A model generated the notes under the pieces. The model saw only the letters and a list, made by a program, of their open reading frames with translations, was not told the origin of the DNA and did not search any database. DNA of 64,000 nt from Owenia fusiformis (lineage: Eukaryota > Annelida > Polychaeta > Sabellida > Oweniidae). Positions 1-64,000 of the stretch are shown here, one piece after another. Made by a program: the position numbers and the translations under genes. Position 1 is the stretch's first letter. Every line of letters starts with the position of its first letter. Location of the stretch: positions 16,433,375-16,497,374 of the forward strand of contig CAIIXF020000005.1 in NCBI GenBank assembly GCA_903813345.2. Reading direction: 5' to 3'.

Positions 1-668
1 TCGTGGAAATAGAACGACATCATAGAAACTTGTTATTGGAACAAAGTATTGATTTTAGATTGATATCTGTCGCTGAAAACTAGTACACTATAGTCTGTCC
101 TATGACGATATTTGAAATAAAGAGTTCTGATTGGTTAAACGGGTTTTGGTACAGCTGAATTTTATATGTGAGTTGTACAAGGTTGAGTTCGTGAGTTGAC
201 CAGAGGGCAGGATACGATGAAGACTGTGTGATTGTGGCTTCTTGTTTGATGTTTGGATTTTGGACCATGCTTTGTTGAGTATTGGATATTGGTACTAGGT
301 TTGATATACGGAAGTACATTAGGTATAGTACAACAAGGTACGCCTTTGACTTTATCACTTCTGGTAGTTTGAGATCAAATACTTGATGTTAGATGTCTTA
401 CGATAACGGAAGTTAGGGCGTGGCATAGCCCTCTGGCGCTCCGGGGTTGGATCTCGTTATTAGCATTTCCATTTTATCTCTTATTGTCTGTGGCTTGTTT
501 TATATTACTGTATGCATGTATTGTTATATGTTGTAAATAAATATTTGATGTTGTAAACCGTGTTGATTTTATCCGATTGTTATCCTTGTAAATACCCTCT
601 GTCCTTTGTTCTTTTTGCTCAGCTATATTTTCAGTACCATCAATACCCCATATTAAGGTCGCATTACA
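1..668 (+). repeat. 5' LTR (left end outside window)
   Basis: Matches 9379-10046 base for base as far as I can read, with a constant offset of 9378. It ends ...GCATTACA, followed by one base and then the primer binding site. An AATAAA lies at 536-541. The short ORF at 80-358 (minus) recurs in the other LTR and is not taken as a gene. Confidence 0.95.
536..541 (+). promoter_or_regulatory. polyadenylation signal AATAAA in LTR
   Basis: AATAAA about 130 bases before the LTR end, repeated at 9914-9919 in the 3' LTR. The position fits an R/U5 border signal. Its role is inferred, not shown. Confidence 0.45.
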
Positions 669-669
669 T

Positions 670-687
670 TGGTGGCAGCGAAACTGA
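670..687 (+). other. Primer binding site (PBS)
   Basis: Starts TGGTGGCAGCGAAACTGA one base after the LTR end. The initial TGG pairs with the CCA end of a tRNA, as expected for minus-strand priming. I cannot name the tRNA from memory. Confidence 0.7.
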
Positions 688-3033
688 CCTACAGAAATTG
701 ACAACAGCTGTGAACCGGCGTCTCCAGCCTGGTGGAAGGGGAGAAGGTATTGCTAGCAAAAGGTACGGTACATTGGTAAGAAGGGTAAAGGATAATTTAA
801 AATCACACGTATACATTGTCAATTGAATATTTTATCTAGGTATTTTTTATCAAAGGCTCCAATCAATCGCACGTATACAACGTCACATTTGAAAACAAAT
901 TTTTGCAAGGCAATTGATGCCTCAGGCTCATTTTCAATATTCAAAGCGATTAGTACTGAAGTGAGGTAACTAAATGTTTTTGGTGTATAAAGTCATAGGG
1001 AACTCAATCAGCCTTTCACACTAGCAATTTGTCAAAATTTTGATCTCAGGATAATTGCAACGCTACTCAGGATCAGGCGTTTGCACACCAGACTGTCGAT
1101 ATTGTTACGTTACTCAGGATTAGACGTATACATTCCAGTCATGCAACGATAGTTCACATTTTGACATTATTGCTTGAGTTTGTATAACAAGGCATCGGGA
1201 AGGAAAATTTTATCTAAACACCGAAAGTAAACCGTTACCTTACCTATATGTACTGAATTAGCAATAACATGCTTCATTGAAAGCGTTTAGGAAACTCAAC
1301 AGCTTTGAATTATATTGAGCTTTTTCTACAACACATTAGAAAATTCGAATGTGACAAATGTATTTAAAGCGATAAATTGTATGATACAAGCCTAGGGGAA
1401 CTGCAAATTCATCCACAAAATTCATCTTGAATTTGACATTTCAGTACAGTTGAACTAGATTGATAGCAGTATTTAAAAAAACATATAGTTTCTTTGTCAG
1501 ATTACAATGGTTTGTTGACTGAAACATTGCAGATTATTGTGCTGACAATATTGTATATTGTCGTATTTTACATGCAACGGATTCATATCTCGTTTTACAT
1601 GCAACCAAGTTCATATTTTGTTTAACAGGCAATTGCCTTTAAATCTGATTTTGTTTTATTGCAACTGTGTTTATGGCTTAGTGTAGTGAAACTGCATGTT
1701 AAATATTGGTAGTAGATCGGAGTCACTACTACGTAGGCACAACTGGATCACACAACGATATTTCAGACATTCATTTCTTTGTCCCATGATTAGGCCTACA
1801 CTTTGATTACCGTAAGCTTCGACATCAATTTCGTTGTCATGTAATTTGGTAGGGTATGCGAATGCAAATTAGATTGTGAATGATGCCGTTTTAGGAAGTT
1901 ATAAATCCTCTGATATACGTAAGATCTTGTTTGAAATAACTCTCACCGGTATGGAACTGCAACGCATGTGTAACAAAATGTAAGATAATGATATCTGCAT
2001 GTACCGTAGTTCGGACTCTGTATGTAAATTGATTTGGAACAGTAATAAATGCTTGCATACAACCGGTAGTTGGATATCTTACCAGTGTTGAAAAAAAACC
2101 TAGGTCGATAGTGGAATTTTATTTTCACCAGTGTGGGAAAATTGCAAATTATTGTTGGAACTTGGCGTCATAAAGACCCAGTTCCTGTGCACATTACATG
2201 TGATTGTTTGTTTATTGTAATACAATCAGTCTTACCAATCTTACCTCACCAGTGCGTAGCGTTGGGAATATGTGGTTTTATGTCTGAATTTTCCAATTTG
2301 GATAATATTATCGTTTATTTTCACCAAAGTCAGACTAACAACGCCACTATTGAAATATATTGTAATATCGACGCTACATTCGCATAGGATAGTTAACGCC
2401 AGTATGTAGGATAAACACAGGAATTGAACTTACAGCAATATCACTAGTGTGTATCATTTTTATCGCACCCAGTAATCAAGCATTGAAACACATGTGGATG
2501 AATATTGAACTATTCCTATTGGTAACTGTATGCGTTGGTAAAACGTTTGTTGGAAAGAGACATACTGGGGATATAAGTAGAAAATGTTGTTTTCACTAGT
2601 GTGGATCATTGGAAAATTGATACAAGTGATTTGACAAACTAAATTGTGAACGGGAAACGTTTATACAAAATAGTACGTTCACCATAACCTGCGATATAAT
2701 TTTGTGATGTATACTACACTTGAATACCGGATGTTGTACATAGTACGAGTAACCGTTTGTTAGAATATATACAGTGTAAATACGGTACATACACATACAC
2801 GAAATTTTGATTTCAATCAACCAGATCTGTTATTGAAAACGTACACAGAGACGTCATTAGCAAGTCTCGCCAATGTAGGTTGGTAACATGTTAATGTTTT
2901 AGAAATACTTTTTAAATGTGAAATCGTTGTGAATCTGGATTTTAAATGAATTGAACTTGTGTAGAACGTTGTGCACTTAGAGAGATTACACAATAGTAAA
3001 CCGAGATTAAACACGATATAAAAACATATAGCA
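688..3033 (+). other. Long non-coding leader of the retrotransposon
   Basis: About 2.35 kb between PBS and gag with no convincing ORF. It holds loosely repeated phrases: variants of CACGTATACA near 807, 869 and 1126, and variants of TTTTCACCAGTGTGG near 2119, 2248, 2315, 2442 and 2588. These may be packaging, promoter or RNA-structure elements, or old duplications. No function can be read directly. Confidence 0.6.
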
Positions 3034-4938
3034 ATGGAAAGCCATAGAGCAATGGCAAGTGAAGTAGATATGTTATTCCCAGCACAGAATTACAAAGCAA
3101 AGCCAGACACATATAGTGGCGAAATAGCCTGGCAGGATTATCTGTCACATTTTGAAGTGTGTGCAAATATCAATTGTTGGAGTGATGTGCAGAAAGCACA
3201 CATGTTAGCAGTGAATCTTAGAGGTGTCGCTAGGGAATTTTTCACTGATATACCAAATGAAAGCAAATACGATTATGCTGTATTAACAAACACACTGAAA
3301 GCTAGATTCTCTCCTAGTCAGAGACCATTAAATTTGGTTGAACTTGACGCCAAAAGGAGAGAACCGTCTGAGACATTGATGGAACTTGGTCAGTTTTTGC
3401 GTAGGCAATCATCATTAGCGTATCCTAATTTAGATTATGCTTTGAGAGATGAATTAGCCTTTGATCATTTCATGACTGCTATTTCGAATCAGCCTGAGAT
3501 GAAAACATTTATCAGATTCGCAAAAGCAAAAACATTAGACCAAGCTATATCAGCAGGATTAGAGTGGGAATCTCATCAAGCCTTAGATTCTCATTTTAGC
3601 CAATCAACACTTGAAAGCCAACATCCAAAGCTAGTTGGAACAATTCAAAGTGATAAAGCGGATCTCGAATCCATGTTAAAATTATTGCAGGAACAACAAG
3701 ATATGATTGTAAAATTGGAAATGAAATTAGAAGCAATACAATGTGGAAACGTGGAAAATTTTGAAAATGATAGTTCTTGCAAACATATTGAGAAAGTAAC
3801 TTATAGCAATGCAATAACGTGTTTCAATTGTGGTGATGATCACAAGTCAAATGAATGTCCAACAATGTTATATTGCACTCGATGTTTCTGTGACGGGCAT
3901 GTTATGCAGTTTTGTAGAGTTCATCTTAACTCCTCAAATGTAAATACAGGTGTTCAAAATAAGAATACATCAAGGAGGAGGAGAAATTATGAAAAATTTG
4001 GAACACCTCGTAGGCCAGGAAAAAGAAATACATACTGGCGTAACCAAAAACCACAGCAGTTCCAAGAACAGGAAGTCCCCATTGGGAAACCAGAAACACT
4101 GGAAGTGGATAACCTTCAATCCAAAGAAATAAGGAATGCATTATCGGCCATAGATAGACTGAAAAATACTGAACTAGTGAATAACATCATGGAAAATGGC
4201 CTGTTCATAAATGCAAGTATTCAGGAAAATGCAGTTAATTTTCTTATAGATAGTGGTTCTTGCATTTCTATTATTTCAAGTCAAGTGTTTCACAGAGTAG
4301 GGAAAGAAAATGATATTATTGTACCACCGTATAACAGTTTTAAAAACGCTGACGGAAGTCCACTTCCACTAGTTGGCTACAGTCACATCGTTTTAAATTT
4401 GGATGGAACTTGCTATCCGTTAAAAGTGTGGATTGCAGATATAAATACAGACGCCATTATTGGAATGGATTTTCTGGTAGCCAACAAAGGGGTGTTGGAT
4501 CTCGGCAATGGAACTCTGAATATCCATGGAAACATAATTGAATGTATGACACATGACTCCCAACCAGTAATGAAAGCACTAATAAATCAAACAGTACAAA
4601 TACCACCTATGTGCGAAATGATCGTAAAAGGGAGAGTTAATCGTGTTAGTGGCCTAAATGCAGGAAAAATGGGTGTTTTTGAGCAAACACCAACACTTAC
4701 TACAAAACATGACGTAATGGTCGGCCGATCTTTGGTTGAACTTTCGGATAGTGTCAAAGACATGATTCCAATACGGATTATGAATCCTAGTGATCAACCG
4801 GTGACCATTTACAAGAACACAAAAGTGGGTGAGATAGACCTAGTCACTAATATTAAAGAACTGACCAATAAGGAGAAAAGCAGGAAATATTACCAGACTA
4901 CTTGGCAGATCTGTATGAGAAATCACGTTCTGATCTAA
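3034..4938 (+). CDS. gag-pro: Gag-protease polyprotein of Ty3/gypsy element
   Basis: A 634-residue ORF from an ATG. Residues 1 to about 200 look like a retrotransposon Gag (capsid) region that packages the RNA. A Leu/Lys/Glu-rich stretch near 205-235 may be a coiled coil. Two Cys-His zinc knuckles follow: the first from Cys263 has spacing C-x2-C-x3-H-x4-C (one short), the second from Cys281 is canonical C-x2-C-x4-H-x4-C. A basic segment leads to an aspartic protease with active site LIDSGS (Asp406-Ser-Gly) and a flap-type IIGMDF near 474. The stop at 4938 overlaps the pol frame (open from 4872) by 67 nt in the -1 frame, so pol may be made by -1 frameshifting; I see no classic slippery heptamer in the overlap. 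This ORF is intact. Confidence 0.93.
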   Translation: MESHRAMASEVDMLFPAQNYKAKPDTYSGEIAWQDYLSHFEVCANINCWSDVQKAHMLAVNLRGVAREFFTDIPNESKYDYAVLTNTLKARFSPSQRPLNLVELDAKRREPSETLMELGQFLRRQSSLAYPNLDYALRDELAFDHFMTAISNQPEMKTFIRFAKAKTLDQAISAGLEWESHQALDSHFSQSTLESQHPKLVGTIQSDKADLESMLKLLQEQQDMIVKLEMKLEAIQCGNVENFENDSSCKHIEKVTYSNAITCFNCGDDHKSNECPTMLYCTRCFCDGHVMQFCRVHLNSSNVNTGVQNKNTSRRRRNYEKFGTPRRPGKRNTYWRNQKPQQFQEQEVPIGKPETLEVDNLQSKEIRNALSAIDRLKNTELVNNIMENGLFINASIQENAVNFLIDSGSCISIISSQVFHRVGKENDIIVPPYNSFKNADGSPLPLVGYSHIVLNLDGTCYPLKVWIADINTDAIIGMDFLVANKGVLDLGNGTLNIHGNIIECMTHDSQPVMKALINQTVQIPPMCEMIVKGRVNRVSGLNAGKMGVFEQTPTLTTKHDVMVGRSLVELSDSVKDMIPIRIMNPSDQPVTIYKNTKVGEIDLVTNIKELTNKEKSRKYYQTTWQICMRNHVLI

Positions 4939-5897
4939 ATGATAGTCAGTCATTAGTCGTGAGAAAATTGCTTATAGATTATAAGGATATTTTTGCAAAG
5001 AATTCTGACGATCTAGGACGAACAGATGTAGTAGAACATCACATAGATACCGGCGATGCCCGCCCAATCAAACAACATCCCAGGAGACAACCCCTTGCTA
5101 AACAAGAAATTGTGACGGAGGAAGTGAACAAAATGTTAGACAAAGGAATCATTGAACCATATAATGCACCATGGAGCTCACCAATTGTTCTAGTAACCAA
5201 AAAGGATAAGACAATACGTTTCTGCATTGATTATAGGAAATTGAATGACGTCACAAAGAAGGACGCTTACCCAATACCAAGACTAGATACATGTCTGGAC
5301 AGTTTATCAGGAGCAAAATGGTTTTGTTCAGTTGACATGGCTTCTGGGTATTGGCAGGTGGCGTTAGACAAGGAGTCTAAGGAGAAAACAAGCTTTGTAG
5401 TTAGAGATGGACTCTATCAATTTAATGTCATGCCTTTTGGTCTGACAGGAGCACCTGGAACATTTCAAAGATTAATGGAAACAGTGCTGAAAGGCCTACA
5501 ATGGAAATCATGTCTTCTATACATAGATGACATTTTGACATGGGGAAAGAGCTTTGAGGACACATTGATGAAAGTAAAAGAAGTGTTTGACAGGATAAGA
5601 AAGTCTGGGTTGAAAATGAAACCAAAGAAATGCACATTGTTTAAATCATCGGTGATTTTTCTTGGTCATAAAGTGTCACGCGAAGGCGTAGAAACTGATA
5701 GTGAGAAAGTTGAGCAGATTGTTAACTGGAAAACGCCAGTTTGTCAAAAGGAAGTTCGAGCATTTGTTGGATTCGTTGGTTACTACAGAAAATTTGTCAA
5801 AGGATTTTCAAATATAGCTCTTCATTGCATCAACTGTGTGAAAAACAGAAAGGGTTTACCTGGACTTCGGAATGCCAAGAAGCATTTCAGACATTAA
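4872..5897 (+). CDS. pol: Pol part 1: reverse transcriptase (frame broken at 3' end)
   Basis: This frame opens after a stop at 4869-4871. The first useful residues (ILPDYLADLYEKS) resemble the usual linker before gypsy RT, so the true start is probably reached by frameshift from gag-pro and not at an ATG. RT motifs include RFCIDYRKLN, SVDMASGYWQV, FGLTGAPGTFQ and the catalytic YIDD at 5520-5531, then FLGHKVS and VRAFVGFVGYYRKFV in the thumb/connection. It copies the element RNA into DNA in the virus-like particle. Just after FSNIA (about 5820) the frame runs out into unrelated residues and stops at 5897, while RNase H continues in another frame: an indel. Confidence 0.93.
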   Translation, partial: GEKQEILPDYLADLYEKSRSDLNDSQSLVVRKLLIDYKDIFAKNSDDLGRTDVVEHHIDTGDARPIKQHPRRQPLAKQEIVTEEVNKMLDKGIIEPYNAPWSSPIVLVTKKDKTIRFCIDYRKLNDVTKKDAYPIPRLDTCLDSLSGAKWFCSVDMASGYWQVALDKESKEKTSFVVRDGLYQFNVMPFGLTGAPGTFQRLMETVLKGLQWKSCLLYIDDILTWGKSFEDTLMKVKEVFDRIRKSGLKMKPKKCTLFKSSVIFLGHKVSREGVETDSEKVEQIVNWKTPVCQKEVRAFVGFVGYYRKFVKGFSNIALHCINCVKNRKGLPGLRNAKKHFRH

Positions 5898-7333
5898 AAA
5901 ATGCTATTGTGGCTGCACCAATATTAGCCTATCCCAGTGAGAAAGGCACCTATGTTCTTGATTGTGATGCTTCAAAGTTCGGATTGGGTGGTGTTCTATC
6001 ACAAATTGTAGATGGGGTGGAAAGACCAATTTCCTTTGGAAGCAAAACAATGAACAAGTCTGAAAGGAACTATTGTGTAACCAGGAAAGAACTACTGGCA
6101 ATAGTAACATTTGTTAAACGATTCAGACCATATTTATATGGACAGAAGTTTATAATCAGGACAGATCATAGAGCATTGAAGTGGCTATTCAACTTTAAGG
6201 AACCAGATGGTCAGATAGCTAGATGGTTGGAAATGCTAAGTGCATATGATATGGAAATTCAACATCGGCCTGGAGCTTCTCATGCAAATGCTGATGGCCT
6301 TTCGAGGATGCAATGCCCACAATGTGGAATGAACAATGACGATGATAATGCTGTGAATGCAATCCATGGTGCACAATCAGATAATGAGAAACATAGTGCC
6401 TTGGGAGCATGGAGTTCTGAAGAAATACGAGCTTTGCAAATGAGAGACCCTGAGATATCACTTGTATTTAAATCCGTTGAATCAGGGAAAAGAATTGTAT
6501 TCAAAGACATTTCAGATCAAGGAAAGCCATTAAAACATTTGTTATCCGATTGGGAACGTCTTAAAGTGAAGGATGGAATTCTATACAGAAAGTGGGAATC
6601 TGATACAGGAGAAATTATCAGATGGCAGTTAGTAGTTCCCAAACAATTGAGGAAAGATGTGATACATCAATTACACAACACTGTCACTGCAGGCCACTTA
6701 GGAATCCATAAAACAATCGAAAGGGTAAGATCAAGATACTTTTGGTACAGTCTCAGAACTGATATCAGAGACTGGTGTAACAAATGCGATTCTTGCGCCT
6801 CCAGAAAGCCAAACCTCAAGAAGAAAAAGGCACCAATGAAGCTATATCAGGTGGGAGTACCCATGGAAAGGATAGCAACAGATATTTTAGGTCCATTACC
6901 CACAACAAATAGTGGAAATAAATACATCATCATTGTGGCAGACTATTTTACCAAGTGGACCGAGGCATATGCTATTCCTAATCAGGAAGCAGAGACTATT
7001 GCTGATATCGTAAGCAAGGAATTTATATGTAGGTGGGGATGCCCTATGTCAATGCATAGTGACCAAGGTAGGAACTATGAAAGTAAAATCTTTCAAGAGG
7101 TATGCAATTCACTTGGAATTACCAAAACAAGAACGACTCCATTTAGACCTTGTTCTGATGGAATGGTGGAACGTTTTAACAGGACCTTGGAAAGCATGCT
7201 TAGCATGTTTGTGAAAAAACATCAAAAAGACTGGGATGAATATCTACCATTTTTGATGCTGGCATACAGAACATCAGTACATGAGTCATCCCAATTTTGC
7301 TCCATGCGAGTTGATGTTAGGGAGACAGCTTAA
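5741..7333 (+). CDS. pol: Pol part 2: RNase H and integrase (both ends frame-broken)
   Basis: Homology in this frame begins near 5820; the first codons are out of frame with RT. RNase H is recognised from VLDCDAS, TRKELLAIV, RTDHRALKWL and NADGLSR, which carry the acidic catalytic residues. Integrase follows: a His-His-Cys-Cys zinc domain (HQLH, GHLGIH, CNKCDSC), then the catalytic core with ATDILGP, HSDQGRN (Asp codon 7061-7063) and MVERFNR (Glu codon 7169-7171), a D-35-E spacing that matches the family. The frame is lost after AYRTSVHES (about 7285) and terminates at 7333, while the C-terminal part continues in the next frame: a second indel. Confidence 0.92.
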   Translation: MSKGSSSICWIRWLLQKICQRIFKYSSSLHQLCEKQKGFTWTSECQEAFQTLKNAIVAAPILAYPSEKGTYVLDCDASKFGLGGVLSQIVDGVERPISFGSKTMNKSERNYCVTRKELLAIVTFVKRFRPYLYGQKFIIRTDHRALKWLFNFKEPDGQIARWLEMLSAYDMEIQHRPGASHANADGLSRMQCPQCGMNNDDDNAVNAIHGAQSDNEKHSALGAWSSEEIRALQMRDPEISLVFKSVESGKRIVFKDISDQGKPLKHLLSDWERLKVKDGILYRKWESDTGEIIRWQLVVPKQLRKDVIHQLHNTVTAGHLGIHKTIERVRSRYFWYSLRTDIRDWCNKCDSCASRKPNLKKKKAPMKLYQVGVPMERIATDILGPLPTTNSGNKYIIIVADYFTKWTEAYAIPNQEAETIADIVSKEFICRWGCPMSMHSDQGRNYESKIFQEVCNSLGITKTRTTPFRPCSDGMVERFNRTLESMLSMFVKKHQKDWDEYLPFLMLAYRTSVHESSQFCSMRVDVRETA

Positions 7334-8021
7334 CCTCCCTGTGGATATGGTGTTTGGACCACCACAAGATGAAAAGGAATCAGAAACAGACTATGTTGCC
7401 TCTTTAAAGGAGAGAATGGAGACAACACATGCATTTGCCAGAGAAAACTTAAAAAGAAATAGTCAGAGGCAAAAGAAAAATTATGACATAAAGGCAGCTC
7501 CAACCACAATGCACGAGGGGGATGCCGTGTGGCTTCACTGCCCCTTAAGGAAACCGGGAATTTCACCCAAATTACAGAGGCCATACCAGGGTCCATACAT
7601 AATAACAAAGAGAATCAGTGACGTAACATATAGAATACAGAGATCAAGAAGGAGTAAACCAACAGTGGTGCATATAGACAGACTTAAACCCTACAAGGGT
7701 GGTGAGAAACCAACCTGGTATCACAGAAAGGAAAATAATGATGACGAAAGAGGTCCAGAAGAGAATAGTTCAGAGAGGGATGTCACCACTGCGACACCAA
7801 TAAAAGACAATGTGGATGCCGACAATAATGAAAAATCAGACGAGGAAGAATATTTTCAAGTTGAGGAAATATTGGGAAAGAGAAAGAAACGTGGCCAATG
7901 GGAATACTTGTGTAAATGGGAGGGATATGATTCCTCAGCAAACACATTTGAGCCCTGGGAGAACTTAAATGAATTATCCAAAACATTCATCAGAAACAAT
8001 GAAATTCCTATTGTCAGGTAG
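7281..8021 (+). CDS. pol: Pol part 3: integrase C-terminus with GPY motif and chromodomain
   Basis: This frame picks up where part 2 fails. It has a LMLGRQLNLP segment, a GPY/F-type domain (RPYQGPYIITKRISDVTYRI) and the typical VVHIDRLKPY ending of gypsy integrases. After an acidic linker comes a chromodomain at about 7850-7990, with FQVEEILGKR, YLCKWEGYD and FEPWENL containing the aromatic cage-type positions. In related chromoviruses such domains can direct integration to histone-marked chromatin; that role is inferred here. The stop is at 8019-8021. Confidence 0.9.
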   Translation: MSHPNFAPCELMLGRQLNLPVDMVFGPPQDEKESETDYVASLKERMETTHAFARENLKRNSQRQKKNYDIKAAPTTMHEGDAVWLHCPLRKPGISPKLQRPYQGPYIITKRISDVTYRIQRSRRSKPTVVHIDRLKPYKGGEKPTWYHRKENNDDERGPEENSSERDVTTATPIKDNVDADNNEKSDEEEYFQVEEILGKRKKRGQWEYLCKWEGYDSSANTFEPWENLNELSKTFIRNNEIPIVR

Positions 8022-9306
8022 GCACTGTTGAATAGCTACTGTTGAATATGATACTGACATGAGTTGACTCGTGGCTTTGTTATGAAAAAAACACAATTTT
8101 TAAATATAACATGGAAAATACAAAAATATTTGTTTGTTATTAAATTGCTTTAGACTTATATAAGTTTTTGTTGAATGATATATGTTGTAATATGTACAAG
8201 TGTAGATAAGATGTCATTGTAGTATATGACAAAGAGGATGACATATGAGATTTGGATACTTTGATTCAGAGATGCATATTTTGATGGGTTTTGGCGAATC
8301 AAATTGCTTATGTTGCATATACCATTTTGAAATATAGTTCAAGTTGTGTCACGCAGAAGCACTTGAGTAAGAAGCTATATATTTTTGGCCCCGATCATGA
8401 TCATGCAAGTTACTGTTTGCCCGCAAATGATTATCACAGATAGCTGGAACACTTGAATTGCTTCATCGATTTCTCTTTTGCTATGCCTTAAGTGTAAAAC
8501 TTGTCTGTATGAAAAAAGGTTTTCTTTCGTTGCGATTGCAAAAGTGAAACTTATTTTAGTTACATGAATGAAATATGATGATAAAGCAAGTATATTTAAG
8601 AAGTTGAATTTGCAGTGGTGGTGGCTACACTGATGAAAATTCGACATTGCACCAATTGGTTGAATGTATGATTATGGGATTGACACCCCGAGAATGAATG
8701 GTCAAATGAATGAATATAATGAGTGCATGTGGACCAATTGTTTGTAGATGAAACTATTCATCTTTGTTTTCTCCAACTGGAAATAGTAGGGATGTGATAT
8801 TGGATTCAGGGAGTACTACTGAAAACATGTCATATTGAACGTAATTGTTCATGCATTGCTGAATTGTAATATGACTTAGTGGTTGAGTACTTTAGATTGT
8901 GCTATGGGGAGGTGTCATGCATTACAGTAAATTGGGATAAAGAGTTAGGAATGTCGGTTAGATTCTCGTAAGGAGAAGGGTAACTTAAGATGGGGTTTCA
9001 CTGAGCATAACAGCGTAATAAAGCAACATACTTATACATAATGAACTGAAGTATAAACAGTAACACTAATTTTTTTTGATTAATATGGAATCACAATCTG
9101 TTACACTAGTTATTTTGATTTGGATTTGGAGTCACAGGAAATACAGTGACAAATTATTTGTATATAGACATTATTGATAAAGACTAGGAATAAAGATTGA
9201 GATTAGAGGATTAGATCATCCGTATATTTTAATGTTATTTGATAATTAACGCAACCGTTATATTTTATATTATGATTTATATTTTTGGCGAGGACGCCAC
9301 CTTCTC
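8022..9306 (+). other. Non-coding 3' region between pol and 3' LTR
   Basis: About 1.3 kb, AT-rich, without an ORF that looks like env or any known domain on either strand. It lies inside the element and ends at the polypurine tract. Confidence 0.6.
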
Positions 9307-9322
9307 AGAAGGAGGGGAGTTG
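9307..9322 (+). other. Polypurine tract
   Basis: AGAAGGAGGGGAG followed by TTG directly before the 3' LTR start TGTAACGG. This is the expected plus-strand primer site. Confidence 0.75.
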
Positions 9323-10046
9323 TGTAACGGTTGCTTGATAAGGCTTTTCATGTTTTTAACTTCCAAATGATGCTAACGTCGTGGAAATAGAACGACATCA
9401 TAGAAACTTGTTATTGGAACAAAGTATTGATTTTAGATTGATATCTGTCGCTGAAAACTAGTACACTATAGTCTGTCCTATGACGATATTTGAAATAAAG
9501 AGTTCTGATTGGTTAAACGGGTTTTGGTACAGCTGAATTTTATATGTGAGTTGTACAAGGTTGAGTTCGTGAGTTGACCAGAGGGCAGGATACGATGAAG
9601 ACTGTGTGATTGTGGCTTCTTGTTTGATGTTTGGATTTTGGACCATGCTTTGTTGAGTATTGGATATTGGTACTAGGTTTGATATACGGAAGTACATTAG
9701 GTATAGTACAACAAGGTACGCCTTTGACTTTATCACTTCTGGTAGTTTGAGATCAAATACTTGATGTTAGATGTCTTACGATAACGGAAGTTAGGGCGTG
9801 GCATAGCCCTCTGGCGCTCCGGGGTTGGATCTCGTTATTAGCATTTCCATTTTATCTCTTATTGTCTGTGGCTTGTTTTATATTACTGTATGCATGTATT
9901 GTTATATGTTGTAAATAAATATTTGATGTTGTAAACCGTGTTGATTTTATCCGATTGTTATCCTTGTAAATACCCTCTGTCCTTTGTTCTTTTTGCTCAG
10001 CTATATTTTCAGTACCATCAATACCCCATATTAAGGTCGCATTACA
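9323..10046 (+). repeat. 3' LTR, complete (724 bp)
   Basis: Starts TGTAACGG after the polypurine tract and ends GCATTACA, giving a short TGTAA/TTACA terminal inverted repeat. Positions 9379-10046 repeat the window start. The flank after it is CATTAAACAT. Confidence 0.93.
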
Positions 10047-10989
10047 CATTAAACATTTCTTTTAAATGTTAATGCCTTGCAACAAAGAACAACTACTCCT
10101 GAAAAACCTATTCGTCCTTTCTTTGAATTGAAAATAAGTTTGGCAACCTTAGCTCCCTCCTCTTTATTTTGACGATTATCAGTGGATCCGTTATTTTTAG
10201 AAAATAAAAAGTGATTATCAGGAAGCAATGCATATGGGTACACCACGTGATCTTTTATATTTTTTAACTGTGACAATTAAATACTCATTCGAAATAATAA
10301 ATCTAGACTTATTTGATACAATCCTTCTTATGCCTTTGCTTTCCTCAGCAAAAGATGACTGCATTTTTCTTTTTTATTTGACAGAACTTTCCACTGCACG
10401 TAATGTGTAATGTGTGTACCTTTTTAGCTTACACTTGTATTTAGTACCAGAGACATTACCTAATTCCCTCCCTTAATCCATTTATTTGCTAAACATTTAT
10501 AATTAATGACATTAACACGATCCACTAAAGTTTATCGTGGTAAGCCACGCCCACTCCATCTCTATCCTTCTGGAGGATCTGCGATGCAACAGAGATGCTA
10601 TGAGTATCAGAATGACTAAAGTTTGATATTCGTGAAAATAGAGCGTATACTAAATACACCGAAACAGCAACAATCTAAACTTAATATAATCTCCGAGATA
10701 AACGGGCATTTGAATAGAAAACTGATTTTTTCGCAATGGATTTATTTTTCCTTAAAAAGTGATGGATAATATTCGATCAATTGCTTGTGTTTATAAATGA
10801 TACATATGCTTTGAATAATAACTCATTTCAAATTGTTTCTATTATTAAATATTTGCTTGTGAGGACCCCGGGGACTTGGCAAGATTTTTCGTTTGAAATA
10901 AAACAAAACGGAGGCGCACAGATTTCAAAGAAAATGTGTTTTCATCAGTCTTAAGACAGTTGGTTTATTTCCCCGTAGATTGAGCAGCT
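10047..10989. other. Intergenic, no gene seen
   Basis: About 940 bases of AT-rich sequence. Its short ORFs (for example 10049-10276 minus and 10228-10410 plus) show no recognisable protein features. Confidence 0.5.
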
Positions 10990-11301
10990 TTTAGGGTGGT
11001 CAAAAAACGCAACCCAAAGAAATCGCTATATTTTGGACAATGCTAATCTTATCCAATCGTGTTCATATTTTCAGGAAAGAAAGGCGAGACTGTGTATGTA
11101 TAGCTCCTGTTGTTAATTAGTTGAAAAACATGATGTCTGTGTGTATAGCTCTTGTTGTTAGCAATGCCTTTGACACCTGCTCAAAAGACAATTGCACTTG
11201 GAAAATACGAAAAACGCAGTCATAGGTGATTGCACTTTTTGGCACTTCAGATTTGGCACAAATTATCCTCATTCAATGTGTGGTGAATTTGTGGACTTTT
11301 A

Positions 11302-11425
11302 TCAAAATCACTTCAGGGACTTTACAGTCATGATCAAAATGCCTTCTTAAGCCTGCCTGAACCAGGGCGTTTGACTGCGATTTGAAAGCATTTCCATGAC
11401 TGTAAAGTCCCTGAAGTGATTTTGA
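11302..11425. repeat. Perfect 31-bp inverted repeat with 62-nt loop
   Basis: 11302-11332 is the exact reverse complement of 11395-11425; the core is CTTCAGGGACTTTACAGTC. Exact arms suggest a recent MITE-like insertion or strong constraint. It sits inside the larger inverted repeat. Confidence 0.85.
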
Positions 11426-11444
11426 TTTCACCCTACAGATTTAC

Positions 11445-11920
11445 CATTATTATTTTTATTATTATTATTATAGTGTCATGAGTTAAAATACAATTACATA
11501 TTTAAAACAATAGTACACTGTTAAAATCACCCCAGGCCCCCTATGGGCCTATAAGACACTTTTGTAAAAACATATTAATCAGGTTTTGTAAATAAAATGT
11601 TCCCGTCGCTTAAGCATCCGGTCACAGGCTTTTGCTGTGAAAAGACAAATTCTGTCATTAGACATTAAACACTGAAATTTACTCTCTTCATCTAAATTCA
11701 TGAAACCAGTTACAATAGTAGAAACGTTTGCATACAAGTCTAAACGGATGTCTTCATAACGAGAACAGTTCAGAATTACATGTCTTTCGTTTTCAATTGC
11801 AATATCACATAAGGGACACACCCTTTCATCAACTGGCAGCCTTTCATACCGACCAGTTTCTATTCTTACCATACAGTGAATGAAGATGATTTGTGCCCAA
11901 TTTGAAGAGCCATAGACCAT
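11445..11920 (-). pseudogene. 5'-truncated non-LTR retrotransposon (LINE) 3' end
   Basis: The minus-strand ORF 11920-11579 (113 residues) has a CPLC...HVILNC cysteine/histidine cluster after a GRYERLP segment. That arrangement is common at the C-terminus of reverse transcriptases of invertebrate LINE-like elements. Downstream on the same strand is about 100 bases of 3' UTR and then a (TAA)n-type tail at 11445-11472, as many LINEs have. No RT core is present. Family assignment is from motif memory only. Confidence 0.6.
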
Positions 11921-12376
11921 GGTTAGGAAGTTATTTTATTTTTCTGCGGTTGCAGTCCTCCCTACCTGCGTTTTTCGTATTTTCCTAGTACAGCTGTCTT
12001 TTGAGCGAGTGTCCAAGGCATCATGTTTTACAACTAACTATCTACAGGAGCTATACATACACAGTCTCTTCTTTCTTTCTTGAAAATATGAATGTACATG
12101 AATGTACATGTAATTGAATTAGTATTTTTCAAGATATAGCGATTTCCTTGGGTTGCATTTTTTAACACCCTGTAAGTTTGGCGAAATTATCGATATTTCT
12201 TCTTTGCATAATGCTCCGGGGTTTTCCCAATCCCAATCCCAACCCGTGCCTAAGGTTGCAAAACTTTTGGAGAGAAGTGTTACTTTACTATTTTTATCTA
12301 CTGGTCATATAAATTGAATATATGTTTCTGGTTTTTGCAATAAATTTTTCCACAAATATTTTTTGGGGGAAATCGC

Positions 12377-12413
12377 GACCGGGGGTTCGTCCGAACCCAT
12401 TGAACCCCCGGTC
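12377..12413. repeat. GC-rich perfect 12-bp hairpin
   Basis: GACCGGGGGTTC (12377-12388) and GAACCCCCGGTC (12402-12413) are exact reverse complements with a 13-nt loop. It resembles the centre of small inverted-repeat elements elsewhere in the window. Confidence 0.6.
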
Positions 12414-12440
12414 CCTACGGCATTGCAGCCCCTGGGAATA

Positions 12441-12578
12441 CAGCATGTTGCTGTGTGTATATAACACTGACTTTTACTTACGCATTTGGAGTGGATATTT
12501 ATCTTTCATTCCATGTAAAGAAACAGAAATTGATAAAACGACGGAGTTTGAGCTATTACAATGAGCCCTACTTTTTCA
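12441..12578 (+). repeat. Dispersed repeat family E, copy 1
   Basis: Begins CAGCATGTTGCTGTG and includes TTTACTTACGCATTTGGA, CATTCCATGTAAAGAAACAG and AAATTGATAAA. Similar text recurs at 17033-17160 and 17292-17370 inside an intron of the kelch gene. Confidence 0.7.
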
Positions 12579-12601
12579 GGTGCATACTCTTATCTTGGAG
12601 A

Positions 12602-12640
12602 GAACAAAAAGAAAAACAAAAAGAAAAACAAAAAGAAAAC
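12602..12640 (+). repeat. AAAAAGAAAAAC-type microsatellite
   Basis: Three to four units of a 12-bp GAAAAACAAAAA motif. Confidence 0.75.
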
Positions 12641-13320
12641 CACAGAGGGTCTACAATTTGTGCGACCTGTCTGCAGCATTTGTATCTAAATACCATCGTG
12701 TTAAAGGTAATGCATAATCAGTATGAATCGCCGGTCCGGCAAACAAGACTGAATACCCTGATGGGGCCCTGATGGCGATGACTGCATCGATTTCATTCAA
12801 TGAACCATGAAGCCACGTTTCATTTTTTCACAAGTGGTGTGTCTTGGTCCCACCCGATCCCACTCACATAAATGGTATTCACAATCACCAGTCGATCCCT
12901 CTTGCGAAAATAGTATTCAGTTCCCGGGAATTTTTGCCAAACAAAGCTTCCTATTTCGTTCAGTAGGGTCGGTATAGCGAGCTATAATGGTGATGTTCTT
13001 ATATAAAAAATTATATTTCTGTCAAAATAAATATTGAAAATAAAGAGATTGAAACGTAAGTAGTGTGATGTGAAGCCATGTAATTAAACTTAAGTAAATT
13101 GTAATTTCATAATCATGCTCTGATACAGACAGTTAAAGTCTAAGATAAACATAAGAAAGTTCAGATTTCCCTGTAATGAACGTGTACAGAAAAATGTTGT
13201 TGAATTGAATTGAATGATGAATTTTTCGATGTTGACGAAGAGGAAAACCCTAGTTTAACGACGTTAGACTCAACATCGGCTTTCTTTAGTATTCAGAATT
13301 TTCTTGAATGTTATCAAGAT

Positions 13321-13352
13321 CAAGGACGTCTATCTCGAGATAGACGTCCTTG
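13321..13352. repeat. Perfect 32-bp palindrome without a loop
   Basis: CAAGGACGTCTATCTC is followed at once by its exact reverse complement. The central CTCGAG and flanking GACGTC are themselves palindromes. A cruciform, a protein dimer site or the scar of a fold-back event are all possible. Confidence 0.85.
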
Positions 13353-13888
13353 TCAAGATTACCCCCTTACTATACTTTCCAAAGTCACAAGTTCTGGATC
13401 TACCAAAACCAAATTTCCTCGGTGATATGCATTTGACACTTGACAATAATGTAAAAACACATAACATTATTGTGTTAAACATTCACTTATACTATTGAAA
13501 TGAGGATACACTTACCAATTTCTAAAATGAAGTGTCCAAAATTCCCTCTAAAATTAAACTATAGCAGATAGCGTAACAAAATTGTTGTCAAATAAATTCC
13601 ATGTCACTAGTCTGGCCTAATTTAGAATATGCCAGTTTGGCATGGGATCCATATACCGACAAAAAGATATTGATATGTTGGAACAGGTACAGAGAAGAGC
13701 AGCCAGGTTTGTAACCAAATGTCACTTTGTTATCTGACAGACAGCTTATGATTCCCGTTGTCAGAGTGTAGATTTATCCAATCTAGTGAGTCAAAATCTA
13801 TTTTGGTCTACTTTTTCTTGGTCACCCTGTACTTACCCAGGGCATCTACTTAAAGCTCACTGAACTGAGATTGCAAAACATTTCCAGA

Positions 13889-14092
13889 ATGCCAAAGCGT
13901 CGTTCTACCCAATCTCAAAGATGGACAGAGAAACTGGCTGAAAAGAAAGCAAACACAGCACAGGAGTATTCCTGTAGTACTACCCTTACACATGACAGAA
14001 TGCAGATTAATGTAAAAACACTACGTAACAAGACCATGGGGCTCCTCTATGATCTCAGGAAAGAAGGCACAATGTGTGATGTCATAATAAAG
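13889..14092 (+). CDS. Kelch gene exon 1 (start, early BTB)
   Basis: Residues 1-68, starting MPKRRSTQSQRW. It is followed by the donor AAG|GTATGT in phase 0 and ends ...CDVIIK, the first BTB strand. No earlier ATG in this frame is convincing. Confidence 0.85.
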
Positions 14093-17000
14093 GTATGTAC
14101 AAATGGGTTTATTTGTTTATCTCAAATACAGGGGTTCCACTAGAATTTTTCACAAAAGGATAGATAATGAAAACAGCCAAAATTAATGGAAATCATAAAT
14201 TGAACATAGAAAAGTTGAAAAGTCCCTAAAAACAACAGGCGATTTTGTGAAAACAACTGGTTAAAATCGCCTGTTGCCTGCTGCTAATGAAACCCCTGCA
14301 TCTACCATTAACAAATTTGGTTCAAATTTTATATGCTGATGCCATATGGACTTAGAAATCTGCTCAAAACTTTGAACTTTGAGCTCCTGATTAATCTATT
14401 ATGTTTTAAATTTAAGGTTGAGGGAGGAGAAATTAAAGCCCACAGATGCATCCTAGTAGTCGGCTCTGAGTACTTTAAGGCAATGTTCCTCTCAGGGCTT
14501 GTAGAGACTGAAAACAAAAGCATTGAAATACCTGGAATCTCATATCAACTGATGAGTGATGTTATAGAATTCATGTATACTGGAGAATTGACAGGTGAGT
14601 CACAAGCCCTTGACAGGTGAGTCACAAGCCCTTGACAGGTGAGTCTCAAGCCCTTGACAGGTGAGTCTCAAGCCCTTGACAGGTGAGTCTCAAGCCCGGT
14701 TTCAAGTAGAAAAATTTTCAGGAGTTGCCTCATTTGATTAGTACTAATTTTTACACAATATAAATTTCTTTAAAGGTTGCCCAGTCCAACTAGCTAAAAT
14801 TAAATGTTTTGAGGAGGCAAGAACATACTTCCGTATAATCTGTCAGATATTATTTTTATTTTCATACATAACCATCTTTCATTTGAATGATTTATCCCCA
14901 TCTTCGTTCACTCGGCTCCCGTCGGTCAAATGCAGTGAAGACCGAGCGTACGAAGATGATTTATCCCACTAATACTGAATAATGCTCTGGTCTAAATATC
15001 AACTGAGACTAACATACTTCAAATTGAGTTTTAGTTAATGATATGTGCTTTTACAACCCATCCACCAAACCAATGCAGTTTTCTAGAAATTGCCTTCAAA
15101 TTATGGCTATACTATACTATTTTAGTAGAATAGTTCAGTGAATTTCATACATTTTATTCTCCATTAACTTGAATATTTCAGTTGCAATGGCAGACATCCA
15201 GGAAATGCTGATGCTGGCAGATATGATTCAACTCATTGAGATCAAAGCCAAATGTGAAGACTACCTTGTAGCTAAGATTGACCTACAGAACTGTATAGGT
15301 TAGTACCCTGGACAGGTTGAATGATGCAGGGTACTAGTCATTAATTATGGGACAGTAGGAGCAGATTGGGGTTATGGTGTTAGCTACAACATTAAGTTAA
15401 TTAATATGATTCAACTCATTGAGATCAAAGCCAAGTGTGAAGACTACCTCATTGCTAAGATTGACCTACAGAACTGTATAGGTTAGTACCCCGGACAGGT
15501 TGAATGATGCAGGGTACTAGTCATTAATTATGGGACAGTAGGAGCAGATTGGGGTTATGGTGTTAGCTACAACATTAAGTTAATTAATATGATTCAACTC
15601 ATTGAGATCAAAGCCAAGTGTGAAGACTACCTCATTGCTAAGATTGACCTACAGAACTGTATAGGTTAGTACCCTGGACAGGTTGAATGATGCAGGGTAC
15701 TAGTCATTAATTATGGGACAGTAGGAGCAGATTGGGGTTATGGTGTTAGCTACAACATTAAGTTAATTAATATGATTCAACTCATTGAGATCAAAGCCAA
15801 GTGTGAAGACTACCTCATTGCTAAGATTGACCTACAGAACTGTATAGGTTAGTACCCTGGACAGGTTGAATGATGCAGGGTACTAGTCATTAATTATGGG
15901 ACAGTAGGAGCAGATTGGGGTTATGGTGTTAGCTACAACATTAAGTTAATTAATATGATTCAACTCATTGAGATCAAAGCCAAGTGTGAAGACTACCTCA
16001 TTGCTAAGATTGACCTACAGAACTGTATAGGTTAGTACCCCGGACAGGTTGAATGATGCAGGGTACTAGTCATTAATTATGGGACAGTAGGAGCAGATTG
16101 GGGTTATGGTGTTAGCTACAACATTAAGTTAATTAATATGATTCAACTCATTGAGATCAAAGCCAAGTGTGAAGACTACCTCATTGCTAAGATTGACCTA
16201 CAGAACTGTATAGGTTAGTACCCTGGACAGGTTGAATGATGCAGGGTACTAGTCATTAATTATGGGACAGTAGGAGCAGATTGGGGTTATGGTGTTAGCT
16301 ACAACATTAAGTTAATTAATATGATTCAACTCATTGAGATCAAAGCCAAGTGTGAAGACTACCTCATTGCTAAGATTGACCTACAGAACTGTATAGGTTA
16401 GTACCCCGGACAGGTTGAATGATGCAGGGTACTAGTCATTAATTATGGGACAGTAGGAGCAGATTGGGGTTATGGTGTTAGCTACAACATTAAGTTAATT
16501 AATATGATTCAACTCATTGAGATCAAAGCCAAGTGTGAAGACTACCTCATTGCTAAGATTGACCTACAGAACTGTATAGGTTAGTACCCCGGACAGGTTG
16601 AATGATGCAGGGTACTAGTCATTAATTATGGGACAGTAGGAGCAGATTGGGGTTATGGTGTTAGCTACAACATTAAGTTAATTAATATGATTCAACTCAT
16701 TGAGATCAAAGCCAAGTGTGAAGACTACCTCATTGCTAAGATTGACCTACAGAACTGTATAGGTTAGTACCCCGGACAGGTTGAATGATGCAGGGTACTA
16801 GTCATTAATTATGGGACAGTAGGAGCATATTGGGGTTATGGTGTTAGCTACAACATTAAGTTAATTAATATATAGGGTGTACAGTAAAACCTGGCTGATC
16901 TAAACACCTCCCAATCTGAACACTTTTTTGGTCCCATTGACTCCCATGTTATGGAAACCTTGAAGTGCGGACAACTCCCAAGGTTGTAAATAAAGATGAA

Positions 17001-20000
17001 AGTGTTTTTGAGTCATTTTTAAATCCTTATTACAGCATGTTGCTGTGAGTTTATATTACTGATTTTTACTTACACATTTGGAATGGATACTCAGCTTATG
17101 TAAAATAGAAATTGATAAAATATTGACTGAGTGGGAGCGTTTACAATGGTCCCACTTTCAGCAATTTTTAGAATATTTCATGTAGTTTATTCAATGTGTG
17201 GAATCATTAATTCAATTACAATTAACATTGCCATTTTTGGGCTTATTTTTTGAAAGTATTATTTGCTTTTATCAACATTTGAGGAAACCCAACTTTCATT
17301 CCATGTACAGAAAACAGAAATTGATAAATATTTATGGAGTCGGAGCTCTTACAATGACCCCTATTTTCATCACATGCTAAATAAAGACATATTTTCATAT
17401 TTCAGAACTTTACATGTTTGCGAGGCAGTATTCGTGTGAACATTTGATGGAGAGATGCAAGAACCACATTCTCATGAACTTTGTGTTGATTTATTCCCGA
17501 TTGGAGTTCCTCCAGCTGTCACCAGATGTCCTTGCCATCATTTTAAAATGGGACAACTTTAATTTAGGTGAAGTATTAAACATGGCATTGTAATCGATCT
17601 TTGTTTATTATAATACTGGATTCTTTCTGGTGCTGCCATATTTATATCGGCCCAGAACCTATGGTATTAAATAGGCTTACACCAGGTCTCTGAATACTTC
17701 CTCCAAACTCCTGCACCCTGATCTACTTCATCTCGAATTCGAGGAGGTGAGGTTGTGGAAAATAACCTGCAGTGCCCATTAAAAATATTGGAAACAATTT
17801 AGATTGAAATTATAATGAGAAACTAGGAATTGTGAGATTGAATGATATATTGGGCAAAACAGTTGTGGTAAAGAAATCCATACAAGATTTTGAGTTTTCA
17901 AAAATTGGAACATGTTTGAGGATGAAAAATCTGTAGTTATGTAATTTCTTGAAACCTGTCAATCATAATTGTATTTTGAAACATTGTACCATAGTTGTCG
18001 TATTCCGTCCCCATCCCCTAATAAGCATTCACCTCGCTTCACAAAGTTCAAGAAATATCAAGAAATGACCAAGTATAAACAATACATCAGAAAAAATATA
18101 TTGTATAAAAATATAGTATATTAAATTGAACATGAATGAATGTGATAAATCAAAAATAGAAAAAAATGACTGAGTTGCAATTTTGTTCAATATTCAAATC
18201 AAATATTGCAAATGAATTGAACTATTGTTTGATTTTAGATTGTTACACAGAAGATGATGTTATAAAATCTTGTGTTAAATGGCTACTACACGATCCAATC
18301 GAAAGAGGGAATGTTTTTATGGAAAAAATCCTCCCTTGTCTACGCATGAAATACATCAGTTCAGAATGCATGGACCACATTAAGGATCAATTAAATGAGG
18401 CTGGGACAGACATAATTGAGGCTTTGATGGATTATTATCAAGAAAATGTGAAGATAGATGTTAAGAATCGCCACTGTCAAAATTGCGTCCATGTTGTACA
18501 GGGGTTCATTCAGTCCAGAACCGGGTAGGTACATGTACAGTACAGTTTGTGTTATGCCTTAAGGTAGGGGGGGGGGGGGGCTTAATGTGGACACCCTGCA
18601 TGTAAGTAAAATTACAATGCATAACTAATGCATAAGAATATTTTGAGGGGAGGGTCAAAGCACCACGATCACATCACAGATATAGAATTATTTAGGAAAG
18701 GAAAGAAATTTGAGAACAGTAACTTGGAGGCAAACATTTTGACTTGCCATCTCAGGTATCTGTCGCAATAGCTTCAACAGAGTCAGGGACCTGTAAGTTA
18801 AGTTAGGGACTTGTTTCATTCCGTTTCCTTTTCAGTTCCTCTTGCCCACAGACCACAACACATGAGGTATATGATCCGCAATCTAACACATGGTCAAACA
18901 AAGATATAACACTTCCGAACACTTTCTCCAGCATGTACGTCATTAAGACAACAACAATGGTGGTCATCGTTGGAGTATCAGCAGCCACGCTTGAAGGACG
19001 TGGAGCAAAGTCATGTGGCTTCAACCCTCTTACTTCTCAAACAAAACACAACATGGATAATAAATTTCTAGATAAAACATTGGATATCATATATGCTTCA
19101 TTACTCAATGGAGGTGCCATATGCTACTGTAAAGCATCTCAGGAGATGTACATTGTTGATAACTTTGACGTTAATGTGATAAATATGAGCAACAGGGATG
19201 GTGATGTAAGGTTCACATACAAGGAAAAGTTACCAATTTTCACAATGGATCTTCCAGAGTGGGAATCTGATGGAAGAGTTAAGTTTTTGAACTGTCAGCT
19301 TGTCAAATGTCAAGGCAAGATTTACGTGATTGGAGGAGAGATGAAATATTCATCATGTGTTAGTGTCCCTGCAAGTGATACTCAAAGGTAAAAAACAATT
19401 GAAAGATGAGCTCTTCAAAATTAGTCAAATTTGACCTTTGAATGACAAGCTGAATATATAATCCTTCTCTGGGGAGCATGTAATCCCTTTCTGGCCAGGT
19501 GGGAACATAAAAAAACCAATCTGCACTCTGAAATCACGGTACCTTATGGTACTATATACGGCACCCTATGGTACCATTTTTATGGTACTGTATGGTACAT
19601 TTAAGAATATGGTACTGTACTGTACCGTTGGAGATTGGCTGTGCATAATCCCTCTTGGGAGCATATAATCCCTCTCTGGGGTAACATATAATCGCTCTGG
19701 GGGAGCATATTGAAATTAATTAGAATTTTGACATTCTTCACTTTTTTGCTCTTATTAGTTGGGAAATTTCATTTTCTGTCAATCATGTCGATTGAACATT
19801 CCCCAGATTTTCTTATGATTTTGTCTTAGACCTTGCTACAACATTGTTGGTAAAATGTCAAACTGAAAATTACTATTTCATGTAACTGTTTCATGTAAAC
19901 ATTAGTGATTAAATATTTTTCAGTTATACTATGGGTGATCAATCTTGGGCAAGGTGCTCTAGAATGAATTATGTGAGGACCACTTTCCAAGCTGTAGAGC

Positions 20001-20971
20001 TAAGTATGAGAATTATATAAGGATATATAAATTAAATGATTTAACAAATCTTCTCATCTGTATAATGTACTTCTTAAAATAAACTCCATGGACATGGGTC
20101 ACTTACATCTCCTTATTAATGGTTCTCTGAAAAAGATGAATTAAAGTTTCAAAGAGTTTGAAATGTTGCAAAAGGTTATTTTGCGATTTATGAGGCAAAT
20201 TCTTAAATCATGCATGATTTCAATGTGCAATGTATATTTATTGCAGATGGCAAGATTTATGCAATTGGAGGGTTTGATGGTACCAAGAGATCAAAGACGG
20301 TGGAAGTATATGACCCTCAAGCCAATACATGGATGTTAGTGTCAAGCATGCATAGGTACAGGACAGATCACCAGGCACTTGTCATGGATGGCAAGATATA
20401 TGTCATTGGAGGTACATAAAAGTTATCTCCTCTCATTTTAAGGTTTTGTTGAAATGAACCTTTTCATCACAATTTTTTGTTCTATTTTTATAATGTTACT
20501 TTGGAAAAAATAGTTAAATTTTTTTTAATTTGCTCCAAAAGTGTGACAAATCACATTTTTAAAAGGAACTAATTTGTTTAGGGTAGTAATATTTTCCTTC
20601 GTTCATGCAAGTGTCAGACTTTATTTATTTAATGTGCAGGTAACCGAGTTAAAGATCTTAATGTCCCTTTAATTTAAGGCAAATCCTATTCTGATCAAGG
20701 CAGATGTGGAGGTGCAAGGAAAGTTCTCAAAGACTGTGAGGTTTATGATCCTGTGACAGACACATGGACTGAGATAGCCAAAATGGCCTCTAGCCGTTGC
20801 AAGTTTGGAGCTGTGGTAGTTCCTGAAAGCATGACTACAGTGAGCAACTCAGGACATGTATCTGTTCTAGATTGTGAGCAGGAGTGTAGGATTACTAACT
20901 CAGAGATTGTAACAAAGAATGGAAATAGGACAACTAAGAGCCGGATTGTGTATAATACTGACATCACTTAA
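13889..20971 (+). CDS. BTB-BACK-Kelch (KLHL-family) protein, nine exons
   Basis: Joined exons 13889-14092, 14417-14594, 15182-15298, 17406-17567, 18239-18524, 18836-19387, 19924-20003, 20247-20411 and 20679-20971 give 2037 nt, 678 residues plus stop, with every phase matching. BTB domain about residues 45-165 (CDVIIKVEGGEIKAHRCIL, YFKAMFLSGL, FMYTGELT), BACK about 168-280 (MFARQYSCEHLMERC, CVKWLLHDP), kelch blades about 316-678 (GKIYAIGGFDG, VEVYDPQANTW, GKIYVIGG, CEVYDPVTDTW). KLHL proteins usually bridge Cul3 ubiquitin ligase (BTB/3-box) to a substrate bound by the six-bladed propeller. The first blades (about 330-480) are unusually degenerate, so substrate binding may be divergent. I cannot name the ortholog. 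Two tandem arrays copy its exon 2 and exon 3 donor sites. Confidence 0.92.
14129..14298. mobile_element. MITE-like element in kelch intron 1
   Basis: Ends CAGGGGTTCCACTAG and CTAATGAAACCCCTG form a terminal inverted repeat. Inside are exact 14-bp arms CAACAGGCGATTTT / AAAATCGCCTGTTG. 170 bp. CAGGGG-type ends recall hAT-like MITEs, but no clear 8-bp target duplication is visible. Confidence 0.6.
14417..14594 (+). CDS. Kelch gene exon 2 (BTB core)
   Basis: Acceptor AAATTTAAG|GTT, donor ACAG|GTGAGT. Encodes VEGGEIKAHRCIL to FMYTGELT and ends in phase 1. The donor is the first of five copies in a 22-bp tandem array. Confidence 0.9.
14586..14699 (+). repeat. 22-bp x5 tandem array built on the exon 2 splice donor
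   Basis: Unit TTGACAGGTGAGTCACAAGC plus CC, repeated with one A/T change in later copies. Each unit holds CAG|GTGAGT, giving candidate donors at 14595, 14617, 14639, 14661 and 14683. The unit length is not a multiple of three, so a downstream donor would shift the frame. Confidence 0.92.
15182..15298 (+). CDS. Kelch gene exon 3 (end of BTB / 3-box)
   Basis: Acceptor ATTTCAG|TTGC, donor TATAG|GTTAGT, phase 1 in and out. Encodes VAMADIQEMLMLADMIQL to DLQNCI. Its last 76 nt form the first unit of the 183-bp array. Confidence 0.9.
15223..16869 (+). repeat. 183-bp x9 tandem array copying exon 3 tail plus donor
   Basis: Units start at 15223, 15406, 15589, 15772, 15955, 16138, 16321, 16504 and 16687. 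Each has 76 nt of exon 3 (ATGATTCAACTCATTGAGAT to CTGTATAG), the donor GTTAGT and about 107 nt of intron. Copies 2-9 are almost identical (C/T in CCCCGG versus CCCTGG, one G/T near the end); copy 1, the true exon, differs at several bases. Pseudo-exon copies have no good acceptor, and the next in-frame stop lies right after each donor. A very recent expansion or assembly repeat. Confidence 0.95.
17033..17160 (+). repeat. Dispersed repeat family E, copy 2
   Basis: TACAGCATGTTGCTGTGAG through AAATTGATAAAATA to CCCACTTTCA. A diverged copy of 12441-12578, in kelch intron 3. Confidence 0.7.
17292..17370 (+). repeat. Dispersed repeat family E, copy 3 (partial)
   Basis: CTTTCATTCCATGTACAGAA to TTACAATGACCCCTATTTTC. 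Lacks the first half of the family. Confidence 0.6.
17406..17567 (+). CDS. Kelch gene exon 4 (BACK, first part)
   Basis: Acceptor ATTTCAG|AACTTT, donor TTTAG|GTGAAG, phase 1 in and out. Encodes ELYMFARQYSCEHLMERCK and FLQLSPDVLAIILKWDNFNL, typical BACK helices. Confidence 0.9.
18239..18524 (+). CDS. Kelch gene exon 5 (BACK, second part)
   Basis: Acceptor GATTTTAG|ATTG, donor ACCGG|GTAGGT, phase 1 in and 2 out. Encodes EDDVIKSCVKWLLHDPIERG to VVQGFIQSRT before the propeller. Confidence 0.9.
18836..19387 (+). CDS. Kelch gene exon 6 (first, degenerate kelch blades)
   Basis: Acceptor CTTTTCAG|TTCC, donor CAAAG|GTAAAA, phase 2 in and out. THEVYDPQSNTW is a clear blade end. The middle (MDNKFLDKTLDIIYASLLNG and on) lacks normal kelch Gly-Gly motifs. 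It ends near GKIYVIGGEMKYSSC. Confidence 0.88.
19475..19715 (+). repeat. Short GGGAGCATATAATCCCTCT repeats and GGTACC-rich patch
   Basis: Four diverged copies of GGGAGCAT(A/G)TAATCCCTCT near 19476, 19658, 19682 and 19700. Between them (about 19535-19625) lies a palindrome-rich GGTACTGTAC/GGTACC stretch. In kelch intron 6. Confidence 0.6.
19924..20003 (+). CDS. Kelch gene exon 7
   Basis: Acceptor TTTTTCAG|TTAT, donor CTAA|GTATGA, phase 2 in and 1 out. Joins to exon 8 as ELNGKIYAIGG, a classic kelch blade start, which supports this donor. Confidence 0.85.
20247..20411 (+). CDS. Kelch gene exon 8 (kelch blade)
   Basis: Acceptor TTATTGCAG|ATGG, donor TGGAG|GTACAT, phase 1 in and out. Encodes GKIYAIGGFDG, VEVYDPQANTW and GKIYVIGG. 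Confidence 0.92.
20679..20971 (+). CDS. Kelch gene exon 9 (last blade, stop)
   Basis: Acceptor AATTTAAG|GCAA, phase 1 in. Encodes KDCEVYDPVTDTWTEIAKM and KFGAVVVPES, then a tail of about 45 residues without kelch motifs, ending TDIT-stop at 20969-20971. Confidence 0.9.
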
Positions 20972-21145
20972 ATTAAAATCAGAAAAATATTTCAAGTCAT
21001 AATATTCAGCAAGAAGTAGTGTAGTGAACAAGCCATTATTTTATAACAAAATATTGTAATTAAATGCTTTATATAACCAGAAGGATATCAAGCTTAACAG
21101 TATATTGTATTAAATGTATGTAATATTACTGCTGAATGAGAAAAA

Positions 21146-21156
21146 AATAAAATAAA
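21146..21156 (+). promoter_or_regulatory. Two overlapping AATAAA poly(A) signals of the kelch gene
   Basis: AATAAAATAAA about 175 bases after the stop codon. A plausible 3' end; position only. Confidence 0.45.
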
Positions 21157-21291
21157 AAAAAAATTATGAGGAACACAACATTTCAGTGAAGTTTTGTTAA
21201 TGAGGCATTCATTCAGATAGAGCGCACAGTTTTGGTAGTTGGTTCCCACTGTTATTTTTAAAATGAGAGATGTTATTTATGTTTTTATGTC

Positions 21292-21440
21292 ACCATCAGA
21301 AGTGGTGACATATTGTTTTAGTCTCCAACATTTTTGTAGCTGATGTTCGATAGTTGGTGTTTGTCATCTGTAACAGCATTTGGTGGTTGGTGCTTGTAAC
21401 AAATGGCAGGTGGAAACATTTTTTCATGTTATTGCCTTGT
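21292..21440 (+). repeat. Dispersed repeat family D, copy 1
   Basis: TATGTCACCATCAGAAGTGG, TTAGTCTCCAACA and ACAAATGGCAGGTGG match the reverse complement of 27821-28001 and 59402-59538. No coding capacity; SINE- or MITE-like. Confidence 0.7.
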
Positions 21441-24164
21441 TTACTTTTTCATTTTATAGATATAGTATCTGCCAGATCCGAAGATATCTCGTATGTTAAA
21501 GGCGTTGATTTTATTAATGTGTTTTTTACTTTGTTGATTTTGGGGTTGAAAAAAGGTGTCTTAGTATTTTGAACTAAACCAGGTTTATTCTAATGACGCA
21601 ACACAACACACATGAATTGATGTGGATGTAGTGAAGGAAAAGTAGTACATTAAACACTTGTTTGCTATTTTGTATGTGTGTATGGCACACAGATGTCTGT
21701 CTGGTAATAGCTATTAGGACTGTTGGGACTTCTGACCAACTTAATTTTGGCACAAAAAAGTTTTAACTATATTTTTGATGAACTTATAAAATTTTAAGTC
21801 CTGATCACCTGCTTTTTTACAGACCCAGAAATCATGTGGTACAAGTTATTTCATTTGTGACCTTTTTGAAATATTTTAAGTTGGTCTGCATAGTTTGAAC
21901 AGTGTTTAATAGTGTTGGGAGTATTTGTTGGACTAAGATAAAAAATTGATATAAATTCAAAAAATTCCAAATTACATCTCTCTCTGGAGATTTGTTGAAT
22001 GGTCTCACCCATGTTAAAAAGTACTTAAACATATGTAGTTATTGAATATACAGGGTCTTCAATAATTCAATCCTAAATGGCTATTCCAACAGAATACACT
22101 GTTAACAATTTATATGTAAGGTTTTATTTTCCTTTGAAAGTTTACAATATGAATGTACTGTAATACATCTATCATTATCAAATACATTATTTAAAATATT
22201 GAAATGTTTTATGAAAATCTGCATCATAAAATTTGAATCAGTAAGCCTACATACAGACATTGTGTATTACTATTGGAGACTATACGAATGTATGTAATTG
22301 TAACGGTATACCATACTGAGTAGAGTGACCATAATAAAAGAGCATTACTAATTCTAATACAAATAATAAATCCTTGACATATAAAATGTAGCAATAGTTT
22401 TATAGTTTTTATAAAAAGAACCTAGTACAGTTTACAGCATAAAAATGAGACCATATATGATCAGTTGAACTGAACATAAGGAAATACACCCCCAAGCAAA
22501 TGTGCAGAACTAAACTTAAATGTAAACCAAACTATTGTATTGACCTGTCCTGGGAAAAGCATCACACTAAACTACGTATTCTAAATTGATTAAATGATAT
22601 GATTCTTCTGATATTCACAAGTCCACAAATACTAACTAAAAAACTTCTGCCTGGGAGTGTATTAAAAACTACACAATAAAATTATACAAATGCAATATAT
22701 TACAAATATTTAATTCTGGAGGTGGCCTTTCAAACATGTTAAATACAATGTATTTACAACTTACATGTTGGGGCACTGAGATCCAGATATACATTATACA
22801 CAAGGAGGATATCAAAGTTATCCACTTTAAACTGCAATATGGCATCATATGGATACTAGATATGTGCATGCACCATAGATCCAGAAATCTAGTTCTTACT
22901 TGAGTATAAGCTAAGAACTAACTTCTAGAAATGATACACGTAGTTCATTATGCTAGCCACATTGGTTTAATGTGAACAACTGAGAGTATTTCCCCCGATA
23001 TAAGACTAGGCATTGACTGGACAATAGATAAATATAGGTATACAAAAGTGTCCAGAAATCCCAGTCTGACATACAAACACCCTGGCATAGATACTGAAAT
23101 TGTAAATTAACTATACATGGTTTATCATTGAATAAAATAACAGTATCAGTATTATCAGAATATGTGTTTGCCTACACACTAGCTACATTCTAGAACATTC
23201 CTGGGTGTTTTGCATCTACTTCACCAAGTAATTTGTACACAAAATCCAAAGCAGATTTACATTATTCCTCAGACTGCACCATTAACAAACAATTTCAAGT
23301 GATTTGGATTGACCCTAGGGTAGAACTTAATTGGTACAATTAGCATTCTACTTGAATGATGAGCTATAACAGAAATTACTCTTGTTAGCATTACCATATA
23401 AACAAGATTTTATTTATGTGGCGCCTGCCTACGCACTCACCAGCATGCCACGTCGCCAATCAGGGCAAGATGACTGCAAAAAATACTATATTGTGTAGAG
23501 CACTGATTTCATTTTCAGCTTTTTACTGGCTTGAGATACATGTTGGATCTTGATATTCAATGCTTTAGAATTGTATCCACTGTCAAAAAGCAATTGTGTC
23601 AGAACACTTAAAAGCATGTGTAAATGGTGGTACCATGAATAATGAATATACACTATACATCTATATTTTTTATATATATTTACAGCTTGCTACAGTACAT
23701 AAGCGATTTGTCATGACACCTGTTCAATGTCCAATGTTCATAATAAAATATAAACTGGTAATAAAGTTTATAAAATAATAATAATAAGACTTTACAACTA
23801 AAATATACATTTAAACAAACAACTAAAATGTGTCATTTACCTAATTTGGCATTTCTTGGCATCATCTAACAAACTACAATCATGTGTTTATTAAATTGTA
23901 CACCTCTAGCCCAGTGTACAATTTCTCTGCTCAATCTACAATCATTTAAATCAATTTGCTTCCTAATATGATACTCTTGAACAAATCAAACAAATCAGAA
24001 ACATATTATTTTTAGTCATGTTGATTGTTGTCTTAGTTAATCATAGGTTTTTAAAAAATAAACTTGTGGCAAAAGACCTGACATATTTTGTGACCAGGTT
24101 TCTCATTAGAATATTATTGTTACAAGGTAGTGCTATATAATTGTAGTAAATCATAGCAATATAA

Positions 24165-24300
24165 TACTGTACGGTACAGTACTGCATGGTAAAGTACAAT
24201 GCACAGTTCTGTACTGTATTGTATTGTACTGTTCTGTACTGTGCTGTGCTGTACTATAATGTACTATAGCACATTTCAGTCAATTACTGCACTGTATACT
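24165..24300 (+). repeat. Degenerate GTACTGT low-complexity tract
   Basis: About 130 bases of GTACTGTACGG, TGTACTGT and GTGCTGTGCTGTACT variants, partly palindromic. Confidence 0.6.
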
Positions 24301-25302
24301 GTAAATTAATACAGTACAATGTACACCACAGTAAGTACTGTAGAAACTGATTACAGCACAGAACAACAGCGCAGTGAATACATAAAATACTCACTACTGT
24401 ATATACTGTATTGATGTAGAAATGAAAATTCAGACAACTGAATTAATTGTTTGATGTTAAAAGGCATACAAGAATTATTGTAGCTACAATTATGGCTTCA
24501 TATATGGCTATACATCTCACTGAAATGTAAATTCAAAACAAAGTAAACACAAGTATGGGTTCACTGATCAAATTCAAAGTATTTTGGTAACCTTTGCTTT
24601 TTTTTAACAATGCAGAAACAAGGCTTAATTCAACTAAAATGTGTCTAAATGTAATGCAATGCATACATTTGTGTATCACCATTGCTTTATAGAGAAAGCG
24701 TTAATGTATACAGAGTTCACTCAAAGCAATATATACAAGATACACTCATAAGCATGTAGATAAGCGGTGTTACATATGTACGCAAAAAAGTATTAATGAA
24801 ATGTGATTAAGTCTATGGCAGGCACACAACTGCAAGCGATGCTGGTGAATGTAAATATAGATGCCTCTCGTCTCCTGCTTCGCTTCCTGTTTGAGATTTC
24901 AACCGCCATTTAATATCAATGTTTAGTTGCTCTGTTAATTCAGGCTTATTGTGAACACAATACAGTGCTGCATTTTTAAGTCACTCATGGAACATTGTTT
25001 ACAATTTTAAATAATGACTTTTGTACATGGTTGAATGGTTGGTGATTTATATTGCACTACTTGTAATATAGCAAACTACATTGCTACAGCTCAGCACCTA
25101 TACTTATATGGCTTTCTGCTTTCCTATCACCCCTTTTTCCCGATCCGAGGCAATCCACTTTAAGAGGGGTGTATCCTGCCACCCCTAAGTCCACGCATGT
25201 AGATTCATCCTGTTCCAATCTGAACTAGTTGATTATGGAAAAAAGGGGTGGCAGGTGTATGTGTTTAGCGTCTGCAGCAGACATGAGATGATATAGATGG
25301 AG

Positions 25303-25525
25303 CTATACAAATGTTGACATGGCAGATGGTGACGTTGCATCAGGTTCTCCTGTGTAATTTCCCTCTCTTTTGTTGCCACCATACTGACCAATGAATGATC
25401 CATCCTCATTAAATTTGCCAGGATCAACATCCCCATATTCGGCCATACTGTCTGTTTCGCTCTCCAAAGGCTCCTTTTCATCTGCTAGAGAGGGCTGACT
25501 TTTCTTGATATCATCATCATCATCC
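25303..25525 (-). CDS. Nrg: Nrg last exon: FIGQY ankyrin motif and PDZ C-terminus
   Basis: Acceptor TTTCCAG|GGATG, phase 2 in. Encodes an acidic [18 protein letters not shown] segment, [20 protein letters not shown] and the final AMSTFV-stop (25303-25305). FIGQY is the phospho-regulated ankyrin site of the family; the final TFV fits a PDZ ligand. Confidence 0.96.
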
Positions 25526-28500
25526 CTGGAAATAATAAAAACACTTACATTAGCTCTGAAGTCTTTATAGTCTTTTAAGTTTAAGTCTCTCAAAAGCCAA
25601 ATAATGAAACATGAGCAATAAACAGGCATTATAAATAAATAAAATGATCTAACTGAGAATTCACGCTATGATACATGAAATCACATAATCACCATTTTCA
25701 TGCTAAAATCATAAGTGATTTCTTCATCATATGTTAGTTACTTCAGTCGTGCTTTATTGTATAAGTTTATCATCAAACTAAACTGAAACAAGTAAAATTT
25801 AAAACCATATCACATGTCAAAATTCCCGTGAATACTGATAAAATGTTTTGTTTTACTTATGATTCAGATTTTAAAAATCTGAGGTTCTATTACCAAAGAA
25901 TACAATAAGGGGAGACCAAATGATCTTGGAGGACCTAACCATTTCAGGATTTTTTCTGTGTGACTGAATCTTCAAATTAAATAATTCTGAGCTTGGGTTA
26001 AACATGAATTCGGAAGACCAAAACAAAGGACAAAATTTAACTATAATTTCAAATTACAAACACTTAATTGGTTACAAAAAATACTATTTGGGCTTTGATG
26101 ATATATGATGGACCATTTGTTTTCAAAACAAACTAATGTGAAGTGATGGTGAAATCCCACTAGCCTAAGATCAACTTGGTCATCTCCTTAGTTCTTAGGT
26201 TGGAAAAAACACCTACATCCCTAACATAATGCAACATAATAACAACAATCACTTTATTACTTTAAGCAAAGGAGTAAAATGTGTTTGGAAAAAATTTACC
26301 CCATCCTTTCAATAAAGATCATTGAATATGAATAAGCACAAGTGTGAAAAGGGGAAAAAGAGTAGGCCTATCACAAACCACTGGAAGAAAAAGAAAAAAT
26401 TAAGAGCAAAACCTGCTTAATAAAAGAAACCCCAAATCCCCAAAATATGATCCCACAAACAAAGAAACATTGCAGAAATAAAGCATAACATAAGTAAAAG
26501 CTGGACAAATAAAGCGACACAGATGCAATGCAACGTAACAACATCAAGGCAGCACTGCCCAAGCTGAATTAAATAGATGGAGCTGCAGGTACAGTAATTT
26601 TGAGCTAAAACCAGATGTATCAAAGTAAATATAGAGCTGCAGCAAAATAATAAGTTATATTGAGCTATAATATTGAGCTTTGGCAATGAATAATATTAAG
26701 CTGTGACATTAAGCTATAATACTGAACTTCAACATTAAGCTGTAACACTGAGCTAAAACATTGAGCTGTAACACTGAGCTAGTTGCAACAGTGAGCTTAA
26801 GCAACAAACCTGTAGCTGAGATCTGGTGTAACATGCTGCCTGTGAGTCAAAATAAATGCATGCATCAACACAATCATAATAGCAAATGGTGGTGGGTCAG
26901 TGGCCATTTTGATAACCATAATAGGAAATGGTGGGGGGTCAGTGGCCATTTTGATTACCATAATAGGAAATGGTGGTGGATCAGTGGCCATTTTGATTAA
27001 CATAATAGCAAATGGTGGTGGGTCAGTGGCCATTTTGATTACCATAATAGGAAATGGTGGTGGATCAGTGGCCATTTTGATTAACATAATAGCAAATGGT
27101 GGTGGGTCAGTGGCCATTTTGATTACCATAATAGGAAATGGTGGTGGATCAGTGGCCATTTTGATTAACATAATAGCAAATGGTGGTGGGTCAGTGGCCA
27201 TTTTGATTACCATAATAGGAAATGGTGATGGGTCAGTGGCCATTTTGATTAACATGATAGCAAATAGCGGTGGGTCAGTGGCCATTTTCATTACCATAAT
27301 AGAAAATGATGGTGGGTCAGTGGCCATTTTGATTAACATAATAGAAAATGGTAGTGGGTCAGTGGCCATTTTGATTACCAAGGTCACTGCCATTAGGGCT
27401 TTGGGAATCAGAATGACTTGCTTCACATTTTAGTTACATTTGTGTATCATTATTCTACATATTCTCTCAACTATCTAAATATGTAGTAAGATCCCTTATA
27501 AGTGAAGTTCATTTTTAAAATTATTACCCCCCTCCCCTCAAAAATTTTTTAAAAAAATCTCAAATATTTTCTATAAATGGACCAAAATAACTTCAAAAAT
27601 GCTTTTTTGAATCTTTGTTCAATGTACCCATGATGTCCCTGGTAAAATCAACATTGGGTTAAATGGTGGTGTTTCAATTGTTTAAAGAGAGACAGAGATT
27701 TGAATGAATGTGCTTCGGTGTAAAAAGAGTAATTCACATCAAGAACAGAATGGAATTCCATCTATGCAACGTATGGCACAAGCAATAAGTAGTTGTTTTC
27801 CAACTAATAAACCAAATATACAAGGCATTAACATGCAAAATGTCACCACCTGCCATTTCTTACAGACACTGACTGCCGAATGCTGTTACAGACACCGGTC
27901 ACTGTTACAGACACAGAATACTGTTACAGATGCCAAACATTGGCCATAAAAAAGGTGGAGACTATAACAATATGTCACCACTTGTGGTGTTGACATAAAA
28001 AGTGTGGTTAATATATGGTAAGTGAGCAAAATATAAAACATTCACATAATCTTAAATTTGAATTAATAAATATAAATATGACATGCAATTTCAGTCCGAG
28101 ACACAGCCCTCAGAAATGACAACTATCTAGTTCATCCTAACAACTGAACCAATACGTTTTATTAATAAATGTAAAGCTTTGGCACATGTAGGTCATAAAG
28201 TACTTTAAATGTAAACGTCTACAACTGTACATGTAAAAATATATAAAAAAGTATCAAGTAAAGATCTAAATCATTGAATACTAAAGTAAAGAGATGAAAT
28301 ATAAGAAAATGAAAGTTTACTGAAATCTGAAGTGTGTGTACTCTTCGATCATGGTTAATACGTTCTTTTGTATATTTTTTCTAAAATACAAATGTGAGAC
28401 TAGATGTCTACTTACTCTGGTGGTCTCTGGTACTCATTGAATCCACCTTCCTCATCCTCATCAGGATCATGGCCCCGGAGTTTCTCTTTCTCGTACACTG

Positions 28501-31500
28501 AAATGTTTCATGTTTATGTTCATTATCGAAATAAAAGGAGAAAAGATTCTGTTTGTTTTCATATATTTTATATTCAAAAATCAACACCAGTAGTTAAAAA
28601 GCTGGTAAAGTAAAACCTCTGTAGTGGAAAACCTTTGGTAGCTCATATAGTACCTTATTTGGTAGTAAGGTTTGTATAACATTGAGTCAATGGGTCACAG
28701 GAGTTTCCATTTACAAGTGTTCCACTTGACATTTGTTTAGTCCATATCATTTCTCTGCAATTACTTTTGACTTTGACAAGAAGGTTATCACAATTAAAAT
28801 GTGTATCATTCTGGTTTAAGTCGTTGATACAAATAAATAGTGCATCTAACAAATTTGCCATTATTTTACCTGGGTATTTTCCTCCTCTGTTCCTCTTGAT
28901 AAGACACACAATGAGTAGTATGAGAAGAAGGAGGGCAAGTACAACCATAATGCCTATGAACCAACCAGCTGTAGTGACCTCCTCTACTTTGGCAGCTAAA
29001 ATAACGAAAGAACACAAAATAAGTCCAAAATACATTTCTACTTTTAATGGATTCTAAGTTGAAGACCTGAAAATTATGAAATGTTAAAAACAAAAAATAT
29101 TCAAGACCTTGATTACAGTTTTTGAGAATTCATCATTGGCAAAACAACATCTGATATACAATATCATAACTCATTAACACAATATTTTTAATACACAATA
29201 TGTATGTTTTTCATAAATTGGAAATTCAGTCATGTAATGTAACAGTACAAGTTTTACACAATATGTATGTTTTTCATAAATTGGATATTCAGTTATGTTA
29301 TGTACAGTACAAGTTTTTATAGTACAGAATTGATTTTTCATCATATTTGTGACAGAAGAAGCAACAATTGTTGTAACCCAAAATTCAAATTTCCCATAAT
29401 CCTCTTTTCGCAACAGCCAAGCTCCATCAAACTGTCTGCGAGGCACAAAGGATTACGGGGAATTAAGAAATGGATATTGATTGTGTCCATATATGGAAAA
29501 TATGTGCAGGTATAAGTACGGATCATTTTTTCACATCACTAAATGATGATAATATAAATCGTTGATATTATCTCTAGAAAAAAGCAAAAAAAGAATTTTA
29601 AAGAGACAAACTCTGCAGAATATTCATTGTAAAGCTTAAAGATCGAAGGATATTAGTTATACAGAGAGCATAAATAATGTTTCTGATTGTACACGTTATT
29701 ACATTTCACAACAAACTGGTTAATTATTTAGGTATATGTATTATCTCAACATCTAATATCTTTAACACAATTTGAGTATTTATTAAATGAAATGCTGCAA
29801 TTTGATTGGATAAAAGAATGAAGCTATGTACAAAGCAAAATAACTTATAAAAGGGTAAAGGGGAAAGCATTTGCTTGGCATTTAATAAATATTTGTGCAA
29901 CTTATTTAAACATGAAAGCATGAAGAAAAGTGGAACAAAATAAAATCTAATCTTAACAAATCTCTATATGAAAAAACAGTTTCTAAATATATTTGGAGAA
30001 ATATAGTTGTAGTGCTCATAATAGATGGCGGTGTAATCTAATCTGAATGAAAAAGCAAGTAAGCAATTTGATGTCAGCAGGATCCTTAATTAAGCAATGG
30101 GTCTTGGGGGTATTAATAGATGTCTCCCCTAGTTCACTCACGCTTCACTTCATCTAAGATAACTTCAACATCTAAAACGTCATAAATAATAAAGCTTAGT
30201 GGATCACTCATGAAATAAAAGCAATTAAAAAGTAGTCAGTGTGTTTAATAATGTGGCGTATGATATGATAACTTCCTGAAATAAATATTATCAACATTAG
30301 TTATGCAAACTACAGATATTCTCCATATAAACATCATGATACTCCCAGATACATTCAGGAGAATATCTGTTGCTTATTTAAGATTATTCATTAGTAAGTT
30401 TGGTTGCAGGGGCACATTCCTTTCAGGGGAGGGGTCACACCGTAACAAACCTCCGATCGCTGTAATATTCCAGTCTGAAGTATCTTCTGTTGTCGTGACA
30501 ACAGGAGGAAGGGTGGGAGCTGATAAAGAGACAACATTTATATCATTCACATTTGAACACAGAGAGAGAAGAGATATACACAATACAACAATTATTTTGC
30601 CACCTTGTTATATTTGGATCCAATGATTGAAAGTGGGCTGATAGGCTCATAGCCAGGATTCGCCAAAGGGGGGTCACTTTTTAAAAAATTCAGGGGTTCA
30701 CTTTTGACAATTTTGGCTCAAAAATCACTTGAAAAGTGCTCAAGTTCGCTCTGTTACCTGTTCGCTGAACAGTGAATTTTCTTCAGAACAAAGAAAATAA
30801 CTGCTACAAACTATGGACAAAAATATATCTGTTATCTTATCATTCCCTTAAGTTGACCTTCATCAAAGAAGAGGGACTTGGATTTTCCTTATCTTTGAAA
30901 GAGGGGTCTCTAGATGTTGCCAATTTCACACAAAATTTGAGGCGGATTAACAGTCGTGGTAAAATAAGATCAATTGTATGGATGTATTCAAGATAATATA
31001 TACATGTAAACTACTATACACACATGTGTAATACTCAATGGACAGAACAAGAGAAAGAGTGAAAAAACAACATGCTAACCATATGCAACAACAATGATTT
31101 TCTCATCAAATAAAGACAATAAAACTCAGGAACATGTTTCAATCATACATACACTTAATAAGATTGAAAAATACAGAACTCAAAATTATATTGAAAAATC
31201 AATGAAGTATTTTTCAAGGAAATGGGTTTTACATTCTTTGAATTGAAGAAAAGAAATATACAAACACAAATCATAGATATTCATTAAACATTCACATACA
31301 TATACATACATATAGGGTGCAAGAAATCATAGACACCAACAAACAATAGAATCATTACATATCTTACCTCTTGCACCTAATAGGACTTCTTTGGTATCAC
31401 TGTCGGTTTCTGTGACACCATTACCACTGACTGCTGTAACGTAAACGTCATAGCGACCAGCTGGCAACAAACCACTGATATTGCGCCAGTATTTATATTC

Positions 31501-34500
31501 CTGACTATCTGTTGTGTTCCAATCACCATCATCACCTAAATTAAAAAATAAATTATCAGTCAAATGAAATTTTCATGCTTCCTTATTGCATAAAACCAAT
31601 TATTTCAACCACAAGGCACAAATAACTGACTTGTGTGAATAGAGAATGGACTACATGTACTTATAAATCTTCTCTTCCTGTGAACACTGAGAGACGTGTG
31701 ACTTTTTAGTGTTGGATGTACGTTAGGCTTTAATAAGGCATCAGTACAAATCAATCCTGTATTACTTGTTGGCTACATTACCGTAGAATTTACCTGTAGG
31801 TCTATAGTTCACATAGAAGGTTGCTCCTGGGTTTTCTGATGCTCTTGATTCCTCCCAGGTGATATTCATCTCAGACTCTCCTAGTGGTTTGCCAAAGAAT
31901 TGGGGCTTACTGGGAGCTGCATGTAAATATGAATGCACAATATAAAACAACACATCACAGGCCCGTAGCCAGGATTTGCCAAGGAGGGTTCAGTTTTCAA
32001 AAATTTCCAGGGGTGTTCACATTTGACAATTTTGGCCCAAATATGGCTAAGATCACTTGAAAAGTGCTCAAAATGGTGAAAAACTGCATGATTTTGAAAT
32101 AATCTTTGGCCAGGAGGGGGGTTCGCAGGAACCCTGCATTTAACATGTAGTTAATGCATTTAAGAAATAATAATCTTTTAAAGATCAAATTAAGTTGAAT
32201 GATCCATCCTTTGTTTACACTAAATCAATTGACTTTTAAAATCATAAATCATAAATACTATATCTGCATAACATGATTGTATATGGACAGCATGCAATAC
32301 AGATTACCATAGGTCAGTTACAATATGCGGAGTATATTATCAAAATAAGTTTGTACATTATTGTTTTTTCTTCAATTACCCTTCATTTCCTGAGAAAACT
32401 CTTTACAATTTTAGACTTGTTTAAGTGAGTTGAATTTTCCTGTCAAATTGCACCTTTAGAGTTTAACAATCATAAAAGAACTACAACAACTACTTACGCT
32501 GGTTGACTCTGGTTTTTGTCTCCGTACATTTCTTCTCTCCTCTTCCAGCTCCAGTCTTGGCATAGATACAAATTCTGTACTTGGTGTCTGGATCAAGATC
32601 CTTCAATTTGGCAACTGTCTGGGTCGGGTCATCAATCGTCTCAGTTGAACTCCGAGAGGGGTCGAGATTGCCATCTTCATCAACTGGAAAATAAGGCATT
32701 AACATAGAACAAACTATCACCACCTGGCAAGTTACAAAAGTTTAACATTTGTCACAGATTGTCTTTAACAGATATATAGTTTAAATTTCTCAGATCAAAA
32801 ATATTTGTTTTAAATTAACAAATACTTGACATAAAGGAGATACGTTTTTATTTTTATATCTACCCACAAAATCCATGTAATTCTTCATTTAATTCACTTT
32901 TAACTAATATTGCCAGTTTTTCATGATTCCATAAGCATCATTTAAGGACTCTCAATCTATTGTGAACCAAACATTTACAAAACCATGAAAGTGTATCTAG
33001 TGGACTTACATGGAACATATTCTATTTCATATCCTTTGAGATTCCCATTTACTTCCTCTGGCTCATCCCAAGCAACTTCTACATGGTGAGATGCAGGTTG
33101 GGTCACATCAAATTCACCAACAGGGCCAGGCACTAGAAAATTGAAAAAAAAATTAATCTCATTTATATACATACATTCAAACCAATGGACAGAAAGTGAG
33201 GACAGATGCCATGCCATCTATATAACTTCTCATCCCCATTGAATGAATTAAAATGCCATCATATATGTTATGTACATAAATCACTTATTTTGGTCACATG
33301 ATGGAATCTTACTGACTAATGTGCTATGTAAGAAAACACCAAATGTGAATTAAATGGCAGCCACATATATAATATATGATTGTTTATTCATTACTATTAC
33401 TATTTGAGGAATTTACTGAGGGAGGTGTTCTTAAACTCAGGATTTTTTCCTATTTCAAGAGAACATAAGTCAAGAAAACTCTGGACAAAAAGAACTATAC
33501 TAACATCCTTCGGGAGTGAGCCACTCGTACTTGACGCTAGGAGGCCCATCGTAATATCTATTCATAACCATGACGTGCGCTACCAGATTGGAGTATGGGT
33601 AGAGGTTAGTCACGTGACCCTTGACGACAGGGGTGTCAGCTTGGCGTTTACTATATGAGCGTTTATCACACTGTAATACATCATTGGGGTATTCTTGGAG
33701 GACTATTTCACTGGTTTTCCTTGTATCCTCATACTGGTCAGCTATCCAGAACTCAACCTGGAGTACATACACAAAAGTAATACTTATTTATTCAATAAAA
33801 CAGATATAACATTAAATAACATTAATAAAAAGTATAATTGATTTTCTGAATTACAAAGCCATACAATGTTTGATGAGGATCTTTATATTTCAAATTTAAG
33901 AGTTTACTGCCAAAAGGTAAATATCAATTGTTACATCATAAAGTTTTTTAAGGTGTTAGATGACACACATAAGTACACCCATTTTATATAAATGAACATG
34001 ATTTCATTTGTCACTGTTAATACATGATTTTTGACATGTACAGGGCCTTTCAAATACCAGTGAAAATGCTGTTTATGACTGTACCTTGTATCCTTTGAAG
34101 AAACCTCCAACATTTTCTGGGCTGCAGTCTATCTTCTCCCATCTGAAAGTTGCTGCTGTTCCATTACTTGGTTCCTCTTCATCAACACGGAAACCTTTAG
34201 GACTTACTTTGGGTTCTTGAAAACACAAGAGATATTTATTTATATTAGCCGCCTTAGAACCACATTGTATTAAAATTGATTAACTAAACATTGAGTCTTT
34301 GAGGCAAAAAGTACTTTGTGAAAAGTTTAAATGGTGCGGCAAAAAGCCATAGGAAAATACTGACCTGATTCCCCAGAATAACCAAAGTGCTTCCTGGCTT
34401 TCTTGAGGCTGACTCCAAAGGCATTGGCTGCTCTGACTTTAAAGACAAATGGGGTGAATGGTGCCCTGTCTTCAATTTTCAATTCCCCACGTCCCTCTAT

Positions 34501-37500
34501 GTGTGTCACATTAACATGTACCCATGGTGGCCTAACCTGGTTAAGGCGTCCTTCATAATAGCTTACGATATAGTAGAATCCTGGTCCATTGTGGTCCATC
34601 TTAGCCATCGTCTGAAGTTAAATATATTAGGGTGATGTACTGGAAGGTTTTCAATACAAGGATTAAACTAGAGCTCTAAAGGTTTCATAATTCCTTGGTT
34701 CATCTGGTTCACAGTTTTTATCTTTTTCCATTATTCAAAGTTAGAAACACAGTTTTACATAGCTATTACTTACATCCCATTTAATGAAGAACTCTCCAGG
34801 TTTCTTGCTCTCATCTCGGACATTCTGAGGGTTTTTCTCTGGGTTAGCTGCAGGAGTCTTGCACACTGAGCCAGTAGGATCACTTGGCTCACTTAAGCCT
34901 GCAAATATAAGACATCAATTTAAAACAAAAATGCAATCAATTAAACATGTAAAACAAGTGTAGGCCACAATGAAAAAATCAATCTTTTATATCAATCAAT
35001 CTTCAATCAATCTTTTAAATTAAAATAAAATTATGGATGAATTTTTTCATGACTTTCATGAGTATACAGTGTGTTGTCATTTTTGTCTGTTTCATTTGAG
35101 CAACGTTCACATGCAAACCAATGGGGTAAGAAGTGAGGAACAAACCACAAATGATATACCATCTATATGACTTTGCATCCCCATTTATCTGATTTGAATG
35201 AATTAAAATGCCATTTGGAGGTGCCACTGGGATTTGTATGTGTAATTTTAGCATTTGTATTTTCATTTTGAGTGGGAGGGGTGGAGTCAAAATGTACATC
35301 AATATTCTGATCCAGTCCATAAATATTAAACCCCAGTTACAACTGAACTTGCCTAAATGCCTGTAAAAATTCCACCTTTGCCTTATACATTTACATTCTT
35401 TAAATTCCTGAACTTTTTTTCAAAATTTGTGACTTACCAATACCATTTTCAGCAATAACTCGGAATGTATAGTTGACGTATGGGGACAAGCTTATCTTGA
35501 CTGGAGCATTAAAGTTACTGGATACTGTTAATTCTTGTTGTCCATTCCTGTCCTTAACCCGATACCATTTATCTTCAAAACCTGTCTTCATTTCAATATA
35601 ATATCTCAAAATTGGAGAGTTATTTGGAGATGGTTTGTCCCACATAATGGAACCAGTTCTAGCTTCACATGTCTTTGTTACGACGTTTGTAGGTGCATCT
35701 GGTACAGAAAATACGACAAGTTCGGCACTAGCCTCAGTTTCATCTACGCTGGTTTTTGCAACACATGTATAGGTGGCAGTGTCGTCAACTTGGGCATTTG
35801 TGATGATCAATGCATTTGTGTTGAGATTCTTATTTATGTTTGGTTCCCTCTGAAAAGCATATAATAGATAAAATGCGACAAAAAGCAAAACAATATCACA
35901 TATGCATCTCTTTCAATGATCTTTCTTTTACCTGCTTGTAACAGACTAAATTTAGAATTACTTTATTTTTTACTCTGAATATAAGATCTTTTACCACCTA
36001 CCTAAATAGACTTAATCAATGATTAATTGTCACATATGGTGCCTTACCTCATAGTCAATATATTCTCCATTCTTCTTCCATTCTATGACAAGGTTATCAG
36101 TCTCTGCAGGATCCACTGTGGCATCACATTCAAATGTTGTATCTGTGCCCTTCTCTACTCTCTCATCTTTAGGCTTCTGACTGACAACAGTGGCCTCTGA
36201 AGTAACATGACACACCACATAGAAAATAACATGACAATCCACATAGAGAATAAAACGACACACAACATACAGAATAATATAATACAATAGCACACAAGAC
36301 ATACTGCATACCCGTTAACTGTTGTAATTTATTAAAACAAAGTGATAGTTATAAATTTTCTAGTTATTTTTTAAAATCTGAAGTTCTAGATTTTTTTTCA
36401 AAAAGTGGGAGTTTTCTCCGGAGATAGTTGGCAAGTCTACCCTTCTATTGTTGACCGAAGTCAATCAATCAGTTTTTTTAAAAATGTATTTATGTTTGAC
36501 ATTCAAGCTTATACGCAGCTTCCTGTTGATGCGATCAGAAAATACTGAACAACAGAAATGTTGTACTTTTATAATACACAGTATATAATACACCTTAAAG
36601 TCCCCGTCTAAAGTTTGAAAATATTTTTTTTTCATTCATTTACTATTTGTCAGGACTTAAAAAGTGATTTTAGAGATTTTTGAACAAAAAAAAAATTTGA
36701 AAAAAAAGTTGTGAGCATTTCATTTCTCAAATATTCAAATTTCCCGCCATTTTTCAAAAAAGTTGAAATTTCTTAATCATCAAATATTTCTTAATGGATT
36801 TCAAAAAAGATTATCTTTTTAACACCAATGCAAAGGTTGAACAAAGGACACACTATTTCAATAATAAAATGCCATATTTAATGGGACACTTCAATGTTTT
36901 AACATATCAAAAATATTTTGAAACATTAGTGATGTCACTAAGGTACCAAAAACTTTTTGAAAAAAATTCAAATTTCTTTTTCGATGTCAATCTTTTCTAA
37001 ATATGTTAGACTTTCATAAAAAACCAATGTTGATTGTCTAACCAGGTAAAAAGGAAGAATAAATTATGTTTTAAATATCTTTGTACCATTGGTTTCTATG
37101 AGAACTAAAATTTTGAAATGCATTTTTCTCAGAACCATTTTCATGCACCGATAAGTTCAATTTTTGCTTGTTTATCAACCAATTTTCTTAATTTTTTCGG
37201 CAAAAAACATGGGAGGATGAATGCTATGCATTGATATGAATTGTGGCTAATTAGAAGATATGAGTGACCTCTAAAAGTTGGTTTTAAATAAATTCACAAA
37301 TTTTGGAACAAAAAGCCTATCAAAAACCACTTTTTGAAATTTAAAAAAAAAGTTTCACATATCACACTTTGATAACATTGGGTAAGACTACAATATAAGC
37401 CAAAGTGGTTTAAACTTTACATGGGGCCTTTAAGAAAACTTACTTCTGGTAGACAAAGTTGCTTCCCCAGGCAGCTCTCCAAACTTGTTTGTTGCAATAC

Positions 37501-40500
37501 ATTTGTAGACACCTGCATCCTCATCTAGATCTATGTCTCTAATGCTCAAGGTACCTAAAACATAGTGAACAGTGATGCACTGTCTATTACCCAACAGGGA
37601 CAAGGCTTAAATAATGTATAAATGGAGCAATTTTCTAAGGGATGTAAATTGGTATTCAGAAACCTTTAGGGGCTCTGGTATCTGAAACCTTAAAGTTTTC
37701 TTCACACAGATGCAGGGCTCCAACCCTTGTTAACAAGTTTATTCTCAGGACCATTCTTAATAATGAAATTTGGAGCCCAGTGTCCATATCATGAGGATTA
37801 ACGGGTACATAGGAAGAAAATTACCAAAGTTCATCAATTTTGTGATAGTCGAAGTAGAAATCATGATGAGTATGAGGAAAATAGCTTAGGAAATGTAATT
37901 TTACTACCACTTTTAGATACATAGGAAGATTTGAAATATCCAATTTGCACAAGTTGTTGTGTGTAAGCTTGCAATGATTTGTGCACAGACATGATCTTTA
38001 AAACCATATTTGTGCAACATAGTATTATTCTATATATATATTTTATTTTTGAGATACATTTTAGATAATTTCCCAAAGAGGCTTTATCATTACTTAAACT
38101 TACCTGTTAACTGATCAACTGAAAATCTTGAACCTTGAAGGGGCTGTCCATCCAACGTCCAGGTTACTTTGGCACGAGGGGCAGCAAATGTCTCACATTT
38201 GAACTCAACTGATTGTCCTTCAGCTCTGACGGCATCCTCTGGTGGTGAACGCCACTCTGGGGGTAGGGCTATAAAGTAAGATTTTTCCATATTAATCTTT
38301 GGTATGAATTAACAATATTTAAAATAATTATGGAATGAAAACATTTTCAAAAAATATTTAACATAAAATTTTTGATGAATAATCAATAATTAACAGATAT
38401 ATATACGGTAGGCATTGTTTCAGCACTGCATCTTTGGTACACAAAGATGTGAGGTTAGACTCCCATATCTCCAATTTTAAAGAATAAAGAAAAATTGTAA
38501 ACTAAACAAATAAATTATAGAACAATTTTAACATTGATAAAAAGTATTAATAAAAAAAGGAGTGTACAATCAGGATGAGTAACATTTTTTGCCCAACCTG
38601 TCGAAAAAATTAGAGAATTTTTCAGTTGATGAAATAATTAAGTCTTCTGTAATCAAAATTCAAACTACACTGTATTAAAAACAGAACACACTTTTGTATA
38701 AATAAACATGTACAAGCTTTTGGTTTCTCAATCTGTACACACAACTTAATGGGGGCATCCAAAGGGGGACAACAAAGTAAAAAGAGGGGTTTTAACATGA
38801 AATTTTGATTTTAAGATACAAATAAACAAAACAAAAAAGTCATAATTTGTGTTCAACATAGTAAAACATTTGCCTTTAACAAAATTTTTGGTACTCATTA
38901 CTGTCAAAACTAATTTTACACAAGTGATTTACATTCTATGCAAAAACCCAAAATAATCTTCCAGTGATTTTCCAACAGTTAAACACATTACATTCATGGT
39001 AGCAATTTTCGAAGATTTCTTCTTTTTGTATACTCATGTTTTTTGCGATTTTTGCAAAAGTTTCAAATCATGCCAGGAATACAATTTTATATTTGCACCA
39101 CCCTGAATTAGGCATTTTATACTCAAGCGAATATACAATGTTCATGAATTCAATAATCAAGATGTCTGCAAATTTCATGTGTTTTGCAGTACTTGACTCA
39201 AATTGTACCCTTTTCAATTCCATCTTCATCACATTACTGTTAGCCTCTGGGCTTCAAGGTTCTCATATGGCAAACACCTGGGTGTGGTAATACAAGGTCT
39301 ATAAGGTAAGTGTACCCCTAAGCTGGCCTCTATGTTAATTAGTGGAATGATAATTACTTGTTTACTGGTGGTATCTTATCATATGGTCAGCTAATACAGA
39401 TGGAGTTGGCACATAAACTAGAAAAACAGCAACTCAACGGAGTAGCAAATCCCACCGAACAAAACATGTTTTGATAAAAAATTTGAGTCAAATTCATCCA
39501 CTGGTATTTGAATTATCAAAGATTATGTTTTTATGACACATGGTTGCCATTTTGAAATTCAGCTGTCATCTTTAGATTTCTTCTTTAGCAGAGAATGTCA
39601 GTCCAATGGTATTTTGGGTTATCAAAGATTACTTTATTAATGAAAAATGGCAGCCATTTTGAAATTCAGCTAACGCCTTTAAAATTTCTTCTGAAGCAGA
39701 TCTCCTTTTTCCCTAAACATCAGCAAATAAAATTGGAACCAAATCCATCCACTGGTATTTGAGTTATCATTAATTACATTTTTTACGATTTGAAATTCAG
39801 GGGCCATTTTGAAATTTAGCTACCACCTTGAAAATCCCTTCTCGAGCAGAGCTCCTATGTTCCTAGGCATCATCATGTAAAATTTGAACTAAATCCATTC
39901 AATTGTAATTGAGTTATCAAAGATAATTTTTTTTACAAAAAATGGCCGCCATTTTGAAATTTAACTGCCATCTTGAAAATCCTTTCTCGAGCAGAGCTCC
40001 TATGTCCCTAGGCATCAGCATCTTAAATTTGAACCAAATCCATTCAATGGTATGTGAGTTATCAAAGATAACGGATTTTTACGAAAAATGGCCGCCATTT
40101 TGAAATTTGGTGGCCATCTTGAAAATGTCTTCTTGAGCAAGGCTCCTTTGTACCCAGGCAACAGCATATAAAATTTGAACCAAATCTATCCACTAGTATT
40201 TGAGTTATTAAAGATTATATTTTTTCTGAAAAATGGCCGCCATTTTGAATTAAGTGTTCATATTGAAAATTCCTTCTCGAGCAGAGGTCCTACACCCATA
40301 AGGCATAAGCCTATAAAATATTAAGTGTTCATATTGAAAATTCCTTCTCGAGCAGAGGTCCTACACCCATAAGGCATAAGCCTATAAAATTTGAATGAAA
40401 TCCGTCAACCGGTATTTGAGTTATTGCCCAGACACACGAACGGACGGACGGACGAACGGACGGAAGAACGGACGGACGAACGGACGGACAAACGGACGGA

Positions 40501-43500
40501 CGGACGGCTTTTCTATATTCCCCTCGAACTTCGTTCGGTGGGATAACAATTGCATGTAATCTGGGATAATGGAGGGGTTCTCACTTTATGTGAGGAAGAA
40601 TTGCTGTTTGACACTTGACACTGAGACACTGCGACACTATCTTTCATGTCTCTCAGCTTTGATGTTTAAAATATTTGTATTGTTTATTTGTGATTGTTCT
40701 CATCATCAAGATCAAATAATGGGAGATCTTAGTATTAGAGCTAAAACACAATTGCACCTTAGAGATTTTGGTTGATCCTCCAGAAATTCAATACCCATAA
40801 ACTTCACCAGTATTTTTTGATTTCTGAAATTTTGTTTATGGCAGCAATTGGCACAATTCTTTTTTGAAAACTATGACTATATTTATTAACTTAAAACATA
40901 GATTTCCACAGATTTTGAATGACCTAATGTATTTCATTGTAATATGAATTTTTTGTATTGTTAATATATAAAACTGTACCATATGCATATCACATATTGT
41001 TATTTCTAGTATAGGTAAGTTAGAGTAGTACAAGACTGTATTTTAGTAAAAGAATTGTTACTTATTAAGAGCACATTGTTTACAATACAAAAATGTAATC
41101 AATCAGGTAATTCCTTAATTACAGGTGTTATGTTCGGCCGTAGGTGGTAGGGAAGAAATAGATAATTTCCTAGCTATTATCTGATAATACATCAACAACA
41201 CATGCTTGAAAATATCTCAATTAAGATTGGACTATTTAAAGTCTTGGAGGTGGCATTCTTCCATATCAATTTCTTCATATTATGTTAAAAATATTTTCAA
41301 TCAAACAAACCCTTGTGTTTTCCCTTGATATATTGGAAGGGAACTAGAAATGGGCTATAGACAAACTGATAATATTTTGAAAGTCTCAAACACAGGTTAT
41401 AAGTCATTCTCAAACTTAGACTTACCTATATACTACTTTAAGTAAGGGGTCGGGGGGTCTAAAGGTTGAAAGGAGCAAAAAGTAACTTTCTATCTCCATG
41501 CGTGACATGCAAACCATTCAGATTCTATGATTGCCAACAGGGACAAAATCAAAATAAATTTGAACTTAAATAATACATACCCGGGAATTCAACACAAAAA
41601 ACTTCAGTAGTGTTTTCACTAGCTGTATGGTTGTCTACATTGTCATCTTTATAAGTAGCATTAATGTCTGAACCATTAGTAGCATTTATATTAGAGCGAG
41701 TAGTAGTATCTTTATTTGCTGATTCAGCAACATTTATGTCAAAGTCATTAGTAGCATTTGTATCAAAGTTTTTATTAGCATTTATATTAGAGAGTGAAGC
41801 ATTATTCATGTTAGCAGCCAAAGCATTTATGTTAGCCTCTGAGGCATTTATGTTAGCCTCTGAAGCATTTATATTAGTGCCTGAAACATTTATGTTAGCC
41901 CCAGAAGCATTTATGTTAGCAACTGAAGCATTTATGTTAACAGAATCATTTGTGTTAGCAGGTACTTCAAATGAAGTATTAGAATTTGATATACTCTCAA
42001 TATGACTATCACCTACTGTCCAAGTACCATCTGTATAATTAGTCATATCTGTATAATTAGTCATATTGAATTTTGACTCAATGACAAGCAGAACCTTTCT
42101 TTTGGGGATAGGAGACTTTGCCATAGCAACAGGTGTGCTAGATTTTGCAGTTGTGCTTAAATAAGTTGTGCTTATGCTATCAGTTGTGCTATTGGGCTTC
42201 TTAGTTGTGCTTTGTGGTAAATCATTGGGAGGCGTAGTTGTTATACCTATAGAGCCCTCCACCTTAAGTGTTTTATTGCTTGAAGTTATGTTTAATAGTA
42301 CTTTACCATTGTCCATTATTCCAGTGATCAAGTCAGTCATCTCATCTGAAGGTTGTGTGTCATTATTCTGTGCTGACACACTGATATTGTTCATTGACAC
42401 ACTGATATTCTGAGCGATTGTAATATCAAATGCCACAACCAGGAAGAAGATAATCAGTTTTATATCCATTTTGTCCATTTTATGAAATGTAGTGTTATTG
42501 TCTGTAGCCTTATTCTATTTTTATCATTTAAAAGTCGTCATTATCTGATTTAGAATCCTTATTTTCGTTACTATTCACAATAGCTGAATACCTGAAAATA
42601 TGTCTTTTAAAATATTGTCTCCAATCAGCACTGTCAAATCCAAGGACCCTAGTCTCAATGAACCAAATACAAGTTCCCGCACATGTAACACTGCTTTGAT
42701 ATCCACAATTTAAAATAATAATATTGACGTATCACTAAATTCACAATGAAAATATCTGCGGATTACTATAAAGTTTTCTTAGCAGAGTGTTAGAGACTGT
42801 AATATACAAGCACTTGTTCTCTAATGGGATAAGATCCTTCCTTGAGGCTTTATTCTCAGAATCATAAACTCCAAGTCTGTTTCCTGATCCCCTGTTGTTA
42901 CCAGCCTGAAGCCAACCACTCCCAATGTCCCATGTGTGTATGTGTATATGGTTAACTGCCCACTAATGAACTTCTCTGATACTAGCCAGCTTGCTTGTAC
43001 CCTTGACAAGAGAATGACTGTATCAACACTCTGGTTTAGAGACAATAATTTGATCCAGAATCTATCCAACCAGCAATCAGAATATGCCATCAAAAATAAT
43101 ACCACATTTTCTGCCTATCTAATTAATGTCAAAACTCCAATAAAAGCAATGAAAGCTTAATTGGTGATCAAAACTGTATAATAAAATCATCCGTGAACTC
43201 AGAGGGTTGTGTGACTTGCAGGTGGCGATACAGGGTTGCTTGATTGCATGTTACACACCTTACACATGATGTATCCCCTGTCTTACATATCCAATCATTC
43301 CTTATCTTGATTCTCTATGGTAATAACCAACAATCAGGGAACCATACTATATTACATAAGCTAGTTTCTAGTTTGAGTTACCAATATGTGGCTAGTTAAT
43401 GAAACCACAGATCTGTGTTCAGATATTTAAGACAAGACTTCAACTGACTGAATGGACCTACTGTTCTCAATCAGTTCAATCTAACAAGATGTATTTCCAT

Positions 43501-46500
43501 CAGTATTGCCCTACATTTCTATATTTTACAACTTGTCATCAAATAGATCAAGTTCTCTACTGTGAACCCCTTGGGACAACTTGCTATTTCAGTATTGAAA
43601 CAAACTGCCTAATATACCCAGTCAGGTGCACAATAGCAAGAAAACATAGTACAAAATGGAGGGTCAGCTTTCAAGTTGGCCCATTCCTCATGACTTTCTC
43701 GTGACTTTGCGTTATACTGTAGTATAATCTGACTGGTGCTTTAAGAATAATAAAAAATATTTAGAAACTTATTTTTCAGGTTTATATTTTGTCTACTCAA
43801 CCATACTTAATCTAAACTAAGGGATTTAAACTGTGGTTTCCAAATCTCTGAAGACATACGTGGCTTCAGTTTGGTCAAAGTATCAATAAAAGGAGTTTCA
43901 CTAATGGGTGATCCTTTGGAATGTTTACTGACTGGCCAGTCTATAATGTAGCAATGTTGATAATAAGGCAAACATGCTGTCAATAAGTAAACATAAACAA
44001 ATTAGAGACCAGGAACAATAATGCACTGAACAGAGCACCAGGAACACCCAACTTTCTGATCTCATACCCTGAAAACCTCCAGTGCCCATTTCATGAGTTT
44101 GGTTTCACATCTTTAAAAGCATTCATCTGATTACTACTCTGGGCCGTATTGTTAAACCAGTGTAATCTTTCAGTCATATGAAATACCTTGATGGATCAAG
44201 ATGTCTCTGGGCTTCAGCAATGAAACCTAGAGGGTTTTCCTCAGTATAATACTATCCAGTATCCTTAGTATTATGAGTTGCAAAGTCATTCTCATACCAG
44301 ACACATCTTTATTTATTGCAAGCTGCAAAAATCAAAAGTTATTCTGGACAAACTTTCTAGAAAGGAAACTGATTATGACAGATTGACAGTGATCTCACAA
44401 TGAGACCACACCCTCTTTTGAGATGTTGTCAAAAGCTTTGCAAGGATACTTATCAGAGTGCTACAGAAGTTTATTTTGAAGTTTCTTCCTTGTTCCCTTT
44501 CAATTTTGAATGAACAATCAAATACACTCAGGTCATATTGGTATCTTTCATCAAAATGCCCTCAAATGCAATCTTGTAGTAGACTTGTACATTACATCAT
44601 AAACCAGACTAATTACATTACCTGCAATACCTGTTGATTGGGATTTAATTGGTATTTAATTGGTGTAATGTTGTCTGTTGCGATGGGCCAAATATGTGTC
44701 TTACAATAACATTTGCCACTATACCTTTGTTTGTAGACTTAATTATCTAGCTTAATCAAAACAAACCAAAAATATGTCTCATCTCTTGACCTCTATCATG
44801 ATTGAAATATAAATAAATGATGGCACCCTTTATCCCAAAAATGAAGTCCTAATTTTAATGCCTTGATTTTTGACAGTGCTGTGTGAGACTACTTATAAGA
44901 TGAAAGGAATATCATATCTGACCACAGGATATCATATCTGACCACAGGATATTATACATGACCACAGGATATCCGATTTGACCCCCAGGGACAGTTCCAT
45001 GACATATCCTGGTCACAGTATGAACTTCCTTTACTTTAAACTTCAACTCACCAAAGAGAAGTTAATGTTTCTCTATTATTTCATCTAAATTCTTATCTGA
45101 TAATAAATACTTCTCTGGCTTTCTTCTATGATCTTTAACAGCATTGTATGACTTTCTTTAATCCATGTGTGCGTGCCAATTAATTATGACATGAATTTAT
45201 AAAATATTGCCCAGATAATATTGCGTATTATAATCCTGTGTGAATTTTTTTTTCTAATATCATATTAATTATAATGTCCTCTAAATTGTTTTTACTCTTT
45301 GAGACATGTATGTTACATGAAACTGACCAGTATGCATTATAATATTGCATATGATAAGCTGTTACTTCTTAAGTGTCTGTTTACTGTTATATGCCAGATC
45401 TCCTATCCGCCATGTTTTAAGATACCATGTAATCACTACTTCACAATGCAACATTTAATTAAGTCTGATATCCTCTATAGTGGATGCTATTCAAAATACA
45501 GTAAAACTTGCATGTGTTAACATCTGTATTTAATGTTCGATAAATAAACTTTCCATTCCAAAAGAAATTAAAATTCAAAATTGATAAACAATAAGCATCT
45601 TGACTGAATTATGAACAATTCTGAAAAATATCAAGATTTTTTTTCGAAGTATCCAACTGAGTCTACAGAGTCCCACTATGTAACATATACACATTTTAGT
45701 AGAAAAACAAAGAATTCTTTATATGTGAATAATACATATTGATAAATTCACTCAACAGCAAACACTGACTTTACCATATGGTAAAATCTGTCAAATTCAA
45801 ATGCCACTGGGAACTGAAAACTGAAAATGGAACTGAGAGAGTGTTCATATTGAGAAGTTTTACTGTATGTGGTAATATCACAACAGCCACTTATAATGCT
45901 CACTCCAGTTTATATTATTACTGCCTTTCAATATGTACGATAACTACTTTGCATAATTTTCAAATATTTCACCTGTATTAAACAGATGTTACCTGATGTC
46001 ATCACACCAAGTAATAATATAACAAGGTAACATAAAATTAAGTGGGGATTCCAACAGAACGTTTCAACATATCACTCCATGGACCTTGTGTATTTTCAGA
46101 TCCTCGCACCCTGGGTCCCAAACAAACCAAGCAAGTATCATATCTAACATCTTCAATAATTGCTGGAGGCTTACTCTACATAAGAATATTAAGTAAATGA
46201 AAACAGGAAGTTTGAAGTAATCACATTTCATAATGAGGAAAAAAGTCCTGATTCTAAGCATGCTGATGCCCAGTGGTTTTTAATGAAGTTCTCCACAAAA
46301 AATCAAACAATATTGAAGAGTGTGATAGTAGTTTTATTACACTTTCCAAATGAAGTTCGCATGGTTGATAAGAAATGAGATTTCAAGGTTTATGATATCA
46401 TGATTCTGGAGATGTGATCAAGGGGAAAATGTTCACATGGGACAAATGTTCAAGAAGGACATTACAGTCAGGCCCAGAGCCAGGATTTGCCAGGGGGGGG

Positions 46501-49500
46501 GTTCAGTTTTCAAAAATTTCCAGGGGGGGTTCACATTTAACAATTTTGGCCCAAATATGGCTAAAATCACTTGAGAAGTGCTCAAAATGGTGAAAAATTG
46601 CATGATTTTTGAAAGAATTTTTGACCAGGGGGGGGGGCAAACCCTGCGAAACCCCCTGGCTACGAGCCTGCAGTGTCACATAATATTATCTAAACAGCAA
46701 TCAAATGAGAGCTATTCATTAGTCGATGTCCATGAAAAGACAAGTTTCACAAAGACAAGTTCTACTGTAATTCCCATTTCTGTTATCACCTCTTCTTTTA
46801 CTTTGAAGTGAAGGCCTGGCATCTTATCTCCCAATGTGCTTCACTGTAGAACTGAGTTAACAATACATTGATTGTTCAGATAAATATTCTTTTCTTCATC
46901 TTAGAACTGATCCTACATCATGTCTACAGGTTTACCATATTCAACATGACTCTAATAACAAGGCAGGAATTTCAATATGCTTGCAATTTATTGATACATG
47001 TATATTGCACAATGAATTCATAATATCCCTTTAAAATGAATATCAAGTGCATGATGTATCATGAGGGCAATGGCCTATTTCAATAACAGAGACACATGGT
47101 CTGAATAGCAAGATAGCCTGGCTGGGCTATTCAAAAATCAGATTTTTGATGATAAGTGAATCTTCCCAAATATTTGATTAAAAATAGATTTGTTGAATTA
47201 ATCTTAGTCTTGCCTCTAGCTCTTACCCCCCCCCCCCCATATAGTTTACACCAACAAGAGAGACTGGGTTGGGGGGGGGGGGTCCTGAGACTTCATTAAG
47301 GACTAAATTCACATTTTCATCAAGTTGTTGTTATTTGATTGTTTATAAAGATGGAGAAGATACCTGATAAAATGATAAGTCTTGCATGAAGCCCTTTCTT
47401 CCCCCCTGATCATCACACACCTTTAACAAGTAGGCTTATTACGTAAGGTTCAAGACAGCTGATGAAAAATAATAAAATTATAGATCGCCTTAGTAACATA
47501 ACTAGATGCATACACAAAGTAATCAGGTTTCCAGCAAAATAGAATGGCCGAAAGTGATGTTTTATCTCACAGTTTACAGTGAAAGATATAAGTCCTGGAG
47601 GTGGTGATTTTATCGCACTATGAACATGTTCAGTATGTAAGATGGTTACATAAGCTAATAGAAAACATGATATGTATATCCTTAAGGTGAAGTCATTATA
47701 TCATTAAAGCAACTCCACCAAAGCCTGAGTGAACCTGTCTTGCATTGCGTCTTATTCTAACCCTTCGACCCACTTTTCATAACAACCATATTTTAAACAC
47801 ACAGGCCCCCCCCCCTGGCCAAAAATTATTTCAAAATCATGCAGTTTTTCACCATTTTGAGCACTTCTCGAATGATTTTAGCCATATTTTGGCCAATATT
47901 GTCAAATGTGAATCCCCCCCTGGAAATTTTTGAAAACTGAACCCCCCTTGGCAAATCCTGGCTACGGGCCTGACACATGTCGGTCATCACCCTCTGACTC
48001 TTTCAAATATTTCTTGGTAGTCTATGTACATGTAGTAACATTTCTGCCAAGTTTCATGACATGACTTCTAATAATTTATTGGTCACCCCCCCACGTATAT
48101 AGCCACACAAGGGTGGGAAATAATGAGGAGATAACAGATGAGGGAAGGCAAAGGCTATTAAAAACACATTTAGGGTGCAATACAAATGAAGTAATTTCAT
48201 ATTCCTGATCAGTTTTTTAACAGGCTCTAATTTACTGCCATATTAGATTAATAATGTTTACCTTCTAGTCATATTAAATTAATTTCATACCTTGGGAAGT
48301 CGAGATGACTCGAACAAAAATAAATCTTACTGATCTAAGAGTGACATCTATGTTAACATCCTAATTGCAACTGCGCTACTATTATCTTTTGTACAGATTG
48401 AGAACCAAAAATAAAGTACATGCGTTTTATACAGAAATTTGAATCTTTAATTTTGTCACAGTAGGCATATTCAGAAAACCCTTAAACAAGGATATTTGTA
48501 AAAACTAGTATAATGCATAATGGTCTCCTGAAAAAACCCTGACATATTTCAACCCAGTTCACCGGGGTAAGTGTTCTCCAAGGGGAGACAGTAAAATCTC
48601 ATTCATGAAATGGACAAATTCACTTGTATGACATTCATCTATCTGTTTAGTTACGACAATCCAAATTTTCCATTTCACATATGAGATTTAAAATCATCCA
48701 TTCTCCAAGACATAGCTCAATCATTTACTTACCCAGTACATTGAGTAACCATTCTCCAAGACATAGCTCAATCATTGACTTACCCAGTACATTGAGGTAA
48801 CCATTCTCCAAGACATAGCTCAATCATTGACTTACCCAGTACATTGAGGTAAGCATTCTCCAAGATATAGCTCAATCATTTACTAACCCAGTACATTGAG
48901 GTAAGCATTCTCCAAGACATAGCTCAATCATTGACTTACCCAGTACATTGAGGTAAGCATTCTCCAAGACATAGCTCAATCATTTACTTACCCAGTACAT
49001 TGAGGTAAGCATTCTCCAAGACATATCCGTGTGTGTTGTTAGCCATACATTGCAACACTTGGGCATCATCTTTGGTGAGATTCGTGTAGTTAATGGAAAG
49101 ACCATCAGCTGTCAGCACTCTGTTGACGGCTTTTCGCACATCTAGCAACAGAAAAAAATATTCATTAAAATTTACTAATTTACCCCTACAAGCCACACAG
49201 TAATAAATATACTCTTTTATCTAAGAATACAAAATGGGTGTTAAAATTTCAAGTTGAACATGTAAGCAGTTATCCTGGAATTTTGATGACAAGATTCATG
49301 AATAATACTGGATCAAGAGTTAGAACCTTTCCAAATATCATTACATATCACTATAGCTGTGTATGATCAAGAGTTAGTATCTTTCCAAATATCATTACAT
49401 ATCACTATAGCTGTGTATGATCAGTCATAGAAAAAGAATATGAATATGAGATAATAGAACATAATAGACAACGTTGTTAAGGTATTGAATAACAGCGGAA

Positions 49501-52500
49501 ACTGTGTAGAACAAGAAATTTGTAAAACTTGAATGTGGCAAATTGTTACCTTCACCATTGGAGTACTTTCTGTGACTATGTACTTACTTTCTAAAGGTAC
49601 GCCATCTATAAACCACTTGATTACAGGTTGAGGGTCACCTCCTGCCCGACAGGTGAATGATGCGCTCTCACTGTCTGATGAGTTGACATTTTTAGGTTTC
49701 TCTGTGAAGTAAGGGGCAGCTGAAAACACAAATATTGTTAAAGTACTGACTTTTCGTGATTTCTAACTTGTGACACCTATATTGCTTGGTTTTAACTACA
49801 AACGATCATTGTTATTGTACAGGTATTCATCTTTGAAGTACATTTACAAAACTTCTGTACAAGTGCATGTAATATCAATCACATGCACATATACTTACAT
49901 TGCACATTTAGGACCACAGTTAAACTGACTGTGCCTTCACTATTCTCCCCTGTACATTCATATTCTCCAGCATCCTCCACCTCAGCTTCAGGAATCAAAA
50001 GTTCACGGCCAAAGTCAAGGAACTCTGCGCTACTGGGCATAGGTTCGCCAATTCTTCTCCAGCTCACTGTGGGAGTAGGCCTAGTAGAAGATATACATTT
50101 TTGATTATTTTCTTACACCAATTATATCTGATATTATCAATCTTTGAACAATTTTTATTCTGAAAATGCTTCAGACCTTTTAGGCTTTTGGCTTTTCTCT
50201 TCATTATTCTGTTCTTGTAGGTAAGAGAATTTGTCATCAAATGGACTTTGGTATTGTAAATGTTATCTATCTTTTGATTTTGAAATTTGAAAAATTGTAA
50301 ATTGACAGTCCTCAATACTATCACTGAGATTATTTTGCAAATTACAAAGGAAACATGGTTTGTTTGAACTCTTGAATTCTTAAAATAGGCTTAAAGTAAT
50401 AAACAAATACTTTTTTTTAAAAGTTAGATAAAATCTATTGAAAGTTGTACCAGGGCTTAAACTCTGGCATAAGGAAGAAATATATTTCAAAAATGCAATA
50501 CTTACAGGCCACTAAATATACACTTCAATAAAGCTTCTTGCTTGACGAGTACCACTTTCGGAGTGGGAGTATGGTACATCTTCTGCGGGGCCTTATTTCG
50601 TGTTCTTAAAACTGCAATAAAACATACATAAACAATTTGGTATTTTTCAACTGTGGAAGAATGATCAGTCTTGCATCAATCCCATGTATGCTTCCACCCC
50701 CCCCCCCATAACAAATACTCATTTAACACAAGGTTGAAGTAAGGAGTTTGGGGGAGGGCATTAACTTGATTCAAGACAATCAATTTACTAAATATAACAG
50801 ATAAATGGTTACAACATCCAGTATCATTAATACAGGGTGCTACTCAAGCTAAGTACAGCACTGTGCTATCTGATATAAAATGAAGGGTAGGGGAACTTGT
50901 ATTTTGTGAGTTCCCAAAATATTAGTACATGGAGGAAATGGAGTAAATAAGGTAAATACCTTTTCCTTATACTTGGGTAGCACCCTATACTTAACTGATT
51001 AAAAGTAGAAAGTCTAAATGATTATTCTCATGAAGAAATTGAGGATTTGGAATTTTAATGAAGAGTTATTACAAATTCTATCTATATTAGAGACATATAC
51101 TATACGTATGTGGTATTATATGAATATATAAGATATCTATGTGATCAGATTTTCCAGGAGATGTCAAGGTAATCTGCAGATCAGTTGAAGTCTTGCTAGT
51201 GACCCTTCATCCCTAGAGTGGCTACACACATAACCTCCAAAAGGTCAGGAAACAGGAGGTGGGGGGGGCATTTGATTTTTTGATTTCACAAAATCATGTG
51301 TTGTCTTTCAATGTTCAAATAACTAATGTTTCCCATTGTGCTTTTTCATTTATTGATGTAGGTCACAGTGAACTTATTCAAAAAATAATATTTCCAATAT
51401 TAAGTAATCAAGAGGAGGGATTAATGTTTAAAATATCAAGTTATCATGTTTAAAGTACGAAGACAGATGTCATTTTTATCTAAAATTCTCAAGCTCAGTC
51501 AACGATGTGGTATCCCAGTAGGGAAATCTCACATTAAAGACACACTTATTTTCTGGTAGGAAGGGATAGATAACTTTTGCACAAAATATTATAAAACTGC
51601 CACATGCATATTGAGAATTCAGACATGACTCGAGGGTCTAACAGTCTAGACCAATCAAATTGCTCTTTGCAGTTCAATTATATGTCAATAAAGGATCCAG
51701 CATTGATAGTTGTGGAAAAACGGAGTTTATAATGGTTTATGTCCTCTCCCCATATAATGAAATTTGAAAAGTTCACTTAATAATCAACATTTTTCATTAA
51801 CAAAATCATTTCCCCCTTCTTAATGAAATAAACTTTTGTTTTTCCACACTACAGTTTCCCTCATCCCCAATTTCATAGCAAGATAGATTTAATTATTCTG
51901 CAAGTAAAAATAAGAATTATAAAAGTGAAAAGGCAAATTCTGCATGGTGCACATATTCTGCTAAGCAAGAAGTCCCATCAAGATTGCCACAACATTTTAA
52001 AATCAAAATCCCCTTTCCCCAATTCAAGCGCAGAACTCCCTGATCAAATGCATTGTTTTTTGTTGTTGACAAATTACATGTTCAATGACCGCATGTATAT
52101 GTATATCAATTTAGTAAAGCTAGCTCACTTTTTTCGTATTTAATGTAGGTTTCTCAAAAAAGAAATAGAACAAATACTTATCATAAACACATTTAACAAA
52201 ACCAATAAATGACTACCTTGAACATAGTGATGTTAAATGGAAACTGTGTTTTAGAAGCAAACCCTAAATGAACTATGAAGAATCCATTCTACTCCTAGAT
52301 ATTTCCGAACATATATGCAGTCCCATAACCGACTAACCTCTACCCCCAGCTGTGATTTACATACATGTAAAGAAGCACCCCCAGTTGATGACATCATATG
52401 ACATCAATGTCATATCATAGATGCACCTCCAGATGATGACATCATATGACATACATACACACATTGTACAAGCAATCCCAGCAGATGACGCCATGATTTG

Positions 52501-55500
52501 ACATACAGTTGATGATGTCAGGATTTGACATACATACACATATATTGCACAAGCAACCCTCAAGTTTAGGGCTTGTTGATATGATATGACGTGCACACAC
52601 ACATATTAAACAAGCACCCCAAGATAATGGTAGATAACGCCAGGTAGCTAACGGATTACCTGGCTCTGCAACTATACGTGTTATTCCATCTTGGACAAAC
52701 ATCCCGACTACAGTATTCTGTGAGGTACAAGCATATTTGTTCACTCCATCCTCTGCTAAGATATTAGCAAAGTGAAGTTGACCTGCAACGAAGGAGTCAT
52801 GTATTGCTTTATGAATATAGAAAAATGAATAAATTCAACTGACCTTTCTTTGGTTCAATTATGGAATCCTCTCCTTGTATATAAGATCTAACATCGCTAT
52901 TTTTCACAGTGCAGGAGTACTTTAAGAGATCTTTTTCTATTATGTTAGCAAAATGGAGGTTACCTGGAAAAAGCAAATGAACAATGCCAGCCATTAGAAG
53001 TAAAAAGCAGGGCATTTAGTGTGATATGGCATATGAATGAAAATGATTGGAGGTGGTTGAATGATTTTTGGTGGTTGAATGATTTGGAGGTGGTTGGATG
53101 ATTTGAAGGTGGTTGGATGATTTGAACGTGGTTGGATTGATTTGTAGGTGGTTGAATGGTTTGTAGGTGGTTGGATGATTTGTAGGTGGGTAAATCACTA
53201 TTATTAGCACCTTGAGAGGCCTGTTCTCGGGGTATCAGAACTAGTTTAGAATCCTTATATTTCACGATATTGACTTGAGCAATATTGGTAAGCCATAGTT
53301 AGTCATTATCTGAGTTTGTACTAAGCATTCAAAAGGTGGTGATAAAAATTTTAACCACATTTCAGTGGGCAACAAAGCCAAAGGATGAAGATTTCAATAT
53401 GTTGCCCTTTGAAATGAGATTTCTATAATCTAAATGGTTGAAAACTCGAAGCCTAAAAGGTTGAACACCTGAACCCTAAAAGTTAAATGGCTGAATGGAT
53501 AACTACCTACTACTAACTAAATAAATGATTGGACACTGGATAACTAAATGATAGAACCCTGTGACAAAATGGTTGTTCATTTCTTTACTAGGTAGATGAT
53601 GGAATTTTGAATCACCAAATGGTTGTATTCCAAATGGTTGTATTCTCTTAAAATCTGATGACAAATATGTTGGATACTGAATGATTTAATGGTTGGAACT
53701 AAATAGTAAAATATCGAATCACAATATAGAAATATGATTAATGAATGAAGTGTAACTGCAATCCGTAACAATCCAATGTTGGCACCAAATCTGAAGAATG
53801 AAAATGTTGATGTGCAGAAAATCACAAAACCTCAAAATACAGCACCATTATTACTTTCATATGGACAAATATTTCTAATCATAGTGTAATATACAACATT
53901 TCATCAGCAATAGAACAATTAAAAGAAAGTCTAATGAATTATTGACTATTTCAAATCAGAATCTATTACTTTAACACTAAGGGAGTTTTCTTAATTAAAA
54001 GATTCATACACCAGTACAAGGAGAAAGGTAATTCTTCATGCAACGGCAAGAGAAGCCATAGGATTTATTTACAACATTTTTCCAACCATAGAAGAAACCG
54101 AAATACACTGAAGTAAAAATAAAATATTATAGTTTAATCACTCTATTGAATGGTCCGTTCTTGAATTAATGTTGAACACCTAAAAATGATGAGAACGAAA
54201 GTAAGACGTTGAATCAGGAAACAAAAACAATAAAATTGATGAAGAAGAGAATATTCAGAGTTGGGAGGCGCTGGATCACACCAAAAGCAGAAACACGAAC
54301 GAACGAAGGGAATCAACAATATAAAAATCTAGTATGTAATAATATCACGTCATGAATATAAAATAATGAGAAATGGCGTAATGACATGGTTAGGGGTCCC
54401 TGGTGTTGGTGGCAAGCTCGTGTTTGCCTTGATGCAGGTGATACGGTGATTCAGTGAAATGATGCTATTTGTGATTTAAACCATCTGAACCATACCAGCA
54501 AAGTGTAAAAGCCTGACATGCATGCACATATTCATGCAAAACACCAGATAATAATAATAAAAATAGATTTTTAAATCTAAAATTGCCACTTCACACATTC
54601 AAGTAATTTGACAAGGTAGGATAGAGTAGTAGGTATAGATTTACAATAATCAGAAATTGTATGATTTGTAAAAATAACATAAAAGAGGATTTTCTTTTAA
54701 CGTAATAATGAAATAAAAGTAAAACTAGAAATGTAGTACATATATAGTACATATACAGTACAGTAACCAGCCTAAGCATATAGTGTAATTGCTACTGAAG
54801 CCCCATCTATATTGACTAAAACCAACTGCCCCTAAACAACAAGATTAGAAAATGTGATGGCAATGCCCGGGCGTTACATGTCCAGTAGTTGCATGTTGAT
54901 ATTAGCCCAGTGCCGTGAGCATTGCTTACCTCCTATTACCACAAAACAAAGAAAAATTCTTAACATTAATTAGAAAACACAATACAATTTAATATAAACA
55001 TTCATTATTTCTTTCAGTATATTTGAATGTTGGAGTAGTCTCTGGTAATGCCTGGGTCTCATTTGCTCCGATTCACCAGCCGGCGCCTGGCCGATTGAGT
55101 GTTTTGCTCAATATTGTATTCAATTTTGAACAAAATACTCAATCGGCCGGGCGCCGTAGTGAAAATCGGAGCAAATGTGACCAAGGCATTAGCCGCCTAT
55201 CTATATCCCTGCAATGAGAGATAATAGAAGGAGCATACACAGACTCAATATCAGCTAAAGTTGAAGTTAAGTCATTTGATTTTTATTTCACCAGAAGATC
55301 AAATGAATTCTAAACTAACTCATTTATTTTATAAGTTCTATTATATCATTTCTATGACATTAAAGCTAGTTTTAACGTACCAGATTCATCCCAACCAACC
55401 CTGGGGGTTGCAACTACGGGGATAATCCCCGCACTGGCTCTGGACCCTTCCTTTGTCCAGGACCAGAATACATTGGTCTGGTCCTTGGGGTAGCTGTAAG

Positions 55501-58500
55501 GAGGGGTGCAGTTTAAGGTCAATTTATCACCGACATTGACCTTGTGTCTCTTAGGTTGTATGTTAGTATTTGGGAATGGTAGCAGCTCTGAAATTAGATA
55601 AACATACATTAGGGAGTTTAAGCTTGCAATGTTTTTCACAACCTAAACGTGAACAGAAAATATTTAAGCGATGCATTTGGGCGATTGGTCATACATATAG
55701 GTTGGTGTTTCGATTTCACATGCAAGCTTAAACTCCCTATTATAAGGTCCTACATCCTGTATCCTGTATCTGGACAAAATTCAAAACACAATCTAGCAAT
55801 GGAGCTCATGAGTTAATATTACAGGTCATTTATAACACATCATACCCCTGTATTAATATTTGCCTCATGAATGTGTTTATATGTCTATACATGTATATCC
55901 TTGGCGATTCCTCTTTGGGATCATCAGAAACCCTCCTAAACAAGCTAAACAAGGTATGACACAATGAGTTAAACAATGAGCTAGGATTCGATTAATTTTG
56001 ATGTTGTTTGTGGAATGTTGTATTTCTCACAAACATTGTGAATTAAGCTATATAAAATGTATCTATTTTATTTATTTATTTACTATAATTATCTCGCATT
56101 AGATTTACAGTATATAAGAGTGTTTATCAAAAACATAAAAAATGTATTACAATAGTCAATAGTCTTGTACAATATTGTCAAAGATACATAATGAAAGGAA
56201 TCTACTATAGTTTTATAATGGAGACTTTTAAATTTTCCACTTACGTGCAACTTTCAGTTGAGTTTTAATGCTAATAGCAGTCCCATGTCCATTGTCTACA
56301 AAGCACTGGTAGGAACCCTTATCAAGGTCACTGGCATCATCCAGATAGATGGAGCCTGTGTTAGTGTCAACACGGTTCCAACGTGTTCCTATCTGAAGCT
56401 CTGTGTCATTCACCTTCCACACATACCTATGAATATTGAAAATATTTATACATAACTTGTATCTTTTCTTGGCTATTTTTCATATGTCTTTAGAATTACT
56501 CAAGTACCATTATCATTGTTGTGGGGGACCTAAGTTTGTTGAGAATTATTGGCCCCGTCCATGAAGACACTGGAGGAAGTTCCAAAGGAGGTGATGAGAG
56601 AGCATGAAAAGAAGGGATTGGATAAACCAGAGGCAAGTAAGGGGGACATCAATGGCTACCATATGTCTGGATGGAGCAGGACTTTGTAAGAGAATGATCA
56701 ATAAAATACCCATAACTGAGATATACGAATAATTCATATGCTACTAGTAAGGCAGTATTCTAAGAAATGGGTATCTATTATGAGAACAAAGCCAGATGCT
56801 TAGTCTGGAAAATTGATGATTACTATTACTTCATTTGGTATTACATATAATCTGTTATAAACAAAGTAGCTGATGAGTATCAGAATGAGTCTGCAGTTGA
56901 TCCTTTAAGGTCAAACTGACCTTTCAGACACTAATGAGCTGAACTTTTAAGGTCACCATACCCTGAACATAAATGACACTAATGAGTTCTACTGTTTCAG
57001 TCTGACAAACCGAGCAAGATTTGCAATAAATCATTCTAATACCCTGAATCTTCATTCACTAATAACAACACTACTCTCTGGTAATCTCAGAGGATTTTAT
57101 ATTTTTGATGCTTATACGATCTTAATAATCTCAAATATCATGTAAATCTCATGTAAATCAAAAAAGGAAGTAGTAGGCCAAAAATGTATGATCATGACAT
57201 GACTGATGTCGTTAAAACAGTATATACTGATTAGAGAAATGCTCAAAGAATTATATTTAGTTCAAAGAGTGAAGACAACATTAAGCTGGAATAAGTCAAA
57301 GATTAAAGGGTATTATTCTGAGAACTTAAATTGAGAACAAGCCTGACATATTCTGAGTCTGGATAATGAAGAAAATATGGCTGGTTAGTGGTTAGAAAAA
57401 ATAGTTTCTTTTTCTAATAGGAGGAAAACAATTTCATTTTTGAGTAAAAAGGTTATAGTTCCCAAAAGGTCTAGTGGTTCAGACCATAGTTGAACCAATA
57501 CTTCGACTAGGATGTAGCATTTCCCATTTCCTGTTATTTCATGATTGTTCAATACATTCAATTTCCCATCATTCATTATTAACAAAAAATTATACTGCTT
57601 TGCCCTTTACCAATAAAATAAAATACAAGAACTATCAGACTCGCTTTTCTACCATGATATCATAATAATTTTCCTACTACATGTAGTCTACTAAAACAAT
57701 TTTCTGAAATTGATGAGGCCCCCAGTCAGATGTTGCTGCATGACATGGCTAATGGTCATAATACTACATTTTTAATATATCAGTTTTACCCCATGAATTT
57801 ATATTTTCCCACAAATGTAGAGAGCCAATAAGAAACAAACTATCAAAGGTGAGATTAATATACTAACATACATTTTCTTCATCAACACCTTATGAAGAAG
57901 AATATATGGGGCTTAAAATCGTTTTGTAAAAATCTTTTTTTGTAGTGAATAGTAAATTGCCAAAAACCAACATTGTAGTATTTGTCATAGTGACCTGATG
58001 GATGACAGAGATGAGAGGAGGGAAGTCTGTGAGTAAAATGAAACATACCAAATATGCACCAACATACAAATATGACAGAACTATAATTATGTTACATTTT
58101 TTGCATCCTCCGATCACAGGGCTTCAAAATCCAGAATATGTTCTTTCTTTTTACCCCCTGCGATAAGCAGTTAGCATTTCCCCGATTAAGAACTGGCAAT
58201 CTGATTGGCTGTCGCAACACTGCGACAGAAATCATGTATAAGTCATTGCGCATAATTAAATCACATGATTCAGTTAAATCGGGCGCTTCCAAATTGGTTA
58301 TAGCAGGGGGAAGGAGGTACAGATTCCGGATACCTGCTTAGGAGGATGCATTTTATGGGACAAGACTGTCTTGCATGGTCTTTGGTCAACCTTCTTAATA
58401 TCACTCTTCCTAGTGCAGGGGTTGGGTGTTTGTAAAAGAGGGGGATGGGGGAGGGGGGTTAATAAAAGGCTAATGAGAGAAAAATGTTTAATGATATTCT

Positions 58501-59922
58501 AACAAGCATGACCTAATCGGAATATAAGGTAGAAGAGCTGAATGACATCCACTCGTATGTACTCCCTATTCTTTGAGCAAAAATGTATAGATGGATGGAG
58601 GAGGAGCTAGATTAGAAGGGCTTAATCACAGACTTGGAACTCCTAACAAGCACGGCCATATTGCGGACCAAATCTATTGTATTTCCAGTATTTCCAGTTT
58701 GACATGTTTTGTATATTGCCGACAATGTTGAAATACGTAGGCAATAATATTGTATTGTATTTTTATATATTATATATGGAATAAATGAGAAATGGAAAAA
58801 AACAAAAAACAAGCACGGCCTGAATGGAATAGGTGAACTTAATGACTATTGACTGGGAGCATCTCTCCTTCTATAGGAGATAATAGGATTTGGCTATTGC
58901 AATGCATGACCTCAAAGAATAACAAATCTACAAACCAAACCATGATATTCTGGCTGGTCTGACATACTGACCACCCAATGAAGACTATTAAGTCCAGACT
59001 TGGAACAGCGCACTGTTTATTACCAATTACAGTGCACACTGTTTTTTCAAATAAGTGTACATACTGGTTTTTAAGACCAACAATTTTTCTTCAATTTCCC
59101 ATCTGTTTTTTATACAGCAATTGAGGAGATAAGAGATGATTAATCTAGGCAATATAAGTGCATATTGTTTCTTTAATTGGAACTTGACACCATTTAGTTC
59201 ATTGGGGTCGTGGATATTGAGCCTATAGGGTTTCCTATAGGCCACATGTCAGTAGCTACTTCTAAATAAATGATATGTCAACAAGACTAGACAGGCTACC
59301 GAGAGATCTTAATTTTTCTAATTTTAGACAGACACTACCTGGGTACCATCTATCTCACATTTCATTGTTTTGCATATTGCAGAATATATTTCAATTCCAT
59401 ACAAGGCATTAACATGCAAAATGTCACCACCTGTCATTTGTTACAGATGCCAACTGCCAAACTCTGAACACCAACCACCATCCACAAAAAAAGTTGGAGA
59501 CTATAACAATGTTACCACTTGTGGAGTTGACATAAAAATTGATCAAGACACACACTTAAAGAGCAAAATGGCCAGTCATATAATTTACCCAATCTGCCAA
59601 AATCTTATCTTGCCATTATAGGTCTGCTCTTGCATCTGTAAAAATTTTAAGTTGAATGGATAAAAGCAGTTTTCCTTGAAATTTTGATGACAAGATTTAT
59701 GTGGGACATTCCCACCTTCACAGCAGTAAGATTTATGTGGGACATTCCCACCTACACAGCAGTACAAGATGATGACATTGTGGGGAATGCCACATTCAGC
59801 ACATGAAACAACTTACCTGGGGGCAGGGATCCCACTAGCCACACATTCAAGGTCAACTCTTCCTTTAGGTTTGAAGCCAAGCTCCTGGGGCGGCTGGATT
59901 GTTATCACAGGTGGAATGGTAA
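25303..59922 (-). CDS. Nrg: L1CAM/neuroglian-family cell adhesion receptor (signal-peptide exon missing)
   Basis: Twenty-four main-chain exon positions plus one optional microexon, all phase-consistent, encode 1302 residues from Ig1 to stop. Order: Ig1-Ig6, FN3-1 to FN3-5, stalk, one membrane segment ([20 protein letters not shown]) and a cytoplasmic tail beginning [11 protein letters not shown], the FERM-contact region of L1 proteins. The tail ends with ankyrin-binding GSFIGQYG and C-terminal TFV, a class I PDZ ligand. L1-family proteins mediate homophilic adhesion through the Ig1-4 horseshoe and link axons and epithelia to ankyrin-spectrin. The exon with start codon and signal peptide must lie above 59922, probably beyond the window. 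Unusual are duplicate Ig2 exons, an internal alternative first exon and a donor-site array after Ig4. Confidence 0.95.
26874..27380 (+). repeat. 42-bp minisatellite, about 12 units, with 84-bp higher order
   Basis: Unit CATAATAGNAAATGGTGGTG then GGTCAGTGGCCATTTTGATTA and one base. Units alternate ATTACCATAATAGG and ATTAACATAATAGC, so the real period is often 84. Because 42 is a multiple of three, long ORFs stay open on both strands (26797-27426 minus, 26900-27433 plus); they are not taken as genes. In the intron before the last Nrg exon. Confidence 0.95.
27821..28001 (-). repeat. Dispersed repeat family D, copy 2
   Basis: CAAGGCATTAACATGCAAAA, TGTCACCACCTGCCATT, GGAGACTATAACAATATG and GTTGACATAAAA. 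It contains an extra threefold ACTGTTACAGACAC-type repeat (27882-27930). Confidence 0.75.
28416..28497 (-). CDS. Nrg: Nrg exon: cytoplasmic tail, membrane-proximal
   Basis: Acceptor CATTTCAG|TGTA, donor CCAGA|GTAAGT, phase 1 in and 2 out. Encodes [20 protein letters not shown] and NEYQRPP. Confidence 0.93.
28870..28995 (-). CDS. Nrg: Nrg exon: transmembrane segment
   Basis: Acceptor TTATTTAG|CTGC, donor CCCAG|GTAAAA, phase 1 in and out. Encodes [14 protein letters not shown], a run of about 23 hydrophobic residues, and [12 protein letters not shown], a strongly conserved L1-family junction. Confidence 0.95.
28996..30141. repeat. Intron with a 70-bp tandem duplication
   Basis: 29196-29330 contains two copies of ACACAATATGTATGTTTTTC followed by ATAAATTGGA(A/T)ATTCAGT. 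The rest of this 1.1-kb intron shows nothing else I can name. Confidence 0.6.
30142..30171 (-). CDS. Nrg: Nrg candidate 30-nt stalk microexon
   Basis: Acceptor GACGTTTTAG|ATG, donor GAAGC|GTGAGT, phase 1 in and out. Adds [10 protein letters not shown] to the extracellular stalk. Skipping keeps the frame (stalk exon then joins the membrane exon as ...IGAKVEE), so it could be an optional cassette. Support is splice consensus and open frame only. Confidence 0.5.
30451..30519 (-). CDS. Nrg: Nrg exon: extracellular stalk
   Basis: Acceptor TTTATCAG|CTCC, donor CGGAG|GTTTGT, phase 1 in and out. Encodes [20 protein letters not shown] then AIG, a Thr/Pro-rich linker with an N-glycosylation site. Confidence 0.75.
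30643..30745 (+). mobile_element. Repeat family A, diverged copy 1
   Basis: CTCATAGCCAGGATTCGCC, TTTTGACAATTTTGGC and CACTTGAAAAGTGCTCAA match the family, but the right end is lost. Confidence 0.6.
31368..31535 (-). CDS. Nrg: Nrg exon: FN3-5, second half
   Basis: Acceptor AATTTAG|GTGA, donor AAGAG|GTAAGA, phase 1. Encodes [20 protein letters not shown] and TAVSGNGV, typical FN3 F-G strands. Confidence 0.92.
31794..31916 (-). CDS. Nrg: Nrg exon: FN3-5, first half
   Basis: Acceptor CATGCAG|CTCC, donor TACAG|GTAAAT, phase 1. Encodes [20 protein letters not shown] and YVNYRPTG, with the FN3 Trp. Confidence 0.92.
31958..32137 (+). mobile_element. Repeat family A, copy 2 (right end truncated)
   Basis: Starts CAGGCCCGTAGCCAGGATTT and continues through the family core to CGCAGGAACCCTGCA. 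The final GGCTACGGGCCTG is missing. Lies 42 bp outside the FN3-5 exon. Confidence 0.8.
32498..32683 (-). CDS. Nrg: Nrg exon: FN3-4, second half
   Basis: Acceptor TTTCCAG|TTGA, donor CCAGC|GTAAGT, phase 1. Encodes [20 protein letters not shown] and KTGAGRGE. Confidence 0.93.
33010..33132 (-). CDS. Nrg: Nrg exon: FN3-4, first half
   Basis: Acceptor TTTCTAG|TGCC, donor TCCAT|GTAAGT, phase 1. Encodes [30 protein letters not shown] and YEIEYVP. Confidence 0.93.
33505..33757 (-). CDS. Nrg: Nrg exon: FN3-3, second half
   Basis: Acceptor ACTCCAG|GTTG, donor AGGAT|GTTAGT, phase 0 in and 1 out. Encodes [40 protein letters not shown] and the family-typical WLTPEG. Confidence 0.92.
34085..34215 (-). 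CDS. Nrg: Nrg exon: FN3-3, first half
   Basis: Acceptor TTTCAAG|AACC, donor ACAAG|GTACAG, phase 1 in and 0 out. Encodes [35 protein letters not shown] and FFKGYK. Confidence 0.92.
34365..34611 (-). CDS. Nrg: Nrg exon: FN3-2, second half
   Basis: Acceptor AACTTCAG|ACG, donor ATCAG|GTCAGT, phase 0 in and 1 out. Encodes [28 protein letters not shown] and [18 protein letters not shown]. Confidence 0.93.
34774..34898 (-). CDS. Nrg: Nrg exon: end of FN3-1 / start of FN3-2
   Basis: Acceptor TTTGCAG|GCTT, donor GGGAT|GTAAGT, phase 1 in and 0 out. Encodes [34 protein letters not shown] and EFFIKWD. APEKNP-like text at this join is typical of L1CAM. Confidence 0.92.
35438..35849 (-). CDS. Nrg: Nrg exon: Ig6 second half plus FN3-1
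   Basis: Acceptor CTTTTCAG|AGGG, donor TATTG|GTAAGT, phase 0 in and 1 out. Encodes [20 protein letters not shown] (Ig6 Cys), then [20 protein letters not shown] and [15 protein letters not shown] (FN3-1). The longest exon of the main chain. Confidence 0.94.
36048..36196 (-). CDS. Nrg: Nrg exon: Ig6, first half
   Basis: Acceptor TACTTCAG|AGG, donor ATGAG|GTAAGG, phase 1 in and 0 out. Encodes [31 protein letters not shown] and [13 protein letters not shown]. Confidence 0.92.
36595..37433. mobile_element. TTAA-flanked MITE-like element next to a splice donor
   Basis: TTAA at 36595-36598 and 37430-37433 flank 831 bp. Its ends are imperfect inverted repeats: AGTCCCCGTCTAAAGTTTG on the left and AGGCCCCATGTAAAGTTTA read inward from the right. 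TTAA duplication points to a piggyBac- or Kolobok-type non-autonomous element. No transposase is visible; the inside is A/T-rich. Confidence 0.72.
37444..37554 (-). CDS. Nrg: Nrg exon: Ig5, second half
   Basis: Acceptor GTTTTAG|GTAC, donor AGAA|GTAAGT, phase 1. Encodes [20 protein letters not shown] and [14 protein letters not shown]. Confidence 0.93.
38104..38268 (-). CDS. Nrg: Nrg exon: Ig5, first half
   Basis: Acceptor CTTTATAG|CCCT, donor AACAG|GTAAGT, phase 1. Encodes [39 protein letters not shown]. It can receive either Ig4 (48992-49141) or the alternative first exon (41581-42478) in frame. Confidence 0.93.
38269..39448. other. Start of the 10.7-kb intron before Ig5: nothing identified
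   Basis: AT-rich sequence with no ORF or repeat I can support. Confidence 0.4.
39449..40544. mobile_element. pearl/HINE-like non-autonomous element
   Basis: Ends ATCCCACCGAAC (39449-39460) and GTTCGGTGGGAT (40533-40544) are exact inverted repeats. Inside are about six diverged copies of a roughly 150-bp core (AATGGCCGCCATTTTGAAAT, TTGAGTTATCAAAGAT, CTCGAGCAGAGCTCCTA). An exact-looking 68-bp duplication of the last core lies at 40251-40388, and an ACGG/ACGA microsatellite at 40430-40507. A short CGAACTTCGTTCG hairpin lies at the right end. Core repeat, tetranucleotide tract and 3' hairpin match the described pearl elements of bivalves and Helentron-derived HINEs (knowledge of family; name inferred). 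Confidence 0.7.
40545..41580. other. Intron sequence between pearl-like element and alternative exon
   Basis: No convincing feature. The + ORF 40569-40775 has no domain. Confidence 0.4.
41581..42478 (-). CDS. Nrg: Nrg candidate alternative first exon: signal peptide and glycan-rich stalk
   Basis: ATG at 42476-42478. Residues 1-23 ([20 protein letters not shown] to IAQ) look like a cleavable signal peptide. Then about 275 residues rich in Asn, Thr and Ser: a mucin-like [19 protein letters not shown] stretch, more than 20 N-x-S/T sequons and a tandem NINASEA-type heptad repeat (41818-41940). A single cysteine sits near the end. The exon closes with CCCG|GTATGT in phase 1, exactly what the Ig5 exon (38104-38268) needs, giving EFP|ALPPEW. 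The product would be 1206 residues with this stalk replacing Ig1-4. An in-frame TAG 36 nt upstream supports a translation start. Use as an internal exon is unlikely, because the only acceptor-like CTACAG there lacks a pyrimidine tract. Alternatively a nested gene read through by chance. No transcript evidence. Confidence 0.68.
41818..41940 (-). repeat. 21-bp coding minisatellite (NINASEA heptads)
   Basis: About six copies of a 21-bp unit, each encoding NINAS(E/G/V)A with an N-glycosylation sequon in most copies. Codes for the glycan-rich part of the alternative first exon. Confidence 0.85.
42479..42800 (-). promoter_or_regulatory. Candidate internal promoter / 5' UTR
   Basis: Position directly upstream of the alternative start. 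A weak TATA-like GATAAAAATAG lies about 45 nt before the ATG on the minus strand. No other evidence. Confidence 0.25.
42801..46468. other. Intron sequence, no gene seen
   Basis: About 3.7 kb. The minus ORF 42821-43105 has no recognisable domain. A 20-bp repeat (ATATCATATCTGACCACAGG) occurs three to four times at 44910-44975. Otherwise nothing. Confidence 0.4.
46469..46670 (+). mobile_element. Repeat family A, copy 3 (full length, 202 bp)
   Basis: CAGGCCCAGAGCCAGGATTT ... CCTGGCTACGAGCCTG. Internal core TTTCAAAAATTTCCAGGGGG, TCACATTTAACAATTTTGGC, ACTTGAGAAGTGCTCAAAA. Flanked by CAGT on both sides. Confidence 0.88.
47812..47972 (-). mobile_element. Repeat family A, copy 4 (reverse, 161 bp)
   Basis: Same core in reverse orientation, ending GGCTACGGGCCTG. 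Its other end is shortened to CAGGCCCCCC. Flanked by ACACA on both sides. Confidence 0.88.
48698..48991 (-). repeat. 52-bp tandem array copying the Ig4 exon tail and its donor
   Basis: Read on the minus strand, the exon end CTCAATGTACTGG|GTAAGT is followed by about five more copies of a 51/52-bp unit. Each holds about 34 nt of exon tail (TATGTCTTGGAGAATGC and on) and 18 nt of intron. Extra donor positions are at 48939, 48887 (GTTAGT), 48835, 48783 and 48732. The unit length is not a multiple of three. Confidence 0.93.
48992..49141 (-). CDS. Nrg: Nrg exon: Ig4, second half
   Basis: Acceptor TTGCTAG|ATGT, donor CTGG|GTAAGT, phase 1. Encodes [20 protein letters not shown] and [20 protein letters not shown], close to the L1 family pattern. 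First donor of the 52-bp array. Confidence 0.93.
49310..49422 (+). repeat. About 55-bp tandem duplication in the Ig4 intron
   Basis: GATCAAGAGTTAG(A/T)A(C/T)CTT through TTACATATCACTATAGCTGT occurs twice with few changes. Confidence 0.8.
49588..49719 (-). CDS. Nrg: Nrg exon: Ig4, first half
   Basis: Acceptor TTTTCAG|CTGC, donor AGAAA|GTAAGT, phase 1. Encodes [39 protein letters not shown]. Confidence 0.93.
49899..50080 (-). CDS. Nrg: Nrg exon: Ig3, second half
   Basis: Acceptor TCTACTAG|GCCT, donor GCAAT|GTAAGT, phase 2 in and 1 out. Encodes [18 protein letters not shown] and [20 protein letters not shown]. Confidence 0.93.
50506..50611 (-). CDS. Nrg: Nrg exon: Ig3, first half
   Basis: Acceptor TTATTGCAG|TTTT, donor GCCT|GTAAGT, phase 1 in and 2 out. 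Encodes [20 protein letters not shown] and LLKCIFSG. Confidence 0.9.
50612..52373. other. Intron after the duplicated Ig2 exons: no gene seen
   Basis: AT-rich with a C-run (50695-50708). The short ORFs in it have no domain features. Confidence 0.4.
52374..52620. repeat. Degenerate 50-80-bp tandem repeats beside exon Ig2-b
   Basis: Units beginning GCACCCC/GCAATCCC at about 52374, 52424, 52472, 52553 and 52614. They share GATGACATCATATGACAT and ACATACACACATTGTACAA. Rich in short palindromes. They lie within 40-290 nt downstream (transcript sense) of the Ig2-b donor. Confidence 0.65.
52660..52782 (-). CDS. Nrg: Nrg exon Ig2-b (alternative copy)
   Basis: Acceptor CGTTGCAG|GTCA, donor GCCAG|GTAATC, phase 1 in and out, 123 nt. 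Encodes [20 protein letters not shown] then [21 protein letters not shown]. Clearly homologous to exon Ig2-a. Either joins the Ig2 first half (55381-55587) and Ig3 (50506-50611) in frame; both together would duplicate the Ig2 F strand and break the fold. Confidence 0.88.
52844..52963 (-). CDS. Nrg: Nrg exon Ig2-a (alternative copy)
   Basis: Acceptor TTTTCCAG|GTAA, donor GAAAG|GTCAGT, phase 1 in and out, 120 nt. Encodes [20 protein letters not shown] then [26 protein letters not shown] and Y-x-C are the usual L1-family Ig2 text. Only 61 nt separate it from exon Ig2-b. Confidence 0.88.
53041..53190 (+). repeat. About 20-bp minisatellite GGTGGTTGAATGATTTG
   Basis: Seven to eight diverged units of GATTTGNAGGTGGTTG(A/G)AT. 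The short minus ORFs across it are repeat artefacts. In the intron upstream of exon Ig2-a. Confidence 0.9.
53191..55045. other. Intron sequence, no gene seen
   Basis: AT-rich. 53430-53720 has loosely repeated AAATGGTTG / AAATGATTG phrases. No domain-bearing ORF. Confidence 0.4.
55046..55191. mobile_element. Foldback MITE, 146 bp
   Basis: Arms of about 58 nt (55046-55103 and 55134-55191) are near-complete reverse complements: TAATGCCTGGGTCTCATTTG and ACTCAATCGGCC pair with GGCCGATTGAGT and CAAATGTGACCAAGGCATTA. Ends TA...TA fit a TA target. GC-rich arms against an AT-rich background. Confidence 0.8.
55381..55587 (-). CDS. Nrg: Nrg exon: Ig2, first half
   Basis: Acceptor ATTTCAG|AGCT, donor ATCTG|GTACGT, phase 1. 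Encodes [42 protein letters not shown] and ends RVGWDES, directly before the alternative GNLHFAN/GQLHFAN exons. Confidence 0.93.
56245..56426 (-). CDS. Nrg: Nrg exon: Ig1, second half
   Basis: Acceptor ATTCATAG|GTAT, donor GCAC|GTAAGT, phase 2 in and 1 out. Encodes [20 protein letters not shown] and [20 protein letters not shown]. Confidence 0.93.
56427..58101. other. Ig1 intron, first part: no gene seen
   Basis: Includes a less AT-rich patch at 56555-56695 with a 43-codon + ORF of no known family, possibly a repeat fragment. Nothing else. Confidence 0.4.
58102..58350. mobile_element. Small inverted-repeat element (249 bp)
   Basis: TGCATCCTCC (58102-58111) and GGAGGATGCA (58341-58350) are exact inverted ends; an inner pair TACCCCCTGCGATAA / TTATAGCAGGGGGAA also inverts. 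TTTT lies on both sides. Confidence 0.65.
59402..59538 (-). repeat. Dispersed repeat family D, copy 3
   Basis: CAAGGCATTAACATGCAAAA ... GGAGACTATAACAATG ... GTTGACATAAAA, as at 27821-28001. Confidence 0.75.
59692..59765 (+). repeat. 38-bp tandem duplication
   Basis: AAGATTTATGTGGGACATTC followed by CCACCT(T/A)CACAGCAGT occurs twice, 50 bp before the Ig1 exon end. Confidence 0.8.
59817..59922 (-). CDS. Nrg: Nrg exon: Ig1, first half (first exon visible)
   Basis: Acceptor ACTTGCAG|TTAC, donor CCCAG|GTAAGT, phase 1 in and 2 out. Encodes [20 protein letters not shown] and [16 protein letters not shown] at this point is the normal start of mature L1 proteins, so the preceding exon should carry the signal peptide; I do not find it in the window. 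Confidence 0.92.
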
Positions 59923-60993
59923 CTGCAAGTAGACAGGATACACATGTTCAATGTTAGCTAAACATAGGGAACCTTGTTCAATAATAAGAGGGGGGGGGGC
60001 GTTTGGAACGTTTATCTTCAGTAGGGAGCGATTTTTGGCAGTCCTACGAGCATGTGAATATTATATAATACTGTATATGAAAACTCAATAGAAATCTGCA
60101 AAATAAATATGAAGATAATATAATAACAAAATTGAATTGAATTGATTCATGTGGTGGCTCGCCCGCACATCCGTGGGCCCATCAGAACAAGACATCGGCA
60201 ATTTAAAGTACTTTTTCAGAGTGCAATAAAACACAATCTGAAGTAAGTGCAACTACTATATGCAACGATTTTAAGCAACCATATGGATTTAATTAGTAAG
60301 TCACTAGACCTTTGTTCAAAGTGGTTAGCTCAGAGAAATGTCTCCAAGCAGAAATAAAACAATGTACTGTACTGTTACATCTATTGCAAATACATGTTTA
60401 CGATAGCATGTATCACAATTTGGGAATATCGTCCTCAATCCCAGGCCAAAGATATTTTGATATCTTAGTTTTTAGTTTTTATTAATTAGGCCAATAAACT
60501 TTGAATAGAATTCAATATCAAAACATTCTCAAACACAATGCCTTTATTATGATTCTTTTAATTTTTCGTACTGTGCTAGACATATCGACCATAAAATAAT
60601 CAATTAAAAAGAGTTTATTAGGGGCAGATAACTTGACATCGACTTTGCTCTATGGGGCGCAAAATACAAGTTCACTCTCTGAATGAAAAGTTCATTTTAA
60701 GGAAATATATAATGTATCTACAAGTACTTATAGGGAGCAATAGAAAATATACATCAAGGACGTAAAAAATGAGAATGTGTTTTTACTCCTATGGGAAATT
60801 TCTCACAAATTGTAATGATGCTGTTCCATGTAGAAGACACATTTACTTCCAGTAAATACAACCATTTGTAGGCTGCCATTACAATTACAGCTCAAGTCAC
60901 AGACATAATCAAATAATTTTGTCTTCCAGGAATATATTTTCAATTATCCTTTACAAAATCAATCTGATGCACTGCTACTCAAGATGACCTTCA
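59923..60993. other. Intron or upstream sequence, no gene seen
   Basis: Contains a G-run (59989-59999). No coding signal and no signal-peptide exon recognised. Confidence 0.4.
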
Positions 60994-61200
60994 CAGGCCT
61001 GTAGCCAGGATTTGCCAAGGGGGGGTTCAGTTTTCCAAAATTTCCAGGGGGGTTCACATTTGACAATTTTGGCCCAATTATGGCTAAAATCAATTGAGAA
61101 ATGCTCAAAATGGTGAAAAACTGCATGCTTTTGAAAGAATTTTTGGCCAGGGGGGGGTTGCCCGAACCCTGCGAACACCCCCCCCCTGGCTACGGGCCTG
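60994..61200 (+). mobile_element. Repeat family A, copy 5 (full length, 207 bp)
   Basis: CAGGCCTGTAGCCAGGATTT ... CTGGCTACGGGCCTG with the full core. CCTTCA directly flanks both ends. Confidence 0.9.
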
Positions 61201-61433
61201 CCTTCATTTACATTCTCTTGAGTCTGTGAAGTAAGACCATCATGAGCACATTCTCTGAACTGAAAGAGTGAGTGTGTAGCTTTTTTAACTGAATTTCTGC
61301 ATAATTTATTTAAACATAATCCTCAAACATGTATAGTACATAGACTTCTTTGAGGAGATTTAATGAATGAACAGAGCATGTGTAGATATTGGTCAAATTC
61401 AAGGGATGCAGTATATAGATAGATACATGGTAT

Positions 61434-61702
61434 GGAATACTGGCATTTATTGTTGAATACTGGAATTCATTTGTTGAATATTGGCATTCATTTGTTGAAT
61501 ATTGGCATTCAATTTTTTGAATACTGGAATTCATTTGTTGAATATTGGCATTCAATTGTTGAATATTGGCATTCAATGTTGTTGAATACTAGAATTCATT
61601 TGTTGAATATTGGCATTCATTTGTTGAATATTGGCATTTATTGTTGAATACTGGTATTCATTGTTGAATACTGGAATTCAATTGTTGAATACTGGCATTC
61701 AT
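61434..61702 (+). repeat. About 20-bp minisatellite TTGTTGAATATTGGCATTCA
   Basis: About 12 units with A/C and GG(A/C)ATT variants. ORFs on both strands here (61310-61576 minus, 61432-61647 plus) are repeat artefacts. Confidence 0.92.
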
Positions 61703-61785
61703 TTTGATGAAATAAACAAATTACTGTCATTGACATAGCACTTCTACAAAATAAAATTATGTACTCAAGGCTATAAATGAAACTT

Positions 61786-61952
61786 CAGTAAAACCTGTAT
61801 AAGTAGAACACCTTTGATACCTCAGAACAGTGTTCTACTAGGCAGGTGTTTGACTTACAGATGTTCATTATATGTCAATTTAATAGGTACCAGGACTTTA
61901 AAGTGTTCTACTTATAGAGGTGTTCAGGTGTTCCACTTAACAGATTTCACTG
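61786..61952. mobile_element. Small inverted-repeat element, CAGTAAAACCTGT ends
   Basis: CAGTAAAACCTGT at the left and ACAGATTTCACTG at the right invert with two mismatches; 167 bp. Related left ends appear near 16877 and 28611. Confidence 0.65.
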
Positions 61953-63149
61953 TTTATGTACGAAAAAATTATGTTTAGCATCGATGTTAAATAACTATGA
62001 CAACAATTTAAACCTAAAAATGTACAAAATTATAATGAGCTAAAATTGACTTATATAAGATCTCTGGTTCTCTGAGTTCTGAGTTCAAAAATCAAGGCAA
62101 ACATTTCTTAGGAATGTATTTTAAGGCTTAAAGATTTGTATATTAGATGCATGTGAAAGTCAAGGTTCACGCCATGTGTGCCATATTGTGTTGGTTCGTC
62201 TATATGCAGCCCTGGAAAGAATGTGCAAGATGATCAGTATCTATAATTGCTACCATCCATTAGGCTTGATGTTTTTACAAAGTGAAAACATTTCATAATA
62301 TCATATAACCAGAGTTACTTATTTATAATAACTATCCAGCAAGATTTGGCATTTAACAAAAATTACAAGTTTATAAATGCCTCGCCAAGATCGATAGAAG
62401 AAACTGACAATTCACCATTTTGTCAGATCTATAAACTATTTGTTTTCAGCTTAATAGAGTTAAGATTGATTAAAAGAATTCCCTATTTCAATAAAGGTCT
62501 TTTATGGTTAATATAGGAAAGAGATGCGGCACCATGTAGCTCAGGTTAGCAGTCGATCTTAACATTTATTTTCAGTTTTTTAATTCAAGAGCAACATATC
62601 TGAGATTATAACACAATGGGCAACATTAGCAAAAACACTACAGAACCCTAAAAAACTCTGTACAACCAAGGTAGTAGCTAGATAACAGCTGAATCAGAAC
62701 ATTTAACTAGCAGACATAATTCTGTTCTTATATCAAAACATGCAATCACACATTATTCCCTTGGCTTCTTTAGAACTCAATTCAATACATGATAGGATTT
62801 TCTAGCTTCATATTAATATCAAGATTATAAGTTCAAGTTTAAATATAGACTTATAGCCTACAAATAATATTAGACTACAGAAAAAACATCGCACAGACTG
62901 AATCTCAAGTTCAAAATTATTTATATAAATTCCTTATATTTATGCCAGACCATGCAATATACTAAATTCCCATATTCAAGATACAAGAACATGCACCATT
63001 GCACCCCTTTCCTCCCTCCAAAATACAATTCCTCTAATGGATTTTATATACACTAGTAGTAAGTATAGTAAGTTGTTAGTTTTAGGGGTTCTTTTGTACA
63101 TGCTGGAACATTTAGCTTACATATTCAAAGTAACTATAGGTGACACAGT
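61953..63149. other. No feature identified
   Basis: 1.2 kb of AT-rich sequence without ORF or repeat I can support. Confidence 0.4.
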
Positions 63150-63264
63150 CAGGCCCGTAGCTAGGGGGGGGGGGGGGGTTGCAGCCATATTTGGGCCAAA
63201 ATTGTCAAATGTGAACCCCCCTGGAAAACTGAACCCCCCTTGGCAAATCCTGGCTACGGGCCTG
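63150..63264 (-). mobile_element. Repeat family A, copy 6 (reverse, internally deleted, 115 bp)
   Basis: CAGGCCCGTAGCTAGGGG, a G-run, then TTTGGGCCAAAATTGTC and the end CTGGCTACGGGCCTG. ACAGT directly flanks both ends. Confidence 0.88.
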
Positions 63265-63754
63265 ACAGTCCAGAGAAAAAATGCAGTCCGAAAATAAATT
63301 TATATCAAAAGTTTCAGAATCAGAACCAACAAAAAATATCTTGTCAAAAAAGCAAAGATCTAACCTTGTGGTCTATACATCAATACCATACCAAGTTGAC
63401 ATAAAAATATTCCAATTCTGCACAAAAATACGCTCAATCAATTTTTTCACCAATATGGTATACTATGTTCACCTATAGCCACAATAAGATGTGTCATTAA
63501 TTGACTTAGAAGATCCAAGTGTCTGATTACTTTGCCATAGTTACAGAGCCAGAAAACATTAAATACTGTTAATGCTCTTTCGCGTTGAATCAATTACTGG
63601 TTTTATCTAAACTGCAGAAAATGAAATTATTGTCACCCTCAGAAAAAAAAAATTTCCTGATCAATATTTGAATAAATGTTCCATTATAAAACACAGAAAC
63701 CATATCATTAGCCAACACAACAGAACATTTATTTTGACATACATGGAGTCATTC

Positions 63755-63850
63755 TGGTATGCATGGAATAATTTTGAAATGCATGGAATAATTTTGAAAT
63801 ACATGGAATAATTTTGATATGCATTGAATAATTTTGATATGCATTGAATC
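63755..63850 (+). repeat. 20-bp minisatellite GAATAATTTTGAAATGCATG
   Basis: About five units with small changes; open minus-strand frame 63661-63954 is an artefact of it. Confidence 0.85.
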
Positions 63851-64000
63851 GCCAATGAGTGAAAGTGTAGAATGTAGAAACAGAAAAACAAACGATTATT
63901 ACTATGACTCGATGACCAAGTCTGCTGCGATATTAATAAATGAAATAGAATCAAATGAATGAGTCACTTCATCCCACAAATCTCTAACCCCATACCCTGT

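What the first reader, a model, noticed from the sequence alone, without database searches (positions are those of the whole stretch)
41581..42478. Hidden alternative first exon would swap Ig1-4 for a signal peptide plus N-glycan-rich stalk
An 898-nt exon-like ORF lies on the same strand in the 10.7-kb intron before Ig5. It starts with ATG and a signal peptide, has over 20 N-glycosylation sequons and a Thr/Ser-rich part, and ends with a strong donor in exactly the phase of the Ig5 exon. The predicted 1206-residue receptor lacks the adhesive horseshoe but keeps Ig5-6, FN3, membrane and ankyrin/PDZ ends, so it could be a non-adhesive or anti-adhesive isoform.
Basis: partly seen in the sequence, partly recalled or inferred. 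Interest (0 to 1): 0.93.

Follow-up and report, generated by a model that had tools for sequence, protein, structure and literature searches.

The report
Hidden glycoprotein exon inside L1CAM intron
A large intron of a nerve-cell adhesion gene in the marine worm Owenia holds a real-looking stretch of protein code for a secreted, sugar-rich stalk that may replace the front of the adhesion protein, though no transcript was available here to prove it.

Summary
On the minus strand, 42478-41581 is an 898-nt open stretch in the 10,723-nt intron between the Ig4 and Ig5 exons of the L1CAM/neuroglian gene of the annelid Owenia fusiformis. It starts with ATG and a signal-peptide-like segment, carries 23 N-glycosylation sequons (shuffles 11.4 +/- 2.7) and shows strong three-base coding periodicity. 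One genome match at E <= 0.001. A phase-1 donor at 41580 fits the Ig5 exon, and no convincing other downstream exon was found in the intron. Against it: two protein searches found nothing carrying it; codon choice is intron-like; the donor is average and a stronger one lies beyond the ORF's own stop. A nested gene remains possible. "Non-adhesive" is not safe: C. elegans SAX-7S, lacking Ig1-2, is more adhesive (PMC3400552, passages). New variant of a known kind.

The parts
41581..42478 (-). Candidate alternative first coding exon: signal-peptide-like segment (residues 1-22) + N-glycan-rich, Thr/Ser-rich stalk, 299 codons + 1 nt
41549..41580 (-). Intron start in the first-exon model (donor GTATGT at 41580); read through, 10 more codons to the ORF's own stop TGA 41551-41549
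41420..41425 (-). Stronger donor-like site TAG|GTAAGT (score 11.2) lying after the ORF's own stop
42584..42593 (-). Two acceptor-like sites (exon start at 42591, score 7.3, and 42583, score 8.6), 113 and 105 nt upstream of the ATG; possible spliced 5' UTR
41731..41960 (-). Tandem arrays (periods 21 and 24 nt) inside the ORF, largely NINASxA units, 8 of the 23 sequons
38269..48991 (-). Host intron between Ig4 and Ig5 exons, 10,723 nt, the largest intron of the part of the gene modelled
38104..38268 (-). Ig5 first-half exon, phase-1 acceptor, proposed splice partner
   Evidence: matches P0002
48992..49141 (-). Ig4 second-half exon, upstream partner of Ig5 in the annotated protein
25303..38268 (-). 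Shared downstream part in the model: Ig5-6, FN3 repeats, membrane segment (exon 28995-28870), FIGQY-type tail and C-terminal STFV
49588..59923 (-). Exons of Ig1 to the first half of Ig4 of the canonical protein (first one at 59923-59816; residues 1-51 of P0002 were not located in the window)

Best explanation
The 42478-41581 stretch is a real coding exon without known relatives and serves as an alternative first coding exon of the L1CAM/neuroglian gene. Transcription would begin in the Ig4-Ig5 intron (possibly with a spliced 5' UTR), translation at its ATG, and its phase-1 donor would join the Ig5 exon. The product would be a membrane protein with a flexible, heavily N-glycosylated stalk of about 277 residues in place of Ig1-4, keeping Ig5-6, FN3, membrane segment, ankyrin-type tail and PDZ-type end. 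It would compete with or space out full-length receptors while sharing their intracellular partners. Shown: coding signature, signal-like start, sequon enrichment, phase fit, no convincing alternative 3' exon found in the intron, one genome match. Inferred: promoter, splice to Ig5, expression, disorder of the stalk, and function.
For: Coding signature and sequon excess outside the main array; ORF longer than in 300 simulated introns. In six regular repeat units, changes from consensus are fewer in the five NINAS codons (6 of 90 sites) than in the two spacer codons (8 of 36; Fisher p 0.024, small numbers). A donor this good within 33 nt before a stop is seen for 275 of 7253 stops examined, in phase 1 for 102, so its place at the ORF's end is unlikely by chance. 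Of 17 acceptors scoring >= 3 between 41560 and 38268, only Ig5 opens a phase-1 exon beyond 27 residues (59 to the stop) and only it goes on to a strong donor (13.9, phase 1). No acceptor with a positive score lies between 42583 and the ATG; the AG at 42502, in the open frame, scores -2.2, so an in-frame internal cassette is unlikely. Precedents for such isoforms exist (PMC3400552, PMC7252388, PMC12665717).
Against: No protein with this ORF among candidates of about 170-540 aa or 645-2052 aa, although the Owenia gene set used embryonic and adult RNA-seq (PMC9977687, passages); that set averages about 1.2 transcripts per gene and dropped models overlapping repeats. Synonymous codon choice matches intron background (LLR -21.3; background -18.6 +/- 7.2; host-like 18.9 +/- 7.4). 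Among the six repeat units, codon changes are 3 synonymous and 7 nonsynonymous. Average donor, with a stronger one after the ORF's own stop; three acceptors in the intron score above Ig5's 6.2 (41180, 39712, 39417). No TATA-like match at 43500-42479. No homologue of the exon found.
Confidence: 0.48

Rival explanations
1. Independent nested gene on the same strand: a secreted, N-glycan-rich protein of 309 residues read to its own stop (41551-41549), or a gene with short 3' exons of its own within the intron.
For: Own start, signal-like start and stop; codon use unlike the host CDS; strong donor after the stop at 41425, and AATAAA at 40887, 40688 and 39638. An acceptor at 38597 (5.4) would add the tail [27 protein letters not shown], strongly hydrophobic (2.86 over 15 residues); 29 of 426 acceptors scoring >= 5 in the window give a tail above a looser cut of 1.8.
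Against: A phase-1 donor this good at the end of the ORF is unlikely for a single-exon gene (102 of 7253 stops). No phase-1 exon other than Ig5 stays open beyond 27 residues. Not found as a protein of about 170-540 aa.
Confidence: 0.34
2. A recently silenced or never expressed remnant of a coding sequence, still open but not used.
For: Absent from database proteins in both length ranges searched; intron-like codon choice; no homologue found.
Against: Intact 309-codon frame, signal-like start, sequon excess and periodicity. One genome match and no parent at E <= 0.001 argue against a dead copy of a living gene; the looser search did not complete.
Confidence: 0.15
3. Chance open frame made by tandem repeats.
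For: About 230 nt are tandem repeats with periods divisible by three, and two shorter repeats lie elsewhere in the ORF.
Against: The 221 codons outside the main array alone show chi2 94.2 against a null maximum of 24.5 and 15 sequons against 6.2 +/- 2.0.
Confidence: 0.03

Closest known systems
C. elegans SAX-7S (short isoform of the L1CAM homologue)
   Same: Same gene family; short isoform with its own first exon and, by implication of the text, its own signal sequence, lacking N-terminal Ig domains (PMC3400552 passages; PMC7252388 whole text).
   Different: SAX-7S lacks only Ig1-2 and is more adhesive; what I read mentions no glycan-rich stalk. Here Ig1-4 would go and about 277 sugar-rich residues would come in.
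beta-neurexin
   Different: Different gene family with LNS domains; promoter established there, not here.
Neurofascin mucin-like region (recalled)
   Same: Glycan-rich unfolded spacer in an L1-family ectodomain.
   Different: There, as recalled, it sits near the membrane; here it would be the N-terminus and is rich in N-glycan sequons.

Membership tests
L1CAM/neuroglian family (host gene) | Six Ig domains followed by FN3 repeats | tested here: met
   Ig_3 and Ig_2 each match 6 stretches in P0002; fn3 has 3 stretches passing alone; five FN3 repeats are my exon labels
L1CAM/neuroglian family (host gene) | FIGQY/FIGEY-type cytoplasmic tail | tested here: met
   Bravo_FIGEY E 4.1e-24; ankyrin binding itself is recalled knowledge
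L1CAM family (predicted isoform) | Ig1-4 horseshoe | tested here: not met
   Absent by construction from the predicted 1173-residue product
Alternative-promoter short isoform (SAX-7S / beta-neurexin type) | Own first coding exon with signal peptide | tested here: met
   (hydropathy and a -3,-1 rule; no dedicated predictor)
Alternative-promoter short isoform (SAX-7S / beta-neurexin type) | Spliced in phase to a shared downstream exon | tested here: inconclusive
   Donor and phase fit; no transcript seen
Alternative-promoter short isoform (SAX-7S / beta-neurexin type) | Active internal promoter | not testable with these tools
   No CAGE, ATAC or RNA data; no TATA-like match 43500-42479
Retrocopy or transposon gene | Parent gene or further copies in the genome | tested here: not met
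   1 match at E <= 0.001 (itself) in the 498-Mb assembly, 28 candidates scored; looser and DNA searches unanswered

The most novel reading that the evidence does not exclude
An annelid L1CAM gene makes, from a promoter inside an intron, a receptor whose Ig1-4 module is replaced by a lineage-specific N-glycan-rich stalk with repeating NINAS sequons, so that one gene makes a full adhesion receptor and a glycan-shielded form sharing the same ankyrin-type and PDZ-type ends.
Probability: 0.42. Interest if true: 0.68.

Novelty: new variant of a known kind. Interest (0 to 1): 0.5.

Why it matters
If true, an old adhesion receptor gained a lineage-specific N-terminus by acquiring a first exon, a natural test of what L1 proteins do without the Ig1-4 module. 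It would also show that an RNA-seq-based gene set can miss a 300-codon exon inside a well-annotated gene. The question is directly testable with existing Owenia RNA-seq.

Tried and rejected
In-frame internal cassette: the AG at 42502, the one I scored in the open frame upstream of the ATG, scores -2.2. Retrocopy or mobile element: one genome match, itself; blastn of 43600-40600 against the window at E 1e-3 gave only itself and its internal repeats, and tblastn of the ORF gave one other weak match (18909-19226, E 1.0); no Rfam match at gathering score. Domains: Pfam gave only a sub-threshold match (E 0.13). The lone-sequence AlphaFold model has mean pLDDT 36.5 and no confident fold; it fits disorder but is uninformative without an alignment. 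Relatives with a stalk before Ig5: P0002 was compared with the 88 other proteins; none has its first aligned residue at or after Ig5 (residue 447; latest 355), but Ig cross-matches between domains make this test weak. Candidate 3' exons at 39417 and 38597 were considered and ranked below Ig5. The exon scan began at 41560 and so left out an acceptor-like site at 41564 (5.3). Literature: the listings of nine searches showed no title about an alternative first exon in an annelid L1CAM gene; none was aimed at exactly that, and only an open-access library was searched.

Full report
What the locus is. The minus strand of the window carries an L1CAM/neuroglian gene. An exon model built from splice sites matches an Owenia fusiformis protein, P0002, at 98% over the whole query; with the first of two duplicated Ig2 exons it is identical to the last 1233 residues of P0002. 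The Owenia genome paper describes a 505.8-Mb assembly (PMC9977687, passages read); the window's own assembly is 498 Mb in 525 contigs. P0002 has six Ig stretches, FN3 repeats and a Bravo_FIGEY tail. The Ig4-Ig5 intron, 48991-38269, is 10,723 nt; the next longest seen are about 3.4 kb (between the exon at 59923-59816 and the next) and 2,890 nt. The exon for residues 1-51 was not located, so introns further upstream are not measured.

The ORF. 42478-41581 reads as 299 codons plus one base, with its own stop at 41551-41549. The first 22 residues look like a signal peptide. The remaining 277 residues have 23 sequons, 47 Asn, 36 Thr, 34 Ser and one Cys. Sequons exceed shuffled order (mean 11.4, sd 2.7; 0.00015 of 20,000 shuffles reach 23), also outside the main array (15 against 6.2; none of 20,000). 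Period-3 composition outside that array is far beyond 500 stop-free simulations (94.2 against at most 24.5); two shorter repeats were not removed. I therefore take it as genuine coding sequence. Against this, synonymous codon choice looks like the surrounding intron and not like the host CDS, which fits a young or weakly expressed sequence as well as a relic. Among six regular repeat units, changes spare the sequon codons (6 of 90 sites against 8 of 36 in the spacer, p 0.024), but codon changes overall are 3 synonymous and 7 not.

Ends of the exon. The donor CGG|GTATGT scores 7.46 on a matrix from 22 host donors; 63 of 3646 minus-strand GTs in the window and 11 of 595 in this intron do at least as well, the host's own donors and this one counted. 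A donor that good within 33 nt before a stop is seen for 275 of 7253 stops outside host exons and the ORF, in phase 1 for 102. A stronger site, TAG|GTAAGT at 41425, lies past the stop. Downstream, of 17 acceptors scoring at least 3 between 41560 and 38268, only Ig5 opens a phase-1 exon beyond 27 residues and goes on to a strong donor, though three others score above it as sites. Upstream, acceptor-like sites at 42591 and 42583 suggest a possible spliced 5' UTR. Phase fit is weak evidence by itself: 15 of 19 extracellular exons in my model end in phase 1.

Copies. The ORF has one match, itself, at E <= 0.001 in the window's assembly. Looser and DNA-level searches did not complete.

Expression. 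Two protein searches found no protein holding the ORF at E <= 1: lengths about 170-540 aa, 2209 candidates; about 645-2052 aa, 7097 candidates. A local control shows that a self-match would score about 1e-175 even inside the joined protein. Other lengths, such as 541-644 aa, were not covered, and clustering at 90% identity could hide an isoform. The published gene set has 31,903 transcripts for 26,966 genes and removed 5,779 models overlapping repeats (PMC9977687, passages), so absence counts against strong expression but is not decisive, and it weighs on the nested-gene rival too.

Function. It would lack Ig1-4. That does not make it anti-adhesive: in C. elegans SAX-7S, without Ig1-2, is the more adhesive form and the long form has anti-adhesive activity (PMC3400552, passages read). 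SAX-7S has its own first exon (PMC7252388, whole text read). Beta-neurexins arise from a second promoter and carry a unique N-terminal domain (PMC12665717, passages read).

Verdict. Observation confirmed; interpretation partly supported. Alternative first exon 0.48, nested gene 0.34, unused remnant 0.15, chance 0.03. These weights are my judgement from the donor, phase, downstream-exon and database results, not a computed posterior.

Noticed in passing
52963-52844 and 52782-52660 (-): Two similar Ig2 second-half exons 61 nt apart, both phase 1-1: a candidate mutually exclusive pair in the Ig2 domain; P0002 holds only the first.
   Followed up: partly
48699-49025: A 52-nt tandem array (6.3 copies, 96% matches) covers the end of the Ig4 exon and its donor, so donor-like copies recur.
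   Followed up: partly
30519-30451 (-): Thr-rich 69-nt exon-like stretch between the last FN3 and the membrane exon, absent from P0002: possible cassette.
   Followed up: no
15221-16871: Nine near-identical 183-nt tandem copies (99% matches) whose unit looks, by eye only, like a BTB/BACK-type exon; a BACK match lies at 18166-18528 +.
   Followed up: partly
3034-8021 (+): Retrotransposon-like genes spread over four overlapping ORFs; the one scanned, 5741-7333, has RNase H and integrase domains.
   Followed up: partly
26875-27380: 42-nt x 12 array with long open frames on both strands.
   Followed up: no
42583 (-): If Ig4 were spliced to the acceptor-like site at 42583, the frame would end after about 18 residues, giving a soluble Ig1-4 form; read by eye from the sequence only.
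   Followed up: no
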